From the NCBI RefSeq assembly GCF_009687845.1, contig NZ_BLAD01000035.1:210708-274707 (forward strand): DNA of 64,000 nucleotides. Reading direction: 5' to 3'. Below the pieces are notes generated by a model. It made no database searches, had not been told where the DNA came from, and saw only the letters and a program-made list of their open reading frames with translations. Made by a program: the position numbers and the translations under genes. This stretch comes from Acrocarpospora corrugata. Lineage in GTDB: Bacteria > Actinomycetota > Actinomycetes > Streptosporangiales > Streptosporangiaceae. Shown in pieces: positions 1 through 64,000 of the stretch (positions are counted from its first letter, which is position 1; every line of letters begins with the position of its first letter).

Positions 1-399
1 GGCGGTCGCGGTCGCGCCGAGCGCCAGGTTCGAGGAGGCGGGGCCGCCGCCGACCGGGGTCAGCTTGACCGAGCCGAGCGCGACCAGGGAGTTGCCGCCG
101 TTGACGGTCCAGAAGTTGCCCTTGGAGATGGCGAAGGTCTTGAAGCCCTCGCCGCCGCCGGAGGCGACCCCGATGTCGCCGTTGCCGAGCAGCGCGGTCT
201 CCGGCATGGTGCGGCTGATGAATCCGGCGTAGTTCTGGGACGTCCAGCGCCCCTTGATGGCCCCGACCAGCTGCTGGACCGCGGTCCACTGCTGGTCGGG
301 GGTCGGCGTGGCGGCTGCCGCGGGTTCGGCGGCCAGCAGGGTGGCGAGAAGTGCGGAGGCGATGGCGGCGGGTAAGAGCCCGCCCCGGCGTCGCTTCAT
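1..399 (-). CDS. Secreted glycoside hydrolase, GH95-like N-terminus with discoidin insert (partial)
   Basis: Only the first ~133 codons are present; the gene runs off the left edge. It starts at ATG 399 (MKRRRGGLLPAAIA) with a Sec signal peptide ending near AAAA, residues 1-30. The segment ALLGNGDIGVASGGG, about residues 72-86, resembles the 'GNG.lGa' opening of GH95-type beta-sandwich domains. The last visible residues, SNLALGATATA, are the usual opening of an F5/8 type C (CBM32) module. The gene is 19 bases downstream of the DUF7158 gene and looks like the last member of the GH38 operon. It probably trims glycans outside the cell. The catalytic domain is outside the window, so the family call rests on the N-terminus only. 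Confidence 0.6.
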   Translation of the reverse strand, partial: MKRRRGGLLPAAIASALLATLLAAEPAAAATPTPDQQWTAVQQLVGAIKGRWTSQNYAGFISRTMPETALLGNGDIGVASGGGEGFKTFAISKGNFWTVNGGNSLVALGSVKLTPVGGGPASSNLALGATATA

Positions 400-418
400 G
401 GTGCCTCTCTTCCGTGCT

Positions 419-970
419 TCAGTGGCGGTGGGTGTGATCCGGGTGCCGAATATCCCCGGGGTGTTCGAATCCGGGCTGAAGGATCGCCCGCGCGCAGCGG
501 GCGTCGGCCCACAGCGCGAATTGCCGGCGCCGCCGCGCGCCCAGCAGGGCCGCCCGGATGCCGGGAGACGCCTGCTCGTAGGTGGTTCCGCGATACCGAT
601 CCTGATTGTTCGCGAAATAACGAGAAATTTCGGTTTCTGGGATGGTCTGGTCGGCTGTCAGGGCGCGGTACAGCGCCTGGGCCAGCGGGCTGCCCGACAG
701 GACGGCCGCCATCACGCTGCCGAGTTCGAGCCGGGCCGTCGGGGTGAGCTCCAGCGGCGGGCCGCCGGGGACGATCCCGCGCCGGGCCGCCTCGTCGGCC
801 ACGACCTGCTCGGCCACCAGGATCTGGGTGACCCAGCGGCGCAGCTGCCGTCCCTCAGAGGTCCCGTCGGCGGGCAGCAGTTCGCCGCGCGGGCCCTGGC
901 GCAGCCGCCGTACCCGCCGCTCGACCGTCTCGACGGTGATCGGCGTCTCGCCGACCAGCGCGGCGATCAC
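419..970 (-). CDS. DUF7158-like / SurA-N-like protein in the mannosidase operon
   Basis: A 183-aa protein without a signal peptide or membrane segment. Start GTG 970 is chosen because it overlaps the mannosidase stop as GTGA (967-970), which implies translational coupling. The N-terminal half (ALVGETPITVETVERRVRRL) looks like the helical start of peptidyl-prolyl isomerase/SurA-type chaperone domains. The C-terminal half has an ETEISRYFANNQDRY segment typical of the helical part of parvulin-like proteins. It ends in a His-rich tail (HPDHTHRH). From memory, actinobacteria carry proteins of this type beside glycoside hydrolases, but their function is not established. I infer a role linked to the mannosidase or its substrate; no enzyme activity can be read from the sequence. 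Confidence 0.6.
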   Translation of the reverse strand: MIAALVGETPITVETVERRVRRLRQGPRGELLPADGTSEGRQLRRWVTQILVAEQVVADEAARRGIVPGGPPLELTPTARLELGSVMAAVLSGSPLAQALYRALTADQTIPETEISRYFANNQDRYRGTTYEQASPGIRAALLGARRRRQFALWADARCARAILQPGFEHPGDIRHPDHTHRH

Positions 971-3900
971 CGGATCACCATCGGCACGGCCGGAGAGTAC
1001 GACACCCGCCCGAACCACATGCACTTGACCAGCAGCCACCAGGAGCCGGGACGGGCGTTGAGCGGCACGTCGAACTCGACGACCAGTTCGTCTGCGGCAC
1101 CCGCGGCCACCGCGACCGGGTGTACGCCGGGCCCGGCCAGGTCCCAGGTGCCCCACGGGCTGATCACCTGGGCCTCGCCGCGGATGTCGAAGCGCGCGGT
1201 GTTGCGCAGCCCGACCACCCAGCGGGCCCGCTGCCCGGGGGTGAGCTCGATCGGCTGCACGTTCACCTGGAGCGCCCCCGCGCCGGGCTGGCCGCCGACG
1301 AAGACGACGTCCTCGTGCAGCTGGCCGTCGTGCTCCAGCTGGACCGCCACCGGCCAGGGGCCGGGTTCCGGTTCGCCCGGCGGGGTGAGGGTGACGTCGA
1401 AGCCGGTCCAGTCGCCGGGCGTCAGCCGGGTCACCTGGTCGGTGGGGGAGGCGTCCCAGCCGGGCGGCGGGATGACCTGGAGCTTGCCCTCGGTCGCGGC
1501 GTCGGTGCGGTCGCTGGCCAGGGTGACGTGCACGGTGTGGCCGTCCAGCCGGGCGTGCACGCTCATCGGCTGGTAGCCGATCGGGCCTGAGCCCCGGTTG
1601 TGCAGCCAGAACCGGCTGAACACCGGCTGCGCGGGCTCGGCGTCGCGCCCGAGTGCCGCGGAACCCTCCTCGTCGGTGTCGGCGCGCAGGACATAGGTGG
1701 CGATCTGGCTGGGGGTGAGCACGCCGTGCAGGACGCCGTCGCGGGTCTTGGCCTCGCCGGTCTCCACCTCCAGCACGTCGGCCAGGGCCGCCGCCGCGAA
1801 CGGGACCTGTGAGCTCAGCCGGAAGGCGACCTCGCGGCCGTGCGGCTCGTACAGGCGGGCGGTGAACCGGCCCGGCTCGGCGGGGCCGCGGCCGTGCGCG
1901 GTCGGGTTGCCCGCCGCCTTGAACGCCGCGAGCATGGCCTGGCCGGCCGGTTCGACGGTCAGCAGCGACGCGGTGGCCGGGAGCGGGCCGTCGTGCGCGG
2001 TCTCGGTGACCGCGCGGAGCGGGTGGCTGAAGTCGTGCGCGCGGGCCACCACGTCCGCGTCCCGCCAGTCGCCCGCGCCGGAGGCCAGCGCGTACTCGAA
2101 GGAGTGGCTCCAGTGCTGGAGCTGGAAGCCGCTGCCGTCCGGCGCGGTCCGGCGCGGCGGGTCGATCCAGACCCCGGACGGCCAGCCGGTGCTGGAGCGC
2201 ATCAGCGACAGGTGCAGGCGGCCCTCGACGTCGACGGCGAAGCCGGGGATGCCGCGGTTGAGGACGGCCACCGTGCGGTGCTCGGCCGGTTCGCCGGGGT
2301 CCACCGCGCAGGCGGCCCGCACCACCGAGTCGGCCAGGTCGTCCACCACCGCCGCGACGGCGGCCCGCAGGTCGGGGCCCGCGATGATCAGCACGGGCAG
2401 GTCGGCCGCCGACCGCACGTCCGCGTCCGGCCGGAACGCCTCGGCCGGGGTGCGCGCCGCCGGGATCCACAGCACGCCGGGCTCCCCGGCGGCCAGCAGC
2501 CGCGCCAGCTCCTCGCGGTGCCGCGAATCGGCCAGCACCTCGGCCGCGAAAACGTTATCTTCCGGCCCGCCGACAACGATCCTGACGTCCGGCAGGTTGG
2601 AGTCGAAGGAGAGCAGGCCGTAACGGGTGCCCTCGGCGTGCGTGCAGGTCGCGGTGACGCCGGACTGGGCGAGCCGGAGCGCCAGGTCCCGTCCCAGCTC
2701 GGCGGTGTCGGCCTCGCGCGGCACGATGATCTCCGCCACCCCGAAGGTCGCGCCGGTCGACACCCGCGCCATCGAGCTCAGCCCGAACCACTGGTAGGCC
2801 GGGTTGTCCAGCGTCCACGGATGCTCGGCGGCGTCCACGTCCGGGTGCGCGAAAGGCCGCCCCACCACGGCGTGCCCGACCTCGGAGACCGGCTTGGCCC
2901 CCGGGATCGCGCACGGCCAGCGCAGCCGCAGCAGCTGGTCGGAGCCCTCGAAGCCGTCCAGATGCGTCACACAGTCCACCCGGTCGACCCCGTGCCAGAG
3001 CGTGATCACCTGCGTGTACCTGATGGCGCCGAGCGCGCCCTCGACGGTGAGCCGCTCCCCGAGCGGGGACCGCTCCGCCCGCACCGACAGCGCCGGGACC
3101 GAGGCCGAGCCCGCCGACGCCCCGGTCGGCAGCAGGTGCCACGGGCCCTCCCGGAAGACCGGATGCTCGTGGTACTCCTCGTAGACCACGATCTCGTTGC
3201 CCACCTCGCCCGGCGTGATCAGCTCGTCCCCGGTCGCCATGTCGACCAGGCTGGCCACGCCGCCGCCGCGGGCCGGATCGACGGTCAGCCGGTGGTGGCC
3301 GTTGGCGATGGTGACCCGCTCCACCGCACGCCATCTGGTCGGGTCGACCGTGGCCGGGATCGGGTGCGCGGGTTCGGCCAGCAGGTAGGTCCGGTAGCCC
3401 AGCGAGGGCGCCTCCGCCACGAACACGATCTCGGCGTGCCCGTCGTCCGCGCCCTCCAGCACCGCCGGGACCGGCGTGCCGTGCTCGTCGGTCAGACCGC
3501 GAAAGGGCGCGGGCACCCGCACCCGGACCACGTCCGTGCGCGGCCAGGTCAGCGCGTTGAACACGGTCACCCGGTGCCCGTCGCCGCCCGCCCGGTTGTC
3601 CACCCGGGCGGCCAGATGGCGCAGCGCGTCCTCGTGCACCTCTTTGGCCAGGTCGTACGCCTCCCGCCACCCCGCCAGCAGATCCAGGTACACCTGGTCG
3701 GACTCGGTTCCCGTGATCGCGTCATGGTGGGCGCCGTACACCAGTTGCCGCCACGCCTTGTCCAGCGCGGCCTCCGGATACGCGGCATCCCCCGCCAGGC
3801 AGGCCAGCGCGGCGAACTTCTCCGCGTCCAGCAGCTCGTTCTCGGCCGCCCGCTGCGCCTGCTTGGTGTCGATGTAGGAGACGTCCTTGCCGGTGTAGAT

Positions 3901-5115
3901 CGGGTTCATGTCCCGGCTCTGCGGCGACAGCCGGGCTCCCGTCTCGGCCAGCTCCGCGGACACCGAGGTGAAGAAATCCCTGGGCAGCGCGCACAGGAAC
4001 TTCGGCCACGCATAGCGGGCGTTCCAGTCGCGGTGGATCTCGGTCAGCCACTTGTTCGGCGGGCTGTAGTCGGTGCCGACCGGGACCAGCACGTTCCTGG
4101 TCGCGGCGACGGTCTTCATCCGCAGGAACAGGCCGTAGACCGACTCCTCCGCGTCCGGCAGGGTCTGCGCCGAGTCCATCGACCAGCCGGCGCTGTAGTG
4201 CGCCGCCATGTAGTGGGTGAGCAGGCCGCGCCCGCTCGGCGAGATCCACTCGAACTCGCTGCGGAACTGCATGCCGGACGGGTCGCCGTGCGGGGTGTCG
4301 TAGGTGCCCATCTGCAGCATCGGGCCCCACTGGTGGAACGGCCCGCGCGCCCACGCGCTGGAGGTCAGCCCCGCGTCCGCCATCAGCCCCGGGAACTGCG
4401 GGTCGTGCCCGAACGAGTCCAGCTGCCAGGCCGTCGCCGGGGCGCCGCCCAGGATGTCACGCTGGAACCCGACCCCGTAGACCGCGTTCCTGATCGTCGT
4501 CTCCGCGCCGGTCAGGTTGCTGTTCGGCTCGTTGTAGGTGCCGCCCATGATCTCCAGCCGGCCCTCGTCGACCAGATTCCCGATGATCTCCCGGTTCTCC
4601 GGGAACGCGTCCCAGTACGGCTTCAGGTAGTCCACCTCGGCCAGCACGAACCGGTAGTCGGGGTCCCGCCTGGCCAGCTCCAGGTGCGCGTCGATCAGCT
4701 GGAACGCGGTGAACTGGAAGCTCATCCGGTCACCCTGGGCGTCCGGCAGGGCGTCCCACTCGCTCGCGTACCCGGCCTGGGTGTTCCACCACACGGGGTC
4801 GTAGTGGAAGTGCGACACCAGGAACACCGTCCAGCCGGGTTCGGCGACGGTGAGGGTTCCGGAGGCGGTCGCCGTACCGGCGGCGCCCGAGGCCTCGACC
4901 ACGACGGACAGAACAGTGCCGGGCGGCGCGCCGGTGGTGACCGGGATCTCGTGCAGGCCGGTGCCGGGGACGCCGGTCAGGCGTCCTTCGGCCTCCCCGG
5001 AGACGCGCAGGTCGATGGGCGAATCGGCGGAGGTCCGGACCCGGAGGATCTGGCGCGGGGCGTCGTCGGGCCCGGCGAACAGCTCGGTGGACTCGACGGC
5101 GTCGATGGTCAGCAT
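967..5115 (-). CDS. GH38 alpha-mannosidase, extended C-terminus
   Basis: Hydrolyses terminal alpha-mannosides. Start ATG 5115 (MLTIDAVES) is preferred because AAAGG lies 7 bases upstream; the frame is open to a TTG at 5130. The 1382-aa product has an Ig-like N-terminal domain (~1-95), then the GH38 barrel. HFHYDPVWW (~102) supplies zinc ligands, QLDSFGHDPQFPGL (~245) carries the nucleophile Asp, and GAHHDAITGTESD (~475) has the conserved His. Middle and C-terminal beta-sandwich domains follow, with a NEW3-like end. GH38 enzymes are commonly ~1000-1050 aa, so the last ~300 residues are extra. There is no signal peptide, so the enzyme is probably cytosolic and acts on sugars imported by the ABC genes directly upstream (45-base gap). 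Confidence 0.93.
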   Translation of the reverse strand: MLTIDAVESTELFAGPDDAPRQILRVRTSADSPIDLRVSGEAEGRLTGVPGTGLHEIPVTTGAPPGTVLSVVVEASGAAGTATASGTLTVAEPGWTVFLVSHFHYDPVWWNTQAGYASEWDALPDAQGDRMSFQFTAFQLIDAHLELARRDPDYRFVLAEVDYLKPYWDAFPENREIIGNLVDEGRLEIMGGTYNEPNSNLTGAETTIRNAVYGVGFQRDILGGAPATAWQLDSFGHDPQFPGLMADAGLTSSAWARGPFHQWGPMLQMGTYDTPHGDPSGMQFRSEFEWISPSGRGLLTHYMAAHYSAGWSMDSAQTLPDAEESVYGLFLRMKTVAATRNVLVPVGTDYSPPNKWLTEIHRDWNARYAWPKFLCALPRDFFTSVSAELAETGARLSPQSRDMNPIYTGKDVSYIDTKQAQRAAENELLDAEKFAALACLAGDAAYPEAALDKAWRQLVYGAHHDAITGTESDQVYLDLLAGWREAYDLAKEVHEDALRHLAARVDNRAGGDGHRVTVFNALTWPRTDVVRVRVPAPFRGLTDEHGTPVPAVLEGADDGHAEIVFVAEAPSLGYRTYLLAEPAHPIPATVDPTRWRAVERVTIANGHHRLTVDPARGGGVASLVDMATGDELITPGEVGNEIVVYEEYHEHPVFREGPWHLLPTGASAGSASVPALSVRAERSPLGERLTVEGALGAIRYTQVITLWHGVDRVDCVTHLDGFEGSDQLLRLRWPCAIPGAKPVSEVGHAVVGRPFAHPDVDAAEHPWTLDNPAYQWFGLSSMARVSTGATFGVAEIIVPREADTAELGRDLALRLAQSGVTATCTHAEGTRYGLLSFDSNLPDVRIVVGGPEDNVFAAEVLADSRHREELARLLAAGEPGVLWIPAARTPAEAFRPDADVRSAADLPVLIIAGPDLRAAVAAVVDDLADSVVRAACAVDPGEPAEHRTVAVLNRGIPGFAVDVEGRLHLSLMRSSTGWPSGVWIDPPRRTAPDGSGFQLQHWSHSFEYALASGAGDWRDADVVARAHDFSHPLRAVTETAHDGPLPATASLLTVEPAGQAMLAAFKAAGNPTAHGRGPAEPGRFTARLYEPHGREVAFRLSSQVPFAAAALADVLEVETGEAKTRDGVLHGVLTPSQIATYVLRADTDEEGSAALGRDAEPAQPVFSRFWLHNRGSGPIGYQPMSVHARLDGHTVHVTLASDRTDAATEGKLQVIPPPGWDASPTDQVTRLTPGDWTGFDVTLTPPGEPEPGPWPVAVQLEHDGQLHEDVVFVGGQPGAGALQVNVQPIELTPGQRARWVVGLRNTARFDIRGEAQVISPWGTWDLAGPGVHPVAVAAGAADELVVEFDVPLNARPGSWWLLVKCMWFGRVSYSPAVPMVIR

Positions 5116-5160
5116 GGAGAGCCTTTGCAAGGGGGAGCGGGAACGGGACGGCGGCGGCGG

Positions 5161-5994
5161 TCAGCCCTTGACCGCGCCGCCGGTCAGGCCCTTCACGAAG
5201 TTCTTCTGCAGGGCGAGGTAGAAGATCAGGATCGGGAGGGTGGCCAGGAACATGAAGGCGAACAGGTCTCCGAAGTCGGACTCGTACTGGCCGATCGCCC
5301 GGTAGACGCCCACCGTCACCGTGGTGCCGCTGTCCGGGCCGAGCACGATCAGCGGGGTCAGGAAGTCGTTCCAAATCCATACCCCGAGGAAGATCAGCAC
5401 ACTGGCCGAGGCCGGGCGGAGCAGCGGGAAGACGACCTGCCAGAAGACCCGGATCTTGCTCGCGCCGTCGAGTTCGGCCGCTTCCTCCAGTTCGCGCGGC
5501 ACGCTCTTAACGAAGCCCATGAACAGGAGCACGCCGAATGGCACGTAGTAGCCGACGTTCACCAGTACCAGGCCCTGGAGTGTGGCCATCAGGTCGAACG
5601 CCTTCAGCACCGAGGTCATCGGAGAGAGGATCACCGGGATCGGGATCATCAGCCCGCACAGCAGGACGACCAGCAGCAGCTTCGAGAACAGCCGCGTCGA
5701 GCGGGCCAGGTAATGGCCCAGCATGGCCGACAGCACCGTCAGGATCGTGATGGACAGCGCTGTCACCGCGATGCTGTTGATCAGGCCGAAGGTGAACAGG
5801 TTGTCCTCGCGGGCGAACACCCCGCTGATGTTCTCCAGCGTCGGCGGCAGCGGCAGACTGGCCGGACTCGGCAGGATCTCATCGCCCGGCTTGAAGACGT
5901 TCACCAGCATCAAGTAGAGCGGCAGGAAGAACGCCGCGCCCACGAAAATGGCAACCAGCGGCCGCAGCCAGGCATGCGTGCGAGCGTCGATCAT
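5161..5994 (-). CDS. Carbohydrate ABC transporter permease (MalG type)
   Basis: A 277-aa inner-membrane subunit with six predicted membrane segments. The EAA loop EEAAELDGASKIRVFWQVVF (~residue 180) contacts the ATPase. Start ATG 5994 overlaps the stop of the partner permease as ATGA (5991-5994). With the preceding MalF-type permease and lipoprotein it makes a CUT1 importer. No ATPase gene is present in this operon, so a shared MsiK-type ATPase encoded elsewhere is likely; that is known for actinobacteria but is inference here. The mannosidase directly downstream suggests an alpha-mannoside substrate. Confidence 0.93.
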   Translation of the reverse strand: MIDARTHAWLRPLVAIFVGAAFFLPLYLMLVNVFKPGDEILPSPASLPLPPTLENISGVFAREDNLFTFGLINSIAVTALSITILTVLSAMLGHYLARSTRLFSKLLLVVLLCGLMIPIPVILSPMTSVLKAFDLMATLQGLVLVNVGYYVPFGVLLFMGFVKSVPRELEEAAELDGASKIRVFWQVVFPLLRPASASVLIFLGVWIWNDFLTPLIVLGPDSGTTVTVGVYRAIGQYESDFGDLFAFMFLATLPILIFYLALQKNFVKGLTGGAVKG

Positions 5995-6953
5995 TGGGTC
6001 ACCTCGCGTCGCTGGAGCACCCGCAGCACGACCACCGAGACGCCCGCGACCAGCGCGAGCATCACCGCGGCCAGCGCCGAGGAGTAGCCGATCCGGTTGC
6101 CGACGAAGGCCTCCTTCACGACCTGGAAGGCCATGGTGGCGGTGGCCCCGGTGCCGGGACCGCCGTTGGTGATCACCTGGATCTGGTCGTACGCCTTGAA
6201 GCCGGTGATCAGCAGCATCACGGTGTTGATGGTCAGCGCCGGGGCCAGCATCGGCCAGGTCACGTTCCTGAACCGGGTCAGGCCGCCGGCGCCGTCGATG
6301 GCCGCCGCCTCCTGGAGCTCCCGGGGCACGCCCTGCAGCCCGGCCAGATAGACCACCACGCAGAAGCCGAGCATCTGCCAGGTGATGATCCACGCGATCG
6401 AGTACAGCGCCAGATCCGGGTCCGACAGCCACCCGGGCGGGCTTTCCACGCCCAGGCCGCGCAGCGCCGAGTTGAGCAGGCCGTCGTCGGTGAGCACCGC
6501 CCGCCAGATGACGCTGATCACCACCGAGCTGAGCACCACCGGGGTGAAGAACACCCCGCGCAGGGCCACGTAGAGCTTGGACGGCCGGTCCAGCAGCAGC
6601 GCGATCAGCAGCCCGCCCACGTTCGCCAGCACGGTCACGATCAGCGTGATGATCACCGTGTTGGTGAGCGCCTGCAGGAACTCCGGGTCGCCGGCCAGCG
6701 TGACGTAGTTGCGGAACCCGACGAACTCGGTCGGCGGGTTGAACGGGTTGCGGTTGGTGAAGCTGTAGTAGCCGGTCATCAGGATGGGCAGCAGGACGAA
6801 CAGTCCGTACGCCACCAGGCCGGGCAGGGCGAACAGGGCGAACCGCCCCAGCTTCGGGGTCAGCCGGGCTCGGCCAGATCGCCGGGCCCGGGATGTGCGC
6901 GGAGGCGTGGCGAGCCTGGGCCCGCCACGAACCGCGTGCTTGGTATCAGTCAT
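5991..6953 (-). CDS. Carbohydrate ABC transporter permease (MalF/UgpA type)
   Basis: A 320-aa membrane protein. A basic cytoplasmic N-terminus (~1-32) is followed by a first segment near FALFALPGLVAYGLFVLLP and a further five hydrophobic segments. The EAA loop is LQEAAAIDGAGGLTRFRNVTWP (shown in part; ~residues 218-236). A conserved TNGGPG motif follows near the end. Start ATG 6953 is 10 bases after the binding-protein stop, and the stop overlaps the MalG-type start. It is the partner subunit of a CUT1 sugar importer. Confidence 0.93.
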   Translation of the reverse strand: MTDTKHAVRGGPRLATPPRTSRARRSGRARLTPKLGRFALFALPGLVAYGLFVLLPILMTGYYSFTNRNPFNPPTEFVGFRNYVTLAGDPEFLQALTNTVIITLIVTVLANVGGLLIALLLDRPSKLYVALRGVFFTPVVLSSVVISVIWRAVLTDDGLLNSALRGLGVESPPGWLSDPDLALYSIAWIITWQMLGFCVVVYLAGLQGVPRELQEAAAIDGAGGLTRFRNVTWPMLAPALTINTVMLLITGFKAYDQIQVITNGGPGTGATATMAFQVVKEAFVGNRIGYSSALAAVMLALVAGVSVVVLRVLQRREVTQ

Positions 6954-6963
6954 GAACCTTGGC

Positions 6964-8283
6964 TTACTGGGTTGCCTTGGCGTACTGCTCGTCCAGGTAG
7001 GCCGCGAACTCCTCGGCCGTCTTCTTGCCGGTGATCAGGTCCTGCACGGCCAGCGCGGTGGCGTCGGCCAGGCCCGGCGGCAGCGAGGCGTCGCCGGCCT
7101 CCTGGGAGAAGGCGTTGGTGATCGAACCGTCCTTCATGCCCTGGTCGTAGATGGCGACGGTGGCCTGGTAGACCGGGCCCATGTCGGCCGGCGGGACGTA
7201 ACCCTTGATCGCCGGGATCGAGCCGTCGGCCTTCACGAAGGCGTCGTTGTTCTCCTTGTCCTCGTCGAAGGCGAGCGCCCACTTCTTGGCCAGGTCGACG
7301 TTCTTCGCCGAGGAGCTGACCAGGGTGCCGCCGCCGGTGAAGGTGGGCGTGACCGGGGAACCGTCGTCGGACGGCCACGGGAACGCGCCGATCTCGAAGC
7401 CCGGCTTGTTGTTGTCGGCCGAGGTCGCGAACCAGGAGCCCATGGGATACATGGCGCCCTTGCCGTCGCGGAAGGCCTGCTCGCCGTCGGCGTAGGAGCG
7501 GCTGAGGCCGGTCTTGTCGATGTAGCCGTTCTTGGCCAGGTCGGCGATCTTGCCGGCCGCCTTCACGAAGTCGGGGTCGCTGAACTTGACCTCGCCCGCG
7601 CGGCGCTTGACCAGCCAGTCCGGGGTCTTCTTGTAGACATCGGTGGCCACCGTACCCGTCAGCGGGTACATGTCCGCCCAGGTGTCCGCGCCGCCGCCGC
7701 TGACGATCATCGCGGTGAGCCCGGCCCGCTTGAGCTTGGCCGACGCGTCCAGCAGCTCCTGGTACGTCTTCGGCGTCTCGGCGATGCCCGCTTTGGAGAA
7801 CTGGTCCTTGTTGTAGTAGACAACCGGGATGACCTGCGTGTTGTACGGCAACTGGTACACCTTGCCGTCAATCGCCCCCGCCGTCGGCGCGGTGAAGTTG
7901 GCGAGCTCCTCCGGCGTGAACGGAGCGAGCTTGCCCGCCTCGGCGAACCCGGCGGGGTTGACCGACTGCAGGATGTCCGGCAGGTTGCCGGAGGCGTCGA
8001 GCTGCTTGGCGTACGCGGTCCGGTCCACGTTCGGGGTGACCAGCTTCTTGATCTTCACCCCCGGCACCTTGGCGGTGGCGCGGGCGATGGCGGCGTCCCA
8101 GAACGCCGAGTTCAGGTTGGGCGTCTCGAAGACCAGGAAGGACAGCTCGACCTCGGCCGCCGCCGCGCCACTGGACGCGGGCGTGTCGGCCGGTTCCTGC
8201 GTGCCCATTCCGCAACCTGCGGTCACCAGCATGCTGGTCACCGTTAGTGCTATTGATCTGCGCACAAAAGTGGATCTGCGCAC
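6964..8283 (-). CDS. Extracellular sugar-binding lipoprotein (CUT1, family 1)
   Basis: A 439-aa binding protein. Start GTG 8283 is chosen over upstream in-frame codons because AAGGAGG sits 8 bases before it. The N-terminus (VRRSTFVRRSIALTV) is a lipoprotein signal peptide with the acylated Cys in VTAGCGMG. The mature part has the usual family-1 fold cues: VYQLPYNTQVIPVVYYNKD, FRDGKGAMYPMGSW and a C-terminal YLDEQYAK helix. It is first in the operon (binding protein, two permeases, GH38, DUF7158, glycosidase). The 12-bp palindrome at 8330-8341 lies 47 bases upstream of the start, so it is probably repressed by the divergent LacI protein. Confidence 0.93.
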   Translation of the reverse strand: MRRSTFVRRSIALTVTSMLVTAGCGMGTQEPADTPASSGAAAAEVELSFLVFETPNLNSAFWDAAIARATAKVPGVKIKKLVTPNVDRTAYAKQLDASGNLPDILQSVNPAGFAEAGKLAPFTPEELANFTAPTAGAIDGKVYQLPYNTQVIPVVYYNKDQFSKAGIAETPKTYQELLDASAKLKRAGLTAMIVSGGGADTWADMYPLTGTVATDVYKKTPDWLVKRRAGEVKFSDPDFVKAAGKIADLAKNGYIDKTGLSRSYADGEQAFRDGKGAMYPMGSWFATSADNNKPGFEIGAFPWPSDDGSPVTPTFTGGGTLVSSSAKNVDLAKKWALAFDEDKENNDAFVKADGSIPAIKGYVPPADMGPVYQATVAIYDQGMKDGSITNAFSQEAGDASLPPGLADATALAVQDLITGKKTAEEFAAYLDEQYAKATQ

Positions 8284-8329
8284 TGCACAGCCCTCCTTGC
8301 TCCAGTTCGGCTCCCCGGAGCCGGGGTGA

Positions 8330-8341
8330 GATAACGTTATC
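8330..8341. promoter_or_regulatory. LacI-family operator palindrome between binding protein and lacI-type gene
   Basis: GATAACGTTATC is a perfect 12-bp palindrome with the central CG typical of LacI/GalR operators. It lies in the only intergenic gap between the divergent binding-protein gene (8283) and the LacI-type regulator, so it probably controls the mannosidase operon and perhaps the regulator itself. A related AACGTTATC inside the GH38 gene near 2553 is not palindromic beyond the core. Confidence 0.65.
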
Positions 8342-8446
8342 CCGAAAGGTAGAGTGTTACTGCGAGGTTTCAAAGAGCGAGGATGGCAACGAATTGGTCA
8401 CATCGCCCGGATGGCCAAGAACGGCGATCATGAGAATGATGGGCAC

Positions 8447-9454
8447 ATGCACGGTGAGGTGAACAAGCGCCGCAAGAACCGGCGGCCGACGATGGTCGAC
8501 GTGGCCCGGGAGGCCGGCGTCGCGTTGCGCACGGTTTCCCGGGTGGTCAACGACGACGCCACAGTCGGGTCCGAGCTGGCCAAACGGGTGCACGACGCGA
8601 TCGCCGCGCTCGACTACCGGCCGGACGAGCGGGCCCGCCACCTGCGCCTGGGCGTGACCGGCACGCTCGGCGCGGCCGTCAGGCAGCTTTCCCACGTCAA
8701 CCCGGTGCTGCGCGCGGTCGAACGGGCCGCCCGCGCGGCCGACCTGATGGTGCTGGCCGCCTCCACCGAGGACGACGAGCGGCTGGAACGCCGGGTGGTC
8801 GAGTCGATGTGCCGCCGCCGCTTCGACGGGATCGTGCTGGAGCCGATCGGCGCCGACCACGGCTACCTGCTGCCGGAACTGGCGGCCGGGCTCTCCCTGG
8901 TCGCGGTGGACCGGCCGGTGCTCGGCCTGGAGGTGGACTGCGTGATCTCCGACAACATGGCGGGCATCCAGGCGGCGTACGGGCACCTCACCGCGCACGG
9001 CCACCGCCGGATCGCCTACATCGGCGACGACGAGCGCATCTTCACCGCCCAGGAACGTGCCAGCGCCTTCCGCGCCAGCGTGGCCGGGGCCGGCGGCGGG
9101 CTGGACGGGATGGTGCACACCGGCCCGATCGAACCGGGCCGGATCGCCCGCGCGCTGACCACCGCGCGGGCCGGCGGGGCGACCGCCGTCATCACCGGCA
9201 ACGCCACCATCAGCGTCGAGGTGGTGCGCGGCTCCGACGACAGAAGGATGGCCATAGTCGGATTCGACGATTCCGAGCTGGCCACCCTGTTACGCCCCGA
9301 TCTGACGGTGGTCGCCCAGGACGACCAGGCCATCGGCGCCACCGCCATCGACCTGCTCAGGTCCCGGATCGCCGACCACGGCCGCCCGGTCACCCGGGTC
9401 ACCGTCCCGGTGGAGCTGCTCGCCCGGGGCTCGGGCGAGCAGCCGCCGCCCTAG
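8447..9454 (+). CDS. LacI-family transcriptional repressor
   Basis: A 335-aa regulator. The N-terminal HTH (MVDVAREAGVALRTVSRVVN, about residues 16-35) includes the recognition helix. A sugar-binding PBP1-like domain follows to the end, with DGIVLEPIGADHG and VGFDDSELATLLRPDLTVV as family markers. The start is uncertain: ATG 8411, ATG 8447 and GTG 8459 are all in frame with weak ribosome-binding sites; 8447 places the HTH close to the N-terminus as usual. It is divergent from the alpha-mannoside operon and is the likely ligand-responsive repressor at 8330-8341. Its stop shares the CTAG tetranucleotide with the convergent peptidase gene. Confidence 0.9.
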   Translation: MHGEVNKRRKNRRPTMVDVAREAGVALRTVSRVVNDDATVGSELAKRVHDAIAALDYRPDERARHLRLGVTGTLGAAVRQLSHVNPVLRAVERAARAADLMVLAASTEDDERLERRVVESMCRRRFDGIVLEPIGADHGYLLPELAAGLSLVAVDRPVLGLEVDCVISDNMAGIQAAYGHLTAHGHRRIAYIGDDERIFTAQERASAFRASVAGAGGGLDGMVHTGPIEPGRIARALTTARAGGATAVITGNATISVEVVRGSDDRRMAIVGFDDSELATLLRPDLTVVAQDDQAIGATAIDLLRSRIADHGRPVTRVTVPVELLARGSGEQPPP

Positions 9455-10980
9455 ACCTGCGCCTCCTGCTTGCAGACGAACCCCTTCTTCGGCGTCTTCA
9501 AGGTGATCAGGTAGGTGTCGATCACCTCGGAGGAGCAGAAGGAGTTGCCGTAGGCGGTGTGCCCGTCGTCGTCGTTGGTGAGCAGCACGCCCGAGGTCAG
9601 ATGTTTGGCCAGGGCGACCGCCTCGTGGTACGGCGTCGCCGGGTCGCGCGTCGTGCCCACCACCAGGATCGGCGGCGCGCCCTTGGCGTGCATCGACCGG
9701 GGCACCGGGGTGACGGCGGCCGGCCACAGCGAGCACTCGTCGAACTTGTTCCGCTTCGGGCGCGGGTTGTCCAGGCAGTTGATGGCCCGGAACGCCGGAT
9801 CCGCGTTGGTGTAGGTGCCATTCGCGGCGCGCTGGAAGTAGAGGTCGGAGAACTGGATCAGGCCGGTGCCGTCGCCCCGGAACGCCTGGGCCAGCGTCAC
9901 CCGCAGCTGCGGCCAGCTGAACTTGCTGTACAGCGCCGACCGCCAGCCCCACAGCGCGACGTTCAAGGTGACCCTGCGGTCGTCGACGGTGGTGCGGAAC
10001 GGCGTCTTGTCGGCCTTGAGGAACATGGCGTTGGTCCGCTCCACCGCCTTCGTCAGGTCGGCGTCGGTGCCCCGGCCCCTGAACGGGCAGTCCTTCCGCT
10101 TGAAGCAGTCCTTGAGGAAGGAGACGTACGCCTCGGCGAAGCCGTCGCCCTGGCTGGCGCCCTGCTCGGCCTGCGACTTGGTCGGGTCCATCGCGCCGTC
10201 CAGGACGAGCGCGCGGATCCGGTTCGGGAACAGGTGGGCATAGACGGTGCCCAGGTAGGTGCCGTACGAGAAGCCCAGGTAGCTCATCTTCGGGTCGCCG
10301 AGGGCGGCCCGCAGGATGTCCATGTCCCTGGCGGCGTTCATGGTGCCGATGTGACCGATCAGTTTCGGCGAGCGGGTCCGGCAGGCCCGGACGAACCGGG
10401 TGGCCGTGTTCTCGATGAACCTGATCTCCGCCTTGGTCTCGGGGGTGATGTCGGCCGCGATCTCGGCGTCGCGCTCCTTGTCGGACAGGCAGTCGATGGG
10501 CGTGGACACGTTGACGCCACGCGGGTCGAAGCCGATCACGTCGAAGTCGCGCCGCAGGCGCTGGAAGAGCGGCGCGCTCCCGAAGACGAACTCGACCCCG
10601 GAGCGGCCGGGGCCGCCGGGGTTGGTCAGCAGTGATCCGATCTTCTCGCCCTCGCCGGTGGACGGCAGGCGCAGGACGGCGATCTGGATCTGGTCGGCCT
10701 CGGGCCTGGCGTAGTCGAGCGGGACCGTCAGCTTGGCGCACTGGACGCCGCGCTCGCAGTCGGTCCAGATCAGCTGCTGGGTGTAGTAGCCCTCCAGGCC
10801 GGCCGGGGCGGGCGGCATGTCCTCGTCGCCGCGGGCCGGCTGGTCGCCGGTCTCGCTCGCGGGCGGCTTGCCGTCGTTGTAGGTGGGTGGGACGTCGGCC
10901 AGCGCTGCCTGGGGGAGAACGAGTGCTGCGGCCAGGATTGCGACAGCTAACGTGGTAGTAGTGCGGGCGGCGCGTCCCAT
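9451..10980 (-). CDS. Secreted S33 alpha/beta-hydrolase, tripeptidyl aminopeptidase type
   Basis: A 509-aa exported protease. A Sec signal peptide (~1-29, ending QAALADV) is followed by an alpha/beta-hydrolase domain. The nucleophile Ser is in GFSYGTYLG (~residue 244), the acid in TTRDPATPYHEA and the catalytic His in DDDGHTAYG. A C-terminal TAP-type domain carries two Cys (FCSSEVID and FVCKQE). NPGGPGRSG gives the oxyanion loop seen in the Streptomyces Slp/Tap peptidases. Start ATG 10980 has AAGGAAG 7 bases upstream. It faces the LacI gene and is not clearly part of either sugar operon. It likely removes N-terminal peptides from extracellular proteins. Confidence 0.9.
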   Translation of the reverse strand: MGRAARTTTTLAVAILAAALVLPQAALADVPPTYNDGKPPASETGDQPARGDEDMPPAPAGLEGYYTQQLIWTDCERGVQCAKLTVPLDYARPEADQIQIAVLRLPSTGEGEKIGSLLTNPGGPGRSGVEFVFGSAPLFQRLRRDFDVIGFDPRGVNVSTPIDCLSDKERDAEIAADITPETKAEIRFIENTATRFVRACRTRSPKLIGHIGTMNAARDMDILRAALGDPKMSYLGFSYGTYLGTVYAHLFPNRIRALVLDGAMDPTKSQAEQGASQGDGFAEAYVSFLKDCFKRKDCPFRGRGTDADLTKAVERTNAMFLKADKTPFRTTVDDRRVTLNVALWGWRSALYSKFSWPQLRVTLAQAFRGDGTGLIQFSDLYFQRAANGTYTNADPAFRAINCLDNPRPKRNKFDECSLWPAAVTPVPRSMHAKGAPPILVVGTTRDPATPYHEAVALAKHLTSGVLLTNDDDGHTAYGNSFCSSEVIDTYLITLKTPKKGFVCKQEAQV

Positions 10981-11065
10981 GGGTGTCTTCCTTGCTTATG
11001 CGACCGTTTCTCGGGTTCCCCCGTATTGCCGCATTTGCGAGTAGACGCGCGCTTGCAAGGCGCTA

Positions 11066-11881
11066 TCAGCCCTTGATGGCCCCCAGCAGGCCGTTCACGA
11101 AGTAGCGCTGCAGGAACAGGAACAGGGCGATCACCGGCAGCACGATGATCAGCGAGGCCGCCATCACCTCGTTGTAGCGCGGCACCTGGCTGGAGATCAG
11201 CGTCTCCAGGCCGAGCGGCAGCGTGTAGAGCGAGGGATCGTTGATCGACACCCGGGTGAGCACGTACTCGTTCCAGGTCGGCACCGCGGTCAGCACCGCG
11301 ATCGTGATGTGCGCCGGCCGGGACAGTGGCAGGTAGACCGACCAGAAGATCCGCGCCTCCCGCGCGCCGTCGGCCCGCGCGGCCTCCCGCAGCTCCTTCG
11401 GAATCGACCGGTACGCCCCCGTCAGCAGCAGCACCGTCAGCGGCGCCGTCCCGTTCACGAACGGCAGCACCAGCCCGAGATGCGAGCCCAGGATGCCCAG
11501 GTTCTTCTCCAGGATCACCACCGGCAGCAGCATCGTGATCCCGGGCACGAACAGCAGCGACACGAAGAACCAGAACAGCGCCCGCCGCCCGGGGAACTCC
11601 AGCACCGCGAACGCGTACGACGCCAGCGAGTACACCACCAGCACCCCGAGCACGGTCAGCCCGGTCACCACCAGGCTGTTGCGGAAGTACTCCACGAAGT
11701 GCAGCTGGTTCCAGGTGGTCACCAGGGTGTCCCAGGTCGGCAGCCGCGGGATCAGGTGCCCGCCCGCCAGGACCTCCTCCCGTGTCTTGATCGCGCCCGA
11801 CACCATCCACAGGAACGGGTAGACGCTGATCACCGCGTAGACGGTGAGCACGGCGTACCCGGCGATCCTCCCCACTTTCAT
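11066..11881 (-). CDS. Carbohydrate ABC transporter permease (MalG type), second system
   Basis: A 271-aa protein with six membrane segments. The EAA loop LREAARADGAREARIFWSVY (~residue 180) is clear. Start ATG 11881 overlaps the previous permease stop as ATGA (11878-11881). It is last of the three-gene importer operon. No hydrolase or ATPase follows, so the substrate is unknown. A weak TTGCGAG/CTTGCAA hairpin at 11035-11058 downstream could end transcription. Confidence 0.92.
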   Translation of the reverse strand: MKVGRIAGYAVLTVYAVISVYPFLWMVSGAIKTREEVLAGGHLIPRLPTWDTLVTTWNQLHFVEYFRNSLVVTGLTVLGVLVVYSLASYAFAVLEFPGRRALFWFFVSLLFVPGITMLLPVVILEKNLGILGSHLGLVLPFVNGTAPLTVLLLTGAYRSIPKELREAARADGAREARIFWSVYLPLSRPAHITIAVLTAVPTWNEYVLTRVSINDPSLYTLPLGLETLISSQVPRYNEVMAASLIIVLPVIALFLFLQRYFVNGLLGAIKG

Positions 11882-12813
11882 CGCACTCTCCTCAGCAGCC
11901 GCGCGTTGACCAGCGTCAGCAGCAGCGCCCCGGCGAACAGCAGCCAGCCGAGCGCGCTGGACACCCCGAGCGTCGCCGCCAGACCCTTGAAGAACGCCAG
12001 CCGGTAGGCCTGCAGCCCGAGCACGTCGGTGTGCCCGCCGGGCCCGCCGCCGGTCATGATCAGGAAGATCTGGAAGCCGTGCAGCGAGTCCCGCACCCCC
12101 AGCAGCACCACCCCGGCCGTCAGCGGCGTCAGCAGCGGCCAGGTGATCCGGCGCAGCACCTGGCGCGGGGCCGCGCCGTCGATCCTGGCCGCCTCGAACA
12201 GCGCGGGATCGATGGCCTGGAGGCCGGTCAGGTAGAGCAGCGTCGCGATGGGCACGCTCGACCACACCAGCACCACGATCAGCGTCGGCAGCGCGGTCGA
12301 CGGATTGCCCAGGAATCCCTGCGGCTGCGCCAGCGTGCCCAGCCCGAGCGAGCGCAGCAGCAGGTTGATCGCGCCGTCCGGCTCCAGGATGTACCGCCAC
12401 GCGTAGTAAACGGCGATGCCGCTCGTCACGTACGGCAGGAAATAGACCGACCGCAGCACGGCCCGCAGCCGCCGCACCGAGTTGAGCACGACGGCGAGCG
12501 GCAGCGAGATCGCCACCGTGAGGAGCGGCACCAGCACCATCACCTGGACGGTGTTCCAGGAGGCCGCGCGCAGCGGCGGAGCCAGCGAGGGATCCGCGTA
12601 GATCAGGTCGAGGTAGTTCTCGAAGCCGACCCAGATCCAGTCCGGGGTGAAGCCGTTCCACTTGGCGAAGCTGAGCGCCAGGCCGCTGCCGATGGTGTAC
12701 ACGCCCATCACCGCGAACAGCGCCACGGCGGGGAAGACGAACGCGTACCCGGTCAGAGCGGCCCGCCACCGGCCGGGCGGCCTGACCCGCCCGGCCACGT
12801 GCTGGGTGGTCAT
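11878..12813 (-). CDS. Carbohydrate ABC transporter permease (MalF type), second system
   Basis: A 311-aa membrane subunit. Start ATG 12813 (MTTQHVAGR) is preferred to ATG 12828 because it makes an ATGA overlap with the binding-protein stop (12810-12813). Six hydrophobic segments are visible. The EAA loop is FEAARIDGAAPRQVLRRITW and is followed by MTGGGPGGHTDVLG, typical of CUT1 permeases. It works with the genes on either side as one importer. Confidence 0.92.
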   Translation of the reverse strand: MTTQHVAGRVRPPGRWRAALTGYAFVFPAVALFAVMGVYTIGSGLALSFAKWNGFTPDWIWVGFENYLDLIYADPSLAPPLRAASWNTVQVMVLVPLLTVAISLPLAVVLNSVRRLRAVLRSVYFLPYVTSGIAVYYAWRYILEPDGAINLLLRSLGLGTLAQPQGFLGNPSTALPTLIVVLVWSSVPIATLLYLTGLQAIDPALFEAARIDGAAPRQVLRRITWPLLTPLTAGVVLLGVRDSLHGFQIFLIMTGGGPGGHTDVLGLQAYRLAFFKGLAATLGVSSALGWLLFAGALLLTLVNARLLRRVR

Positions 12814-14195
12814 TCCGATGATTTCCACATCGCGCCGAAGATCTCGTCCAGCTCGGCGCCGGCCTGGGCCGGGGCGCGCTCCTTCAGCGGGCTCAGCCTG
12901 ACCATCGCGTCACCGGGCTTGACCTGGTCGTAGTCCGGCGGGAAGAACGTGGTGTCGGCCGCGTCGTAGGAGCTCTCCGGGGTGCCGGTGAAGTACTTCT
13001 GCAACGCCGCCAGGTCCGGGCCGACCAGGCTGGCCGCGTCCGCGCCCAGGTCGGTGGCCGGCAGGTCGAGCGAGGCCGAGGCGATGATCCCGGCGCCCTT
13101 GGCGGAGGTGGCGAAGTCGATCCACTTGATCGCCGCCTCCCGGTTCTCAGCGGTGGCGGTGACGCCCAGCGAGGTCAGCGCCAGCGGCGCCATCGCGATC
13201 TCCTTCTGCTGCCCGGCGGCGGACGGCGGGATCGGGAAGGCGAGCACCTTGTCGGGGGACATGCCGTTCTGGGCCAGGAAGGCGAGCGTGAAGGTGCCGC
13301 CCACGTTGAAGGCCGACTTGCCCTGCGCGAACGCGATGTCCGCCTCGTCGATGTTGAGCGTGGTCGAGCTGGGCATCCAGTACGGCGTCAGCTGCCCGTA
13401 CAGCTCCAGCGTCCTGACGCCGTCGGGGGAGGCGAAGCCCTGCGCGGCCCCCTTGGCGAACAGCGCGTGGAACCGGTCCCGGCCCAGGTAGGAGTGGGCC
13501 AGTGGCTGGTACACCCAGTTGAAGCCGGTCTGGCTCACCTTCAGGCCGAGCGAGAGCCCGCCCGCCTCCGGCTCCTTCCCGGTGGTCGCCTTGAGCGCGG
13601 CCACGAACTCCTCCCAGGTCTTGGGCGGCGTGTCGGGGCTGAGCCCGGCGGCCTGGAGCTTCGCCTTGTTGGCGTAGACGATGCCGAACGCGCCGGCCGT
13701 GAACGGCACGCTGAACAGCGTTCCCGGCTTGACCTGCTTGATCGGCGAGTCGGGGGCGGCCCGGTCGATGACGGCCTGGCTCATCAGCCCGGCCTCCCTG
13801 GTGGTGGGCAGCAGCCGGTTCAGCCACTCGGCGCCGACGTCCGCGGACAGGTCGGCGAGCAGGCCGGAGGCGCCCAGCTCGCGGTCCTCGCCGCCGGCGT
13901 GCACCTCCAGCACGTCGGGCAGGTCGCCGGTCTGGGCGGAGCTCTGCACCTTGGCCACGAACACGTCGTCGGGGGTGACCGCCTCGACCACGACGCTGAT
14001 CCCGGTGTCGGTCTTGAACTGGGCCGCCGCCTTGTTCAGCGCGTCGGCGTGGGACTGCTTGAACGTCCACATCCGCAGGGACGGGCCGGTGGCCTGGCCG
14101 CCGTCGGCCGGGGCGGACGGCTGGGTGCCGGTGGAACACGCCGCGGCCAGCACTCCGCACAGGGCCACCGTGAGGATTCGCGCTCTTGAAGTCAT
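12810..14195 (-). CDS. Extracellular sugar-binding lipoprotein, second system
   Basis: A 461-aa family-1 binding protein. The lipoprotein signal MTSRARILTVALCGVLAAAC ends at the acylated Cys (residue 20). LRMWTFKQSHADALNKAAAQ begins the mature fold. GTLFSVPFTAGAFGIVYANK is the typical hinge region. A promoter-like TTGACA-N16-TAGATT (14275-14248) lies upstream, so transcription probably starts just after the TetR-LacI fusion gene. That gene lies 83 bases upstream on the same strand and is the obvious candidate regulator. The imported sugar cannot be predicted. Confidence 0.92.
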   Translation of the reverse strand: MTSRARILTVALCGVLAAACSTGTQPSAPADGGQATGPSLRMWTFKQSHADALNKAAAQFKTDTGISVVVEAVTPDDVFVAKVQSSAQTGDLPDVLEVHAGGEDRELGASGLLADLSADVGAEWLNRLLPTTREAGLMSQAVIDRAAPDSPIKQVKPGTLFSVPFTAGAFGIVYANKAKLQAAGLSPDTPPKTWEEFVAALKATTGKEPEAGGLSLGLKVSQTGFNWVYQPLAHSYLGRDRFHALFAKGAAQGFASPDGVRTLELYGQLTPYWMPSSTTLNIDEADIAFAQGKSAFNVGGTFTLAFLAQNGMSPDKVLAFPIPPSAAGQQKEIAMAPLALTSLGVTATAENREAAIKWIDFATSAKGAGIIASASLDLPATDLGADAASLVGPDLAALQKYFTGTPESSYDAADTTFFPPDYDQVKPGDAMVRLSPLKERAPAQAGAELDEIFGAMWKSSE

Positions 14196-14247
14196 CTGGA
14201 CCCTTCCGAATGGGGATGATGACGCAAATCGTTAAGACTGACCCTGG

Positions 14248-14275
14248 AATCTACACGTGTGCAATCGCGTGTCAA
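14248..14275 (-). promoter_or_regulatory. Candidate promoter with overlapping operator for the second sugar importer
   Basis: Read on the minus strand, TTGACA (14275-14270) and TAGATT (14253-14248) are separated by 16 bases. The spacer contains ACACGTGT (14253-14260), an 8-bp palindrome with a central CG. It lies inside a weaker dyad, CGATTGCACACGTGTAG. This placement suits a LacI-type repressor blocking RNA polymerase. Promoter prediction by eye is only suggestive. Confidence 0.45.
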
Positions 14276-14278
14276 GGG

Positions 14279-15952
14279 TTACGCGGACTCGCGCTCGACC
14301 AGCCGCGCGGGGATCACGATCTCCATCGGGATCAGCGCGGCCGGCTCGCCGGACAGCCGCTCCAGCAGCCGCATCCCGCAGGCCCGCCCGATCTCCCTGG
14401 CCGGGTTGGCCATCGTGGTCAGCCTCGGCCGGACCAGGCTGGCCGCGTCGATGTCGTCGAACCCCATCACGGCCAGGTCCCCCGGCACCGCCAGGCCGCG
14501 CCCGCCGGCCGCGTCCAGCGCGCCGATCGCCATCAGGTCGTTGGCGCACAGCACCGCGTCGGGCGGCTCGGCCAGATCCAGCAGCCGGGACACCCCTGCC
14601 CCCCCGCCATGCCTGCTGAAGTGCGTGTACGCGACCAGCTCGGGCCCGGCCGCGACCCCGGCGGCGGCCAGCGCGGACCGGTAACCGGCCACCCGCTCGG
14701 CCGCCGGGCCCTCCGCGCCTGGGCCGCAGACGAAGCCGATCCGCCGGTAGCCCCGGCCCAGCAGATACCGGGTCGCCTCGGCGGCGCCGCCCTCGTCGTC
14801 GCTGTGCACCAGGTCGACGCCGTCCTGGACCAGGGTGCCGCCGAGCCGGACCACCGGGATGCCGGCCTCGATGGCCGGGCGCAGGTCCTCGGCGTGGGTG
14901 TGGAAGACGGCGAAGGCCAGGCCGTCCACCTGGCGGGCGATCATCTGCTCGATGGCGGCCCGCTCCCGGCCCCGGTCGCCGTCGGTGTTGCTGATGATCT
15001 CGTCGTACCCGGCCGGGCGGAGCACGTCCTGCAAACCGCGGGCCAGGGCCGGGTAGAACGGGTTGGTGATGTCCGGGATGACCAGGCCGACGGTCTGGCT
15101 GCGGTTCGTGCGCAGGCCCCTGGCCAGCACGTTCGGGCGGTAGCCGAGCTGCCGGATGGCCTCAAGGACGCGGTCCCTGGTCTCGGCGGCGACCGGGCGG
15201 CGGCCGTTCAGCGTGTGCGAGACGGTGGTCGCGCTGACCCCGGCGACCCGGGCCACCCTGACGATGCTGACCCGCTCGCGCGGTGCGGGTCCCGGCGGGT
15301 TGAGCAGGTCGAGGGTTTCCGGCGGAGTGCTTCGCGGGCGGCTGGTCCTGACCGGTGCCCGGCTGCGGGAGAGCAGGTCCAGGGCGTTCATCAGGCTGCG
15401 CCGGCCGTGCGCCGCGGCGTCCCCGGGGTTCTCCTTCTCGGCCAGCATCAGCAGCGCGGACTCCCACGCCTCCCGGACGGCGGCGAGCAGCAGCGCGGCC
15501 ATCACGCCCGGCGAGGTGGCCAGCTGACCTGCTTCGATGGCACGGGCAAGGGCGCTCTCCCTGGCCGCGAAGGCCGCTCTGGCGTGGGCGCGCAGCAGCG
15601 GGCTGTCCCGGTAGACGGTGGCCCGCCGGTCGAGCGCCGCCGCTGGAGTGGCCAGCGGCGCGGTGGCACAAGCCCACTCAGCCAGGCCCTGGCGCAGCGT
15701 CTCCGGACTGGTCCACGATGCGTCCGGCAGGTCCGGCGGCAGCAGGCGGGGCTCGGCGTCGAAGAACAGCTGCTCCTTGGCCGGGAAGTAGTTGAAGATG
15801 GTCTTGGTGGCCACGTCCGCGGCCACCGCGATCTCGGCGACGGTGACCGCCTCGAAGCCGCGCTCGGCGAACAGCCGCTGGGCGGTGTCCGCGATCGAGC
15901 GCCGGGTCAGCGCCTTGCGTCGCTCCCGCCGATCGGGCACCTGCTCGGGCAT
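14279..15952 (-). CDS. TetR-LacI fusion transcriptional regulator
   Basis: One uninterrupted 557-aa frame holds two complete DNA-binding regulators. Residues ~1-200 are TetR-like: the HTH region runs from RRSIADTAQRLFAERGF through VAADVATKTIFNYFPAKEQL, followed by a helical ligand-domain segment to ~200. After a Pro/Arg-rich linker (~200-225), a LacI HTH begins with VSIVRVARVAGVSATTVSHT. A full PBP1-like domain follows, with MGFDDIDAASLVRPRLTTM near the end. LacI proteins alone are ~330-350 aa and TetR ~200 aa, so the length is simply additive. No good internal start with a ribosome-binding site precedes the LacI part. It is upstream of and co-oriented with the sugar importer and has a TATA-rich inverted repeat at its own start. 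Ordinary HTH fusions exist, but this combination is rare to my knowledge. Confidence 0.88.
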   Translation of the reverse strand: MPEQVPDRRERRKALTRRSIADTAQRLFAERGFEAVTVAEIAVAADVATKTIFNYFPAKEQLFFDAEPRLLPPDLPDASWTSPETLRQGLAEWACATAPLATPAAALDRRATVYRDSPLLRAHARAAFAARESALARAIEAGQLATSPGVMAALLLAAVREAWESALLMLAEKENPGDAAAHGRRSLMNALDLLSRSRAPVRTSRPRSTPPETLDLLNPPGPAPRERVSIVRVARVAGVSATTVSHTLNGRRPVAAETRDRVLEAIRQLGYRPNVLARGLRTNRSQTVGLVIPDITNPFYPALARGLQDVLRPAGYDEIISNTDGDRGRERAAIEQMIARQVDGLAFAVFHTHAEDLRPAIEAGIPVVRLGGTLVQDGVDLVHSDDEGGAAEATRYLLGRGYRRIGFVCGPGAEGPAAERVAGYRSALAAAGVAAGPELVAYTHFSRHGGGAGVSRLLDLAEPPDAVLCANDLMAIGALDAAGGRGLAVPGDLAVMGFDDIDAASLVRPRLTTMANPAREIGRACGMRLLERLSGEPAALIPMEIVIPARLVERESA

Positions 15953-15960
15953 GGACCGAT

Positions 15961-15994
15961 CTTATATCGAGACACTCCTTACATCGGCTATAAG
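15961..15994. promoter_or_regulatory. Inverted repeat / promoter at the start of the TetR-LacI fusion gene
   Basis: CTTATATCGA (15961-15970) and TCGGCTATAAG (15984-15994) form an imperfect inverted repeat with outer arms CTTATA/TATAAG. On the minus strand TATAAG (15966-15961) is a good -10 hexamer only 8 bases before the ATG at 15952. That predicts a leaderless or nearly leaderless mRNA. The symmetry suggests autoregulation by the TetR half of the fusion protein. Confidence 0.5.
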
Positions 15995-15995
15995 T

Positions 15996-17246
15996 TCATG
16001 GGGCCTCGATGCCGCCGTCCGGGCGGCGGACCCGGGCCGACCAGCGCTCGTGCTGGTGCGCCACCGGCGGGTGCTCGGCGGCTTTCGCCTCGTCCAGGTC
16101 GACCCCCCAGCCCGGCGCGTCGTTCGGGTACAGATAGCCGTTGACCGGGTGGATCGTGCCGGGGAAGACCTCGTGCACCGCGTCGGCGTACACGTGGCCC
16201 TCCTGGATCTGGAAGGCCGGCGAGGTCACGTCCAGGGCCACGTTGGCGGCGGCGCCGACCGGGGAGACGTCGGCGGGGGAGTGCCAGGCCGTGCCGACGC
16301 CCATCAGCTCGCAGAGCGCGGTCAGCTTGCGGGCAGGGGTCAGGCCGCCGACCGCGGACACGTGCAGCCGGAGCAGGTCCACGCCGCCGCCGGTGACCAG
16401 CCTGGCCGCGTCGGCGACCGAGCTGACCTGCTCGCCCGCCGCGATCGGCATCGGCGCGGCGGCGCGCACCTCCGGCAGCCGGTCGTACAGCTCGGGCGCG
16501 ATCGGGTCCTCCAGGAAGAACAGCCGGTACGGCTCCAGCGAGCGGGCCAGGCCGATCGCCTGCTTGGGGGTGAGCCGCGAGTGCACGTCGTGCATGAGCC
16601 CCGGCTCCGCGCCCAGCTCCTGGCGGGCCCGCTCGAACAGCAGCGGCGTCTCGCGCAGGTAGCGCTGCACGTCCCAGCCGTCCAGGTACGGCGAGCCCGG
16701 ATAGCCGCCGCGGCTGCCGGGCGCGCCGTAGTGGCCCAGGCCAGGGGCGCCGGTTTGCAGCCGGACGTGCCGGTAACCGGCGGCCAGCAGGGCGCGGGCC
16801 TGGTCGAGGGTCTCCTCGACGGTGGCCGCGCCCGCGTGCAGGTAGGTGTCGGCGGCGGCCCGGACCCGGCCGCCGAGCAGCTCGTAGACCGGCATGCCCG
16901 CGCGTTTGCCGGCGATGTCCCAGAGGGCCTGGTCGACGCCGGACAGGGCGCTGTTGAGCACTGGGCCGCCGCGCCAGTACGAGGAGTAGTGCACCATCCG
17001 GGTGATGTCCTCGATGTCGGCCGGGTGGCGGCCGGTCAGCATCGGGGCCACGTGCCGGTCCACCGCGGCGGCCACGGCGTGGAAACGCTGGGTGAAGGTG
17101 GCGCAGCCCAGGCCGTACAGACCGGGCTCGGTGGTGTCGACGCGGACCACCACCAGCGGCACGCCCTCGGGGGCGGTGACGACGGCGCGGACGCCGGTGA
17201 CGCGCAGTCCGTCGCGGGGGGCCCAGGGCGCCTGGGTCTCCTCCAT
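15996..17246 (-). CDS. RspA/mannonate dehydratase-type enolase-superfamily enzyme
   Basis: A 416-aa acid-sugar dehydratase of the mandelate racemase/enolase superfamily. ITRMVHYSSYWRGGPVLNSA and QALWDIAGKRAGMPVYELLG are characteristic of the RspA/ManD group. Metal-ligand segments follow in order: MHDVHSRLTPKQA (Asp, with His as the likely base), FFLEDPIAPE (Glu) and AAGEQVSSV (Glu). The likely reaction is dehydration of an aldonic acid such as D-mannonate or D-gluconate to a 2-keto-3-deoxy acid; the exact substrate cannot be told. Start ATG 17246 shares one base with the upstream stop (TGATG). It forms a two-gene operon with the NAD-dependent dehydrogenase. Confidence 0.9.
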   Translation of the reverse strand: MEETQAPWAPRDGLRVTGVRAVVTAPEGVPLVVVRVDTTEPGLYGLGCATFTQRFHAVAAAVDRHVAPMLTGRHPADIEDITRMVHYSSYWRGGPVLNSALSGVDQALWDIAGKRAGMPVYELLGGRVRAAADTYLHAGAATVEETLDQARALLAAGYRHVRLQTGAPGLGHYGAPGSRGGYPGSPYLDGWDVQRYLRETPLLFERARQELGAEPGLMHDVHSRLTPKQAIGLARSLEPYRLFFLEDPIAPELYDRLPEVRAAAPMPIAAGEQVSSVADAARLVTGGGVDLLRLHVSAVGGLTPARKLTALCELMGVGTAWHSPADVSPVGAAANVALDVTSPAFQIQEGHVYADAVHEVFPGTIHPVNGYLYPNDAPGWGVDLDEAKAAEHPPVAHQHERWSARVRRPDGGIEAP

Positions 17247-18103
17247 CACGGCGTGTACAGGTGCCGGGCGGCGAAGCCGAGCAGGTCGGCGGCGACCGCG
17301 AGGTCGACCGGGGCGGTCCGGCCGGGGAGCGGGGAGCGGCGTTCCACGCCGGGGTGGTAGCGGCCGAGCAGTTCCTCGGTCGGCTGCGGGGCGAGCGTCG
17401 TCGGCGCGGTCACGAAGATCGCGTGGTAGCCGGTGATCGGGCGGGTCAGCGCCTGCCAGCCGGCCAGCGCGGCGTCCCGGCTGTCCAGGTAGGTCCAGAG
17501 CTCCCTGGCGCCGGACTCGGGGGAGACCGCGTACCGGGCCGCGGTGTCGGCGAACTTGTCGCCGGGGCCGCCGAGCAGCGGGAAACGCAGGGCGACCACG
17601 GTCATCCCGTGCCGGCGCGCCATCATCGCGGCGGTGGCCTCGTCGGCCTGCTTGGACAGCCCGTACGGATCCTCGATCTGCAGCGGCAGCGCCTCGTCCA
17701 CCGGCACGTACGCCGGATGCAGCCGCCGGGCGGCCCACGGCAGCCCGAGCACGGACAGGCTGCTGGCCACCACCGCCCGGGTCACCCCGGCCCGCCCGGC
17801 CTCCTCCAGCACCACGAAGGTGGCCCGGGTGTTCCCGCAGTAGACCGCCTCGGGGGTGTCCAGCGTGGGCGCCGGGATGGCGGCCAGATGGGCCACCGCG
17901 TCCACGTCCGCGAGCGCCGCGCGCACCGTCTCCGGGTCGCCCGCGCTGCCCACCACGATCCTGTCCGCTCCGGAAATGCCGCCCGGGTCGCGCTGGTCGA
18001 GCGCGGTGGCCGCGACGCCCATGGACGCGAGCAGGCCGAGCGTGGCCCGCCCCAACCGGCCCGCTGCCCCCGTGACCAGGACCCGGCGAGGGACCTCCGC
18101 CAT
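17246..18103 (-). CDS. NAD-dependent epimerase/dehydratase-family oxidoreductase
   Basis: A 285-aa extended SDR. VLVTGAAGRLGRATLG is the Rossmann dinucleotide-binding motif, ASSLSVLG supplies the Ser and YGLSK the catalytic Tyr/Lys pair. Start ATG 18103 (MAEVPRRVLVTG) is chosen because GGAGGG lies 8 bases upstream and the Rossmann motif then starts at residue 8. Pairing with an acid-sugar dehydratase suggests oxidation of a sugar or uronate ahead of dehydration (for example uronate dehydrogenase-like activity), but this is inference. A LacI-type palindrome lies 24 bases before the start. Confidence 0.85.
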   Translation of the reverse strand: MAEVPRRVLVTGAAGRLGRATLGLLASMGVAATALDQRDPGGISGADRIVVGSAGDPETVRAALADVDAVAHLAAIPAPTLDTPEAVYCGNTRATFVVLEEAGRAGVTRAVVASSLSVLGLPWAARRLHPAYVPVDEALPLQIEDPYGLSKQADEATAAMMARRHGMTVVALRFPLLGGPGDKFADTAARYAVSPESGARELWTYLDSRDAALAGWQALTRPITGYHAIFVTAPTTLAPQPTEELLGRYHPGVERRSPLPGRTAPVDLAVAADLLGFAARHLYTP

Positions 18104-18126
18104 GCACTGCCCTCCATTTCGCGGTC

Positions 18127-18140
18127 GCAAAACGTTTTGC
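18127..18140. promoter_or_regulatory. 14-bp LacI-type operator palindrome
   Basis: GCAAAACGTTTTGC is a perfect 14-bp palindrome with central CG, the classic LacI/GalR operator form. It lies between a TACGAT -10-like hexamer (18147-18142, minus strand) and the GGAGGG ribosome-binding site of the oxidoreductase. A bound repressor would cover the transcription start. Neither LacI-type regulator in the window can be assigned to it by sequence alone. Confidence 0.65.
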
Positions 18141-18236
18141 CATCGTAGGGTGACCCGATCCAACCGGCATTGTCAATGCTCAGCCGCTAATGATCTTGCA
18201 TTCGATGGCGAGATGTTCCAGATAGTAACGATCTTG

Positions 18237-18251
18237 ATACATCCGATGAAT
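18237..18251. promoter_or_regulatory. Fucose-region box 1
   Basis: ATACATCCGATGAAT matches the recurring box ATACATCSGATGTAT at 14 of 15 positions. It lies in the 540-bp gap between the divergent oxidoreductase (start 18103) and GH95-like gene (start 18644). Confidence 0.55.
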
Positions 18252-18378
18252 GCACAGATTGTTGCCAGCAGTTTCAGCTGCACTTCGACAAAAATCGCCG
18301 CAGCTCGCCCCTGGTGTCGGGCATTCCTGATCGATTTTGTTGGATAAGTAGACAGCCAGCAGGCTATTGACGCCTCAA

Positions 18379-18393
18379 AGACATCCAATGTTA
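18379..18393. promoter_or_regulatory. Fucose-region box 2 (weaker)
   Basis: AGACATCCAATGTTA matches the consensus at about 11 of 15 positions and keeps the ACAT-ATGT symmetry. It is the nearer box to the GH95-like gene, 251 bases before its start. Confidence 0.4.
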
Positions 18394-18643
18394 ACTGCGC
18401 CTGACAGTCCCGAACTGGTGTTGGTGCGATGGCCTAGGCCGCTGATCACCAGTGGTGCACATCGGGTCTGTGCTGCGCAGAGGGGCCTTCGGGCCGTACC
18501 CCGGTCGCCGATTGCCGGGCGTGCGGCTCGTGGCCCCTCTGCCAGGCTCTGCGTCCCCCCACCCGATCGCCCAGAGTCACGCATTGCGGCGCCAATTCGT
18601 GCACGACCCCGCAACCTTTCGCTGGTCGCGAGGAAGCGAGATC
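18394..18643. other. Long 5' region of the GH95-like gene, no recognised element
   Basis: About 250 bases between box 2 and the start codon. The frame of the downstream gene is open through much of it, but codon content is irregular and no signal peptide-like start occurs before ATG 18644. The chosen ATG has AGGAAG 7 bases upstream. I see no hairpin or known riboswitch here. Confidence 0.4.
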
Positions 18644-21600
18644 ATGTCAATGAGGCTTCAACGAATCCTGCTGGTGTCCGTGCTGGCCGGTGGTCTGGGG
18701 TTGACGGGCGTGTCCACGCCGGCCGTGGCCTCCACCACCGACCACGCCTTCGACCAGGCCGGCGGCACGCTCAATGTGAACTACGCGGCTTACATGGCCA
18801 AACACGACCTCGTGTACAACCGCCCCAACACCAACCCGGCGCACGGGCTCACGGTCGGCAACGGCAAGACCGGCGCGATGGTCTGGCAGCAGAACGGCCT
18901 CACCATGCAGGTCGGCGGCGTGGACCTGTCCCAGCAGTCGGCCTTTGGGGCCGGCACCCTGAATCTGCGGACCACCCCCGCGATGGACGCCGGCTACAGC
19001 ACCTACCAGCAGCGCCTCTCGCTCTACGACGGCACGCTGACCACCAAGTACGACAACAACCGCACCGTGACGGTGATGGGCTCGCCCAACTCCGAGGTGA
19101 TGGGCATCCACGTGGACGACAGCCGGACCGGGCTGTCCAACATCACGTTCGAGCTGAGCATGTGGGACCCGAACACGGTCCAGAACATGGCCGACGTGCC
19201 CGACCTCAACACCTGGCGGAACATCACCTCCTTCGCGGACGCCACCGCCGGCGGGATCAGCCGCGGTCAGACCGACGCGAACAACTTCGGCTACACCCTG
19301 GCCGCCAGCGTCGAGGGCGCGAACTTCACCACCCAGGCGGTCAACAACCGCACGGTCCGGTTCACCGTCACCCCGACCGCCAGCTACACCATCTGGTTCA
19401 CCGCGGCCAGCCGGATCAACTCGCCCGGCCTCAACTCGGTGACCCAGGCGCGCAACCAGCTGACCGCGGTCAAGTCCACCGGCTACAACACCACGTTCAC
19501 CAATTACAAGAACTGGTGGCACGCGTTCTGGGCTAAGTCGTTCGTGCAGTACTCCAACGGCTCGCGGGACGCGGACTACATGGAGAACGTGTACTACCTG
19601 AGCACGTACATGATCGCGTCCGCCGGTTTCGGCAACTACCCGGCGCATTTCATCAACGGCGTGTTCCGGTCGACGCAGGATCAGACGAAGTGGAGCAACG
19701 CGTACTGGTACTGGAACCAGCGCGACGTCTATTACTCCTTCCTGGCGTCCAATCACACGGACATGTACAACGTGTTCAACCGGTTGCAGAGCCGGAATTA
19801 CAACGCGCTGAAGGCGTTCACCCAGACCCGGTACGGCATCGACGGCCTCTGGGTGCCCGAGACGATGGGCTGGGACGGCAACGCGCGCGGCACCATCAAC
19901 AGCGACTACACCAAGAACATCTTCTCCACCGGTCCCGAGGCCGCGTACAGCATGTACCTGCAGTACCGCTACACCAACGACCTCAACTACCTGCAGACGG
20001 TCGCCTACCCGTACATGCGCGAGGCCACCAAGTTCTACAAGTCGATGCTGTCCTTCGACAGCGCGACCGGTAAGTACTACATGGCCAACTCCAACTCGCA
20101 CGAGACCTACTGGAACGTGCGGAACGCGATCACCGACCTCACCTCGGTGAAGATGCTGTTCCCGCTGACCATCGCGGTCAGCCAGCAGCTGGGCCTGGAC
20201 GCGAACCTGCGCGGCGACTGGCAGAACATCCTGAACAACCTGGTCGCCTACAACATCGCCAACAACGCCTACCAGCCGCACCAGCCGCCGATCTCGCAGA
20301 CCCGCAACAACGAGAACGTGGCCGCGGAGATCATCTGGCCGTACGACCTGACCGGCATCGGCTACCCGGACTACCAGACCGCGCTGAACACCTGGAACGT
20401 CCGGCCGCACCCGTACGGCAACGTCTGGGCCAACGACGCCGCGCAGGCCGCCCGCCTGGGCCTGGGCGACCAGACCTACAACGGCATGAAGACCATGCTG
20501 CAGAAGTACCAGAACTACCCGAACGGCATGACCAACAACACCAACGGCGTGTTCGAGTACCTCGGCGTGCACCTGGTGGCCATGAACGAGGCTCTGATGC
20601 AGAGCTACAACGACAAGATCAGGGTCTTCCCTGCGGTCCCGGGCGACTCCACCTTCGTCGGCAAGTTCACCCTGCTCGCCAAGGACGGCCACCTGGTCAG
20701 CTCCGAGCGCGAGGGCGGCGAGATCAAGTACGTCGGCCTCAAGTCCCTGTACGGCAAGCAGGCCACCGTGGTCAACCCGTGGGGCACCCAGCAGGTCCGG
20801 GTCCGCCGCACCTCCGACAACGCGATCATCACCACCAGCTCGGCCGCCGAGATCAGCTTCGCCACCGCGGCGAACACGGTCTACGTGGTGGAGCGCACCG
20901 CCAAGCTGCTGTCCGCCTACAGCTCCACCCAGCTGACCGGCACCGCCAACCAGGTCGCCAAGGCCCTGTCCGGCACCGCCTCCACGCTGGGCCTGAACGG
21001 CACCGGCACGCCCGGCCTGATCAACAACACCCAGCTCACGTACGACGCCAACTGGCACCTGACCACCGCCCGCGGCTACGGCGACTACAACGACGACACC
21101 CACCACAGCAACACCGTGAACGCCGCCGCGACCTACACCTTCACCGGCACCGGGATCGAGATCCTGTCCGAGCGGTTCAGCGACATGGGCAACATCGACG
21201 TCTACATCGACAATGTGTTCCAGCAGAACGTGAACCTGAACGCCTCCGGCGCCCGCCAGGTGCAGCAGGTGGTCTACGCCAAGACCGGCCTGACCAACGC
21301 CCAGCACACCCTCCGGGTGGTCAACAAGACCACCTCGGTGGGCATGATCGACGCACTCCGGGTCACCACCGGCGGCACACCGACCGGCACGGTCGTCGCC
21401 CTGCGCGCCCGCGCCAACAACCTGTACGTCACCGCGGCCGAAGGCGCCTCCCTGATCGCCAACGCGAGCACCGTCGGCACCGGTCAGCGGTTCGAGCGGG
21501 TCGACCTGGGCGGCGGCAACATCGCCCTGCGGGCCCTGGTCAACAACCAGTTCGTGGCGGCGGAGAACGCCGGCGCGGCACCGCTGATCGCCAACCGCCC

Positions 21601-21775
21601 GTCGGCCGGCTCCTGGGAGACCTTCGCCCTGGTCACCAACCCCGACGGCTCGGTCAGCCTGCGGGCCACGGTCAACAGCATGTACGTCTGCGCGGACGGG
21701 GGCGGCGCCCAGCCGCTCATCGCCAACCGGGCAGCCATCGGACCATGGGAGCAGTTCGACCTGATACCGAGCTGA
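18644..21775 (+). CDS. Secreted GH95-like glycosidase with accessory CBM and fascin-like trefoil
   Basis: A 1043-aa exported enzyme. The signal peptide is MSMRLQRILLVSVLAGGLGL (~1-30). Residues ~45-270 form a beta-sandwich domain opening with AHGLTVGNGKTGAMVWQQNG. Residues ~280-720 look like an (alpha/alpha)6 barrel with WNQRDVYYSFLASNH and GIDGLWVPETMGW; this order fits GH95 alpha-L-fucosidases and relatives, but I cannot assign catalytic residues. An accessory module (~795-910, FTGTGIEILSERFSDMGNID) is shared with the GH29 pseudogene at 45.3 kb. The last ~130 residues are a three-repeat fascin-like beta-trefoil (LRARANNLYVTAAEG, LRALVNNQFVAAENA, LRATVNSMYVCADGG) that probably binds carbohydrate. 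Boxes upstream and fuconate dehydratase downstream suggest fucoside release outside the cell. Confidence 0.75.
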   Translation: MSMRLQRILLVSVLAGGLGLTGVSTPAVASTTDHAFDQAGGTLNVNYAAYMAKHDLVYNRPNTNPAHGLTVGNGKTGAMVWQQNGLTMQVGGVDLSQQSAFGAGTLNLRTTPAMDAGYSTYQQRLSLYDGTLTTKYDNNRTVTVMGSPNSEVMGIHVDDSRTGLSNITFELSMWDPNTVQNMADVPDLNTWRNITSFADATAGGISRGQTDANNFGYTLAASVEGANFTTQAVNNRTVRFTVTPTASYTIWFTAASRINSPGLNSVTQARNQLTAVKSTGYNTTFTNYKNWWHAFWAKSFVQYSNGSRDADYMENVYYLSTYMIASAGFGNYPAHFINGVFRSTQDQTKWSNAYWYWNQRDVYYSFLASNHTDMYNVFNRLQSRNYNALKAFTQTRYGIDGLWVPETMGWDGNARGTINSDYTKNIFSTGPEAAYSMYLQYRYTNDLNYLQTVAYPYMREATKFYKSMLSFDSATGKYYMANSNSHETYWNVRNAITDLTSVKMLFPLTIAVSQQLGLDANLRGDWQNILNNLVAYNIANNAYQPHQPPISQTRNNENVAAEIIWPYDLTGIGYPDYQTALNTWNVRPHPYGNVWANDAAQAARLGLGDQTYNGMKTMLQKYQNYPNGMTNNTNGVFEYLGVHLVAMNEALMQSYNDKIRVFPAVPGDSTFVGKFTLLAKDGHLVSSEREGGEIKYVGLKSLYGKQATVVNPWGTQQVRVRRTSDNAIITTSSAAEISFATAANTVYVVERTAKLLSAYSSTQLTGTANQVAKALSGTASTLGLNGTGTPGLINNTQLTYDANWHLTTARGYGDYNDDTHHSNTVNAAATYTFTGTGIEILSERFSDMGNIDVYIDNVFQQNVNLNASGARQVQQVVYAKTGLTNAQHTLRVVNKTTSVGMIDALRVTTGGTPTGTVVALRARANNLYVTAAEGASLIANASTVGTGQRFERVDLGGGNIALRALVNNQFVAAENAGAAPLIANRPSAGSWETFALVTNPDGSVSLRATVNSMYVCADGGGAQPLIANRAAIGPWEQFDLIPS

Positions 21776-21806
21776 TACCCGCACACATCTTCAAATCGTC
21801 TAATGT

Positions 21807-21838
21807 CCGACCGGCGGTGGTTTTCCACCGCCGGTCGG
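21807..21838. terminator. Strong hairpin terminator after the GH95-like gene
   Basis: CCGACCGGCGGTGG and CCACCGCCGGTCGG pair perfectly over 14 bp around a TTTT loop. There is no T-run afterwards, as is common for actinobacterial terminators. It separates the glycosidase gene from the fuconate dehydratase promoter region. Confidence 0.75.
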
Positions 21839-21864
21839 CGGCGTTCCCAGGGGTTCACGCCAAT

Positions 21865-21879
21865 AGTCATCCGATGTAT
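21865..21879. promoter_or_regulatory. Fucose-region box 3
   Basis: AGTCATCCGATGTAT matches the consensus ATACATCSGATGTAT at 13 of 15 positions. With box 4, 68 bases downstream, it flanks a TTGACG hexamer (21893-21898), an arrangement that could support repression by looping. Confidence 0.55.
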
Positions 21880-21932
21880 TCTCGACCCGCCTCTTGACGT
21901 AACTCCGTAGTAAACGGCATGATTTAGAGACG

Positions 21933-21947
21933 AAACATCGGATGTAT
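21933..21947. promoter_or_regulatory. Fucose-region box 4
   Basis: AAACATCGGATGTAT contains the full 11-bp palindromic core ACATCGGATGT. It is the best-conserved copy near the fuconate dehydratase operon and lies just before the ribosome-binding site of the candidate 63-aa leader frame. Confidence 0.6.
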
Positions 21948-21958
21948 GGAGAGTCTCT

Positions 21959-22150
21959 GTGGAGCTGCTGCGTGCCGGACCGGCGACCGCCGGTCAAGCG
22001 TCAAGTGCCGAAATGCTCGTGGACGGTGGCCAGAACAGCGCACTCCGCGAAGTAATCGGATCTTTTCCCGATCGTGTCTGGAAACGTGACCTGAGTTTCC
22101 CGTATCGGAACGCGCGGATAAGTCCGATGTATCGGGCCGGAACCCGATGA
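21959..22150 (+). CDS. Candidate 63-aa upstream reading frame coupled to fuconate dehydratase
   Basis: GTG 21959 has GGAGAG 7 bases upstream. The frame stops at TGA 22148-22150, overlapping the dehydratase ATG as ATGA. The dehydratase has only a poor ribosome-binding site of its own, so coupling would explain its translation. The peptide ([20 protein letters not shown]...) matches nothing I recognise, and its 3' part contains box 5. It may be a leader or a chance frame. Confidence 0.3.
22118..22132. promoter_or_regulatory. Fucose-region box 5
   Basis: ATAAGTCCGATGTAT matches the consensus at 13 of 15 positions and lies 15 bases upstream of the fuconate dehydratase start codon. A protein bound here would block translation initiation or early transcription. 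Confidence 0.45.
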
Positions 22151-23448
22151 GGGTCGTCGCGCTGGAGACTCACGACATCCGGTTCCCGACCTCGGCCGAG
22201 CTGGACGGCTCCGACGCCATGAACCCCGATCCGGACTACTCCGCCGCCTACGTGGTGCTCCGCACCGAGGACGGCGACCGGGGCCACGGGTTCGCCTTCA
22301 CCATCGGGCGCGGCAACGACGTGCAGACCACCGCGATCAAGGCGCTGGAGCCGTACGTGGTGGGCCGGGACTGCTCCGACCTGGGCGCGGTCTACCGCGA
22401 CATCGTCGGCGACTCGCAGCTGCGCTGGCTGGGCCCAGAGAAGGGCGTCATGCACATGGCCATCTCGGCCGTGATCAACGCCCTCTGGGACCTGCGCGCC
22501 AAGCTGGCCGGCAAGCCGCTCTGGCTGCTGCTGGCCGAGCTGAGCCCCGAAGAGGTCGTCGACCTGATCGACTTCCGTTACATCACCGACGCGCTCACCC
22601 CGCAGCAGGCGCTGGAGATCCTGCGCGCCGCCGAACCCGGCAAGCAGGCCAGGATCGAGAAGCTGCGCGCCGACGGGTACCCCGCCTACGCGACCTCGCC
22701 CGGCTGGCTCGGCTACGACGACGACAAGCTGCGCCGCCTCTGCAAGGAGGCGCTCGACGACGGCTTCACCCAGATCAAGCTGAAGGTCGGCGCCGACCTG
22801 GACGACGACCTGCGCCGGATGCGGATCGCCCGCGAGGTCTGCGGGCCCGGCTTCCCGATCGCCGTCGACGCCAACCAGCGCTGGGACGTGGACTCCGCGA
22901 TCGAGTGGGTCCGCGCGCTGGCCGAGTTCGAGCCGTGGTGGGTGGAGGAGCCGACCAGCCCGGACGACATGCTCGGCCACGCCACCATCGCCAGGGAGAT
23001 CGCCCCGATCCCGGTCGCCACCGGCGAGCACGTGCAGAACCGGATCGTCTTCAAACAGCTTCTGCAGGCCAACGCCATATCCTTCCTGCAGCTGGACGCC
23101 GCGCGGGTGGGCGGCGTCAACGAGAACATCGCCATCCTGCTGCTCGCGGCCAGGTTCGGCGTGCCGGTCTGCCCGCACGCGGGCGGGGTCGGTCTGTGCG
23201 AGCTGGTCCAGCATCTGGCCATGTTCGACTTCGTCGCGGTGAGCGGTTCCATGGAAGGCCGTGTCATCGAGTACATCGACCACCTGCACGAGCACTTCGT
23301 GGATCCGGTCGTGATCGAGAACGGCAGCTATGTCGCTCCCCGCGCGCCGGGGTTCAGTTCGGCCCTGCGGGCGGAGTCGCTCGCCGAGTTCGCGTACCCG
23401 TGGGGCCCGGTCTGGAACACCGCCAATGAATCACCCCCCATTTCCTGA
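22147..23448 (+). CDS. L-fuconate dehydratase
   Basis: A 433-aa enolase-superfamily enzyme that converts L-fuconate to 2-keto-3-deoxy-L-fuconate, a step of the non-phosphorylating fucose pathway. The call rests on strong family-specific stretches: [40 protein letters not shown] and [19 protein letters not shown], as in FucD/ENOSF1 proteins. Superfamily active-site elements are IKLKVGAD (base Lys), AVDANQRWD (Asp), [10 protein letters not shown] (Glu), ATGEHVQNR (Glu) and CPHAGG (His). It is followed after 13 bases by a sugar-binding protein and importer genes. Other pathway enzymes (fucose dehydrogenase, lactonase, aldolase or KDF dehydrogenase) are not obvious in the window. Confidence 0.93.
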
Positions 23449-23461
23449 AAGGCAAATCGGC

Positions 23462-24517
23462 ATGAAAAACCTATCTGTCGCGGCGAGCGTCACCCTGCTC
23501 GCGCTCGCGCTCGCCGCTTGCGGGTCCTCGGACCCCGCTCCCACCACGGCGGGCGATGGCGCCTCCGCGCCGGCCGCTGCCGCCGGAGGGAAGGTGGGCG
23601 TGGACTTCCCGCGCGCCGACTCCGACTTCTGGAACTCCTATAACAAGTACGTCCCGGAGATGGCCACCGAGGCCAGCCTCGAACTGATGCCCCCCACCAA
23701 CTCGCAGAACGACATCGCGAAGCTGGTCGCCAACACCCAGGCGCTGGTCAGCCAGGGCGCCAAGGCCATGATCATGGCCCCCCAGGACACCGGCGCCATC
23801 GCCGCCACCCTGGACCAGCTGGCCGAGAAGAAGATCCCGGTGGTCACCGTGGACACCCGCCCCGACAAGGGCAACGTCTACATGGTCGTGCGCGCCGACA
23901 ACAAGGCGTACGGCACCAAGGCCTGCGAGTTCCTCGGCGAGCAGCTCGGCGGCAAGGGCAAGGTCGTCCAGCTGATGGGCGCGCTCTCCTCGATCAACGG
24001 CCGCGACCGGGCCGAGGCCTTCCGCGACTGCATGAAGACCAAGTTCCCCGGAATCACCGTCTTCGAGGAGCCCACCGAGTGGGAGGGCACCAAGGCCGCC
24101 TCCATGCTGCAGACCCGCCTGGAGCAGCACCCCGACATCAAGGGCATCTACATGCACGCCGGCGGTGTGCACCTGGCCCCCACCCTGCAGGTGCTGAAGG
24201 CCAAGAACCTGCTCGTCCCGCCGACCGACCCCAAGCACGTCTTCGTGGTCTCCAACGACGGCATCCCGCAGGAGTTCGCCGCCATCCGGGCCGGTGAGAT
24301 CGACGCCACCGTGTCCCAGCCGGCCGACCTCTACGCCAAGTACGCGGTCTTCTACGCCAAGGCGGCCGTGGAGGGCAAGACCTTCCAGCCCGGCCCGACC
24401 GACCACGACAGCACGATCATCCAGCTCCCCAACGGGCTGGAGGACCAGCTGCCGGCTCCCCTCGTCACCAAGGACAACGTTGACGACCCCAACCTCTGGG
24501 GTAACCAGGTCAAGTAA
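23462..24517 (+). CDS. Sugar-binding lipoprotein, RbsB type (probable fucose importer)
   Basis: A 351-aa periplasmic-binding-type lipoprotein. The signal MKNLSVAASVTLLALALAAC gives the lipidated Cys at residue 20. The type-1 binding fold is shown by GAKAMIMAPQDTGAIAATLD, IPVVTVDTRPDKGNVYMVVR and VVQLMGALSSINGRDRAEAF. Start ATG 23462 has AAAGG upstream. Its stop overlaps the ATPase start (TAATG). Position after fuconate dehydratase suggests L-fucose or a related deoxysugar as ligand. Confidence 0.92.
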   Translation: MKNLSVAASVTLLALALAACGSSDPAPTTAGDGASAPAAAAGGKVGVDFPRADSDFWNSYNKYVPEMATEASLELMPPTNSQNDIAKLVANTQALVSQGAKAMIMAPQDTGAIAATLDQLAEKKIPVVTVDTRPDKGNVYMVVRADNKAYGTKACEFLGEQLGGKGKVVQLMGALSSINGRDRAEAFRDCMKTKFPGITVFEEPTEWEGTKAASMLQTRLEQHPDIKGIYMHAGGVHLAPTLQVLKAKNLLVPPTDPKHVFVVSNDGIPQEFAAIRAGEIDATVSQPADLYAKYAVFYAKAAVEGKTFQPGPTDHDSTIIQLPNGLEDQLPAPLVTKDNVDDPNLWGNQVK

Positions 24518-26010
24518 TGACATCTACTGAATTGGCGGTGGTCGAAGCGCGCGGTATCACCAAGCGCTTCGGCCCCACCGTCGCCCTCGACAACGCCGGC
24601 ATCTGCATCAGAGCCGGTGAGACCCACGCCCTCGTCGGCCGGAACGGGGCGGGCAAGTCCACCCTGGTCTCCATCCTCACCGGCCTGCAGCGCCCCGACC
24701 TGGGCGAGGTGCTCTTCGCCGGGGAGCCCGCGCCGCCGCTGGCCGACCGGGACGCCTGGCGCAGCCGGGTCGCCTGCGTCTACCAGCGCTCGACCATCAT
24801 CCCGGCGCTCACGGTCGCGGAGAACCTGTTCATCAACCGGCAGACCGAGGGCCGGCTGATCAACTGGCGCGGCCTGCGGGCCCGCGCCCAGGCCGTCCTG
24901 GACCAGTACGGCGTCGCCATCGACGCCGGCAGCCAGGCCGGGGACCTGAGCATCGAGCAGCGCCAGCTGGTCGAGATCGCCCGCGCCCTCTCCTTCGGCG
25001 CGCGCTTCATCATCCTGGACGAACCCACCGCCCAGCTCGACGGCCCGGCCATCAGCCGCCTGTTCGACCGGATGCGGGCCCTGCGCGAGCAGGGCGTCAC
25101 GATGATGTTCATCTCGCACCACCTGGAGGAGGTCTACGAGGTCTGCCAGACCGTCACCGTGTTCCGGGACGCCAGGCACGTGGTCACCAGCCCGGTGCCC
25201 CAGCTCCCGCACGACGCGCTGGTCACGGCGATGACCGGCGAGGCCACCGCCAGCTACGAGGCCCGCGTCCGCAAGGTGCCGGCCAAGGCGCCGGTGGTGC
25301 TGGCCGTCTCCGGGCTCGGACTGGCCGACCGCTTCCGCGAGGTGGACCTCAAGGTCCGGGCGGGGGAGATCGTCGGGCTCGCGGGCTCGGGCAGCAGCGG
25401 CAAGGTGGGCCTGGCCGAGAGCCTGGTCGGCCTGCGCCGCCCGGACACCGGCACGATCACCGTCAACGGCGTGACCCCGCGCCCCGGCGACGTGCCGTCC
25501 GCGCTCAAGGCCGGCCTCGGGTTCGTCCCGCAGGACCGGCATCATCAGGGCTTCGTCCCGCTGCTGTCGATCGCCGAGAACGCCACCATACCGATCGCCC
25601 ACAAGCTGGGCCGGTTCGGGACGATCTCGTCGGCGCGCCGCCGTACCACGGCGGCGGGCATGATCGAACGACTGGACATCAAGACCACCGGGCCCGACCA
25701 GCCGGTCGGCGACCTGTCCGGCGGCAACGCGCAGAAGGTCGTGCTGGCCCGCGCGCTGGCCGACGACCCGTCCGCGCTGGTGGTGATCAACCCCACCGCC
25801 GGGGTGGACATCAAGGCCAAGCGGGCGCTGCTCGGCTCGGTGGAGGACGCGGCGGCCCGCGGCGCGGGCGCCATCCTGGTCTCCGACGAGCTGGACGACC
25901 TGCGCATCTGCGACCGGGTGCTGGTCATGTTCCACGGCAGAGTGACGAAGGAATTGCCACGAGGCTGGACCGATGGCGAACTCGTGGCGGCGATGGAAGG
26001 TATCGACTAA
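24517..26010 (+). CDS. Sugar ABC transporter ATPase, RbsA/MglA type (two domains)
   Basis: A 497-aa tandem ATPase of a CUT2 importer. Domain 1 has Walker A GRNGAGKST (~residue 42), signature LSIEQRQLVEIARAL and Walker B FIILDEPTAQLD. Domain 2 (~265-497) has a modified P-loop GSGSSGKVG and a good signature LSGGNAQKVVLARAL. Its Walker B reads LVVINPTAGVD, so the usual Asp-Glu pair is replaced by Ile-Asn. The second site therefore probably cannot hydrolyse ATP, which is an exaggerated form of the asymmetry known in RbsA-type proteins. It overlaps both neighbours by one base. Confidence 0.92.
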   Translation: MTSTELAVVEARGITKRFGPTVALDNAGICIRAGETHALVGRNGAGKSTLVSILTGLQRPDLGEVLFAGEPAPPLADRDAWRSRVACVYQRSTIIPALTVAENLFINRQTEGRLINWRGLRARAQAVLDQYGVAIDAGSQAGDLSIEQRQLVEIARALSFGARFIILDEPTAQLDGPAISRLFDRMRALREQGVTMMFISHHLEEVYEVCQTVTVFRDARHVVTSPVPQLPHDALVTAMTGEATASYEARVRKVPAKAPVVLAVSGLGLADRFREVDLKVRAGEIVGLAGSGSSGKVGLAESLVGLRRPDTGTITVNGVTPRPGDVPSALKAGLGFVPQDRHHQGFVPLLSIAENATIPIAHKLGRFGTISSARRRTTAAGMIERLDIKTTGPDQPVGDLSGGNAQKVVLARALADDPSALVVINPTAGVDIKAKRALLGSVEDAAARGAGAILVSDELDDLRICDRVLVMFHGRVTKELPRGWTDGELVAAMEGID

Positions 26011-27023
26011 TGACGGACTCAGCCATGCCCGACACGCGGGCCCTCGCGCGCCCGGGAGGCGGGCTGCGACTGGGCAGGTTCCGCGACCTCACGCTGGTCC
26101 CGGTGATCGTCGTGCTGCTCATCGCCGGCTCCTTCGTGGACCCGGTCTTCCTCACCGGCGGCAACCTCACCAACGTGCTCCAGCAGCAGTCCGCGCTGGC
26201 GCTGGTGGTGCTGGCCGAGGCGCTCATCCTGATCGCCGGCAAGTTCGACCTGTCGCTGGAGTCGACGGTCGGCATGGCCCCGGCGGTCTCGGTGATGCTG
26301 GTCATCCCGGTCTCGGCCGGGGGCTTCGGCCTGGGCGTGCCCGGCGCGCTGGCGATCCCGCTGTGCCTGCTGATCGGCGCCGCGATCGGGGCCTTCAACG
26401 GCTTCCTGATCCTGCGCTTCCAGCTGTCGGCGTTCGTCGTCACGCTGGCCATGCTGATCGTGGTGCACGGCCTGCAGCTCGGCCTGACCGGCGGCAAGAG
26501 CCTGTTCGAGCTGCCGGAGTCGTTCACCTACCTGGGCGGCGCGTCCTGGTTCGGCCTGCCCGCCGCGGTCTGGATCACCGGCATCCTGTTCGCCGCCGGC
26601 ATCGCCGCGCTCGGCTACTTCCGGGCCGGCCGCTCCCTGTACGCCATCGGCGGCAACGCCGACGCGGCCAGGGCGGCGGGCATCCGGGTGGAGCGCGTGG
26701 TCTGGGTGGTCTTCATCGTCGGCGGCACCCTGGCCGCGCTCGCCGGCGTGCTGGAGACCGGCCGCCTGGGCGGCATCAGCGCCAACCAGGGCGTCGGCTG
26801 GATCTTCATGGTCTTCGCCGCGGCCGTGATCGGCGGCGTCAGCATGGACGGCGGCAAGGGCACCATCCTGGGCGCGCTCACCGGTGTGCTGGTGATCGGC
26901 CTGGTGGAGAACATCCTGACCCTCAAGGGCGTGCCCGGCGAGTGGAAGCAGCTCGTCTACGGCGGCATCATCCTGATCGCCCTCATGATCAGCCGGTTGG
27001 CCGGCGGACGAGCTCAGGACTAA
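26010..27023 (+). CDS. Sugar ABC transporter permease, RbsC type
   Basis: A 337-aa membrane protein with about nine to ten hydrophobic segments. GKFDLSLESTVGMAPAVSVM corresponds to the conserved 'GgiDLSvGs' motif of the family. GRSLYAIGGNADAARAAGIR is the conserved cytoplasmic loop. Start ATG 26010 overlaps the ATPase stop (TAATG). It completes the fucose-region importer. The ROK gene follows after 103 bases with its own palindrome. Confidence 0.93.
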   Translation: MTDSAMPDTRALARPGGGLRLGRFRDLTLVPVIVVLLIAGSFVDPVFLTGGNLTNVLQQQSALALVVLAEALILIAGKFDLSLESTVGMAPAVSVMLVIPVSAGGFGLGVPGALAIPLCLLIGAAIGAFNGFLILRFQLSAFVVTLAMLIVVHGLQLGLTGGKSLFELPESFTYLGGASWFGLPAAVWITGILFAAGIAALGYFRAGRSLYAIGGNADAARAAGIRVERVVWVVFIVGGTLAALAGVLETGRLGGISANQGVGWIFMVFAAAVIGGVSMDGGKGTILGALTGVLVIGLVENILTLKGVPGEWKQLVYGGIILIALMISRLAGGRAQD

Positions 27024-27074
27024 CCCTTGATGCGAATTCGTGATATTTCATGGGGATGTCGGGTGGAACTCGCT

Positions 27075-27088
27075 CGTGTTATAACACG
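27075..27088. promoter_or_regulatory. 14-bp AT-centred palindrome before the ROK gene
   Basis: CGTGTTATAACACG is perfectly palindromic and sits 39 bases before the GTG start of the ROK regulator in an AT-rich stretch unlike its surroundings. It is a likely autoregulatory operator. Confidence 0.55.
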
Positions 27089-27126
27089 GTTAATTATTCT
27101 CCGATAAATACAAAGAGGGGAGTGAC

Positions 27127-28419
27127 GTGTCGCAGCAACCCCCCATCCGGACCGCCGGTCTCCGGACCCAGGCGGTGGGGCACGCCTCTCTTCGCCGCGC
27201 CAATCTCGCCCTGGTGCTGCGGCACCTGCGGGACGAAGGGTCGTGTTCGCGCTCGGATGTGGCGGACGCGACCGGTCTGCACCGGGCCACCGTCTCCAGC
27301 CTGATGGCGGAGCTGATCGAACGCGGCCTGGTCCGCGAGCTCGGCACCGCCCGGGCGGGGGCCATCGGCCGCCCGCGCCGGGCGGTCGCGCTGGACGGCT
27401 CGCACGTGGGCGCGCTCGGCATGGAGATCAACGTCGACTACATCGCGGTGCACGGCATCGACCTGGGCGGCCGGGTGCTGGTGGAGCGGCGGATCGGCTT
27501 CGACGCGATGGGCGAGGGCCCGGACCGCTCCCTGGTGGAGCTGGGCCGGGTGGCCAGGAAGGCCATCGCCGAGATGCGCAGGGCCGGGGCCGCCCCCGGC
27601 GGGATCGTGGTCGCGGTCCCCGGCCTGGTCGACATCGGCCCCGGCGTGGTCACGCTGGCCCCGAACCTCGGCTGGGACGACCTGCCACTCGCCGAGCGGC
27701 TCCGCGCCGAACTCGGCGGCTTCCGCGCCCCCGTCGGCGTGGACAACGACGCCAACCTGTCCGCCCTGGCCGAGTTCACCTCGGGCGTGGCGGCGGGCAC
27801 CCCCGACATGGTCTACCTCACCGGTGAGGTCGGCGTCGGCGGCGGAATCATGGTGGGCGGCCGGCTGCTCCGCGGCGCGGACGGCTTCTCCGGGGAGGTC
27901 GGCCACCTGCCGGTCAACCCGGCGGGCCGGCGCTGCGGCTGTGGCCGTACCGGCTGCTGGGAGACCAAGGTGGGGCTCGCCGCGCTGGTGCGGGCCGCCA
28001 CCCCGGAACGGGCGTACGAGCTCGGCGCGGCAGCGTCGCCGGACCCCGAGGTTCGCATGAAGGAGATCTCCAGAGCTTTGGCGGCGGGCGAACCGCGCAC
28101 GCTGGCCGCCGTCGCGGAGGTAGGCCGATGGCTCGGGCTCGGCGGCTCGATCCTGGTCAACCTCTTCAACCCGAGAGTGATCGTGATAGGCGGATACTTC
28201 GCCCGGCTGGCCGAGCGGCTCATCCCGCCCGCGCAGGCCGAGCTGGAACGTCTGGTGGTGGCGGGCCCGGCGGCCCGTTGCCGGTTCCTCGCCTCCAACC
28301 TGGGTTTTGGCGCCGCCTCCCGCGGCGCCGCGAGCATGGTTGTCGATCACATCATGGACGATCCCGCCGCGATCGGCTTCGGGCCGGCCACTGCGCGCTC
28401 GTCTGTGGGCAGTCTGTAA
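27127..28419 (+). CDS. ROK-family transcriptional regulator
   Basis: A 430-aa repressor-type ROK protein. The N-terminal winged helix (CSRSDVADATGLHRATVSSL, ~residues 39-58) precedes the sugar-kinase-like fold. GVDNDANLSALAEFTSG and GEVGVGGGIMVGG form the sugar/phosphate-binding region. GHLPVNPAGRRCGCGRTGCW holds the ROK zinc motif (His plus Cys-X-Cys-X4-Cys). Start GTG 27127 has GAGGGGAG 5 bases upstream. It directly follows the fucose-region importer, so it may sense the imported sugar, although the recurring ATACATCSGATGTAT box does not resemble the palindrome at its own promoter. Confidence 0.9.
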   Translation: MSQQPPIRTAGLRTQAVGHASLRRANLALVLRHLRDEGSCSRSDVADATGLHRATVSSLMAELIERGLVRELGTARAGAIGRPRRAVALDGSHVGALGMEINVDYIAVHGIDLGGRVLVERRIGFDAMGEGPDRSLVELGRVARKAIAEMRRAGAAPGGIVVAVPGLVDIGPGVVTLAPNLGWDDLPLAERLRAELGGFRAPVGVDNDANLSALAEFTSGVAAGTPDMVYLTGEVGVGGGIMVGGRLLRGADGFSGEVGHLPVNPAGRRCGCGRTGCWETKVGLAALVRAATPERAYELGAAASPDPEVRMKEISRALAAGEPRTLAAVAEVGRWLGLGGSILVNLFNPRVIVIGGYFARLAERLIPPAQAELERLVVAGPAARCRFLASNLGFGAASRGAASMVVDHIMDDPAAIGFGPATARSSVGSL

Positions 28420-28423
28420 GTTT

Positions 28424-28433
28424 GCAGTACTGC
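28424..28433. promoter_or_regulatory. Short palindrome upstream of the ebo operon
   Basis: GCAGTACTGC is a perfect 10-bp palindrome in the 129 bases between the ROK stop and the ebo leader peptide. It may be an operator or chance. Confidence 0.25.
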
Positions 28434-28548
28434 CGGCGGCGGCACCCCGTCCGGCGACCGTGGTATCCGCATGACCGCAGCACCCGGCAACAAGCGCGTC
28501 GGCGCGCGCCTTGCCTGACAGATCGACTCATGTCAGGAAGGAAGTTCC

Positions 28549-28587
28549 ATGTTTCCTCACGTTTCCTCATTCCCTCAGTCGTCATGA
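28549..28587 (+). CDS. 12-aa leader peptide of the ebo operon
   Basis: ATG 28549 is preceded by a strong ribosome-binding site (AGGAAGGAAG). It encodes MFPHVSSFPQSS and stops at TGA 28585-28587, overlapping the next gene's ATG as ATGA (28584-28587). The downstream enzyme lacks its own ribosome-binding site, so this short frame probably delivers ribosomes to it. The peptide is Ser-rich (4 of 12) with two Phe-Pro pairs; whether its sequence matters for regulation is unknown. Confidence 0.6.
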   Translation: MFPHVSSFPQSS

Positions 28588-29720
28588 TGGTCGGGATCTG
28601 GTTGATCGGGGCGCGAGGCTCAGTAGCGACGACGGTGGTCGCCGGCGCGGCAGCCCTCCGGGCCGGACTGGCCCCTCCGATTGGATGTATCACTGAATCA
28701 CCCGACTTCCGGGGCGCTGGCCTGCCCGGATTCGGCCACCTGGTGTTCGGCGGCCATGACGTCACCAGCACGCCGCTGACCAAGCGGGCCGAGGAGCTGA
28801 CCCGGTCCGGGGTGATCCCGCCCCCGCTGGCCGAGCTGGTCCGGCCCGCGCTGGACGCGGCCGACAGCGAGATCAGGCCCGGCGCGACCGAGGGCGGCTC
28901 GCAGGGCGCGGTGGCCCGGCGGCTGATCGGCGACCTGGCCGAGTTCAGGGAACGCCGGGGCCTGGCCCGGGTGATCGTGATCAACGTCTCCTCCACCGAG
29001 CCGCCCGCGGCCCCCGACCCCGCGCATCTGAGCCTGGACGCGCTGGAGCAGGCGCTGGAGGGCGACATCCCGGTGCTCCCGCCCAGCTCGCTGTACGCCT
29101 ACGCGGCGCTCAGCGCCGGTTGCCCGTATATCGACTTCACCCCCTCCACCGGCGCCCGCTTACCGGCCCTGGACGAACTGGCCAGGCGGCGCGGCCTGCC
29201 GTACGCCGGGAGTGACGCCAAGACCGGCGAGACCCTGGTCAAGACCGCGCTCGCGCCGATGTTCGCGGTGCGCGGGCTGGCGGTGCGGTCCTGGTCGGGG
29301 ACCAACCTGCTGGGCGGCGGGGACGGCGCCACGCTGGCCGACCCGGCGGCCGGGGAGAGCAAGCGCATCTCCAAGGACCGGGCGCTGGCCGAGATCCTGG
29401 GCCACCAGGTCGAGGGCCGGACCCACATCGACAACGTGCCGCACCTGGGCGACTGGAAGACCGCCTGGGACCACATCACCTTCGAGGGCTTCCTCGGGGT
29501 GCGCATGTCGATGCAGTTCACCTGGCAGGGCTGCGACTCGGCGCTGGCCGCGCCGCTGGTCCTGGACCTGGCCAGGCTGATGGCCCGCGCGCACGAGCGC
29601 GGGGTGGCCGGCCCTGTGGCCGAGTTCGGCTTCTTCTTCAAGGATCCGGTCGGCAGTAACGAGCACCGCCTGCACGCCCAGTACGAGTCGCTGCGCCAGT
29701 GGCTCGGGCAGGGGGCGTGA
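28584..29720 (+). CDS. Inositol-3-phosphate synthase-like enzyme of the ebo operon
   Basis: A 378-aa protein of the myo-inositol-1-phosphate synthase family. VGIWLIGARGSVATTVVAGA at the N-terminus is the NAD-binding motif. VIVINVSSTEPP, DFTPSTGARLPAL, PYAGSDAKTGETLVKTALAP and RSWSGTNLLGG are family hallmarks including active-site Lys residues. ATG 28584 (or the adjacent ATG 28587) is chosen because it overlaps the leader stop and places the NAD motif at the start; extending upstream adds an unrelated hydrophobic stretch. Ebo clusters generally carry a sugar-phosphate cyclase (EboD, dehydroquinate-synthase-like) in this role, so this looks like a non-homologous NAD-dependent cyclase replacement. 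The real substrate is unknown. Confidence 0.85.
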   Translation: MMVGIWLIGARGSVATTVVAGAAALRAGLAPPIGCITESPDFRGAGLPGFGHLVFGGHDVTSTPLTKRAEELTRSGVIPPPLAELVRPALDAADSEIRPGATEGGSQGAVARRLIGDLAEFRERRGLARVIVINVSSTEPPAAPDPAHLSLDALEQALEGDIPVLPPSSLYAYAALSAGCPYIDFTPSTGARLPALDELARRRGLPYAGSDAKTGETLVKTALAPMFAVRGLAVRSWSGTNLLGGGDGATLADPAAGESKRISKDRALAEILGHQVEGRTHIDNVPHLGDWKTAWDHITFEGFLGVRMSMQFTWQGCDSALAAPLVLDLARLMARAHERGVAGPVAEFGFFFKDPVGSNEHRLHAQYESLRQWLGQGA

Positions 29721-29721
29721 G

Positions 29722-30552
29722 ATGGATCTCGCCTCGTTAGTCCAGCTGGTCCGGGCGCCGGCCGCGCTGACCGTGCCGGGCGACACGGTCGCGGGCGGGT
29801 CGGTCCGGCCGGGCCTGGCCGCCTCGTCGGTCTGCCTGTACTGGGCCGGGATGGCGCTGAACGACTACGCCGACCGGGAACTGGACGCGCGGGAGCGGCC
29901 CGAGCGGCCGATCCCGTCCGGGCGGATCCTGCCCGGGCAGGCGCTCGCCGTCGCCGCGGGGCTGACCACCGCCGGTGTGGCGCTCGCCGGGCTGTCCGGC
30001 GGACGCCGTGGCCTCGGCGTCGCCGCCGGCCTGGCCGGCATGGTCTGGGCCTACGACATGGGCCTGAAGAACACCGTGCTCGGGCCGGTCGCGATGGCCG
30101 CCGCGCGCGGGCTCGACGTGCTGCTCGGCGGCCCGGCCAGCAGCCCGCTGGCGGCCGCCTCGGTGGCCGCGCACACGCTCGGCGTCACCACGCTCAGCCG
30201 GGGCGAGGTGAACGGCGGCTCGGCGGTCCGCTCCGCCGTCACCCTGGCCGCGACGGGCGTGGCGGCCGGGCTGGCCGCCTGGCACATCGCCAGAGGCGGC
30301 GACCGGGTGGCCAAACTGGCCGGATTCGGGCTGCTCGCCGGGTACGCGGCGCTGGTCGGGCGGCCGCAGCTGGCGGCGGCCCGCAGCCGGGACGCCAAGG
30401 TGACCAGGTCCGCGGTCGGGCGCAGCATCATCGGGCTGCTGCCGCTGCAGGCCGCGCTCACCGCCGGGAGCGGGCGGCTCGCCCCCGCCCTCGCCCTGGC
30501 GGCCGCGCATCCGGTGGCGGCGAACCTGGCGAAGAAGGTGTCGCCGACATGA
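29722..30552 (+). CDS. eboC: UbiA-like prenyltransferase, SCO3242/EboC family
   Basis: A 276-aa integral membrane protein with about seven to eight hydrophobic segments. ALNDYADRELDARERPERPI is the first Asp-rich prenyl-diphosphate-binding motif of UbiA enzymes. The second motif region (WAYDMGLKNTVLGPVAMAAA) keeps an Asp and Lys. It should attach a prenyl chain to a polar acceptor at the membrane. The acceptor may be made by the neighbouring cyclase, aldolase/isomerase-fold and phosphatase proteins. It starts one base after the previous stop and ends in an ATGA overlap (30549-30552). Confidence 0.88.
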   Translation: MDLASLVQLVRAPAALTVPGDTVAGGSVRPGLAASSVCLYWAGMALNDYADRELDARERPERPIPSGRILPGQALAVAAGLTTAGVALAGLSGGRRGLGVAAGLAGMVWAYDMGLKNTVLGPVAMAAARGLDVLLGGPASSPLAAASVAAHTLGVTTLSRGEVNGGSAVRSAVTLAATGVAAGLAAWHIARGGDRVAKLAGFGLLAGYAALVGRPQLAAARSRDAKVTRSAVGRSIIGLLPLQAALTAGSGRLAPALALAAAHPVAANLAKKVSPT

Positions 30553-31373
30553 GGTTCGGTTACGGCACCAACGGCTTCGCCAACCATCGGCTGTCGGACG
30601 CGCTCGTCGTCATCGCCGACCTGGGCTACGAAGGGGTGGCGCTCACCCTGGACAGCGGCCATCTCGATCCGTATGGGCCGTTCCTGTCCCGGCGGCTCGC
30701 GCAGGTCGGCCGCTGGCTGGACCGGCTCAACCTGAGCCTGGTGATCGAGACCGGCGGCCGGTACGTCCTGGATCCGGTGCACAAGCACCACCCCACCCTG
30801 GTCCATCCACCGGACCAGGCGGCCCCCCGGGTCGACCTGCTGAAACGGGCGGTCCGGGTCGGGGCCGAACTCGGGGCGGAGGCTGTCTCCTTCTGGAGCG
30901 GCACCCGCCCCCCCGGCGTTTCCGACGGCTGGGACAACCTGGCCAAAGGCGTCGAAGCCGTCCTGGTCGAAGCCGAGACGTGCGGAGTCACGCTCGGCTT
31001 CGAGCCGGAGCCCGGCATGCTCGTCGACGACATCGCCGGCTACGAGCGGCTGCGCGGCATGCTCGGCCAGCCCGCCCGGCTCGGGCTCACCCTCGACATC
31101 GGCCACTGCCGGTGCAACGAGCCTGACCCGGTCCCCGACAGCGTGCGGCGGGCCGGGCCCTACCTGGTGAACGTGCAGATCGACGACATGCGCCGGGACG
31201 TGCACGAACACCTGGAGTTCGGCGAAGGGGAGATCGACTTCCCGCCCGTGCTGGCCGCCCTGGCCGAGACCGGCTACCAGGGCCTGGTCAGCGTCGAACT
31301 GCCGCGGCACAGCCACGCCGCGCCTGTTGTGGCCGAACGTTCGCTGCGTTTCCTCCGAGAGGCGGTGTCATGA
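30549..31373 (+). CDS. Sugar phosphate isomerase/epimerase-like TIM-barrel protein (ebo operon)
   Basis: A 274-aa AP-endonuclease-2/xylose-isomerase-like TIM barrel. Metal-ligand positions are visible in strand order: VIETGG (Glu), LGFEPEPGMLV (Glu), LTLDIGHCRC (Asp/His), VNVQIDDM, EHLEFGEGEIDFPPVL (a His-X-GxGxiD-type segment) and VSVELPRHSH (Glu). It probably isomerises or epimerises a sugar-derived ebo intermediate. ATGA overlaps on both sides (30549-30552, 31370-31373) tie it into the operon. It is distinct from EboE, which is a second TIM barrel downstream. Confidence 0.85.
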   Translation: MRFGYGTNGFANHRLSDALVVIADLGYEGVALTLDSGHLDPYGPFLSRRLAQVGRWLDRLNLSLVIETGGRYVLDPVHKHHPTLVHPPDQAAPRVDLLKRAVRVGAELGAEAVSFWSGTRPPGVSDGWDNLAKGVEAVLVEAETCGVTLGFEPEPGMLVDDIAGYERLRGMLGQPARLGLTLDIGHCRCNEPDPVPDSVRRAGPYLVNVQIDDMRRDVHEHLEFGEGEIDFPPVLAALAETGYQGLVSVELPRHSHAAPVVAERSLRFLREAVS

Positions 31374-32011
31374 TCCCCACCATTCGCCCGCACCTGACCG
31401 GCGACGGCGTCAACTGGCTGGACGCCGCCATCGACAAGATCCACGCCGACGCCGGGACGATCTTCGCGATCTTCCCGGCCGCCGGCCGGCGCTGCGGCCG
31501 GGGCCCCCTGGACGACGGATGGACCGTCGACCAGGTCGTCCGGGTCGCCCTGCTGCTGGAACTCCCGCTCGACGGCGAGCCGCTCGGCACGCTCCTGTTC
31601 GATCTGTACGCGCACGGCGACGCGGGGGAGCGGCTGGCCGTGCTGGCCTCGCTGGCCGCCTTCGACGACGCCGGCCGCCTCGGCGACGCCGGCCTGCCGA
31701 TCGTCAGGGACGCGCTGCGCACCAGCGACACCCGGCTGATCAGCGCCGCCATGGGCCGGTACGGCGCCGCCCGCCTGCCCGCCGACGCCTACCGGCAGGC
31801 CGTCCTGAAGTGCGTCTTCACCGGTGTGCCGCTGGCCGCGGTCGCCGGTCTGGACACGCGCGCGGACCGGGAGCTGGCCCGGATGATGGCCGACTTCGCC
31901 AAGGAGCGCGAAGCGGCCGGGCGGGTCGTGCCGCCCGACATCTGGCCGATCCTCACCAGCCACCCGGACCTGCTGGCCGGCCTGTCCTCCGACCCGAAGG
32001 GTGCGTCGTGA
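31370..32011 (+). CDS. eboA: EboA-family protein
   Basis: A 213-aa helical protein without signal or membrane segments. The C-terminal block YRQAVLKCVFTGVPLAAVAG (~152-171), followed by LDTRADRELARMMADFAKER, is the conserved EboA signature. Its molecular function is unknown; it is a defining member of ebo clusters. The start overlaps the TIM-barrel gene (ATGA) and its stop overlaps EboB (TGATG). Confidence 0.85.
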   Translation: MIPTIRPHLTGDGVNWLDAAIDKIHADAGTIFAIFPAAGRRCGRGPLDDGWTVDQVVRVALLLELPLDGEPLGTLLFDLYAHGDAGERLAVLASLAAFDDAGRLGDAGLPIVRDALRTSDTRLISAAMGRYGAARLPADAYRQAVLKCVFTGVPLAAVAGLDTRADRELARMMADFAKEREAAGRVVPPDIWPILTSHPDLLAGLSSDPKGAS

Positions 32012-32862
32012 TGCGAATCTTCGACCCGCACATCCACATGACCTCGCGGACCACCGACGACTACCGCCGCATGTACGACGCCGGCGTGCGCGCCCTGGTG
32101 GAACCCGCGTTCTGGCTGGGCCAGCCGCGTACCTCGCCGGACACCTTCGCCGACTACTTCGACGGGCTGCTCGGGTGGGAACCGTACCGGGCCGCGCAGT
32201 ACGGGATCGCGCACCACTGCGCGATCGCGCTGAACCCCAAGGAGGCCAACGACCCCCGGCTGCGCGGCGTGCTCGACCTGCTGCCGCGCTACCTGGCCAA
32301 GGACCGGGTGGTCGCGGTCGGCGAGGTCGGCTACGACGAGATGACCCCCGCCGAGGACGAGGTGCTCCAGGCCCAGCTGGCGCTCGCGCTCGAACACGAG
32401 CTGCCGGTCCTGGTCCACACCCCGCACCGGGACAAGGCGGCCGGAACCATCCGGACTCTCGACGTGGTGAAGGACTCCGGGCTGCCGCCTGAGATGATCC
32501 TGGTCGACCACCTCAACGAGATGACCGCCAAGGCGGTCGCCGACAGCGGCTGCTGGTCCGGCTTCTCCGTCTATCCGGACACCAAGATGGACGTGCACCG
32601 GATGATCGCGCTGCTCCGCCTGTACGGCACCGACCGGGTCCTGGTGAACTCGGCCGCCGACTGGGGTCACAGCGACCCGCTCAAGACCCGCGCGGTCGGC
32701 GACGCCATGCTCGCCGACGGCTTCACCGAAGAAGACGTCGACAAGGTCCTGTGGGCCAACCCCGTCGCCTTCTACGGGCGGAGCGGCCGGCTCGAACTCG
32801 ACGAGGTCAGCCCCGCCGCCGACTACGCAGGGAACACCATCAAACGGGGCGTGGCGCCGTGA
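32011..32862 (+). CDS. eboB: TatD-family metal-dependent hydrolase, EboB
   Basis: A 283-aa amidohydrolase-fold protein. FDPHIHMTSR at the N-terminus gives the HxH metal ligands. VAVGEVGYDEMTP (Glu), VLVHTPHRDK (His), ILVDHLNE (His) and LVNSAADWGHSDPL (Asp) complete the TatD-type site. ATG 32011 shares a base with the EboA stop; a GTG directly before it is also possible. It ends in a GTGA overlap with EboE. The ebo substrate is not established. Confidence 0.88.
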   Translation: MRIFDPHIHMTSRTTDDYRRMYDAGVRALVEPAFWLGQPRTSPDTFADYFDGLLGWEPYRAAQYGIAHHCAIALNPKEANDPRLRGVLDLLPRYLAKDRVVAVGEVGYDEMTPAEDEVLQAQLALALEHELPVLVHTPHRDKAAGTIRTLDVVKDSGLPPEMILVDHLNEMTAKAVADSGCWSGFSVYPDTKMDVHRMIALLRLYGTDRVLVNSAADWGHSDPLKTRAVGDAMLADGFTEEDVDKVLWANPVAFYGRSGRLELDEVSPAADYAGNTIKRGVAP

Positions 32863-34013
32863 GGTTCCGCCACTCCGACGGCTCCACCGTGCACCTCGCC
32901 TACTGCACGAACGTGCACCCGGCCGAGGACCTGGCCGGGGTGCTCGCCCAGCTCCGCGACTACGCCGGCCCGGTGCGCCGCAAACTGGGCGTGCGCCGGC
33001 TCGGGATCGGGCTCTGGCTGTCCCGCCCGGTCGCCGACGCGCTGATGTCCAGCCCCGCGGAACCGGTACGCCTCCGCGCGGCCCTCGACCGGGAGGGCCT
33101 GGAGGTGGTGACCCTCAACGGGTTCCCCTACCGGGGCTTCCACGACGAGGCGTCCGCCAAGCTGCGCGTCTACCAGCCGGACTGGACGTCGGACGAACGT
33201 CTCGACTACACCCTCGACCTGGCCAGGCTGCTGACCGGGCTGCTTCCCGATGACGTCGTCACCGGGAGCATCTCCACGTTGCCGCTGGCCTGGCGTACCC
33301 CGTGGTCGGCGGAACAGGCCGCCACGGCCGCGCGGAACCTGGACCGGCTGCGAGACGGGCTCGCGTCGCTGGCCGAGGCGACCGGCCGGACGATCAGAGT
33401 CGGGTTCGAGCCGGAACCCGGCTGCGTGATCGAGACGACCACCCAGGCGGCCGAACATCTGACCGGCCTGGATCCCGCCTATCTGGGCCTGTGCTTGGAC
33501 GCCTGCCACCTGGCCGTCGGGTTCGAGGACCCCGTCGAGGCACTCGGCCGCCTGGACGCCGCCGGGCTGCCGATCATCAAGATGCAGGCGTCCTGCGCCC
33601 TGCGGATCGACGACCCCCGCGTCGCCCACGACGAACTCGCCGCCTTCGACGAACCGCGCTTCCTGCACCAGACCCGCGAACAGGGCACACCGGGCACAGA
33701 CGACCTCGGCGAGGCGCTGGCCGGCGGCCTGCCCGGCACCTCGCCGTGGCGGGTGCACTTTCACGTGCCCCTGCACTCCGCGCCCACCGCACCCCTCGGC
33801 TCCACCCAGGACGTCCTCGACGGCACATTCCGGGCGGTCCTCGGCGGGCCGATCGCCCGAACCCACCACATCGAGGCGGAGACGTACACCTGGCAGACCC
33901 TCCCGCCCGACCGGCGCCCCCACAACCGTGAGGCGCTCGTCGACGGGATCGCCAGCGAACTCGCCTGGATCCGCGACCGCCTGATCAACCTCGGCCTCAA
34001 GGAGGAAGCGTGA
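32859..34013 (+). CDS. eboE: EboE, TIM-barrel 'metabolite traffic' protein
   Basis: A 384-aa xylose-isomerase-like TIM barrel. Start GTG 32859 overlaps the EboB stop (GTGA) and gives the typical opening MRFRHSDGSTVHLAYCTNVH. FEPEPGCVIETT (Glu), LCLDACHLAVGFE (Asp/His), IIKMQASCALRI and WRVHFHVPLHS carry likely metal ligands. EboE in cyanobacterial and other ebo clusters is linked to trafficking of a secondary metabolite, from published knowledge of the family. The C-terminus (NLGLKEEA) is duplicated just downstream by a small tandem duplication. Confidence 0.88.
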   Translation: MRFRHSDGSTVHLAYCTNVHPAEDLAGVLAQLRDYAGPVRRKLGVRRLGIGLWLSRPVADALMSSPAEPVRLRAALDREGLEVVTLNGFPYRGFHDEASAKLRVYQPDWTSDERLDYTLDLARLLTGLLPDDVVTGSISTLPLAWRTPWSAEQAATAARNLDRLRDGLASLAEATGRTIRVGFEPEPGCVIETTTQAAEHLTGLDPAYLGLCLDACHLAVGFEDPVEALGRLDAAGLPIIKMQASCALRIDDPRVAHDELAAFDEPRFLHQTREQGTPGTDDLGEALAGGLPGTSPWRVHFHVPLHSAPTAPLGSTQDVLDGTFRAVLGGPIARTHHIEAETYTWQTLPPDRRPHNREALVDGIASELAWIRDRLINLGLKEEA

Positions 34014-34073
34014 ACTCTCTGGTGGCCAACCCCGGACTTAAGGAGGAGGCATGACCGTGAAGCCTCTGGTGGT
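33991..34073 (+). repeat. Imperfect tandem duplication of the eboE/eboF junction
   Basis: Two copies, ~33991-34027 and ~34031-34073, share TCAAGGAGGAAGCGTGA / TTAAGGAGGAGGCATGA followed by CTCTGGTGG. Each copy holds the end of eboE, a ribosome-binding site and a gene start. The duplication inserted about 40 bases and left a 14-codon relic between the genes. Confidence 0.75.
34010..34054 (+). CDS. 14-aa mini-frame created by the eboE/eboF junction duplication
   Basis: GTG 34010 overlaps the eboE stop (GTGA) and has AAGGAGGA upstream. It encodes MNSLVANPGLKEEA and stops at 34052-34054, overlapping the eboF ATG. Its start echoes the EboF N-terminus (MTVKPLVV) and its end echoes the EboE C-terminus (NLGLKEEA). 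It is therefore a relic of the former junction that now bridges the two genes by stop/start overlaps. It probably has no product function. Confidence 0.5.
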   Translation: MNSLVANPGLKEEA

Positions 34074-35424
34074 CATCGACGTCGTCGGGCTCACCCCCCG
34101 GCTCCTCGAGCACATGCCCAACCTGCGCAGACTCGGCGCCCCTGCCACCCTGGGCACCGTGCTTCCCGCCGTGACCTGCTCCGTGCAGTCGACCCTGCTC
34201 ACCGGCAGACCGCCGCGCGACCACGGCATCGTCGGCAACGGCTGGTACTTCCGCGACCTCGGCGAAATCATGCTCTGGCGCCAGCACAACGGCCTCGTCG
34301 AAGGCCCGAAGATCTGGGACGACGCCCGCGCCGTCAAACCCGGCTACAAGGTCGCCAACATCTGCTGGTGGTACGCCATGGGCGCCGCCACCGAGATCAC
34401 CGTGACCCCCCGGCCGATCTACCACGCCGACGGCCGCAAATCCCCCGACTGCTACACCACCCCACCCGAACTCCGCGTCGACCTCACCCGCGAACTCGGC
34501 CGCTTCCCGCTGTTCTCCTACTGGGGCCCGAAGGCCGGCCTCCCCTCCAGCAGCTGGATCATCGCCGCCGCCCGCCGCATCCTCACCACCGAACGCCCCG
34601 ACCTCACCCTCGTCTACATCCCCCACCTCGACTACGACCTCCAGCGTTTCGGCCCCTCCGGCCCCGAGGCCATCGCCGCCGCCCGCGACGTCGACCAGGC
34701 CCTCGGCCCGCTGCTGGACGACGCCTCCGCGCTGGGGGCGACCACGGTCGTCCTCTCCGAGTACGGCATCGTCGACGTCTCCCGCCCGGTCGACATCAAC
34801 CGCGCGCTCCGCGAGGAGGGGCTGCTGTCGGTCTACCGGCAGGCGGGCATGGAGTACCTGGACCCGTGGACGTCCCGCGCGTTCGCGGTCGCCGACCACC
34901 AGCTCGCCCACATATACGTCCACGACGAGGCCGACACCGCCGCCGTACGCAAGGTGATCTCCGCCATCCCCGGCGTGGACCAGGTCCTCGACGCCGACGG
35001 GAAGGCCTCTTTCGGCCTCGACCACGCCCGCTCCGGCGAACTCGTCGCCATCGCCGACCCGGACGCCTGGTTCACCTACTACTACTGGCTCGACGACGCC
35101 CAAGCCCCCGACTTCGCCCGCGGCGTCGACATCCACCGCAAACCCGGCTACGACCCCGCCGAACTCTTCCTCAACCCCAAAGACCCCTGGGTCAAAGCCA
35201 AAGCCGGCCTCGCCCTGGCCAAGAAGGAACTCGGCTTCCGCTACACCATGCCCGTCGTCCCCCTCGACCCGTCCTGCGTCCGAGGCAGCCACGGCCGCCT
35301 CCCCGACGACCCCCTGGACGGCCCGGTCCTCCTCAGCGACGCCTCCCTGGACCAGTCCACCTACGCGGCCACCGACGTCAAGGACCTACTCCTCCGTCTC
35401 GCCGGCCTAAAAACACAAAACTGA
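34051..35424 (+). CDS. eboF: EboF, alkaline phosphatase/nucleotide pyrophosphatase-superfamily protein
   Basis: A 457-aa metallophosphatase/phosphodiesterase-fold protein. LVVIDVVGLTPRLLEHMPNL gives the first metal Asp. AVTCSVQSTLLTGRPPRDHG contains the nucleophile Thr and conserved RPPRDHG. VYIPHLDYDLQRFGPSG and VVLSEYGIVDV supply further metal ligands (family Asp/His). RGSHGRLPDD is the C-terminal metal His. No signal peptide. It would cleave a phosphate or phosphodiester from an ebo intermediate. Start ATG 34051 has AAGGAGGAGG 1-2 bases too close but coupled to the mini-frame. Last gene of the operon; the large hairpin follows. Confidence 0.88.
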   Translation: MTVKPLVVIDVVGLTPRLLEHMPNLRRLGAPATLGTVLPAVTCSVQSTLLTGRPPRDHGIVGNGWYFRDLGEIMLWRQHNGLVEGPKIWDDARAVKPGYKVANICWWYAMGAATEITVTPRPIYHADGRKSPDCYTTPPELRVDLTRELGRFPLFSYWGPKAGLPSSSWIIAAARRILTTERPDLTLVYIPHLDYDLQRFGPSGPEAIAAARDVDQALGPLLDDASALGATTVVLSEYGIVDVSRPVDINRALREEGLLSVYRQAGMEYLDPWTSRAFAVADHQLAHIYVHDEADTAAVRKVISAIPGVDQVLDADGKASFGLDHARSGELVAIADPDAWFTYYYWLDDAQAPDFARGVDIHRKPGYDPAELFLNPKDPWVKAKAGLALAKKELGFRYTMPVVPLDPSCVRGSHGRLPDDPLDGPVLLSDASLDQSTYAATDVKDLLLRLAGLKTQN

Positions 35425-35729
35425 ACAACAGTTCCCCACGGCGGCACCCCGCAGGAGTTCTTCCCGGAACTCCACAGCGGGGTGCCGCCGTGTCCGCAAT
35501 GGAGTCGCGAGGTCCCCTCCACCACCATGACCGCAGCCTGGAGAACACAGATTTCCTAAACCTGGTGTCGTTCCTACCAGAGGCGTCTCTTGATCAGGCA
35601 AAACGCTTGTGTCGTTTGGGCTTTCCCGATGCAAGGCCGACTCTTCCAGGCGATCGTGGTTTGGCCAGTGCGGAGATGCGGGGCCAAAATGGGTGTCGAT
35701 CCGGCGGGAATTGCGGCATGTCGCCGCTG
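35425..35729. other. Gap between ebo operon and merR-type gene
   Basis: The only feature seen in these 305 bases is the long hairpin at 35437-35492. The rest has no convincing reading frame, repeat or promoter. Confidence 0.5.
35437..35492. terminator. Large two-part hairpin terminator of the ebo operon
   Basis: CACGGCGGCACCCCGC (35437-35452) pairs perfectly with GCGGGGTGCCGCCGTG (35477-35492). Inside it GGAGTTC (35454-35460) pairs with GAACTCC (35467-35473). The result is a nearly continuous stem of 16 + 7 bp, probably terminating transcription from both the ebo operon and the convergent merR-type gene. Confidence 0.8.
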
Positions 35730-36146
35730 TCACTCCGCGACCGGGCCCGGGATTCCATCGGCGGCTGTGGGCGCGGCGGCCAGGGCGTCCTCCCAGGCGC
35801 GCAGGTACCTCTCGATCGCGTTCCGGTTGCGTTGGAGGACGTCGATGCGGCGTTCGATGCTGCTGAGCTGATGTCGTAGTCCGTCCAGATCCTTGACCGT
35901 CGGGCACGCCGGGGCCGGCGTTTCTTCCTTCGCGGCCTCAAGGCAGGGCAGGACCTCGCGGATCATCTCCGTCGTGAAGCCGGTTTCGAGAAGTTCGCGA
36001 ATCTGCAGGACACGGTCGATGGCGGGCTCGCCGTAGGTGCGGTATCCGTTGCCGGTCCGGAACGGGTGCAGGATGCCGACCTCTTCGTAGTAGCGAAGCA
36101 GCCGCGGCGCGACACCCGTCTTCGCGGCCAGATCTCCGATCTTCAC
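35730..36146 (-). CDS. MerR-family transcriptional regulator
   Basis: A 138-aa regulator. MKIGDLAAKTGVAPRLLRYY is the MerR winged-helix start; the wing (GNGYRTYGEPAIDRVLQIRE) follows. A dimerisation coiled coil (~80-115, QLSSIERRIDVLQRNRNAIE) ends in a short tail. A single Cys pair-like region (PCLEA, PACPT) is too sparse to predict metal binding. It is divergent from an SDR gene, and the promoter between them has the MerR-type 19-bp spacer, so it probably activates that gene in response to a small molecule. Confidence 0.92.
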   Translation of the reverse strand: MKIGDLAAKTGVAPRLLRYYEEVGILHPFRTGNGYRTYGEPAIDRVLQIRELLETGFTTEMIREVLPCLEAAKEETPAPACPTVKDLDGLRHQLSSIERRIDVLQRNRNAIERYLRAWEDALAAAPTAADGIPGPVAE

Positions 36147-36187
36147 GTCGCTCTCCTCAACCAGGTGGCCGGTGCGTCGTCGGCCGC

Positions 36188-36218
36188 TTGACCTTCACAT
36201 TAATGAAAAGGTTTAGCT
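36188..36218 (+). promoter_or_regulatory. MerR-type promoter of the SDR gene
   Basis: TTGACC (36188-36193) and TTAGCT (36213-36218) are separated by 19 bp, the over-long spacing typical of MerR-activated promoters. The spacer holds the dyad ACCTT...AAGGT (36191-36212). Confidence 0.7.
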
Positions 36219-36285
36219 TCTCCACATTCCCACCTGCTGAAGCGGGTTGATCGAGACCGCGTCAACAAGAATGTGAGAGCTAGAG

Positions 36286-37236
36286 ATGGGTTCCAGAACG
36301 AACGCAGGCAAGCCGGGCGGTGGTGGCTGGACAGCGGACCGGATGGCGGAACAGAAGGGCCGTACCTTCGTCGTGACGGGTGCGACCAGCGGGCTTGGTC
36401 TGGTGACGGCGCGCGAGCTCGCGGCGCACGGCGGCCGGGTACTGCTCGCCGTCCGTGACGCCGTACGAGGAGAAGAGGTGGCGTCCTCGCTGCGCAGGGC
36501 GTATCCGGGGGCTGAGGTGGAGGTGCGTCAGGTCGATCTGCTGAGTCTGAACTCGATTCGGCGGGCGGCGGAGGAGATCGGCGCGGAGGAGTCCGTCGAT
36601 GTGCTGGTCAACAACGCGGGCATCTCCATGGTCGGGCACTCGGTGACCGCGCAGGGTGCCGAGCGTCATTTCGCCGCGAATCATCTTGGCCACTTCGCGC
36701 TCACGGCGTTGCTGGGACCGGCGCTGCGCCGGTCGCCGGCGCCGCGGGTGGTCACCGTGACGTCGTATATGCACGAGAAGGGCGAGCTCGATCTGGAGGA
36801 TGTCGCGTGGTCGCGGAAGTACACGCCGCTCGCCGCCTACTCGGCGTCGAAGCTGGCCAACGCGGTCTTCGGGGTGGAGCTCGCCCGGCGCGAGCGGTCG
36901 TCATCGTCGCCGATCACCAGCGTTCTCGCGCATCCGGGCTACAGCAACACGCCGATGCAGAGCAAAGGCACCGGGATCACGGGGATCGTCATGCGCGTCT
37001 CCGGCAAGCTCCTCGCGCAGAGTCAGGAGATGGGAGCGCTGCCGCAGCTTTTCGCGGCGACCGAGCCCGATCTCGTCGCCGGCTCCTACATCGGGCCTGA
37101 CGGCCGGGGCGGACGATCTGGATATCCCGCACTCGTGCAGCTGTCGGCGGCGCCTCAGGATCCGGAGCTCGGCCGTCGCCTGTGGGAGCGCTCGCAGCAG
37201 CTGACCGGAATCCGCTGGCCCACCGCCGCAGCCTGA
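36286..37236 (+). CDS. Short-chain dehydrogenase/reductase (retinol dehydrogenase-like)
   Basis: A 316-aa classical SDR. TFVVTGATSGLGLVTAREL is the cofactor motif (~26-44), with an Arg after strand 2 (LAVRD) suggesting NADP. VLVNNAGISMVGH is the NNAG motif, VTSYMHEKG carries the catalytic Ser and YSASKLANAVF the Tyr/Lys. ATG 36286 or the internal ATG 36343 (MAEQKGRTF) may be the real start. It is controlled by the divergent MerR protein. The substrate is unknown; MerR/SDR pairs often handle aldehydes or xenobiotics. Confidence 0.9.
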   Translation: MGSRTNAGKPGGGGWTADRMAEQKGRTFVVTGATSGLGLVTARELAAHGGRVLLAVRDAVRGEEVASSLRRAYPGAEVEVRQVDLLSLNSIRRAAEEIGAEESVDVLVNNAGISMVGHSVTAQGAERHFAANHLGHFALTALLGPALRRSPAPRVVTVTSYMHEKGELDLEDVAWSRKYTPLAAYSASKLANAVFGVELARRERSSSSPITSVLAHPGYSNTPMQSKGTGITGIVMRVSGKLLAQSQEMGALPQLFAATEPDLVAGSYIGPDGRGGRSGYPALVQLSAAPQDPELGRRLWERSQQLTGIRWPTAAA

Positions 37237-37254
37237 CCGCGCCGCCCGCAGGAC

Positions 37255-37284
37255 GGGCCTTGAGGCGGGTATGCCTCAGGGCCC
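37255..37284. terminator. Bidirectional hairpin between SDR and phoX genes
   Basis: GGGCCTTGAGGC and GCCTCAGGGCCC form a 12-bp stem with one G-T pair around a 6-base loop. It lies between two convergent genes. Confidence 0.7.
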
Positions 37285-37300
37285 GGAACATCGAGAGCGG

Positions 37301-38791
37301 TCAGCGCAGGTAATCCTGCCAGGGGCCGGTGATGGCCAGGGTGATGCCCGGGACCTGGATGTTGACGAAAAGCACCTTCCCGTCCGGGGAGAACGTCGGG
37401 CCGGTGAACTCGGAGTACGTCAGGGAGCCGTTGCTGGTGCCGTTGCTGAGCTGGTTGCGGGCGATCGCGTAGGTGGGGCCGCCCGGGATGGAGCTGAGCA
37501 CGTGCGAGTGGCGGACGCCGTCCTCGGCCAGGACCAGAGTGCCCCACGGCGTGACGGTGACATTGTCGGGGCTGTCGAAGGTCATGTCCGCGTACTTCGG
37601 GGACGGGCCCTCGCCCTCGGCGAACGGGTTGTGCGGGAAGTACGTGACCAGGGTGATCGTCTCGTCCTTGTAGTCGTAGAACCACACCATGCCGTCGTGC
37701 TTGGCCGCGTCGGCCGGCAGGTCGTTGGGGGCGAAAGCGAAGCTGTTGACGATGTAGCAGCCGTCGCCGTTGCTCCACACGCCCTCGAACTTCTTGCCCC
37801 GGGTCACCGTGCCGGCGGCGAACTGATTGCGCACCGGCGTGGTGGTCGCCTCCCGGTCCGGCACCGCGATCCACGTCACGTTGAACGGACGCCCCAGCTG
37901 CGCGGAGGTGATGTAGGCGACATCCGGCACGATGCTGCCGTCGTCCAGGCGGATCTGCATCGCCTCAAGGGTGCCCTCGGTGTCGCCGAGCTGGTTGGCG
38001 ATGCCCTGCTCAAGGCGGCCGGCGCTCGCGGTCCACCGGTAGAACAGCCCGTTCGGGCCGCTGGCGTCCTCGGAGAGGTACACCCGCCGCATCTTCGGCT
38101 CGACGGCGAGGGCCTCGTGGTCGAAGCGGCCGAACGCCTTGATCGGCTTGGGCAGCTGGTGGTCCGAGTCGCCCTGGAAGACCTCGAAGACGTAGCCGTG
38201 GTTCTTCTGGTACGTGCCGGTAAGGCCGCCGCCCGACCAGGTGGCGCCCGCGGTGATGAAGGTCTCCTCGCAGGTGAGCCAGGTGCCCCACGGCGTCACG
38301 CCGCCCGCGCAGTTGCGGACGGTGCCGGAGATGCCGACCCACTCGGCGGTGGGGTTGCCGTTGGGGTCCGTGGTGATCACGGTGCAGCCGCCCGCGTTCG
38401 GCGCGCCCGGGTCGTAGACCGTCCCGGGGATGAGCGGGACGCCGTACTGCGTCATGTGCGGCGCCATCTCGTGGTTCTGGATGATCGTCAGGCCGGCGTG
38501 CTTCATGGCCACGACGCCGGTCCCGTCGTGCCAGCCGGGCGTCTTGCCCTGGCCGAACGACATATCGGTCAAACCCTCACGGGTAACGATTTTGTACGAG
38601 AAGCCATCGGGAAGGGCGAGGATCCCGTTCGGGTCGTCCTTCAGTGGCGGGAACGGACGCAGCGGACGCCCGCCGTTCGGTGCGGCTGCGGCGTTCGCCG
38701 GGGACGCGGCCAGACTGGGCAGCACACCGGCGACGGACAGGCCGACGGCGGCGGCGCTTCCGGTGATGGCCTGACGACGAGAAATGCTCAT
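37301..38791 (-). CDS. PhoX-family secreted phosphatase (DUF839)
   Basis: A 496-aa Tat-exported protein. MSISRRQAITGSAAAVGLSV carries the twin-arginine motif, and the signal ends near ANAAAAP. The mature part is a beta-propeller of the PhoX type: WHDGTGVVAMKHAG, IIQNHEMAPHM, TPWGTWLTCEETF, NHGYVFEVF, FDHEALAVEP, VYLSEDASGPNGLFYRW and SPDNVTVTPWGTLVLAEDG supply Ca/Fe ligands and substrate Arg/Glu seen in the family. It would hydrolyse phosphate esters outside the cell. ATG 38791 has GGAGG 8 bases upstream. Confidence 0.9.
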   Translation of the reverse strand: MSISRRQAITGSAAAVGLSVAGVLPSLAASPANAAAAPNGGRPLRPFPPLKDDPNGILALPDGFSYKIVTREGLTDMSFGQGKTPGWHDGTGVVAMKHAGLTIIQNHEMAPHMTQYGVPLIPGTVYDPGAPNAGGCTVITTDPNGNPTAEWVGISGTVRNCAGGVTPWGTWLTCEETFITAGATWSGGGLTGTYQKNHGYVFEVFQGDSDHQLPKPIKAFGRFDHEALAVEPKMRRVYLSEDASGPNGLFYRWTASAGRLEQGIANQLGDTEGTLEAMQIRLDDGSIVPDVAYITSAQLGRPFNVTWIAVPDREATTTPVRNQFAAGTVTRGKKFEGVWSNGDGCYIVNSFAFAPNDLPADAAKHDGMVWFYDYKDETITLVTYFPHNPFAEGEGPSPKYADMTFDSPDNVTVTPWGTLVLAEDGVRHSHVLSSIPGGPTYAIARNQLSNGTSNGSLTYSEFTGPTFSPDGKVLFVNIQVPGITLAITGPWQDYLR

Positions 38792-38928
38792 ACGTAACCT
38801 CCTGCGATACGGCCAGAAAAGTGGATCCCCCGACCTGAGGAGAGCCTTGGAGTCCTATCTGAACCGCAGGCCAACACTTCATTGCCGCAAAATGTTCATC
38901 GGACCAGCACCTGGCGTGTCCGCGCCCT

Positions 38929-40173
38929 TCAGGCGGAGTAGACGTGGTCGCTGATCAGGCGAGCCGCTCCCACGACCCCGGCGATGTCCTCCAGTTCCGA
39001 CAGCACGATGGGCAGGTTGCCGGTCGCCAGGGGGAGTGACCGGCGGTAGACGACGCTCCTGATCTCCGCGAGCAGCAGGTGGCCCAGCCGGGCCACGCCG
39101 CCCGCGATGATCACGAGCCCCGGGTTGAAGAAGCTGACCAGCCCCGCCAGGACCTGGCCGACGCGGCGGCCCCCGTCCCTGATGAGCTGGACCGCCACCG
39201 GGTCACCCTGGGCGGCGGCCGCGGCCACGTCCTCGGCCGACAGCCGCCCGGCCGCCAGCAGACGTTCCGCCAGGTAGGGCGAGGCCCCCGAGCGTGCCGC
39301 GGCCTGCGCCTGGGCGGCCAGGGCGGCGCCGCCGAAGTAGGCCTCCAGGCAGCCGGCGTTGCCGCACGCGCACAGCGGGCCGAGCTCGTCGACCCTGATG
39401 TGCCCGATGTCGCCCGCGCTGCCCGAGACGCCACGGTAGATCTTGCCGTCGACCACGATGCCGCAGCCGATGCCGGTGCCGATCTTGACGAGCAGGAAGT
39501 CGTGGACCTGGCGGGCGACCCCGGCGTGCAGTTCCCCGAGGGCCATGATGTTGACGTCGTTGTCCAGCGTGGCGGGGCAGCCGAGCTCCTGGGTGATCAT
39601 CTCGCGCAGCGGGTAGCGGTCCCACCCCGGCATGAGCGGCGGCGCGACCGGGATCCCCTCCGCGAAGCTGACCGGCCCGGGGATGCCGATCCCGGCGCCG
39701 TGGAGCTGCGTGAACAGGCCCTGCTCGCGCAGTTTCCCCGCGAGGGCGAGCACCCGGTCCAGTACGTGCGCGGGACCGAGCCGTATGTCGCACGCCTCGC
39801 TGACGTGCCCGAGCACGCGCAGTTCGCCGTCCGTCACGGCGACGTCGACCGAGGTGGCCCCGATGTCGATGCCGGCGAAGCGGGTGGCGCGCGACAGCCG
39901 TACCCGGCCGGAGCGGCGTCCGCCGCGGGAGGCGGCGAGCCCGTCGGTCTCGACCAGCCCGAGCGTGACGAGCCGGTCGAGTTCGGCGTTGAGCTTCGAC
40001 CGTGACATCCGCCATGGGTGCGGGTACGCGGCTCCGGGTGGCAGCACGGGGGAGCCCGCGGAGGCGGTGGGTTCGGCCGCTATGGCCGCCAGCTCCGCGC
40101 GCGAATGTGGCCCTTCTCGCAGCAGGCGCAGCAGCGCCGCCTGGTGCGGGTTCTCCGGCCGGTTGGTCTTCAC
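38929..40173 (-). CDS. ROK-family transcriptional regulator, second
   Basis: A 414-aa ROK repressor. The N-terminal winged helix is split by an insertion: LLRLLREGPHSRAELAAIAA (~14-33), then a Pro-rich insert, then MSRSKLNAELDRLVTLGLVE. The kinase-like fold has GIDIGATSVDVAV, TLDNDVNIMALGE and GTGIGCGIVVDG. GHIRVDELGPLCACGNAGCL holds the zinc motif. Start GTG 40173 has GAGGAG 7 bases upstream. It is divergent from the secreted dehydrogenase/ThuA pair, and the gap contains direct and inverted repeats it may bind. Confidence 0.9.
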   Translation of the reverse strand: MKTNRPENPHQAALLRLLREGPHSRAELAAIAAEPTASAGSPVLPPGAAYPHPWRMSRSKLNAELDRLVTLGLVETDGLAASRGGRRSGRVRLSRATRFAGIDIGATSVDVAVTDGELRVLGHVSEACDIRLGPAHVLDRVLALAGKLREQGLFTQLHGAGIGIPGPVSFAEGIPVAPPLMPGWDRYPLREMITQELGCPATLDNDVNIMALGELHAGVARQVHDFLLVKIGTGIGCGIVVDGKIYRGVSGSAGDIGHIRVDELGPLCACGNAGCLEAYFGGAALAAQAQAAARSGASPYLAERLLAAGRLSAEDVAAAAAQGDPVAVQLIRDGGRRVGQVLAGLVSFFNPGLVIIAGGVARLGHLLLAEIRSVVYRRSLPLATGNLPIVLSELEDIAGVVGAARLISDHVYSA

Positions 40174-40270
40174 CCGCGACTCCTCAGGCAGCGCTTGTCC
40201 GGTGCGACCGCTCGCGTGGAAGGTACTCCAGCCGCTGCCACCACGGGAAGACTTCTCACCACCGGGTCCG

Positions 40271-40341
40271 AACTTTCGCCACGATCAACGAAAGTTGAGC
40301 TTACTTCAACGTAACATCTAGACACTTCGAACGTAACATCT
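40271..40341. promoter_or_regulatory. Repeat-rich operator region next to the second ROK gene
   Basis: AACTTTCG (40271-40278) and CGAAAGTT (40289-40296) are an 8-bp inverted repeat with a 10-base spacer. Immediately after, AACGTAACATCT occurs twice (40308-40319 and 40330-40341), exactly 22 bp apart, so both copies face the same side of the helix. These sit ~100-170 bases before the ROK start and ~310 bases before the secreted dehydrogenase. Confidence 0.55.
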
Positions 40342-40440
40342 TAGCCTTCGATCAAGACGCAAACCTCGTCTTCTCTGAAGTGCGTAGGAGGTGCCGCGAG
40401 ATGACGCCTTGAGCCGATCGCCGCTCCGACCGTCTGTGAC

Positions 40441-40464
40441 CTGCGGAAATGGCAACTTCCGCAG
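40441..40464. promoter_or_regulatory. Hairpin in the 5' region of the secreted dehydrogenase gene
   Basis: CTGCGGAA and TTCCGCAG form an 8-bp stem around an 8-base loop, 185 bases before the start codon. It could be an operator or attenuator. The remainder of the 475-base gap shows no gene. Confidence 0.35.
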
Positions 40465-40648
40465 CTCGTCCGTCAGATATACATCTTGTTTACGATCCAA
40501 GACGGATACCTGTTGACTCTTTGACAAACGGGGCTCACAGTGTGTCCGGAATGAAGTCGCGGAGGACTCCTGTGCTTCCGCGGATTGTCGGCGTGATCGG
40601 CGCACACGCTGTCTGCACTCTTCTGGCAGGAAGTGAGATCAACCGATC

Positions 40649-43456
40649 ATGTTCCGAAGACTGGCCTTATGCGCTGCCATGATCATGGCCGCCATCGGCT
40701 TCACAGTCCCGTTGACCGCCCCGGCGCAGGCCGCGCCGGGCTACGTCCAGGTGACCCTGGCCAAGGGCGCGGCCGAGACCGGCGAGCCCATGGGCCTGAC
40801 CGTGCTCCCCAACCGGGGCGTCCTCCACACCTCGCGTGACGGCACCATCCGCTACACCGACGTGCTCGGCAACACCAAGGTGGCGCTGACCATCCCGGTG
40901 TACACGCACGACGAGGAGGGTCTGCAGAGCATCAAGGCCGACCCGAACTTCGCCACGAACCGATGGGTGTACGTCTACTATGCCCCGCCGCTGACCACCC
41001 CGGGCGGGGACGCTCCCTCCGACGGCACGGCGGCGCAGTTCGCCCCGTTCAACGGGGTGAACCGGCTGGCCCGGTACACGGTCAACGCCGACCACACCCT
41101 GAACGCGGCCTCGCAGGTCACCATCCTCGACGTCCCGACCTCCCGTGGCATGTGCTGCCACGTCGGCGGTGACATCGACTTCGACGCGGCCGGCAACCTC
41201 TACCTGTCGACCGGCGACGACACCAACCCGTTCGCCTCGGACGGCTACACGCCGATCGATGAGCGGACCACCCGCAACCCGGCGTTCGACGCCCAGCGCA
41301 CCTCCGGCAACAGCAACGACCTGCGGGGCAAGGTCCTGCGGATCAAGCCGGGCGCGACCGGCGGCTACACCGTCCCGGCCGGCAACATGTTCGCGGCGGG
41401 CACGGCCAACACCCGGCCCGAGATCTACGCGATGGGCTTCCGCAACCCGTTCCGGATGAGCGTCGACAAGGCGACCGGCGTGGTCTACCTGGGCGATTAC
41501 GGGCCTGACTCGGGCACCGCCAGCGCCAGCCGGGGCCCGGCGGCCTCGGTCTCGTTCGAGCGCATCACCCAGCCCGGTTTCTACGGCTGGCCGTACTGCT
41601 CGCAGTTCAACGTGCCGTATGTGGAGTACACGTTCCCGTCGGGGCCTTCCAGCGGGGCATACAACTGTGCGGGCGGGCCGACGAACAACTCGCCGCGGAA
41701 CACCGGTATCACCACGCTGCCGGCCTCGCGGGCGGCCTGGCTGCCGTACGGGGTCGGGCAGGATCCCGCCAGTCTCTGCTGCGGCAGCTGGTCGCCGATG
41801 GGCGGTGTGGTCTACCGCTACAACGCCGCGCTCGCCTCCTCCGTCAAGTTCCCGCAGTCGATGGACGGCAAGGCGTTCCTCGGCGAGTTCGGCCGCCGGT
41901 GGATCAAGGCGGCCACGGTGACCTCCACCGGCGGAGCCGGCGCGATCGAAGCCTTCCCCTGGTCCGGAACCCAGGTGATGGACATGGAGTTCGGGCCGGA
42001 CGGCGCGCTCTACGTGCTCGACTACGGCACCGGCTGGTTCGGCGGTGACGCGAACTCGGCGGTGTACCGCATCGAGTACAACTCGGGCACCACCGGCTCG
42101 GCCCCGATCGCCGCGGCCAGCGCCAACCCGACCAGCGGCAACGCGCCGCTGACCGTGCAGTTCAGCTCGGCCGGGACCAGCGACCCGGACGGCAACCCGA
42201 TCACGTACGCGTGGGACTTCACCACGAACGGCAGCACCGACTCGACCGCGGCCAACCCCTCGTTCACCTACACCGGCAACGGCCAGTTCACGGCGACGCT
42301 GACGGTGACCGACAGCACCGGCCTGCAAGCCACGGCCAGCGCCGTCATCAACGTCGGCCAGGCCACGGTCACCCTCAGTCAGCCGGTCAACGGGCGGGTG
42401 TTCAACTTCGGCGACGCGATCCCCTTCCAGATCAGCGTCAGCGATCCGAACTCCCCGACCATCGACTGCAGCCGGGTGAAACTCACCTACATTCTCGGCC
42501 ACGACAGTCACGGCCACCCGTTGACCAGCGCGACGGGATGTTCCGGCACCATCCAGACCACGGTGGACGGTGAGCACGACGCCAACGCGAACGTGTTCGG
42601 CGTGTTCGACGCCGAATACACGCCGGTCGGCTCGACCACGTCCGTCCACGCGACGCAGGCCGTCACCCAGCCGCGGGCCCGCCAGGCCGAGCACTACAAC
42701 GCTCAGCAGGGCGTGACGATCGTGACCAAGGCGTCGGCCAACGGCGGCCGGGCCATCGGGACCACCGAGAACGGGGACTGGATCTCGTTCACGCCGTACA
42801 ACCTGACCGGGGTCACCTCGTTCACGGCCAGGGTCGCGTCGGCGGGCGTCGGCGGGACGCTGACCATCCGGAGCGGTTCCGCGACCGGGCCCGTAGTCGG
42901 CACCGCCACGGTCGCGCCGACCGGTGGCTGGGAGAACTGGGTCAACGTCACCGGCACCGTGACGCCGCCGGCCGGGACGGTCAACCTGTTCCTGGTGTTC
43001 ACCGGTGGCGCGGGCGCGCTGTTCGATCTCGACTCGTTCACCTTCGCCAGCGGCACGCCGCCGACGGGGACGAACCTGGCCCTGAACAAGCCGGCCACGG
43101 CGTCGAGCGCGGAGTCGGGCACCTACCCGGCCTCGGCCGCGGTGGACGCCTCGGCGACCACCCGGTGGTCCAGCCTCTTCTCCGATCCTCAGTGGATCCA
43201 GGTCGACCTGGGCGCCACTTACACCATCAACCGGGTCCGGCTGGTCTGGGAGGCCGCCTACGGCTCGGCGTACCAGATCCAGACCTCACCCAACGGCACG
43301 ACCTGGACGACGGCCCGATCCGTCACCGGCGGCAACGGCGGTGAGGACGACAACACCGGCCTTAACAACTCCACCAGATACGTGCGCATCTACGGCACCA
43401 CCCGCGGCACCGCCTGGGGGTATTCGCTGTTCACCTTCGAGGTCTACGGCAGCTGA
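40649..43456 (+). CDS. Secreted sugar dehydrogenase-like propeller with PKD, CBM6 and CBM32 modules
   Basis: A 935-aa exported multidomain protein. The signal peptide ends near APAQAA (~residue 29). Residues ~30-480 are a soluble PQQ glucose/sorbosone-dehydrogenase-type beta-propeller (GLTVLPNRGVLHTSRDG, HDEEGLQSIKADPNF, MGFRNPFRMSVDK, DMEFGPDGALYVLDYG). A PKD domain follows (~485-575, TSDPDGNPITYAWDF). Then come a beta-sandwich segment, a CBM6-like module (~680-800, AEHYNAQQGV...DLDSFTF) and a C-terminal F5/8 type C (CBM32) module (~808-935). It may oxidise sugars on polysaccharides. The ThuA/DUF1080 gene follows after 28 bases; the pair is a common actinobacterial arrangement. Confidence 0.88.
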   Translation: MFRRLALCAAMIMAAIGFTVPLTAPAQAAPGYVQVTLAKGAAETGEPMGLTVLPNRGVLHTSRDGTIRYTDVLGNTKVALTIPVYTHDEEGLQSIKADPNFATNRWVYVYYAPPLTTPGGDAPSDGTAAQFAPFNGVNRLARYTVNADHTLNAASQVTILDVPTSRGMCCHVGGDIDFDAAGNLYLSTGDDTNPFASDGYTPIDERTTRNPAFDAQRTSGNSNDLRGKVLRIKPGATGGYTVPAGNMFAAGTANTRPEIYAMGFRNPFRMSVDKATGVVYLGDYGPDSGTASASRGPAASVSFERITQPGFYGWPYCSQFNVPYVEYTFPSGPSSGAYNCAGGPTNNSPRNTGITTLPASRAAWLPYGVGQDPASLCCGSWSPMGGVVYRYNAALASSVKFPQSMDGKAFLGEFGRRWIKAATVTSTGGAGAIEAFPWSGTQVMDMEFGPDGALYVLDYGTGWFGGDANSAVYRIEYNSGTTGSAPIAAASANPTSGNAPLTVQFSSAGTSDPDGNPITYAWDFTTNGSTDSTAANPSFTYTGNGQFTATLTVTDSTGLQATASAVINVGQATVTLSQPVNGRVFNFGDAIPFQISVSDPNSPTIDCSRVKLTYILGHDSHGHPLTSATGCSGTIQTTVDGEHDANANVFGVFDAEYTPVGSTTSVHATQAVTQPRARQAEHYNAQQGVTIVTKASANGGRAIGTTENGDWISFTPYNLTGVTSFTARVASAGVGGTLTIRSGSATGPVVGTATVAPTGGWENWVNVTGTVTPPAGTVNLFLVFTGGAGALFDLDSFTFASGTPPTGTNLALNKPATASSAESGTYPASAAVDASATTRWSSLFSDPQWIQVDLGATYTINRVRLVWEAAYGSAYQIQTSPNGTTWTTARSVTGGNGGEDDNTGLNNSTRYVRIYGTTRGTAWGYSLFTFEVYGS
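43071..43456 (+). repeat. Direct repeat copy 1: CBM32-coding segment
   Basis: This 386-bp 3' end of the dehydrogenase gene aligns without gaps to 44803-45188 (offset 1732). Long stretches are identical, including the last ~100 bases apart from few substitutions. Confidence 0.9.
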
Positions 43457-43484
43457 CTCCAATTCCGCAGCAACTGGAGGATCC

Positions 43485-45188
43485 ATGCGCAAACTCTTAA
43501 CCGGTGTGGGTGCCGTGATCGCCCTCGCCGCCACCACGCTCCACGCGACACCGGCCGCGGCCGCTGACGCGCCCTACGACGTCCTGGTGTTCTCCAAGAC
43601 CGCCGGCTTCCGGCACGACTCGATCCCGACCGGCATCCAGGCGATCCGGGATCTCGGCGCCGCCAACAGCTTCACCGTCACCGCGACCGAGGACGCGAAC
43701 GCGTTCACCACGGCCAACCTCGCGCAGTACGAGGCGGTCGTCTACCTCAGCACCACCGGTGACGTGCTCAACGCGGCCCAGCAGACCGCGTTCGAGTCCT
43801 ACATCCGCGGTGGCGGCGGCTACGTGGGCGTCCACGCCGCCGCCGACACCGAGTACGCCTGGCCGTTCTACGGCCAGCTCGCCGGAGCCTGGTTCGCCAG
43901 CCACCCGGCGATCCAGCAGGTCAACTCGAAGACCGAGAACCGGGCCCACCCGGGCACGGCGCACCTGCCGCAGACCTGGACCCGCACCGACGAGCTGTAC
44001 AACTACCAGACCAACCCCCGCGGTACGGCTCGCGTCCTGGCCACCCTGGACGAATCCTCCTACTCCGGCGGATCGATGGGCGGCGACCACCCGATCACCT
44101 GGTGCAAGACCATCGACAGCGGACGGTCGTTCTACACCGGATTCGGGCACACCCAGGCGTCCTACGCCGAGGCCAACTTCCGCAGCCAGCTGCTCGGCGG
44201 CATCCGGTACGCGGCCAAGCGGGCCAAGGCCGACTGCAGGCCCGAGACCGGCTACACCACGCTCTACAACGGCTCCACGACCGGCTGGTCGCAGTCCGGG
44301 CCCGGCAGCTTCACCAACACCGACGCCACACTGAGCTCCGTCGGCGGCATGGGCCTGTTCTGGAACAGCGCCAAGCAGTACACCTCGTACTCGCTGAAGG
44401 CGGACTGGAGGCTCACCGGGGACAGCAACTCCGGCATCTTCGTCGGCTTCCCCAACCCGGGCGGCGACCCGAACGTCGCGGTGAACCAGGGCTACGAGAT
44501 CCAGATCGACGCCAGCGACGCGGCCGACCGGACCACGGGCTCGATCTACACGTTCAAGTCCGCCGACATCGCGGCACGTGACGCCGCGCTCAACCCGCCA
44601 GGGGAGTGGAACTCCTACGAGATCCTCGTCGAAGGCCAGCGCATCCGCGTCTACCTCAACGGTTCGCTGATCAACGACTTCACCAACACCAATCCGGCCC
44701 GCAACCTGGACGGGTACATCGGCATCCAGAACCACGGCGCCGCCGACCAGGTCGCCTTCCGCAACATCCGGATCAAGGAGCTCGGCACGCAGCCGACCGA
44801 GTCGAACCTGGCCCTGAACAAGCCGGCGACGGCGTCGAGCGTGGAGTCGGGCGCTTATCCGGCCTCGGCCGCGGTGGACGCCTCGACGACCAGCCGCTGG
44901 TCGAGCCTCTTCTCCGATCCTCAGTGGATCCAGGTCGACCTGGGCGCCACTTACACCATCAACCGGGTACGGCTGGTCTGGGAGGCCGCCTACGGCTCGG
45001 CGTACCAGATCCAGACCTCACCCAACGGCACGACCTGGACCACGGTTCGAACCGTCACCGGCGGTAACGGCGGTGAGGACAACAACACCGGCCTGAACAA
45101 CTCCACCAGATACGTGCGCATCTACGGCACCACCCGCGGCACCGCCTGGGGGTATTCGCTGTTCACCTTCGAGGTCTACGGCAGCTGA
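43485..45188 (+). CDS. Secreted ThuA - DUF1080 - CBM32 protein
   Basis: A 567-aa exported protein. ATG 43485 has GGAGG 4 bases upstream; the signal peptide ends near TPAAAADA (~28). Residues ~29-260 are a ThuA/glutamine-amidotransferase-like domain (VLVFSKTAGFRHDSIPTGIQ, GGGGYVGVHAAADTEY, GGDHPITWCK). Residues ~262-430 are a DUF1080/LamG-like jelly roll (TLYNGSTTGWSQ, GIFVGFPNPGG, INDFTNTNPARNL), a fold used by 3-keto-glycoside hydrolases. The C-terminal CBM32 is nearly identical to that of the upstream gene. Oxidation of a glycoside by the first protein and cleavage of a 3-keto product by this one is an attractive but unproved pairing. Confidence 0.88.
   Translation: MRKLLTGVGAVIALAATTLHATPAAAADAPYDVLVFSKTAGFRHDSIPTGIQAIRDLGAANSFTVTATEDANAFTTANLAQYEAVVYLSTTGDVLNAAQQTAFESYIRGGGGYVGVHAAADTEYAWPFYGQLAGAWFASHPAIQQVNSKTENRAHPGTAHLPQTWTRTDELYNYQTNPRGTARVLATLDESSYSGGSMGGDHPITWCKTIDSGRSFYTGFGHTQASYAEANFRSQLLGGIRYAAKRAKADCRPETGYTTLYNGSTTGWSQSGPGSFTNTDATLSSVGGMGLFWNSAKQYTSYSLKADWRLTGDSNSGIFVGFPNPGGDPNVAVNQGYEIQIDASDAADRTTGSIYTFKSADIAARDAALNPPGEWNSYEILVEGQRIRVYLNGSLINDFTNTNPARNLDGYIGIQNHGAADQVAFRNIRIKELGTQPTESNLALNKPATASSVESGAYPASAAVDASTTSRWSSLFSDPQWIQVDLGATYTINRVRLVWEAAYGSAYQIQTSPNGTTWTTVRTVTGGNGGEDNNTGLNNSTRYVRIYGTTRGTAWGYSLFTFEVYGS
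44803..45188 (+). repeat. Direct repeat copy 2: CBM32-coding segment
   Basis: Partner of 43071-43456. Substitutions are few and mostly synonymous, pointing to recent duplication or gene conversion between adjacent genes. Confidence 0.9.
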
Positions 45189-45193
45189 TCACC

Positions 45194-45226
45194 AAAGGCC
45201 GGCGGGGTGCTAACCCGCCGGCCTTT
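45194..45226. terminator. Hairpin terminator between ThuA-type gene and GH29 pseudogene
   Basis: AAAGGCCGGCGGG and CCCGCCGGCCTTT pair perfectly over 13 bp with a 7-base loop. It serves both convergent genes. Confidence 0.85.
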
Positions 45227-45232
45227 CGGCTG

Positions 45233-47208
45233 CTAGAAAGTTACGGCGAAGCGGTCGACGAGCATGTAGGTGCCCGATCGTTTGACGGCGCGCAGGGTGT
45301 GGGTTCCCTGCGGCAGTCCGCGGGCGCTGTAGATGACCTGCTGGGTCAGGCGGGCGCCGCTGGTGGTGTCGGCGGTGGTCTGGAGTACGCCGTCGAGGTA
45401 CACCTCCACCTGGCCCTGATCGGAGTAGCGTTCGGACAGGAAGTCGATGCCGGTGCCGGTGCCGGTGAAGGTGAACGACGCGCCGTTGGTGGTCGTGTAG
45501 CGCACGTCGTCGTTGTAGTCACCGAGACCGCGGGCGCCGCTGGTGGACCAGCCGGTGCCGTAGGTGGCCACGCTGTCGTTGAAGCGCCGGGTCGTGCCGG
45601 CTGTGGGGTGCAGCTGCGACTGCGGCACGATCTGGGCCGGGGTGCTGGGGCTCTCCAGGAGAGCTTCATGAACGCCTCGCTGCCCCGTTCTGTCTGTTCC
45701 AGGCGGATGTCGTAGCGGCGGCCCGCGACGAGGGTCACGCTGCCCTGGTCGACCGCCGCCGTGTGCGGGGTGGCGTTGTCGATGACCAGTTGCCCGTCGA
45801 TCCACAGCCGCACGGTGTCATCGGACGCGGTGGTGAAGGTGTAGCGCTCGGAGTACCGCGGCTGGATGGAGCCGGTCCAGCGGCTGGAGAAGTTGTCGGT
45901 GCCGATCGACGCCGCCGGGGAGCCGCTGAAACGCCAGGCGTAGTTGACGGTCGGATCCGTCCGGGTGACCGCTGGTGTGCCGGTGAACGTGGTGTTGCTC
46001 CAGAACTCCGCCTTGAGTCCGGAACCGGTGCCGGCCGCCGCGGGCGTGGGGGTGGTGATGTCGGCCTCGATGACGGTGGCGATGGCGTTGGTGGCACTGC
46101 CGCTGGGCAGGAAGTCGTTGCCGTCGCCGGCGGCTCGCACGGTCACGGGTGAGGCGCTGCCGAGCACCCGGGCGCCGGTGACCGTGAACGGTGAGCGCAG
46201 GCTGAGGTGCAGGGTGCCGGCCCAGGCGTTGACGACCAGGTAGAGCTTGTTGCCCTTACGGGTGACGCGGCCCCAGCTCGGCTGGGCGACCAGGCCGGTG
46301 TAGCCCGCGCCGGTGATGGCGGCGCTGTTGGCGGTCATCCAGGTTCCGATGCCGCGCAGTGCGTCGGCCTGCCCGGCGGAGACCGCGCCGGTGTCGGTGG
46401 GGCCGATGTTGAGCAGGAGGTTGGCGCTGTTGCTCGTCAGGTTCGCCAGGTCGCGCACCATCGTGGTCGGCGACTTGAAGCTGGTGTCCCAGGAGGTGTA
46501 CCCCCAGGTGTTGTTGATCGTCATGCAGGATTCCTAGAGCTGCACCGAAGGCGGGGCGCTGGCGAGCGACTGCTCCGGGGTGCCGAATTCGCCGTCGACA
46601 GGGCGGCGCTTCACCACCCGGTTGTTGGTGATGATCTGCGGTGAGATGCCACGGATGAACCGCTCCAGATCCTCGCCGTTCTGGGCCGTCCACGGGTTGG
46701 TGGGGTTACTTTCGGTCCATTCGCCGTCGAACCACAGCACCGCGGGGTCGTAGCTGGTCACGAGCTCCTGGAGTTGCGCCGTCATCTTGGTGACGTAGGC
46801 AGGGAAGTTCGAGACGAAGTCCGGGTCGTGCCAATCCCAGATGGAGTAGTACACGCCGAGCTTGATGCCGTTGGCGGTCGCGGCGTTCTTGAGTTCGCGC
46901 AGGATGTCGCGGGTGAAGCCGGAATGGTCGCGGAGGTTCCACCGGTTGACGCGGGTGGGCCACATGGCGAAGCCGTCGTGGTGCTTGGCGGTGATGACGA
47001 TGTACTTCTGGCCGGCCTGCTTGGCCAGCTGCACGATGGCGTTCGCGTCGAACGAGGCGGGGTTGAAGGTGGCGGCCTTCGCCTCGTACTCGTTCCACTT
47101 GATGTTGCACTGCCGTTTGATCCACTCGGCGTCGCGGCAGGTGCCGTACTGGCCCTTGTAGTTGGAGTACGCGCCGAAATGGACGCTAACCCCGGCCGAT
47201 CTGGTCAT
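45233..47208 (-). pseudogene. GH29 alpha-L-fucosidase with PA14 and accessory CBM, disrupted
   Basis: The parts of a secreted fucosidase are present in order. The GH29 barrel (ITAKHHDGFAMW, VLWFDGEWTES with the nucleophile Asp, then INNTWGYTSWD) is followed by a PA14 module (FWSNTTFTGTP...MKLSW) and an accessory module shared with the GH95-like protein. Three lesions are seen. First, an amber TAG at 46536-46534 stands where the family has Trp (SVQL-stop-ESCMTINNTWGY). Second, one G is missing near 45650 (KLSW then ESPSTPAQIVPQ in another frame). Third, the 5' end starts inside the barrel with no signal peptide, and an in-frame TAG lies one codon before ATG 47208. The upstream fucose-region box is intact. 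It is very probably inactive. Confidence 0.85.
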
Positions 47209-47250
47209 GGCCTAGGCGTCAGCCGTGACCATTGCCGCTGAACTGCGGAT

Positions 47251-47265
47251 ACACATCGGATGTCT
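47251..47265. promoter_or_regulatory. Fucose-region box 6, before the GH29 pseudogene
   Basis: ACACATCGGATGTCT has the complete 11-bp palindromic core ACATCGGATGT and matches the consensus at 13 of 15 positions. It is 43 bases before the residual start of the fucosidase. The surrounding 119-base gap holds nothing else recognised. Confidence 0.6.
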
Positions 47266-47327
47266 TCGCTATGACTTGGTGGAACGCAGCGGTGTCGTCC
47301 GGGCGGCTTGGACGAAAGATCCACGCA

Positions 47328-48137
47328 TCAGGCGGGGTCGGGTGCCGACAGCGCCACAGCGGCCTCGCCCGCGTAGACCATGAAGGTCAGCGTCTCCTGG
47401 AAGTACAGCTGGACGCTGGCGGCGTCGTGCGCGAGATAGCCGATCGAGACATCCTGGCCGAGGTGCAGTTCGAAGTCGCCGCCCCGGGTCGACAGCAGGA
47501 AGGCTCCGTCGATGGCGGGGGCCCAGATGTGCTCGCTGCCCACCATCCGGGTGATGTGCTCCTGGATCGGGTAACCCTGGTCGGCGGCCTCGCTGACCGC
47601 GGTGTAGGCGTCGGCGCCGAGCGCCAGCCGGTACGGGCCGTTGACGCCGGCCAGCCGCAACGCCGTCATGGCCTGGCCGATGGCGGTGGGATAGTCGCGC
47701 ACGTGCGGCGGCAGGGCGACCGCCGGGTTGGTGGCGGCGGCGCGAAGACCGGTGATGCCGGCCGCGCCGTACCCCTCGAAGATCGCGCGGTCCTCGGCGA
47801 AGGCGATCTGGCGGGCGGCGTCCTTGACCGGCTGCCAGTCCGCGTCCCTGGCTCCGCGCTCCACGTCGTCGACCTGCTGCCGGTCGACGGTGAAGGGCAC
47901 GCGGAGTTCGACGACCGGCTGGGAGCGGCGGATCCGGGCGATCACGCCCTCCGAGTGGGAGTCGACGTGCTGCAGGTGCCCGGTGCCGACCGCCGACAGC
48001 AGCACGCCGTCCGGGCCGGCGACGTCGACGATGCGACGGCCGGCCACGTGGCGGCGGAAGGTCCGCCCCGCCTCGTTCTCCAGGTCGGCCCAGGCGGCCG
48101 CGCAGATGGGCGCGAGTTCCCGATGCAGGTTGTTCAT
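47328..48137 (-). CDS. Encapsulin nanocompartment shell protein (family 1)
   Basis: A 269-aa HK97-fold shell protein that self-assembles into an icosahedral compartment. The N-terminus MNNLHRELAPICAAAWADLE and the block FRRHVAGRRIVDVAGPDG are typical of family 1 encapsulins, as are VVELRVPFTVDRQQVDDVER and RAIFEGYGAAGITGL. The C-terminal strand set (LHLGQDVSIGYLAHDAASVQ, LTFMVYAGEAAVAL) completes the fold. Start ATG 48137 shares one base with the stop of the DyP peroxidase gene (TGATG), so shell and cargo are co-translated. Length is normal for the family. Confidence 0.95.
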   Translation of the reverse strand: MNNLHRELAPICAAAWADLENEAGRTFRRHVAGRRIVDVAGPDGVLLSAVGTGHLQHVDSHSEGVIARIRRSQPVVELRVPFTVDRQQVDDVERGARDADWQPVKDAARQIAFAEDRAIFEGYGAAGITGLRAAATNPAVALPPHVRDYPTAIGQAMTALRLAGVNGPYRLALGADAYTAVSEAADQGYPIQEHITRMVGSEHIWAPAIDGAFLLSTRGGDFELHLGQDVSIGYLAHDAASVQLYFQETLTFMVYAGEAAVALSAPDPA

Positions 48138-49129
48138 CAGACTTCGCTTCCTCTGAGATCCCCGATCCCCAGGGATTCCAGCGACCGCCCGGCCGCGACG
48201 CCGGGCGGGTCGGGCAGGTCGTCGAGGAAGTCGGCGCTCGGGACGAAGAACAGATTGCCGGTCACGGGGACGGAGAAATCCAGGATCCGGTCATGCCGCG
48301 CCGGCGGATCGCCGAGGAACATCCGCTCCAGCATCCGCTCGGTGACCGCCGGAGTACGGGCGTAGCCGATGAAGTACGTGCCGAACTCGCCGCGCCCCAC
48401 CGAACCGAAGGGCATGTTGTCACGCAGGATCTTGTGCTCGGTGCCGTCAGGATCGGTGATCGTGGTCAGCGCGACATGGGAGTCGGGCGGCTTGACGGCG
48501 TCGTCGAGTTCGACGTCGGACAGTTTCCGGCGGCCGATGACCATCTCCTGGGCTTCGACCGGCAGGGCGTTCCACGCCTGGAGATCGTGCAGATACTTCT
48601 GGACGATCACGTAACTCCCGCCGGCGAACGGCGGGTCCTCCGCGCCGATCAGGACGGCGGCGCCGGCCGCCGCGCCGACCGGATTCTCGGTGCCGTCGAC
48701 GAAGCCCAGCAGGTCTCGCACGTCGAAGTACTTGAATCCCGGCACCTCGTCGCGGACCGTCACCACGCCCCGGATCCGGTCCATGATCTCCGAGCCCAGC
48801 GCGAAGCACAGGTCAGGCCGCTGGGCCCGGATGTGGAACAGCAGATCACCCGGGGTGGCCACCGCGTGGTGGACCGGGCCGGTGAGTTCGCGGAACGGGT
48901 GCAGCCCGGCGGGACGCGGCCCGGCGAACAGCCGGTCCCAGGCCCGGGAACCGATCCCGGTGACGCAGCTGAGCCTGCCCTCCTGCGACCGGAAACCGAC
49001 CGCCCGCTCCAGGCCCGCCAGCTCACCGAGCAGGTCCCGGACGCGGGACTCGCCTCCCGGATCGATGGTCACCACGAGGAAGAGGGCGGCCCTGGTCAGC
49101 GGGCTCAGCACCGCCTGCGGCTCCGCCAT
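48137..49129 (-). CDS. DyP-type peroxidase, encapsulin cargo
   Basis: A 330-aa haem peroxidase. GFVDGTENP is the GxxDG distal motif, DSHVAL (~residue 220) carries the probable axial His and ILRDNMPFG the conserved Arg region. GEFGTYFIGYA and LFFVPSADFLDDL are family features. The C-terminal extension SLESLGIGDLRGSEV matches the encapsulin-targeting peptide pattern (SLGIG-S/D-L-K/R-G). It is encoded directly upstream of, and overlapping, the shell gene. It probably detoxifies peroxide or oxidises dyes/aromatics inside the compartment. Confidence 0.95.
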   Translation of the reverse strand: MAEPQAVLSPLTRAALFLVVTIDPGGESRVRDLLGELAGLERAVGFRSQEGRLSCVTGIGSRAWDRLFAGPRPAGLHPFRELTGPVHHAVATPGDLLFHIRAQRPDLCFALGSEIMDRIRGVVTVRDEVPGFKYFDVRDLLGFVDGTENPVGAAAGAAVLIGAEDPPFAGGSYVIVQKYLHDLQAWNALPVEAQEMVIGRRKLSDVELDDAVKPPDSHVALTTITDPDGTEHKILRDNMPFGSVGRGEFGTYFIGYARTPAVTERMLERMFLGDPPARHDRILDFSVPVTGNLFFVPSADFLDDLPDPPGVAAGRSLESLGIGDLRGSEV

Positions 49130-49224
49130 CGCCGTTCACCCCCTGGTGGCACCACCCGAGAAGGCTTGGGCAGTAGTCACTCCCCGCCATACCCACTCAC
49201 TCACCGTCTACGCGGAGTGCCTCT

Positions 49225-50085
49225 TCAGGGGGTGGGGGCCTTGCTGCCGTAGCCGAACTCGGAGACGACGGCGCCACCGGGGTCCCGGAGCTTGGCCGCG
49301 TCGCCCTTGTCGTTCCAGATCGGGCGCCTGCTGTTGTAGGTGTAGCCGCCCCACTCGGGGTGGACCTCATTGGTGTAGATGCGGATCTTCTGGCCGGGCT
49401 GCAGGACGGTGCCGGGCGGGAAGACGAAGTCCTGGCCGACGTCGTCGGCGCCCAGGGTCCAGCCGGAGATGTTGGCGGCGACGGTGCCCCGGTTGATGAT
49501 CTCGACGAACTCGTCGGCCTGGGTGTACTTCACCTCACCCTTGTGGCGGACCGTGGTGATGTGCACGTCGGGCTCACCGGCGCGGGCGAAGATGGCGACC
49601 ACGTCGGCGCTGTTGGAGCCGTTCTCGGGGCTGATGAACTGGCGGACGACCTGGCCGTTCTGCTTGAAACCGCTGATGACCACGCCGTAGGTCTCGCCGT
49701 CGATGGTCACGGTCTGGGGGGAGACGAAGGTGGGCAGGTCGACGATGTCGTCGGGGGCGGGGCCGTTGTTGGGCGTCTCGTTGTGGTGGAAGCGGAAGCT
49801 GAAGTCGGCGTTGGTGCCGTCCTCGAAGGTCACGTTGACGGTCAGGTCGACGTCGAACTGCGGTTGCGGCATGGCCTGGATCGGGAAGTTCTCGTGGGTG
49901 AAGGTGCCCAGGGTGAACTCGGTCCCGTCGGTCCGCACCGGGACGGCTCCGCCCCGGAAGACGTAGCCGCTCTTGCCGCCGCCGACGGGCTGTCCCCAGG
50001 TGACGTAGTCGGTGCCCACGCCGCTGAGGTTCGGTGGGTTCGTGCTCATGGACGGCCACGAACCGGCTGTGGTGGCGGTGCTCAT
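49225..50085 (-). CDS. Choice-of-anchor K / lamin-tail domain protein
   Basis: A 286-aa protein without signal peptide. Residues ~1-165 form a beta domain (VTWGQPVGGGKSGYVFRGG, FTLGTFTHENFPI, FRFHHNETPNN) resembling choice-of-anchor K domains. Residues ~165-286 are a lamin-tail domain (YTQADEFVEIINRGTVAANI, GWTLGADDVGQDFVFPPGT, RPIWNDKGDAAKLRDPGG). AAGGAGGG lies 10 bases before ATG 50085. It precedes the DyP-encapsulin pair by 95 bases on the same strand and could be co-transcribed. Function is unknown; lamin-tail domains often occur in surface or nuclease-associated proteins. Confidence 0.8.
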   Translation of the reverse strand: MSTATTAGSWPSMSTNPPNLSGVGTDYVTWGQPVGGGKSGYVFRGGAVPVRTDGTEFTLGTFTHENFPIQAMPQPQFDVDLTVNVTFEDGTNADFSFRFHHNETPNNGPAPDDIVDLPTFVSPQTVTIDGETYGVVISGFKQNGQVVRQFISPENGSNSADVVAIFARAGEPDVHITTVRHKGEVKYTQADEFVEIINRGTVAANISGWTLGADDVGQDFVFPPGTVLQPGQKIRIYTNEVHPEWGGYTYNSRRPIWNDKGDAAKLRDPGGAVVSEFGYGSKAPTP

Positions 50086-50230
50086 TGAGTGGTTCCCTCC
50101 TTCAAGTATTGCGATAAGTAATTATGTGAACACCGAAAGTGATTGGTAAAGGGCGCGGCTGACCACAAGTGGCCGCTCCCCGCCCATTGACTTCGAGTGA
50201 CTTTCAGCTACTGAAAGTAGTGACCCCTGG

Positions 50231-51263
50231 TTACTTCGGTGCGCGGGCGGCCAGGGTGAGCAACTCGGCATCGACAGCACGAGGGTCGCCTTCGCGCCGT
50301 AGCGGACGACCAGGCGTCCGCCCAGCGGTGCGGTGACGATGCCCCCGGCGGTGCCGGGCAGCAGGTAGACCAGGCTGGTGGCGAGCACGGTCGCGCCGAA
50401 GCCGTACCCGCCGATTTCGGGCGGTGTCTGGACGAAGGCGAGACCGACAGGAAGACGACGAACATCGAGACGCCGAGGAACAGCCCGGCCACGTTGGCGA
50501 GGACGATCGGACGGTAGGTGAGCATCCGGGTGCTGACCAGCGGCTGGCCGATCCGCCGCTCGAACAGCACGAATACCGTCAGAACGGCGACCGCGCCGGC
50601 GAGCGAGGCCAGGATCCCGGCGGAGGCCCAGCCCCACGTGTTGCCCTCCTGGAGTGCCAGCAGGAGCAGTACGAGACCGGTGCCGAGCAGGACCGCGCCG
50701 GTCCAGTCGATGCGTCCGGTGGCCACGGCCGCCCGGCGCGGCAGCATCCACGCCCCGGCGAACCCGGCGGCGGTCATCAGCGTCGCCAGCCAGAACAGCC
50801 GGTGGTAGTCGCCGCCGGATCTCATGAGCAGGCCCGTGATCACCAGCCCGACCCCGGCGCCGACCGCCAGCATGCCGCTGACCAGCGCCATGGCGCCGGT
50901 GAGGCGATTCGGCGGCAATTCTCCCCTGAGCATGCCGATGGACAGCGGGAACAGCCCGAAGCTGGCGGCCTGCATGACGCGCCCGAGCAGCAGGAGCGGC
51001 AGATCGATGGTCGTCGCCGCGATCACCGAGCCGATCAGGACGACGGCGAGCACACCGAGCATCACCGGGCGGCGCCCCCGCAGGTCGCCGAGGCGGCCCA
51101 GCAACGGGGTCAGGACGGCCGCGGCCAGCAGGTTGGCCGTCACCACCCAGCTGACGGCAGAGGCCGAAACGCGGAGATCTGCCTGGATGTTCGCGATGAC
51201 CGGGACGACCAGCGTCTGCAGCGCGGAGACCAGGAGCACGCTGTAGGCCGCGACCGGCAGCAC
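50231..51263 (-). pseudogene. MFS drug-efflux-type transporter, frameshifted and shortened
   Basis: The frame from GTG 51263 encodes about eight to nine membrane segments of a DHA2/EmrB-like transporter (QTLVVPVIANIQADL, LGRLGDLRGRRPVML with motif A). Near 50456 it shifts frame (SMFVVFLS then GLAFVQTPPEIGGYG). The second frame continues with LVYLLPGTAGGIVTAPLGGR and shifts again near 50265 before AELLTLAARAPK and a stop. Segments expected between LVLS and AELLT are absent. It starts 37 bases after the DUF1707 stop, suggesting a former operon. Most likely inactive. Confidence 0.75.
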
Positions 51264-51302
51264 GAAACGGGAGGGTGGCGACGTGTGCGCGGCCTCGGCG
51301 AG

Positions 51303-51902
51303 CTAGCCTCCCTGCTTGCGGCGCTGTGTCCGGCGTTCCCAGCTGTTGGGGTGGCGGATGACCACGCCGCCCGCGCCGCCGGTGCCGGTGAGGCGAATCA
51401 GCGGCGTCCTGGGGAGCCGATCCGACGTGGTCTTGTCCCAGAAACCACCTAGGCCAGGCTCCATCGCGGTGGTCTCCGCCACCCACCCGTCAGGGATGAT
51501 GATCGTGACGCTGCCCATCTGGCCGTGCGCCTCTATCTCGATCTCGGGCAGCCGGCATTCGGTCTGGGTGAAATCGAGCTTGGCGCTGCCCATGCCGCCG
51601 GACACGGTGATCCGCGCGGGCACCCGCCAGCGCCCGGTACGTGTCGCGCCGGTCAGGCCTCCGTCGAGGACCAGCGGCTGGACCGGATCCGCGGCGAACT
51701 CCGGCGGCAGATCGGCCGTGAGAGGCGCCAGATCGGCGTAGGTCCTGGCGTTCAGCGCCAGGTCCAGTCGCACGTCGAGCTCGCTGAGATCGATGCGACC
51801 CTCGGCCGCCGCCGCGGTCAGCCGCTCCACCACGGCATCACGCTCGTCATGTGAGACGCGCAGCTCATTACGGCGGACGGGTTCCGGAAGCCCAGCAGTC
51901 AT
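51303..51902 (-). CDS. DUF1707 domain protein A
   Basis: A 199-aa protein. Residues ~12-65 are a DUF1707 domain (LRVSHDERDAVVERLTAAAA, DVRLDLALNARTYADL), with the characteristic 'S..ERe.v...L..a...Grl...El..R...a..A.t..eL..l..DLP' pattern. The second half is a beta-rich DUF2154-like region (MGSAKLDFTQTECRLPEIEI, VTIIIPDGW). No signal or membrane segment. Actinobacterial members are often linked to cell-envelope signalling, but the role here is unknown. It is divergent from a homologue at 52032. Confidence 0.85.
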   Translation of the reverse strand: MTAGLPEPVRRNELRVSHDERDAVVERLTAAAAEGRIDLSELDVRLDLALNARTYADLAPLTADLPPEFAADPVQPLVLDGGLTGATRTGRWRVPARITVSGGMGSAKLDFTQTECRLPEIEIEAHGQMGSVTIIIPDGWVAETTAMEPGLGGFWDKTTSDRLPRTPLIRLTGTGGAGGVVIRHPNSWERRTQRRKQGG

Positions 51903-52031
51903 ACCTCAATGGTACGGAAATACGGGGAAAGCGGCGGCCGTCGGCTTGCGTAGCGGGCGGAATGACGTGCCGTCGAGAGCTGTCGCGTTCGGGGACCTCC
52001 ATTCCGGTGCCGGAGCGAATAACCTGATCTC

Positions 52032-52598
52032 GTGACAGAGCGAAGCGCCGGTGAACTCCACGGGACTCTGCGAGCCTCAGACGCGGACCGCGAGGCGATG
52101 TCGGAGCGGCTGCGGGTGGCCGCCGGCGAAGGCCGGATCACTCTGGACGAACTGGACGACCGGCTCGAAGGCGTGTACGCCGCCAAGACCTACGCCGAGC
52201 TTGACGCGCTGGTCGTGGATCTTCCGCAGAACCGGTCGGCGGCGCCCGACGGCAAACCGCTGGTCCTTGAGACCCGTTCTGGCTCGATCAAGCAGGTGGG
52301 TCGCTGGGTGGTGCCCGAGCGGATCACGGCCAAGGTGACGATGGGCAACATCACGATCGACTTCACCGAGGCGGAGTGCCGTCATCGGGAGGTGCGCCTG
52401 GACGGCACCTGCGGGTCCGGCCGGATCATCGTCATCGTGCCGCGCGACTGGATCGCCGTCGTCGACGGGGTCGTCACGGGGACGGGCCACGTGATCAACA
52501 AGGCGGGCGGCACCGCCGACATGGATGTGGTGACGACACTACTGGTGACCGGCAAGGTCGGCATGGGCCGTATCAGGATCAGGTATTCGGCCCGCTGA
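52032..52598 (+). CDS. DUF1707 domain protein B
   Basis: A 188-aa homologue of the divergent neighbour. DUF1707 domain ~12-68 (LRASDADREAMSERLRVAAG, LDDRLEGVYAAKTYAEL) and a beta-rich second half (MGNITIDFTEAECRHREVRL, IIVIVPRDWIAVVDG). Start GTG 52032 (VTERSAGEL). The two genes share the same domain order and many positions, so they arose by an inverted duplication or an old paralogous pair. The 129-base gap between them must contain both promoters; no clear operator was seen. Confidence 0.85.
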   Translation: MTERSAGELHGTLRASDADREAMSERLRVAAGEGRITLDELDDRLEGVYAAKTYAELDALVVDLPQNRSAAPDGKPLVLETRSGSIKQVGRWVVPERITAKVTMGNITIDFTEAECRHREVRLDGTCGSGRIIVIVPRDWIAVVDGVVTGTGHVINKAGGTADMDVVTTLLVTGKVGMGRIRIRYSAR

Positions 52599-52745
52599 CA
52601 GGCCGGACGGGTACGGATGGGGTTTCCGCCATTCGGCGGGTGGTTTCCGCCGGGTGGCGCTCGATCGGGAGGCGGGGCGGGATCACGATGCTGGTAGGCG
52701 GTGATGTCAGCCGCGCGTAACACCCTCGACATCAAGGAGCCGATC

Positions 52746-53711
52746 ATGAGCGTACCCACTCCGCCTCCGTTCGATCCCGAGCTGGCGGCGGCGCTGGCCG
52801 TGATGGCGGAGTTCATCCCGCCGTCCCTGACGCTGGAGACGCTGCCCACGCTGCGCGGGGCAGACATCGGCGGGATGGAGGAGGACCTCACCCGGGGTGG
52901 CGCGATCGACGTCACGGAGCTGACCGTCCCAGGACCGGCGGGCGAGCCGGACATCTCGCTGCTCGTCCTGCGCCCGGCCGGCGAGGCGGGACCGGTGCCC
53001 GCGCTGTACAACATCCACGGCGGCGGCATGATCATGGGCACCAACCGGCTGATCCCCACCGAGATGCTCGACATGATCGTGGAGTTGAAGCTCGCGGTCG
53101 TCTCGGTGGAGTACCGGCTCGCGCCCGAGCACCCGCACCCCGCGCCGGTCGAGGACTCCTACGCGGGCCTGGTGTGGACCGCGAAGCACGCCGGCGAGAT
53201 CGGCGTCGACCCCGCGCGCATCCTCGTGATGGGCGCGAGCGCGGGCGGCGGGCTCGCGGCCGCCGTGGCGCTGCTCGCCCGCGACCGGGGCGGCCCCGCC
53301 CTGATCGGCCAGCTGCTGCTCTGCCCGATGATCGACGACAGGAACGACACCGTGTCCAGCCACCAGATGGCGGGCCTGGGCATCTGGGACAGGATCTCGA
53401 ACGACACCGGCTGGACCGCGCTGCTCGGTGACCGGCGCGGCGGGCCCGACGTCTCCCCGTACGCCGCGCCGGCGCGGGCCACCGACCTGTCCGGCCTGCC
53501 GCCCGCGTTCATCGACGTCGGCTCGGCCGAGACGTTCCGGGACGAGGACGTCGCGTACGCCACCCGCATCTGGCAGGCGGGCGGAGTCGCCGAGCTGCAC
53601 GTGTGGCCCGGCGGGTTCCACGGATTCGACATGATGGCGCCGCACGCCGCGATCTCGCAGGAGGCGAAGGCGGCGCGGCTGAGGTGGCTGCGGCGGATCC
53701 TCGGCGCCTAG
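52746..53711 (+). CDS. HSL-family alpha/beta hydrolase (esterase, fold-3)
   Basis: A 321-aa cytosolic esterase. YNIHGGGMIMG is the HGGG oxyanion motif, MGASAGGGLAAAV the nucleophile Ser, DVGSAETFRDEDV the acid and GGFHGFDMMAP the catalytic His. EYRLAPEHPHPAPVED is also diagnostic. Start ATG 52746 (MSVPTPPPF) has AAGGAG 7 bases upstream and is preferred to the ATGs near 52701. Likely substrates are short acyl esters; acetyl groups on imported glycans are one possibility. Confidence 0.92.
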   Translation: MSVPTPPPFDPELAAALAVMAEFIPPSLTLETLPTLRGADIGGMEEDLTRGGAIDVTELTVPGPAGEPDISLLVLRPAGEAGPVPALYNIHGGGMIMGTNRLIPTEMLDMIVELKLAVVSVEYRLAPEHPHPAPVEDSYAGLVWTAKHAGEIGVDPARILVMGASAGGGLAAAVALLARDRGGPALIGQLLLCPMIDDRNDTVSSHQMAGLGIWDRISNDTGWTALLGDRRGGPDVSPYAAPARATDLSGLPPAFIDVGSAETFRDEDVAYATRIWQAGGVAELHVWPGGFHGFDMMAPHAAISQEAKAARLRWLRRILGA

Positions 53712-53743
53712 TCGCCGTACCCGGCGGGCTGAGGCAGGATGGC

Positions 53744-54757
53744 ATGGTGAGAGAGCTCGCCGGCAGGCTGGCCGCGCTCGACCCGGACGCCAGCGCCGCG
53801 GTACAGGTGATCGTCTACTTCGACCGCCTGGTGGAGGCCAGAGCTGGGCTGGAGGCGATCGTCCGGGGCGCGGCGGTGCTGGCGGGCTGCCCGGCCCGTC
53901 TCATCGATTCCGATCACCGGGTGAACGTGCGGGTCCTGGGGGACGGGCGGCGCGAGGACGCCGCGGCGTCGCCCGACCCCGCTTGGTTGCACACGCCACT
54001 GGGCTACGAGCACGCCGTCCTGTGGCTGGAGCGGCCAGGACCCGCCGGTGCGGTCGACCTGATGGTCCTCGAACGGGCCGCCGGCGTCGCCCGCGACGCA
54101 CTGGAGCGCACCCGCGGCCGGGCCACCCCGGTCGGCGACCCCGCCTTGGTCGAGCTCCTGCTCGACCCGTCCGCCACCGAGGCCGACCGCCTGCACGCGG
54201 CCCGCCGGCTACGCCTCCCGGAGACCGGCCTCTGGGCCGTGGCCATCGCGGGCGGCCCACCGATGATCGAGCACACCGGCACGCGCGGCCGCGTCGACGA
54301 CCGCCCCAAATCGGGAGCAAGGCGGGCGGGAGTCGGACCCGCCGGGCGAGTGGTCGATCTTCCCAGGTCATGGCTGGCGGCGAAGACCGCACTGCGGTTC
54401 GCGGCCGACGGAGACGAACAGGATCCGGGCCCAAGAGTGGTACGAGCCGACGACCTGGGCGGACTCATGGTCCTGGCCGCAGCCGTGGCCGCCGACAGCG
54501 AGCCGGTGCCTGACGTGAAAGCCCTCGACCACGCGGCCACCGCGGCCCCGTGGATGCTGGCCACCCTGCACGCCTCCGCATCCGAACCGAGCCTGCGCAC
54601 GGCCGCCGCAACACTCACCCTGCACCATTCGACCCTCCAGGATCGCCTCACCAGGGCCGAACACCTGCTCGGCTGGAACGTCCGCGAACCCCAGGGCCGT
54701 CTCCGCCTGCAACTCGCCTTCGCCCTGAGACGCCTGCACCGGCATCCCCCCACGTGA
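53744..54757 (+). CDS. PucR/CdaR-type C-terminal helix-turn-helix regulator
   Basis: A 337-aa protein. The last ~60 residues (TLTLHHSTLQDRLTRAEHLL, GWNVREPQGRLRLQLAFALR) are the PucR-type HTH. The N-terminal ~270 residues show no recognised sensor; they begin with a helical segment and contain a GAF-like stretch (AVLAGCPARLIDSDHRVNVR). Start ATG 53744 follows a GAGGCAGG site. It lies 32 bases after the esterase gene and could be co-transcribed with it. It probably regulates a nearby catabolic gene. Confidence 0.8.
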   Translation: MVRELAGRLAALDPDASAAVQVIVYFDRLVEARAGLEAIVRGAAVLAGCPARLIDSDHRVNVRVLGDGRREDAAASPDPAWLHTPLGYEHAVLWLERPGPAGAVDLMVLERAAGVARDALERTRGRATPVGDPALVELLLDPSATEADRLHAARRLRLPETGLWAVAIAGGPPMIEHTGTRGRVDDRPKSGARRAGVGPAGRVVDLPRSWLAAKTALRFAADGDEQDPGPRVVRADDLGGLMVLAAAVAADSEPVPDVKALDHAATAAPWMLATLHASASEPSLRTAAATLTLHHSTLQDRLTRAEHLLGWNVREPQGRLRLQLAFALRRLHRHPPT

Positions 54758-54834
54758 CCACCGCGAGGCATCGAGGGAACCTTCACCGCCCGCCGCTCTT
54801 TCCCGAGTTCTCCGGGATCTACCGCTGTGCCGGG

Positions 54835-55592
54835 TCAGCGGAACAGGGCGATGGGGCGGAAGAGTAGGCGTGCCGTGATCGGGTCCCAGCTTTCCACCCA
54901 GCCCAGGCAGCGGCCGAGCATTGGGCCTTCGCCTTCTGGCATGTTTCGGATGTATCGCCTGGCGCAGGTGATTACGACTTTGGAGCCGGTGGCTGGGTCG
55001 GTGTTGCCGTAGGGGGCCTCGGAGATCATGGAGGGGCTGTCGGGGGGTGACAGATCGTCGCGTCTCCAGAATTTTCCGTACAGGAGGACGAAACCGCCGG
55101 TGTCCGATAGCTGGACCTTGTCGGGGAGGTTGTCGCGGAGGTCGTTGCGGCTGGCGGCGAGGGCTGGCCGCCGGTGACCTGTTCGCGGACCAGGTCGACT
55201 CGGACGATCTCGTCGGCTTTGTCCAGGCGGTCGAGGATTCCGCCGAGCAGGGCGGCCGGTTCGGAGCTCTTGCGGAATCTGCGGCGGACCTCGCGGCTGA
55301 CCAGGCGCCGGGTTCGCGCGCTCAGGCGTTTGACTCCCGCGGTGCCGTCGTTCTCCATCTGCTCGGAGCCGCCCTCCTCTATCTCCTCGTCTTCGGCCTC
55401 GCGCAGTTCGAGCACGAATTTGTCGTCGAGGTAGATAGGGATTCCGCGATGGCTGCGGTGGGTGATCAGGCGATGGATGCGGCGATGCCGCCAGGCGAGC
55501 ACCGGGAGGGCCGCCAGCGAGCAGACGGTGATGACCCACACCAGTAATTCCGGCCACCAGTAAGCCAGCCATTCCGAATCAGAAACAGCCAC
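54835..55592 (-). pseudogene. Single-pass membrane protein of unknown function, frameshifted
   Basis: The frame from GTG 55592 encodes MAVSDSEWLAYWWPELLVWV with one membrane segment (~10-33), then a cytosolic region with an acidic patch (EAEDEEIEEGG). Near 55163 the frame shifts; the other frame continues sensibly as ALAASRNDLRDNLPDKVQLS to the stop at 54835. The simplest repair is one extra G (CAGCCC to CAGGCCC). It overlaps the upstream VWA-protein relic by 14 bases, so it belongs to the same operon. I do not recognise the family. Confidence 0.6.
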
Positions 55593-56597
55593 GGGTCTCC
55601 TTGAACGCCTCTGACAATGACCGGGAGGTGGCGTCGATCAGTTCGCCGCCGGTTCGCTTCGCCACGCGGCTGAGTTCCGCGGCGTCGGCGGCGCCGAATC
55701 AGATGGCGGGGTTGATCGGCCGCCGGGCCGTCCTGTCCATGATCCACCGCTGGGCCCGTTCGCCGCGGAGCCACTCGACGACCTTGTCGTAGGACGGTCG
55801 ATGCTCGGGTTTGAGCAGCAGCAGGGGGTAATCGGACAGCACGATCCCGTCCGCCGGATAAATGATCCGCAGCGGGTCCCGCGATCCGCGCGCGGCGTTG
55901 GGGGACAGCAGGACCGACTCATTGGTGATCAGCCCATTGATGCCGCCCTGGGCTGCGAGGAACTGGCGGGCGGCCTCGTCGGCATTGTCGGTGACCGCCT
56001 TGTGGCCGGTCCGGAATCCGATCAACCGGTCGCAGCGGACGTCCTCCAGCCGGAGTGCTCGGCCGGTTCCCGCCGCGGCGGTGGCCACGCCCACCAAGGC
56101 GGCCTGGCCGCTGCCGCTGTGCCGGGGATCGCCCATCGCGAAGCGCAGCCGGCCGGCGGCGGCCTGGTCGGCGATATCCGCCCACGTCACATCCGGCCCG
56201 TCGGCGGTGAGCCGGTCGGCGATATCGGGGGTGACCCCGACCACCAGCGGCGAAGTCATGATCGAGACGCTCAGCGGCGTGGCCTGGACCGGGCGTTGCT
56301 CGTGCAGCCGCACGTCCAGATAGCGGTTGGAGGACAGCCAGGCCAGGTCGTAGGCCGGATCGCCGCGCACGATCGTCTCGCTGGCGTCGATGGTGCCGCT
56401 GTAGTCGAGCGTGAGCTGCACTCCGGTCGCCACGCGAAGGTCGTCCAGCAGCGGCTCAAGGTCACGGAGTTCGGAACTGGCAGCACGCGCAGCCGTACCG
56501 GCTCGTCTCCGGCGGTTGAGCACCCGCCCGCCGTACCGAGCAGGATCACCACGACGCAGAGCGCCGCGTGCAGTCGGGCGGCCATGGAGCGGGTCAT
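55579..56597 (-). pseudogene. Substrate-binding/VWA-domain lipoprotein, broken
   Basis: The N-terminus (MTRSMAARLHAALCVVVILL..GGCS) is a lipoprotein signal. One G missing near 56480 shifts the frame to ASSELRDLEPLLDDLRVATG, which continues as an extracellular binding domain (DYSGTIDASETIVRGDPAYD, SGSGQAALVGVATAAA) to a stop at 55699. Just beyond it, in another frame, FGAADAAELSRVAKRTGGEL and DATSRSLSEAFKETRGCF form the C-terminal end of a von Willebrand A domain. The central VWA part with its metal-binding motif is missing, so a large internal deletion has occurred. The start overlaps the upstream relic's stop (ATGA). Confidence 0.7.
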
Positions 56598-57451
56598 TGG
56601 CCGGGTTTCGGGCATTCGCGGATTCCGGACAGCACTTCAGCGATCATCACTTCGAGTAGCGCCCCGTCCGGCAGGTCGGCCTTGGTGGTGTGCGGATTCA
56701 GGACCGGCATGGCACTCCCTTGCCGCGAAGATATTGGCCCAGGCTCGCGCTGCTGTTGATGCCGCCGTCCCCGACCACACGGAAGCCCAGTTCCAAGCCC
56801 CGGCGTTGGATCTCGACGTCCGTGTCCATGACCTCGCCGAGCCTGCGTCCTTTGTCGGTCAGCGACACCAGGCGGGGCTGGGTCAGATGGCTCGTGCTGG
56901 GGTACAGCAGCACCCGGTCTCGATCCAGGCTTCATTCCTCTGTACGGCTCCGACCTGGTAGGCCAGGAACTGGTGCTCGTACAGCACGATCAGCGGCCAC
57001 TGCCGGCCCTCGTCCACGAAATAGAGAGGGTGCAGTTCCTGAGCCGCCATTCCCCGGGCCAGCAGCATCGGGCGGATCCGGCGGGCCACGGCGCGCGCCT
57101 CTTCGCCCGTGGTGACGACTCGGCCATTACCGTCGGGGCCCTTGTTCTCGGTGAAAGCCAGCAGCCCCAGATAAGTGGCGGCGTGGTTGGCGTCACACAG
57201 ATCCGAGGTCTGCGCCAAGATCAGGTTGCGCTTGGACAGCGTGGGTCCAGATCGGACCACCTGGTGTGGTCGCGCATCAGCTCGACGAATTTGTCAAAGT
57301 TCAGGTCGTAGTAGATCGGGGGTCCGCCGCTCTGATCAACCTGCTGGGGGGTGATCAATCCTTCCCGCTCCAGCACGTTGGCATATTAACGATAGGTGCC
57401 GAGCCCAATCGGGCTGACGAACAATTGCTTGTGTTCGCGGGCGGGCGGCAT
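56594..57451 (-). pseudogene. Unknown protein relic upstream of the VWA-protein gene
   Basis: Coherent protein segments lie in successive frames. MPPAREHKQLFVSPIGLGTY leads to an in-frame TAA at 57388-57386. It is followed by YANVLEREGLITPQQVDQSG, then LSKRNLILAQTSDLCDANHA with TGEEARAVARRIRPMLLARG, then VLLYPSTSHLTQPRLVSLTD, then PVLNPHTTKADLPDGALLEV to the stop at 56594. Frame changes fall near 57250, 56895 and 56700, each repaired by one base in a C or G run. The start resembles a short winged-helix segment. The family is not recognised. It overlaps the next gene by ATGA, so it was first in the operon. Confidence 0.55.
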
Positions 57452-57464
57452 GTGCCGCCCGCCC
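57439..57464. terminator. GC-rich hairpin after the SnoaL-like gene
   Basis: GGGCGGGCGGCA and TGCCGCCCGCCC pair perfectly over 12 bp with a two-base TG between them. It lies 8 bases after the SnoaL-like stop on the minus strand and spans the apparent start of the downstream relic. Confidence 0.7.
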
Positions 57465-57471
57465 GTCTCGC

Positions 57472-57927
57472 TCAGTGCGGGTCGCCGGTGAACGCGGCGA
57501 AGAGTTCGGGCAGCCGGTCGAGGGCGGCGGCGACGGCGAGCGGGTTCTGGTACTCCCGCCAGTGCACCGTCTGGCCGTCCCTGACCCGCAGGACGCTGAC
57601 GAACGGCGCCGAGGCCCGGTGTCCGGTCGTGGTGACGACCCCGGCGAGCGTGTACTCGGCCACGATCACCTCCGGGTCGGCGGTGTCGTGGATGACGACG
57701 TCGCGGACCTCCTCGAAGCGGACCGGGAAGTTCTCCCGCTGGGGGGCGGCGAAGGCCAGGAACTCGGCGCGGCCCTCGAAGCGCCGGGGCCGTCCCGGCG
57801 GGGCGAACGGCGTCTCGATGACGACGTCTTCGGCGAGCAGCCGGGGGTCGCTGTCGATCTGCCCCAGCCACGCCTGCCGCATGAGCGCGAATACCTCACG
57901 GGGGCCGAGGAAAGCGGAAACGGGCAT
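57472..57927 (-). CDS. SnoaL-like / NTF2-fold protein
   Basis: A 151-aa small alpha+beta-barrel protein. AWLGQIDSDPRLLAEDVVIE and FEGRAEFLAFAAPQRENF are typical SnoaL/NTF2 features, and the barrel closes with GQTVHWREYQNPLAVAAAL. ATG 57927 (MPVSAFLGPREV) is preferred because GGAAGG lies ~8 bases upstream; ATG 57933 is too close to that site. Possible enzyme, ligand carrier or stress protein. It is divergent from a TetR gene with two operator palindromes in between, so it is the probable repression target. Confidence 0.85.
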   Translation of the reverse strand: MPVSAFLGPREVFALMRQAWLGQIDSDPRLLAEDVVIETPFAPPGRPRRFEGRAEFLAFAAPQRENFPVRFEEVRDVVIHDTADPEVIVAEYTLAGVVTTTGHRASAPFVSVLRVRDGQTVHWREYQNPLAVAAALDRLPELFAAFTGDPH

Positions 57928-57959
57928 GGTCATGTCCTTCCACGAGACGGAGACTATGA

Positions 57960-57973
57960 TGAGTCGCGACTCA
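57960..57973. promoter_or_regulatory. TetR operator palindrome 1
   Basis: TGAGTCGCGACTCA is a perfect 14-bp palindrome in the 100-base gap between the divergent SnoaL-like and TetR genes. Confidence 0.65.
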
Positions 57974-57984
57974 CATTCATGATG

Positions 57985-58000
57985 ATGAGTGGTCACTCAT
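57985..58000. promoter_or_regulatory. TetR operator palindrome 2
   Basis: ATGAGTGGTCACTCAT has 7-bp arms around a 2-bp centre and shares the TGAGT-ACTCA half sites with palindrome 1, whose centre lies about 26 bp away. Two dimers could bind side by side and repress both genes. Confidence 0.65.
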
Positions 58001-58027
58001 GTTGTCAATCGCGAAGAAGGGCCGACC

Positions 58028-58618
58028 GTGACCGGTGCGCAGGACTCCTCGCCCGCCTCCAAAGGGCTCCGCGCGGACGCGCGCCGTAACCGAGAGCGGA
58101 TTCTCGCCGTGGCCGAGGCCGTCTTCGCCGAACACGGCCCCACCGCCTCGACCGAAGAGGTCGCCGCCAGGGCGGGCGTCGCGGTGGGCACGATCTTCCG
58201 CCACTTTCCGACCAAACAGAGCCTGCTCGCGGCCCTCATGAAGGACCTCCTGGAGCGCCTCACCGACGAGGCGCAGGCACTCGCCGGCGGCGACTCGTCC
58301 ACGGCGCTGTTCACCTTCTTCGCCGGCGTCGTCGAACAGGCGGCCCGCAAGAAGACCGTTGTCGAACTACTCGCAGGAGACGGCGTCGACGTCCAGGTCG
58401 CCGACTCCGTGGCGGCCCTCCGCCAGGGGATCGCCATCCTGCTCGACCAGGCTCAGCGGGCCGGCGCCGTCCGGCGGGACGTCCGTGCCGACGAGGTGCT
58501 CGCCCTGCTCACCAGCAGCTGTCACGGCGCTCTGCACGCCGGCTGGGACGACGACCTACGCCGCCGCACGCTGACGATCATCTTCGACGGCCTGCGAGCG
58601 GGTCACGGGACGACGTAG
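58028..58618 (+). CDS. TetR-family transcriptional repressor
   Basis: A 196-aa regulator. The HTH spans [20 protein letters not shown] and [20 protein letters not shown] (~residues 30-68). The C-terminal helical domain (~75-196) contains [14 protein letters not shown], as in SBP-type TetR_C families. Start GTG 58028 (VTGAQDSSP) has AAGGG 7 bases upstream. Upstream in-frame codons overlap operator 2 and are unlikely. Its 3' end overlaps the convergent DUF1445 gene by 16 bases. Confidence 0.9.
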
Positions 58619-59376
58619 TCGGCGTCACGCGCGTCCGTGATCGCCATGTGGCCGGGCGCGTGCCCGATCGCGAACCTGACGCCGCTGGCCATCACGGCCG
58701 CCTGGGTCGTCACCCCGCAGGCCCAGAAGACCGGCACCTCGCCCGGCCGTATCTCCACGGGATCGCCGAAGTCGGGCGCCTTCAGGTCGCGGATGCCGAG
58801 CTGCTCCGGCTCCCCGACGTGGACGGGCGCGCCGTGCACCGCCGGATAGCGTGACGTCACCCGTACGGCCGTCGCGACCAGAGCCGCCGGGACCGGCCGC
58901 ATCGACACCACCAGCGGCCCCGACAGCGCGCCCGCCTCCCGGCACAAAAGCCCGGTCCGGTACATCGGCACGTTCGACCCGGTCTCCTGATGCCGCACGG
59001 GAACACCCGCACGCAACAGCGCGTCCTCGAAGGTGAAGCTGCACCCGAACAGGAACGGCACCAGATCGGCCCGCCAGAATGGGGTGACATCGGACAGTTC
59101 GGCCACCGCGACCCCGTCCTCGTACACGACATAACCCGGCAGATCCGTACGCAGATCACCCGGGAAGATCGACGTCCGCACGGCGCCCTCGTCGCCCACG
59201 TCCAGCACCGGGCACGGACGCGGATTGCGCTGCGCGAACAGCAGCAGGTCATACGCGTACGCCCGCGGCACCGCGAGCAGGTTGGCCTGCGTCCAGCCGG
59301 GACACAACCCGGCGGTCGGAACCCGCAGCCCACCCCGGAACCGGGCCCGCGCCTCGGGCGGAGTCATCGCATTCAC
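58603..59376 (-). CDS. DUF1445 family protein (putative hydro-lyase / D-glutamate cyclase-like)
   Basis: A 257-aa cytosolic protein. [20 protein letters not shown] (~20-39) and [16 protein letters not shown] are the family hallmarks. [70 protein letters not shown] and [12 protein letters not shown] complete the conserved series. Annotated homologues are called putative hydro-lyases or D-glutamate cyclases; the reaction here is not established. Its length fits the family. Confidence 0.9.
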
Positions 59377-59416
59377 GACTCAGACATACCCGAAAGCACG
59401 GGCCCCTCTGCCGGCG

Positions 59417-61234
59417 TCAGCTGGCGTACGCCTCCAGTTCGAAGATGCGGGCCGCGGTGTCACTGTCACTCGTCGGAGTGATGACGTTCAGTCGTATATA
59501 TCGGGCGGACGTCGGAGTGAACGTGTGCGTGGTCGTACTGGCCGTGTTGTTTCGGACCGTCGCCACATTCGTCCAGGTCGTGCCGTTGGTGCTGATCTGG
59601 ACGTCGAAGTCCTTGGTGTTCCACGAGGTCTTCTCGCCACCCGCGCCCGCGTGACGGAGGACGACCTTGCCCACCGTGGTGGCGGACTGGAGGTCGACCC
59701 GGAGCCACTTCGACGCGCCAAGCGAGCACCACTTGTCGGCCAGGCCGGCGTTGTAGGTGCCGTTGACGGCCTTGGCGGGCGCCTCGTTGGCGGCGCACTG
59801 GCTGTCGGCGGTGGCGGGCTTGTTCAGGGCCAGGTTGGTGGGGGCGCCGGTCTGCGGGACGTACAGGCGGAGGTCGGTGAGGCTGGCGCTGCCCTCGTAC
59901 ACGTTGGTGTAGAGGTCGCCGATCACGAAGTAGTCGGGGTAGGAGGAACCCGCCGGCCACTGGTTGGGCCAGGTGGTGCCGCCGCCGGGCTCGTTCTGGA
60001 AGAGGCTGGCGTTGTAGCGGCCGTCGTACTCGCCGGGGGCGGTGTTGTAGTGCCAGATCGGCGCGTTGTTGACGATGAACGGCCGGTGCATCCGGATGGT
60101 TCGCTGGCCGGAGCGGGCGAAGTTGCCGGTCACCTCAAGGATGTAGCCGGTCGCGTCCCGCTCGATGGCGAAGGTGTAGAACTGGTTCGGCATCAGCTCG
60201 GGCTGGAGTTCGGCCGCGGACGAGAGCTGCTGCTCGGCCACGCCGCCGGAGCACGGCGTCATGAACCACTGCGAGTTGCCGGCCAGGCCGCCGGGGCCCG
60301 GGTTCCAGTTCGGCAGCCCGCTGATCCACATGTTGACCGTGTTGAAGTTGCCGTCCCGGTAGTTGTAGTACGTGTTGTTGGCGGCGTTGCAGACCCGCCC
60401 GCCGGTCCCGGAACCCACCCGATCCGGGTGCTGGGAGAAGGAGTCCATCAGCACCTTGCGCCGGTAGTGCCAGAAGTGGTTGTTCCGCGGCGCGGGATTG
60501 GCGAAGTCCACGATCGCCATGAAGTGGAACCCGTTGTACCCGTAAGGCCCGGACCGGACATCCTGCCACTCGCAGTACGGAGCCGCCGCGTTCCCGGTCC
60601 ACCCCGGCGAACGCGACCCCTCACCCCACGGATGCTGGGTCTTGCACCCGGTGTTGCTGTACCCGTTCGTCCGGTTGTTGTAGGTGATCGACCCGTTCCG
60701 CTTCCCGCCGAAGTCCAGCGTCTTGAGCTTGTACTCGACCCGATACCGGTCGGGCAGCCGGCTCGACGGCCGCAGGATCACGCCGCCGGTGTGGTCGGGC
60801 ACGTTCATCACGGCGACGCTCTCGGCGCCGAGCGGCTGGGTGGTGAGCGTCGGCGGATTCTCGATCACGCCGTCCTTGTTCCAGTCGCGGGCCGACAGCG
60901 AGGCGGTCAGCCAGCCGTTCTGGCCGACCGGGAACTCCTTGCGGTAGGTGTTGAAGGAGTTGAGGGCGGTCGTCCACGCGGCGCCGTAGTCGTTGCGGTA
61001 CCACTGCCCGGGGTCGTCCATGATCGTGTCGAACGGCTGGGCGTAGGTGTCGCGCGTCCAGGGCGCGTTGCCCGGGTTCAGCGCGGAGGTGAAGGTCTCG
61101 TTGTAGAGGAGGGTCCAGCCGGGGCGGGTCGGATCGTCCGCGACCGCCGCTGGGCTGGTCGCGACCGTTCCGGTGAGGAGGAGGGCGGAGGCGGCCGCGG
61201 CGATGGTCGCCCGGCGCATGAGGGTTCTCTTCAT
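59417..61234 (-). CDS. Secreted jelly-roll protein with C-terminal CBM32
   Basis: A 605-aa exported protein. The signal peptide MKRTLMRRATIAAAASALLL ends near PAAVADD (~34). Residues ~35-455 form a large beta domain (LLYNETFTSALNPGNAPWTR, FHFMAIVDFANPAPRNNHFW, YTFAIERDATGYILEVTGNF) resembling a GH16/laminarinase-type jelly roll, but I see no clear ExDxxE catalytic motif. Residues ~465-605 are an F5/8 type C (CBM32) module (NLALNKPATADSQCAANEAP ... ARIFELEAYAS). ATG 61234 has GAAGGA 5 bases upstream. It follows the ribose-type importer genes and may process or bind the polymer from which that sugar comes. Confidence 0.8.
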   Translation of the reverse strand: MKRTLMRRATIAAAASALLLTGTVATSPAAVADDPTRPGWTLLYNETFTSALNPGNAPWTRDTYAQPFDTIMDDPGQWYRNDYGAAWTTALNSFNTYRKEFPVGQNGWLTASLSARDWNKDGVIENPPTLTTQPLGAESVAVMNVPDHTGGVILRPSSRLPDRYRVEYKLKTLDFGGKRNGSITYNNRTNGYSNTGCKTQHPWGEGSRSPGWTGNAAAPYCEWQDVRSGPYGYNGFHFMAIVDFANPAPRNNHFWHYRRKVLMDSFSQHPDRVGSGTGGRVCNAANNTYYNYRDGNFNTVNMWISGLPNWNPGPGGLAGNSQWFMTPCSGGVAEQQLSSAAELQPELMPNQFYTFAIERDATGYILEVTGNFARSGQRTIRMHRPFIVNNAPIWHYNTAPGEYDGRYNASLFQNEPGGGTTWPNQWPAGSSYPDYFVIGDLYTNVYEGSASLTDLRLYVPQTGAPTNLALNKPATADSQCAANEAPAKAVNGTYNAGLADKWCSLGASKWLRVDLQSATTVGKVVLRHAGAGGEKTSWNTKDFDVQISTNGTTWTNVATVRNNTASTTTHTFTPTSARYIRLNVITPTSDSDTAARIFELEAYAS

Positions 61235-61308
61235 TGATCCTTCTCGGGAAGGGGGGCCCGGGTGGCGTCGCCGTCCGCCACCGGGCCGCAGGGGGCTCAG
61301 CTGTGGGC

Positions 61309-62295
61309 TTAGAAGCTGCCGTCGGGGTTCATGAACTGGGCTGCGTTCTCCTTGGTGACTCGGGGGGACGGAACGACCGTGTCCTTCTCCACCTGGGCGC
61401 CGCCCAGGATCTCGACCGCCCGGTCCAGGCCGAGCGCGCCGATGATGTCGGCGTCGTTGAGGCCGGTGACCAGGTAGTTGGTGCCGTCCATGATCGCCTT
61501 CAGCGCCTCGGCCTGGCCGTCGACGCCGGCGATGATGATCTGGTCGGTCTTGCCGGCGTCCGCGATCGCCCGCTGCGCGCCCAGGCACATCGCGTCGTTC
61601 TCGCAGAACACCGCCTTCATGTCGCCGTTGGTGGCCAGCAGGCTCTCCATCACGGTGAGGCCGCCGTCCGAACCCCAGTTGCCGAAGTCCGGGGCCTCGA
61701 CCAGGGTGATGTTCGACTTGGCGGACAGCACCGACTTGACGCCGTTGGTACGGGCCGAGCCGATGGTGTTGTCGGCGGGGCCGCCCTTGATGATGCCGAC
61801 CTTGCCGCCGTCGGCCAGCTTCTCGGCCAGGAACTCGCCGTTCTGCCGCCCGATGGCCTCGTTGTCGGGGCCGATCCAGCTGGTGTACTCACCGGTCTGG
61901 AACTTGCGGTCCACCAGCACGACCGGCTTGCCCGCCGCCTTGATGGAGTTGAGCACCGCGGGCGCGGACTCCAGCGGGCCGCCGGAGATGATGACCGCGT
62001 CCACGTTCTTGCTCAGCAGGTCCTCCACGTTGGAGGCGAGCTTGGCCGCGTCCCCGTTCGCGTCCGTGCTGATGATGTCGACGTTGCCCTTCTTCTTGGC
62101 CTGCGCGGCGATGGCCTTGTCCATGCCGCTGAAGTACGGCCCGCCGAGCATGAAGTTGGCGACGCCGATGGTGTATTTGCCGTCGCCGGACGCCGACGCG
62201 GCCGGGGCGGCCGTGTCGGGCTCGGACGAGCAGCCGGTGACGACCAGGGCGAGCGCGCCCGCCAGCAGCAGGCCGCTGAGCTTTCTCGTGATCAT
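61309..62295 (-). CDS. Sugar-binding lipoprotein, RbsB type
   Basis: A 328-aa binding protein. The signal MITRKLSGLLLAGALALVVT gives lipidated Cys 22 (VTGCSS). The type-1 fold is shown by YTIGVANFMLGGPYFSGMDK, VDAVIISGGPLESAPAVLNS, KPVVLVDRKFQTGEYTSWIG and IIIAGVDGQAEALKAIMDG. The gene order (ATPase, permease, binding protein) and RbsB-like length point to a ribose/fructose/allose-class CUT2 importer. It is 19 bases after the permease stop. Confidence 0.93.
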   Translation of the reverse strand: MITRKLSGLLLAGALALVVTGCSSEPDTAAPAASASGDGKYTIGVANFMLGGPYFSGMDKAIAAQAKKKGNVDIISTDANGDAAKLASNVEDLLSKNVDAVIISGGPLESAPAVLNSIKAAGKPVVLVDRKFQTGEYTSWIGPDNEAIGRQNGEFLAEKLADGGKVGIIKGGPADNTIGSARTNGVKSVLSAKSNITLVEAPDFGNWGSDGGLTVMESLLATNGDMKAVFCENDAMCLGAQRAIADAGKTDQIIIAGVDGQAEALKAIMDGTNYLVTGLNDADIIGALGLDRAVEILGGAQVEKDTVVPSPRVTKENAAQFMNPDGSF

Positions 62296-62314
62296 GGTGA
62301 CTTTCTCCCAGGGG

Positions 62315-63283
62315 TTAGCCGCGCACCCGGTTGGTGCGCTGGACGAGGATGACGGCGATGATGATCAACCCCTTGAGCACTTGCTGCCAGAAGCTCTGGA
62401 CGCCGTACAGGTTGAGCAGGTTGTTGATCAGAACCAGGACGAGGACGCCGCCGAAGGTGGCGCGCGCGGAGCCGCGCCCGCCGGCCAGGCTGGCGCCGCC
62501 GATCACGCACGCGGCGATGGCGTCCAGTTCGAACGCCACACCCACGCTCGGCTGCGCGATGCCCACCCGGCTGGCCAGGATGACCCCGGCCAGACCGGCG
62601 CAGGCGCCGCTGATCGTGTACGCGAGCGTCACGTGCCGTGGCACGTTGATGCCCGCGAGCCGGACCGTCTCGGCGTTGCCACCGATCGCCACGATGGAAC
62701 GCCCGGCCGGAGTACGGGTGAGGAAGATCCCGCCGGCCACGAAGACGGCCAGCATGATGAGCGTGCTGACCGGGAGCGGCCCGGCCATCGCCGAGCCGAG
62801 GGTGAAGAACGCCGGGTCCTCCGGCGCGATCGGCACCTCGGAGTAGACGAAGGCCAGGCCGCGGATGGTGGTCAGCGAGGCGAGCGTGACCACGAAGGAG
62901 GCCAGCCCGAACCGGGACACCAGGGTGCCGTTGATCAGCCCGAAGCCGACGCCGGCCAGCAGCCCGGCCAGCATGGCGACCGGGATGGGCAGGTCGGCCA
63001 CCAGGCCGGCGGTGAGGATGCCGGAGAAGGCCACCACCGAGCCCACCGACAGGTCGATGCCCCCGGTCAGGATCACCACCAGCATGCCGAACGCGAGCAG
63101 CCCGGTGGTGACCATCTGCTTGAGCAGGTTGGTGAGGTTGGTCTGGGTGAGGAAGGTGTCCGAGGTGACCGCGGCCACCGCCACCAGCAGCACGATCAGC
63201 GTCACGAACGCCGCCGTCACGGTGACGTCCCGCCCGCCCACCACCAGGCGGGTCATCCGGATTCTGGCGATGTGCCCGGTCAT
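62315..63283 (-). CDS. Sugar ABC transporter permease, RbsC type
   Basis: A 322-aa membrane protein with about eight to ten hydrophobic segments. VVILTGGIDLSVGSVVAFSG is the RbsC hallmark and GRSIVAIGGNAETVRLAGIN the conserved cytoplasmic loop. VAFELDAIAACVIGGASLAG is also typical. Start ATG 63283 overlaps the ATPase stop (ATGA, 63280-63283). Confidence 0.95.
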   Translation of the reverse strand: MTGHIARIRMTRLVVGGRDVTVTAAFVTLIVLLVAVAAVTSDTFLTQTNLTNLLKQMVTTGLLAFGMLVVILTGGIDLSVGSVVAFSGILTAGLVADLPIPVAMLAGLLAGVGFGLINGTLVSRFGLASFVVTLASLTTIRGLAFVYSEVPIAPEDPAFFTLGSAMAGPLPVSTLIMLAVFVAGGIFLTRTPAGRSIVAIGGNAETVRLAGINVPRHVTLAYTISGACAGLAGVILASRVGIAQPSVGVAFELDAIAACVIGGASLAGGRGSARATFGGVLVLVLINNLLNLYGVQSFWQQVLKGLIIIAVILVQRTNRVRG

Positions 63284-64000
63284 GCGGCCTGTCCGATCGC
63301 GTGCGCGAGGATCTCGTCCTCGGTGGTGGACTCCGAGCGCAGGTCACCGGCGAGCCGGCCGTTCCGCATCACCAGCACCCGGTCGGTCGCGCCGAGCACC
63401 TCGGTGAGGTCGGAGGAGATGAGCAGCACGGCGAGACCCTGCCGGGCCAGGTCGTCGACCATGCGGTAGATGTCGACCCGGGTGGCCATGTCGACGCCCC
63501 GGGTGGGTTCGTCCAGGATCAGCACCCTCGGCCCGGCCAGCAGCCACTTCGCGAGCACGGCCTTCTGCTGGTTGCCGCCGCTGAGCGCGGCCACCGGCAT
63601 GGTCGCGCACCGGCCCGGCTGGATGCTCAGCCGGTCGATCATCTCGGTGACCCTGCGCTTCCGCCCGGCCATGTCGATCAGCGGGCCGCGCCGGTTGGCG
63701 CGCATGGTGGCCAGCGCGATGTTGTCGAGCACGGTCATGCCGAGCACCAGCCCGGAGCGTTTGCGGTCCTCGGTGACCAGGGCGAGCCCGGCCGCGATGG
63801 ACGCGGCGGGGGAGCGGTAGGCCCCCGTGCCCTTCGTCGGGGGTTCCGCGCCGAACACGCACCGGGCCATCTCGCTGCGCCCCGAGCCGACCAGGCCGAA
63901 CAGCCCGACGATCTCCCCGGCGCGCAACTCGAAGGAGATGTCCTCGAACTCACCCTTCCGCGAAAGTCCGGAAATTTCGAGTCTTGTCTCGGCGGGGGCT
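63280..64000 (-). CDS. Sugar ABC transporter ATPase, RbsA type (C-terminal half, partial)
   Basis: The 5' end is beyond the right edge. The visible ~240 codons are the second ATPase domain: degenerate P-loop GLFGLVGSGRSEMARCVFG, signature LSGGNQQKAVLAKWL, Walker B VLILDEPTRGVD and switch His replaced by Ser (LLISSDLTEV), as usual for the RbsA C-domain. Unlike the fucose-region ATPase, the Walker B Asp-Glu is intact. It ends in an ATGA overlap with the permease. Confidence 0.95.
   Translation of the reverse strand, partial: APAETRLEISGLSRKGEFEDISFELRAGEIVGLFGLVGSGRSEMARCVFGAEPPTKGTGAYRSPAASIAAGLALVTEDRKRSGLVLGMTVLDNIALATMRANRRGPLIDMAGRKRRVTEMIDRLSIQPGRCATMPVAALSGGNQQKAVLAKWLLAGPRVLILDEPTRGVDMATRVDIYRMVDDLARQGLAVLLISSDLTEVLGATDRVLVMRNGRLAGDLRSESTTEDEILAHAIGQAA

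Follow-up and report, generated by a model that had tools for sequence, protein, structure and literature searches.

A myo-inositol-1-phosphate synthase-like cyclase and a TIM barrel in place of EboD in an actinobacterial ebo operon

The ebo operon and related systems

The ebo operon, which is widespread among bacteria, has been described in a form that contains the sugar phosphate cyclase EboD, such as the EDB cluster of Pseudomonas fluorescens (Yurchenko 2016, PMC5133447; Klicki 2018, PMC6282210). Nostoc requires the cluster to make scytonemin, and Pseudomonas requires it to repel nematodes (PMC6282210); in the available text of the ebo literature, none of the Ebo enzymes is given a natural substrate. 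In 2016 it was proposed that ebo makes a cyclitol (PMC5133447). Within the literature searched, no paper describes an ebo variant that contains a myo-inositol-1-phosphate synthase (MIPS).

A prenyltransferase and a MIPS are also found side by side in the CDA region of Streptomyces coelicolor, where SCO3243, the next locus tag to SCO3242, is called a myo-inositol phosphate synthase (PMC3610822). NCBI already has a name for the actinobacterial prenyltransferase, the SCO3242 family, and its model covers the UbiA protein discussed below. However, the accessible portion of that source lists the two genes as members of the CDA cluster with no link to ebo (PMC3610822), and the comparison with them is by description only.

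Organization of the operon

The window, which is the whole 64,000-nucleotide stretch of Acrocarpospora corrugata DNA that was analyzed, contains an ebo operon of seven genes in a single run on the + strand (28584-35424), as the original prediction had it: MIPS-like, UbiA, TIM barrel, EboA, TatD (EboB), EboE, and EboF. This operon shares with the EboD type the EboA domain, EboB, EboE and EboF-type genes, a UbiA prenyltransferase, and the operon layout; unlike that type, it lacks EboD, contains MIPS and an extra TIM barrel, and encodes a UbiA that passes the SCO3242 model rather than the EboC model. Adjacent genes had been predicted to overlap by 1-4 bases. This holds for four of the six junctions (UbiA/TIM, TIM/EboA, EboA/TatD, and TatD/EboE, each with a 4-base overlap), but MIPS and UbiA are separated by a 1-base gap and EboE and EboF by a 37-base gap. 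The first start had been placed at 28549, which is out of the MIPS frame; the MIPS ATG lies at 28584.

The identical seven genes are present in identical order in 16 of 18 loci of a phylum survey (L026-L043), and the same order is found in 27 of 40 further loci (L213-L252, including L249, L251, and L252, which were fetched for other reasons). Since the layout recurs across loci, it is not due to chance, and a local oddity of one genome is ruled out. Indeed, the operon with MIPS and the TIM barrel is the usual actinobacterial form.

The proteins of the operon

The MIPS-like protein (28584..29720, +) scores over the cut-off for both MIPS domains in a profile search (PF07994, 169.6 bits; PF01658, 114.7 bits). 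Its closest solved relative is the Archaeoglobus fulgidus mIPS (1u1i), to which it is similar over its full length (263.5 bits); it is far more distant from the five-membered cyclitol phosphate synthase 6k96 (Ari2; 60.9 bits), a member of the MIPS superfamily. All seven of the residues checked (D211, N241, K260, K264, K292, D318, and K353) are active-site residues of archaeal inositol-phosphate synthase, and they are kept in 59 of 59 MIPS rows, 56 of which come from ebo neighborhoods and three of which are accompanied by TIM barrels only. Of their A. fulgidus counterparts, N255, K278, and K367 were read from mutant PDB sequences, and the remaining four are presumed active-site positions. Thus, by its domains and active site, the protein appears to be an archaeal-type MIPS, although, unlike 1u1i, it is encoded in an ebo operon that also provides a TIM barrel. 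Residues of this kind do not distinguish between inositol phosphate and other ring-shaped products.

The extra TIM barrel (30549..31373, +; PF01261, 129.5 bits) resembles xylose isomerase and D-tagatose 3-epimerase. Its predicted model (pLDDT 96.9) best matches MJ1311 (3wqo; Z 31.9, 252 aligned, 1.8 A), and its closest match in both sequence and structure is a 3-epimerase-like protein. Its likeness to the inosose dehydratase IolE is weak (32.9 bits); a solved IolE is the second-best PDB match (37.3 bits).

The membrane prenyltransferase (29722..30552, +) occupies the EboC position and had been named EboC. By NCBI cut-offs, it belongs instead to the SCO3242 family (NF045897, 326.4 bits, cut-off 260), scoring below the cut-off of the EboC model (NF035940, 125.2 bits, cut-off 250). 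On the tree, UbiA type does not simply track cyclase type. The UbiA encoded on a Gemmatirosa plasmid clusters with the actinobacterial UbiAs (support 85), although a grouping with EboG-type UbiAs is not rejected (p 0.34), and it scores below the cut-off for both models (SCO3242, 172.5 bits; EboC, 135.6 bits); the UbiA of another MIPS-containing locus, L309, clusters with EboD-type EboC (support 97). In vitro, the one EboC-type enzyme group assayed farnesylates quinolines, not cyclitols (PMC9235831).

The EboA protein (31370..32011, +) matches the EboA domain model (NF035938, 160.2 bits, cut-off 50), which places it under "EboA or EboG"; it falls below the cut-off of the stricter full EboA family (NF035937, 82.9 bits, cut-off 320). 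Its predicted model is all-helical (pLDDT 96.5) and has no match in the PDB at E 0.001 or better; the best Z, 9.9, is to helical-repeat proteins and lies within the chance range for helical folds. The lack of a PDB match carries no weight by itself. EboA is possibly a scaffold. EboB (32008..32862, +) is a TatD-type metal hydrolase (PF01026, 52 bits) whose closest solved relative is A. fulgidus AF_1765 (3guw, 98.7 bits), and it is 40.6% identical to the TatD of an EboD-type locus, L030. EboE (32859..34013, +), a TIM-barrel "metabolite traffic" protein, exceeds the cut-off of its model (NF035939, 412.7 bits, cut-off 250), and the EboF-type phosphodiesterase/nucleotide pyrophosphatase (34051..35424, +; PF01663, 201 bits) is 53.6% identical to the EboF of L030.

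MIPS and EboD exclude each other in the loci examined

The dehydroquinate synthase (DHQS) family was searched for in 19 genomes that have a match to EboE, including that of A. corrugata. In the latter, EboD is found neither in the operon nor elsewhere; the one family member is AroB, which lies beside AroK (shikimate kinase) and AroC (chorismate synthase) and scores 139 bits to EboD. For reference, three EboDs of other phyla score 390-407 bits and the query against itself scores 800. One of the 19 genomes (G381) contains EboD, and the other 18 have no match above 142 bits (one, G318, is 82% complete and has no match whatever); no hidden EboD turned up in these 18. The class to which G381 belongs yielded no further EboD-type actinobacteria, as EboE is present in only one of its 149 genomes, G381 itself.

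The original prediction had called for a survey of whether EboD and MIPS are mutually exclusive. Among 133 strict neighborhoods, defined by the presence of at least three of the four genes for UbiA, TatD, EboE, and EboF, 53 contain MIPS, 74 contain EboD, none contains both, and six contain neither. The same kind of TIM barrel accompanies MIPS in 53 of 53 loci and EboD in 0 of 74. The six with neither are L027 (an additional copy, the genome having a complete one as well), the degenerate L045, and L056, L075, L214, and L230, which were judged at the locus only, the last being cut at a contig start. Two duplicate contigs, recognized by their length (L306 = L126, L311 = L049), and 24 neighborhoods with fewer than three core genes (8 EboD, 7 MIPS, 9 neither, 0 both) were dropped before this count; a looser count (n = 159) gives 84 EboD, 60 MIPS, 0 both, and 15 neither. 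Eighty of the loci are the best 80 of the 528 that were confirmed in a scan begun with an EboD-type sequence, and five come from plasmid searches (four through a MIPS match and L256 through an EboE match); plasmid loci L260, L261, L317, and L319 (all EboD type) and the haloarchaeal L318 were examined separately, outside the count. Because the loci are related, the counts do not represent independent events. MIPS with its TIM barrel and EboD exclude each other in the loci examined, and the predicted presence of both the MIPS-like gene and the extra TIM barrel where EboD is absent is borne out. Neither of the results that would have contradicted the original prediction, an EboD elsewhere in the genome or clusters with both cyclases, turned up.

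Spread beyond the actinobacteria

Cassettes with MIPS are present on plasmids of Halobaculum, Natronococcus, Halocatena, and Gemmatirosa as well as in L309, extending ebo-like cassettes to the archaea. Of the five records of haloarchaeal plasmid MIPS, the four other than Halomarina PSR21 were examined; three lie in a cassette and one (L262) does not. A further haloarchaeal cassette (L318) has no MIPS on its 12.8 kb. The haloarchaeal and L309 cassettes show no EboA, and two TIM barrels take the place of EboE. MIPS and the TIM barrel also occur together in non-ebo clusters. In plasmid clusters of Roseomonas and Hymenobacter, MIPS is paired with a TIM barrel of this kind (46%), but YcaO and Gfo/Idh/MocA oxidoreductases are present instead of ebo genes, none of which was matched within about 15 kb.

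The TatD tree suggests more than one swap of the cyclase. On it, cyclase type requires three changes, and Gemmatirosa falls among EboD-type rows (support 96 and 99). Two constrained groupings are rejected, namely all MIPS rows in a single clade (AU p 1e-37) and Gemmatirosa together with the actinobacteria (p 7e-7, in a test named after the tree was seen). The EboF tree does not reject a single origin for the MIPS type (p 0.39). These are quick trees, and the program warned of long branches in them. The clearest swap is that of one plasmid, from Gemmatirosa: in its operon on that plasmid, EboG, MIPS, and the TIM barrel are present and EboD is not, and its EboB, EboE, and EboF are nearer the EboD type.

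A proposed pathway and its alternatives

The reading that we favor, at somewhat better than even confidence, is an ebo pathway in which MIPS and the TIM barrel, perhaps with their own UbiA, replace EboD and form an inositol-type cyclitol as the substrate for prenylation by UbiA. Support is good for the replacement itself; the prenylation of the product is inferred. Given its intact archaeal-type active site, MIPS would take glucose 6-phosphate, or a closely related sugar phosphate, through oxidation, ring closure, and reduction to an inositol phosphate. The TIM barrel, and perhaps EboE, might epimerize or dehydrate the cyclitol, the membrane UbiA would add a prenyl chain to it, and EboF and EboB may remove phosphate or other groups, with EboA perhaps holding the enzymes together at the membrane. 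The resulting prenylated cyclitol could be a lipid carrier or a protective amphiphile. The use of either of two unrelated cyclases for one role lends independent support to the 2016 cyclitol proposal, and MIPS as the cyclase narrows that proposal to an inositol-type ring made from a common sugar phosphate. That the swap recurs elsewhere, haloarchaea included, suggests that the core of the pathway is a ring-shaped sugar alcohol. Considerably more tentative is the broader idea that ebo is a cross-domain route, in bacteria and haloarchaea, to membrane amphiphiles of a new class, prenylated cyclitols serving as carrier or shield, whose ring step is a plug-in, either EboD or a portable MIPS and TIM barrel (at times with a matching prenyltransferase), that has been swapped more than once.

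The strongest competitor, rather unlikely but still to be reckoned with, is that of parallel pathways, in which the chemistry of EboA, EboB, EboE, and EboF is common, the end products differ, and MIPS with the TIM barrel is an analogue of EboD and not a functional replacement. The UbiA model in the window does differ along with the cyclase, and the haloarchaeal and L309 cassettes depart in their TIM barrels and EboA as described above. Furthermore, it is established chemistry that MIPS retains the phosphate. Sugar phosphate cyclases, in contrast, lose it (PMC5133447). However, strict exclusivity of the two cyclases in the loci examined and the mixed Gemmatirosa operon argue against this reading.

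In an improbable alternative, both cyclases would lead to an inosose-type ketocyclitol, and its dehydration by the TIM barrels would give a polyhydroxybenzene for UbiA to prenylate as its relatives do aromatic rings. Aromatic-ring prenylation is established chemistry of the UbiA family, tetrahydroxybenzene can be reached chemically from inositol, and the TIM barrel has its weak likeness to IolE. Nevertheless, phenols and catechols gave no product with UbiA-297 in the available text (PMC9235831), and the top match of the TIM barrel is to the 3-epimerase-like protein, not IolE.

It is highly unlikely that the operon MIPS simply makes ordinary inositol for phosphatidylinositol or mycothiol and owes its place among the ebo genes to chance. 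As a household enzyme, MIPS is common, one haloarchaeal member of the same clade (L262) has no ebo genes nearby, and in one genome (G268) the operon MIPS is the sole one found. However, A. corrugata has a separate canonical Ino1, far from the operon MIPS in the MIPS tree, on which ground an incidental household MIPS was rejected, and MIPS and the TIM barrel stay paired in ebo operons across several phyla. The operon protein scores far below the cut-off of the actinobacterial Ino1 (mycothiol) model (TIGR03450, 47.6 bits, cut-off 638). In a search of nine EboD-type genomes, those of L050, L099, L105, and L126 each contain one MIPS outside the operon, and these fall outside the ebo MIPS clades. 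Just as unlikely is an operon for the use of a sugar or cyclitol, which the upstream ABC transporter and ROK genes and sugar-related genes near some other loci might suggest, since those two neighbors are unsteady (90-93% identity, only in the same-genus locus L233) and a de novo cyclase with a membrane prenyltransferase suits synthesis.

Upstream sequence and flanking genes

Scans for promoters (28380-36400), Rfam families at the gathering threshold, and tRNAs (both over the window) gave no hits. Read from the sequence, a 12-codon ORF (28549..28587, +) precedes MIPS, its TGA overlapping the MIPS ATG, and a purine-rich stretch before it is a candidate ribosome-binding site; translational coupling of this ORF to MIPS is possible. 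Among 56 loci examined, an ORF of equal length encoding a similar peptide is present only in L233. Short ATG ORFs that end over the MIPS start are present in seven of the other 54 (a raw count) but differ in length and sequence, and the ORF was rejected as a conserved element. The sugar ABC transporter and ROK regulator genes that lie upstream in the window and in L233 were likewise rejected as parts of the system, the 90-93% identity being seen only in L233. ROK, sugar-ABC, ThuA, PQQ/GSDH, or Gfo/Idh/MocA genes are found near some other ebo loci.

Organization of the ebo operon

As the original prediction held, the ebo operon in the window is complete: seven adjoining genes form one run on the + strand, with 4-base overlaps at four of the junctions. 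Profile matches assign them to a MIPS-like (inositol-phosphate-synthase-like) cyclase (28584-29720), a UbiA prenyltransferase (29722-30552), a xylose-isomerase-like TIM barrel (30549-31373), EboA (31370-32011), TatD/EboB (32008-32862), EboE (32859-34013), and an EboF-type protein (34051-35424). The MIPS start first proposed, 28549, is out of the MIPS frame; it opens a 12-codon ORF (28549-28587), whose stop overlaps the true MIPS ATG at 28584. The same-genus locus L233 has a counterpart of equal length with a similar peptide, and, among another 54 MIPS loci, 7 show a short ATG ORF whose end overlaps the MIPS start, with differing lengths and sequences. Directly upstream of the operon (23330-28419) is a ROK regulator gene together with genes for the binding protein, ATPase, and permease of a sugar ABC transporter. 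The ATPase, permease, and ROK proteins have matches of 90-93% identity only in L233, with looser ROK or sugar-ABC matches close to some other ebo loci.

Mutual exclusivity of MIPS and EboD

The usual ebo cyclase, EboD, is DHQS-like, and MIPS had been proposed to take its place. Among 133 non-duplicate neighbourhoods, each holding three or all four of UbiA, TatD, EboE, and EboF, 53 contain MIPS, 74 EboD, none both, and 6 neither, which bears out the predicted mutual exclusivity. A TIM barrel of the window type or the haloarchaeal TIM1 type accompanies MIPS in 53/53 neighbourhoods and EboD in 0/74. A named-genome scan led by EboD-type EboE gave, in the best 80 of 528 confirmed loci, 76 with EboD and none with MIPS or a window-type TIM.

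A whole-genome search of A. corrugata (9.27 Mb in 170 contigs, with a reported completeness of 100%) revealed no EboD elsewhere; a true EboD tied to the operon would have told against replacement. Its single DHQS-family gene, adjoining shikimate kinase and chorismate synthase genes, scores 139 bits against EboD, compared with 800 for the query's self-match and 390-407 for EboDs taken from three other phyla. Extended to 19 genomes in which EboE has a match, this one included, the search found EboD in G381 and no DHQS-family match above 142 bits to EboD in the other 18. The A. corrugata genome has two MIPS genes, the operon copy and a canonical copy on another contig. MIPS genes outside the ebo locus, present in 4 of 9 genomes behind named loci, belong to other MIPS clades. 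The NCBIfam model NF004852, named "3-dehydroquinate synthase", scores 564 bits against the EboD of L030 (6915-8129); thus, EboD genes may carry AroB labels in databases.

Distribution in Actinomycetota

EboE (NF035939) has a match in 19 of 396 sampled Actinomycetota genomes (18 above cut-off). Within the window's order, 96 of 150 genomes match (68 above cut-off), some of them with nothing but a shorter EboE paralogue. The order MIPS-UbiA-TIM-EboA-TatD-EboE-EboF is complete in 16 of 18 loci (L026-L043). L027 lacks MIPS, and the same genome carries a second, full copy (L029); L030 is EboD-type, with neither MIPS nor TIM. The full order recurs in 27 of 40 further loci (L213-L252), three of which (L249, L251, L252) were taken in for other reasons.

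The shorter EboE-like protein, which aligns to only the first ~242 model positions, is encoded by dozens of genomes in the order; it was seen at L024/L044, L251, and L252, and on contig C138 of A. corrugata. At L251 and L252 its gene lies without other ebo genes, near HhH-GPD (MutY-like) and Clp ATPase genes. Some genomes of the order (L217, L222, L226, L214) have split sets of two patterns, MIPS-EboA-TatD-EboE without UbiA, TIM, or EboF within 17 kb, and UbiA-EboE-EboF alone. In L230 (1956-7772) a 1938-aa ThuA/GSDH/PKD/CBM6/GH43_C2/FIMAH protein is encoded inside the operon, between TatD and EboE, and in L237 (28-4313) the ebo UbiA is out of place, next to a BTAD regulator gene and NRPS-like genes for condensation and carrier proteins.

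The MIPS and TIM proteins

The closest solved structure to the window MIPS is A. fulgidus mIPS, 1u1i (263.5 bits); the five-membered-cyclitol synthase 6k96 is far more distant (60.9 bits), and 1gr0, from M. tuberculosis, scores 50.3 bits. A comparison of wild-type and mutant PDB rows marked out A. fulgidus N255, K278, and K367; K274, K306, D225, and D332 are further active-site residues. The window equivalents (N241, K264, K353, K260, K292, D211, and D318, respectively) are all kept in 59/59 MIPS rows, 56 from ebo neighbourhoods and 3 from neighbourhoods with TIMs only (L249 excluded). In the MIPS tree, ebo MIPS stands apart from canonical Ino1.

The predicted TIM structure (pLDDT 96.9) matches the D-tagatose 3-epimerase-like protein MJ1311 with Z 31.9, and E152, D183, H186, H219, H221, and E250 are invariant in 32/32 rows. 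Position 210 (31176-31178) is Gln in 26 rows and His, as in MJ1311, in 6; judged from the alignment, Gln here is possibly a metal-site change. MIPS and TIM also pair outside ebo operons. Roseomonas and Hymenobacter plasmids (L258, L259) carry MIPS and a window-type TIM beside YcaO and Gfo/Idh/MocA genes, without ebo genes, and G279 (L249) has MIPS and TIM as a bare pair, again without ebo genes. MIPS from the YcaO-type clusters and L249 forms one group in the MIPS tree (98). The plasmid clusters may represent a separate cyclitol pathway, and the pairing fits a portable MIPS-TIM unit in which TIM acts on the MIPS product.

EboA has a confident, all-helical predicted structure, for which a search found no clear structural relatives. 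The best solved relative of EboB is A. fulgidus AF_1765.

Probable repeated replacement of the cyclase

Plasmid searches turned up MIPS cassettes outside Actinomycetota. In Halobaculum, Natronococcus, and Halocatena, genes for TatD, TIM, UbiA, TIM, MIPS, and an EboF-type phosphodiesterase occur together. A Haladaptatus plasmid (L318) has the haloarchaeal cassette EboF, TatD, TIM, UbiA, TIM, with neither MIPS nor EboD within 12.8 kb. L309, whose GTDB phylum is shared with a MAG labelled Deltaproteobacteria, holds MIPS, TIM2, TatD, TIM1, UbiA, and EboF; within this cassette, a gene at 4788-5972 has a weak, sub-threshold match to the squalene-hopene cyclase C-terminal domain. In L307, L308, and L310, MIPS is accompanied by two TIMs, with no matches to the remaining cassette genes. 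Most gene assignments were made by tblastn (E 1e-4 to 1e-5).

Plasmid 2 of Gemmatirosa kalamazoonensis (L255) reads EboG-TatD-EboF-UbiA-MIPS-TIM, with EboE on the opposite strand. The EboG call reflects similarity to a small gene that precedes TatD in loci of Herpetosiphon and Deinococcus, taxa for which a 2016 paper reports EboG (PMC5133447). The Gemmatirosa TatD shares 71.5% identity with TatD of EboD-type L030 and 42.7% with the window's.

Since the neighbourhoods are related and the counts are not independent events, trees were built; these came from fast tree searches, contain long branches, and carry SH-aLRT support values. In the TatD tree (47 rows), Gemmatirosa is nested in the EboD-type clade (96, 99) and the cyclase changes three times. 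A single clade of MIPS rows is rejected (AU p 1e-37), as is a clade of actinobacterial rows plus Gemmatirosa, a grouping chosen after the tree was seen (p 7e-7). The EboF tree (46 rows) gives two cyclase changes, and one MIPS clade is not rejected (p 0.39). The TatD tree suggests that the cyclase was swapped more than once, the clearest case being a single plasmid, that of Gemmatirosa.

PRENYLTRANSFERASE tracks cyclase type incompletely. The window UbiA scores above the cut-off of the NCBI prenyltransferase model SCO3242 and not that of EboC. The Gemmatirosa UbiA (SCO3242, 172.5 bits; EboC, 135.6) and the haloarchaeal UbiA (EboC, 177.7; SCO3242, 169.9) fall below both cut-offs. Gemmatirosa UbiA clusters with actinobacterial UbiA (support 85), and its grouping with EboG-type UbiA is not rejected (p 0.34); L309 UbiA clusters with EboD-type EboC (support 97). 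A single clade of all MIPS-type UbiA is also not rejected (p 0.16).

Implications for the pathway

An isoprenoid-cyclitol made by EboD and EboC was already proposed in 2016 (PMC5133447), and the swap of EboD for MIPS provides independent support for a cyclitol. The steps that we infer downstream of the cyclase would yield a prenylated cyclitol. Less probably, a ketocyclitol could be converted to a polyhydroxybenzene and then prenylated by UbiA. According to PMC9235831, EboC-type enzymes in vitro farnesylate quinolines and not phenols or catechols, an outcome that accords poorly with both this aromatic route and a cyclitol acceptor. Klicki 2018 (PMC6282210) considers prenylated lipid carriers for the export of scytonemin precursors and includes ebo genes in the EDB cluster, which a review (PMC9655573) ties to indole products. 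In PMC5133447, the actinobacterial EboA entries retrieved by PSI-BLAST carry a fused xylose-isomerase-like domain, and these fusions fit the TIM gene adjoining EboA in the window.

The word "inositol" is absent from the text of the 2016 paper (PMC5133447), and literature searches, with most subscription journals outside their scope, listed no paper describing MIPS as part of an ebo operon. NCBI already annotates each gene of the actinobacterial set individually, as in Streptomyces sp. NBC_00987. In S. coelicolor, SCO3242 ("putative transferase") and SCO3243 ("myo-inositol phosphate synthase") are listed among the CDA genes (PMC3610822).
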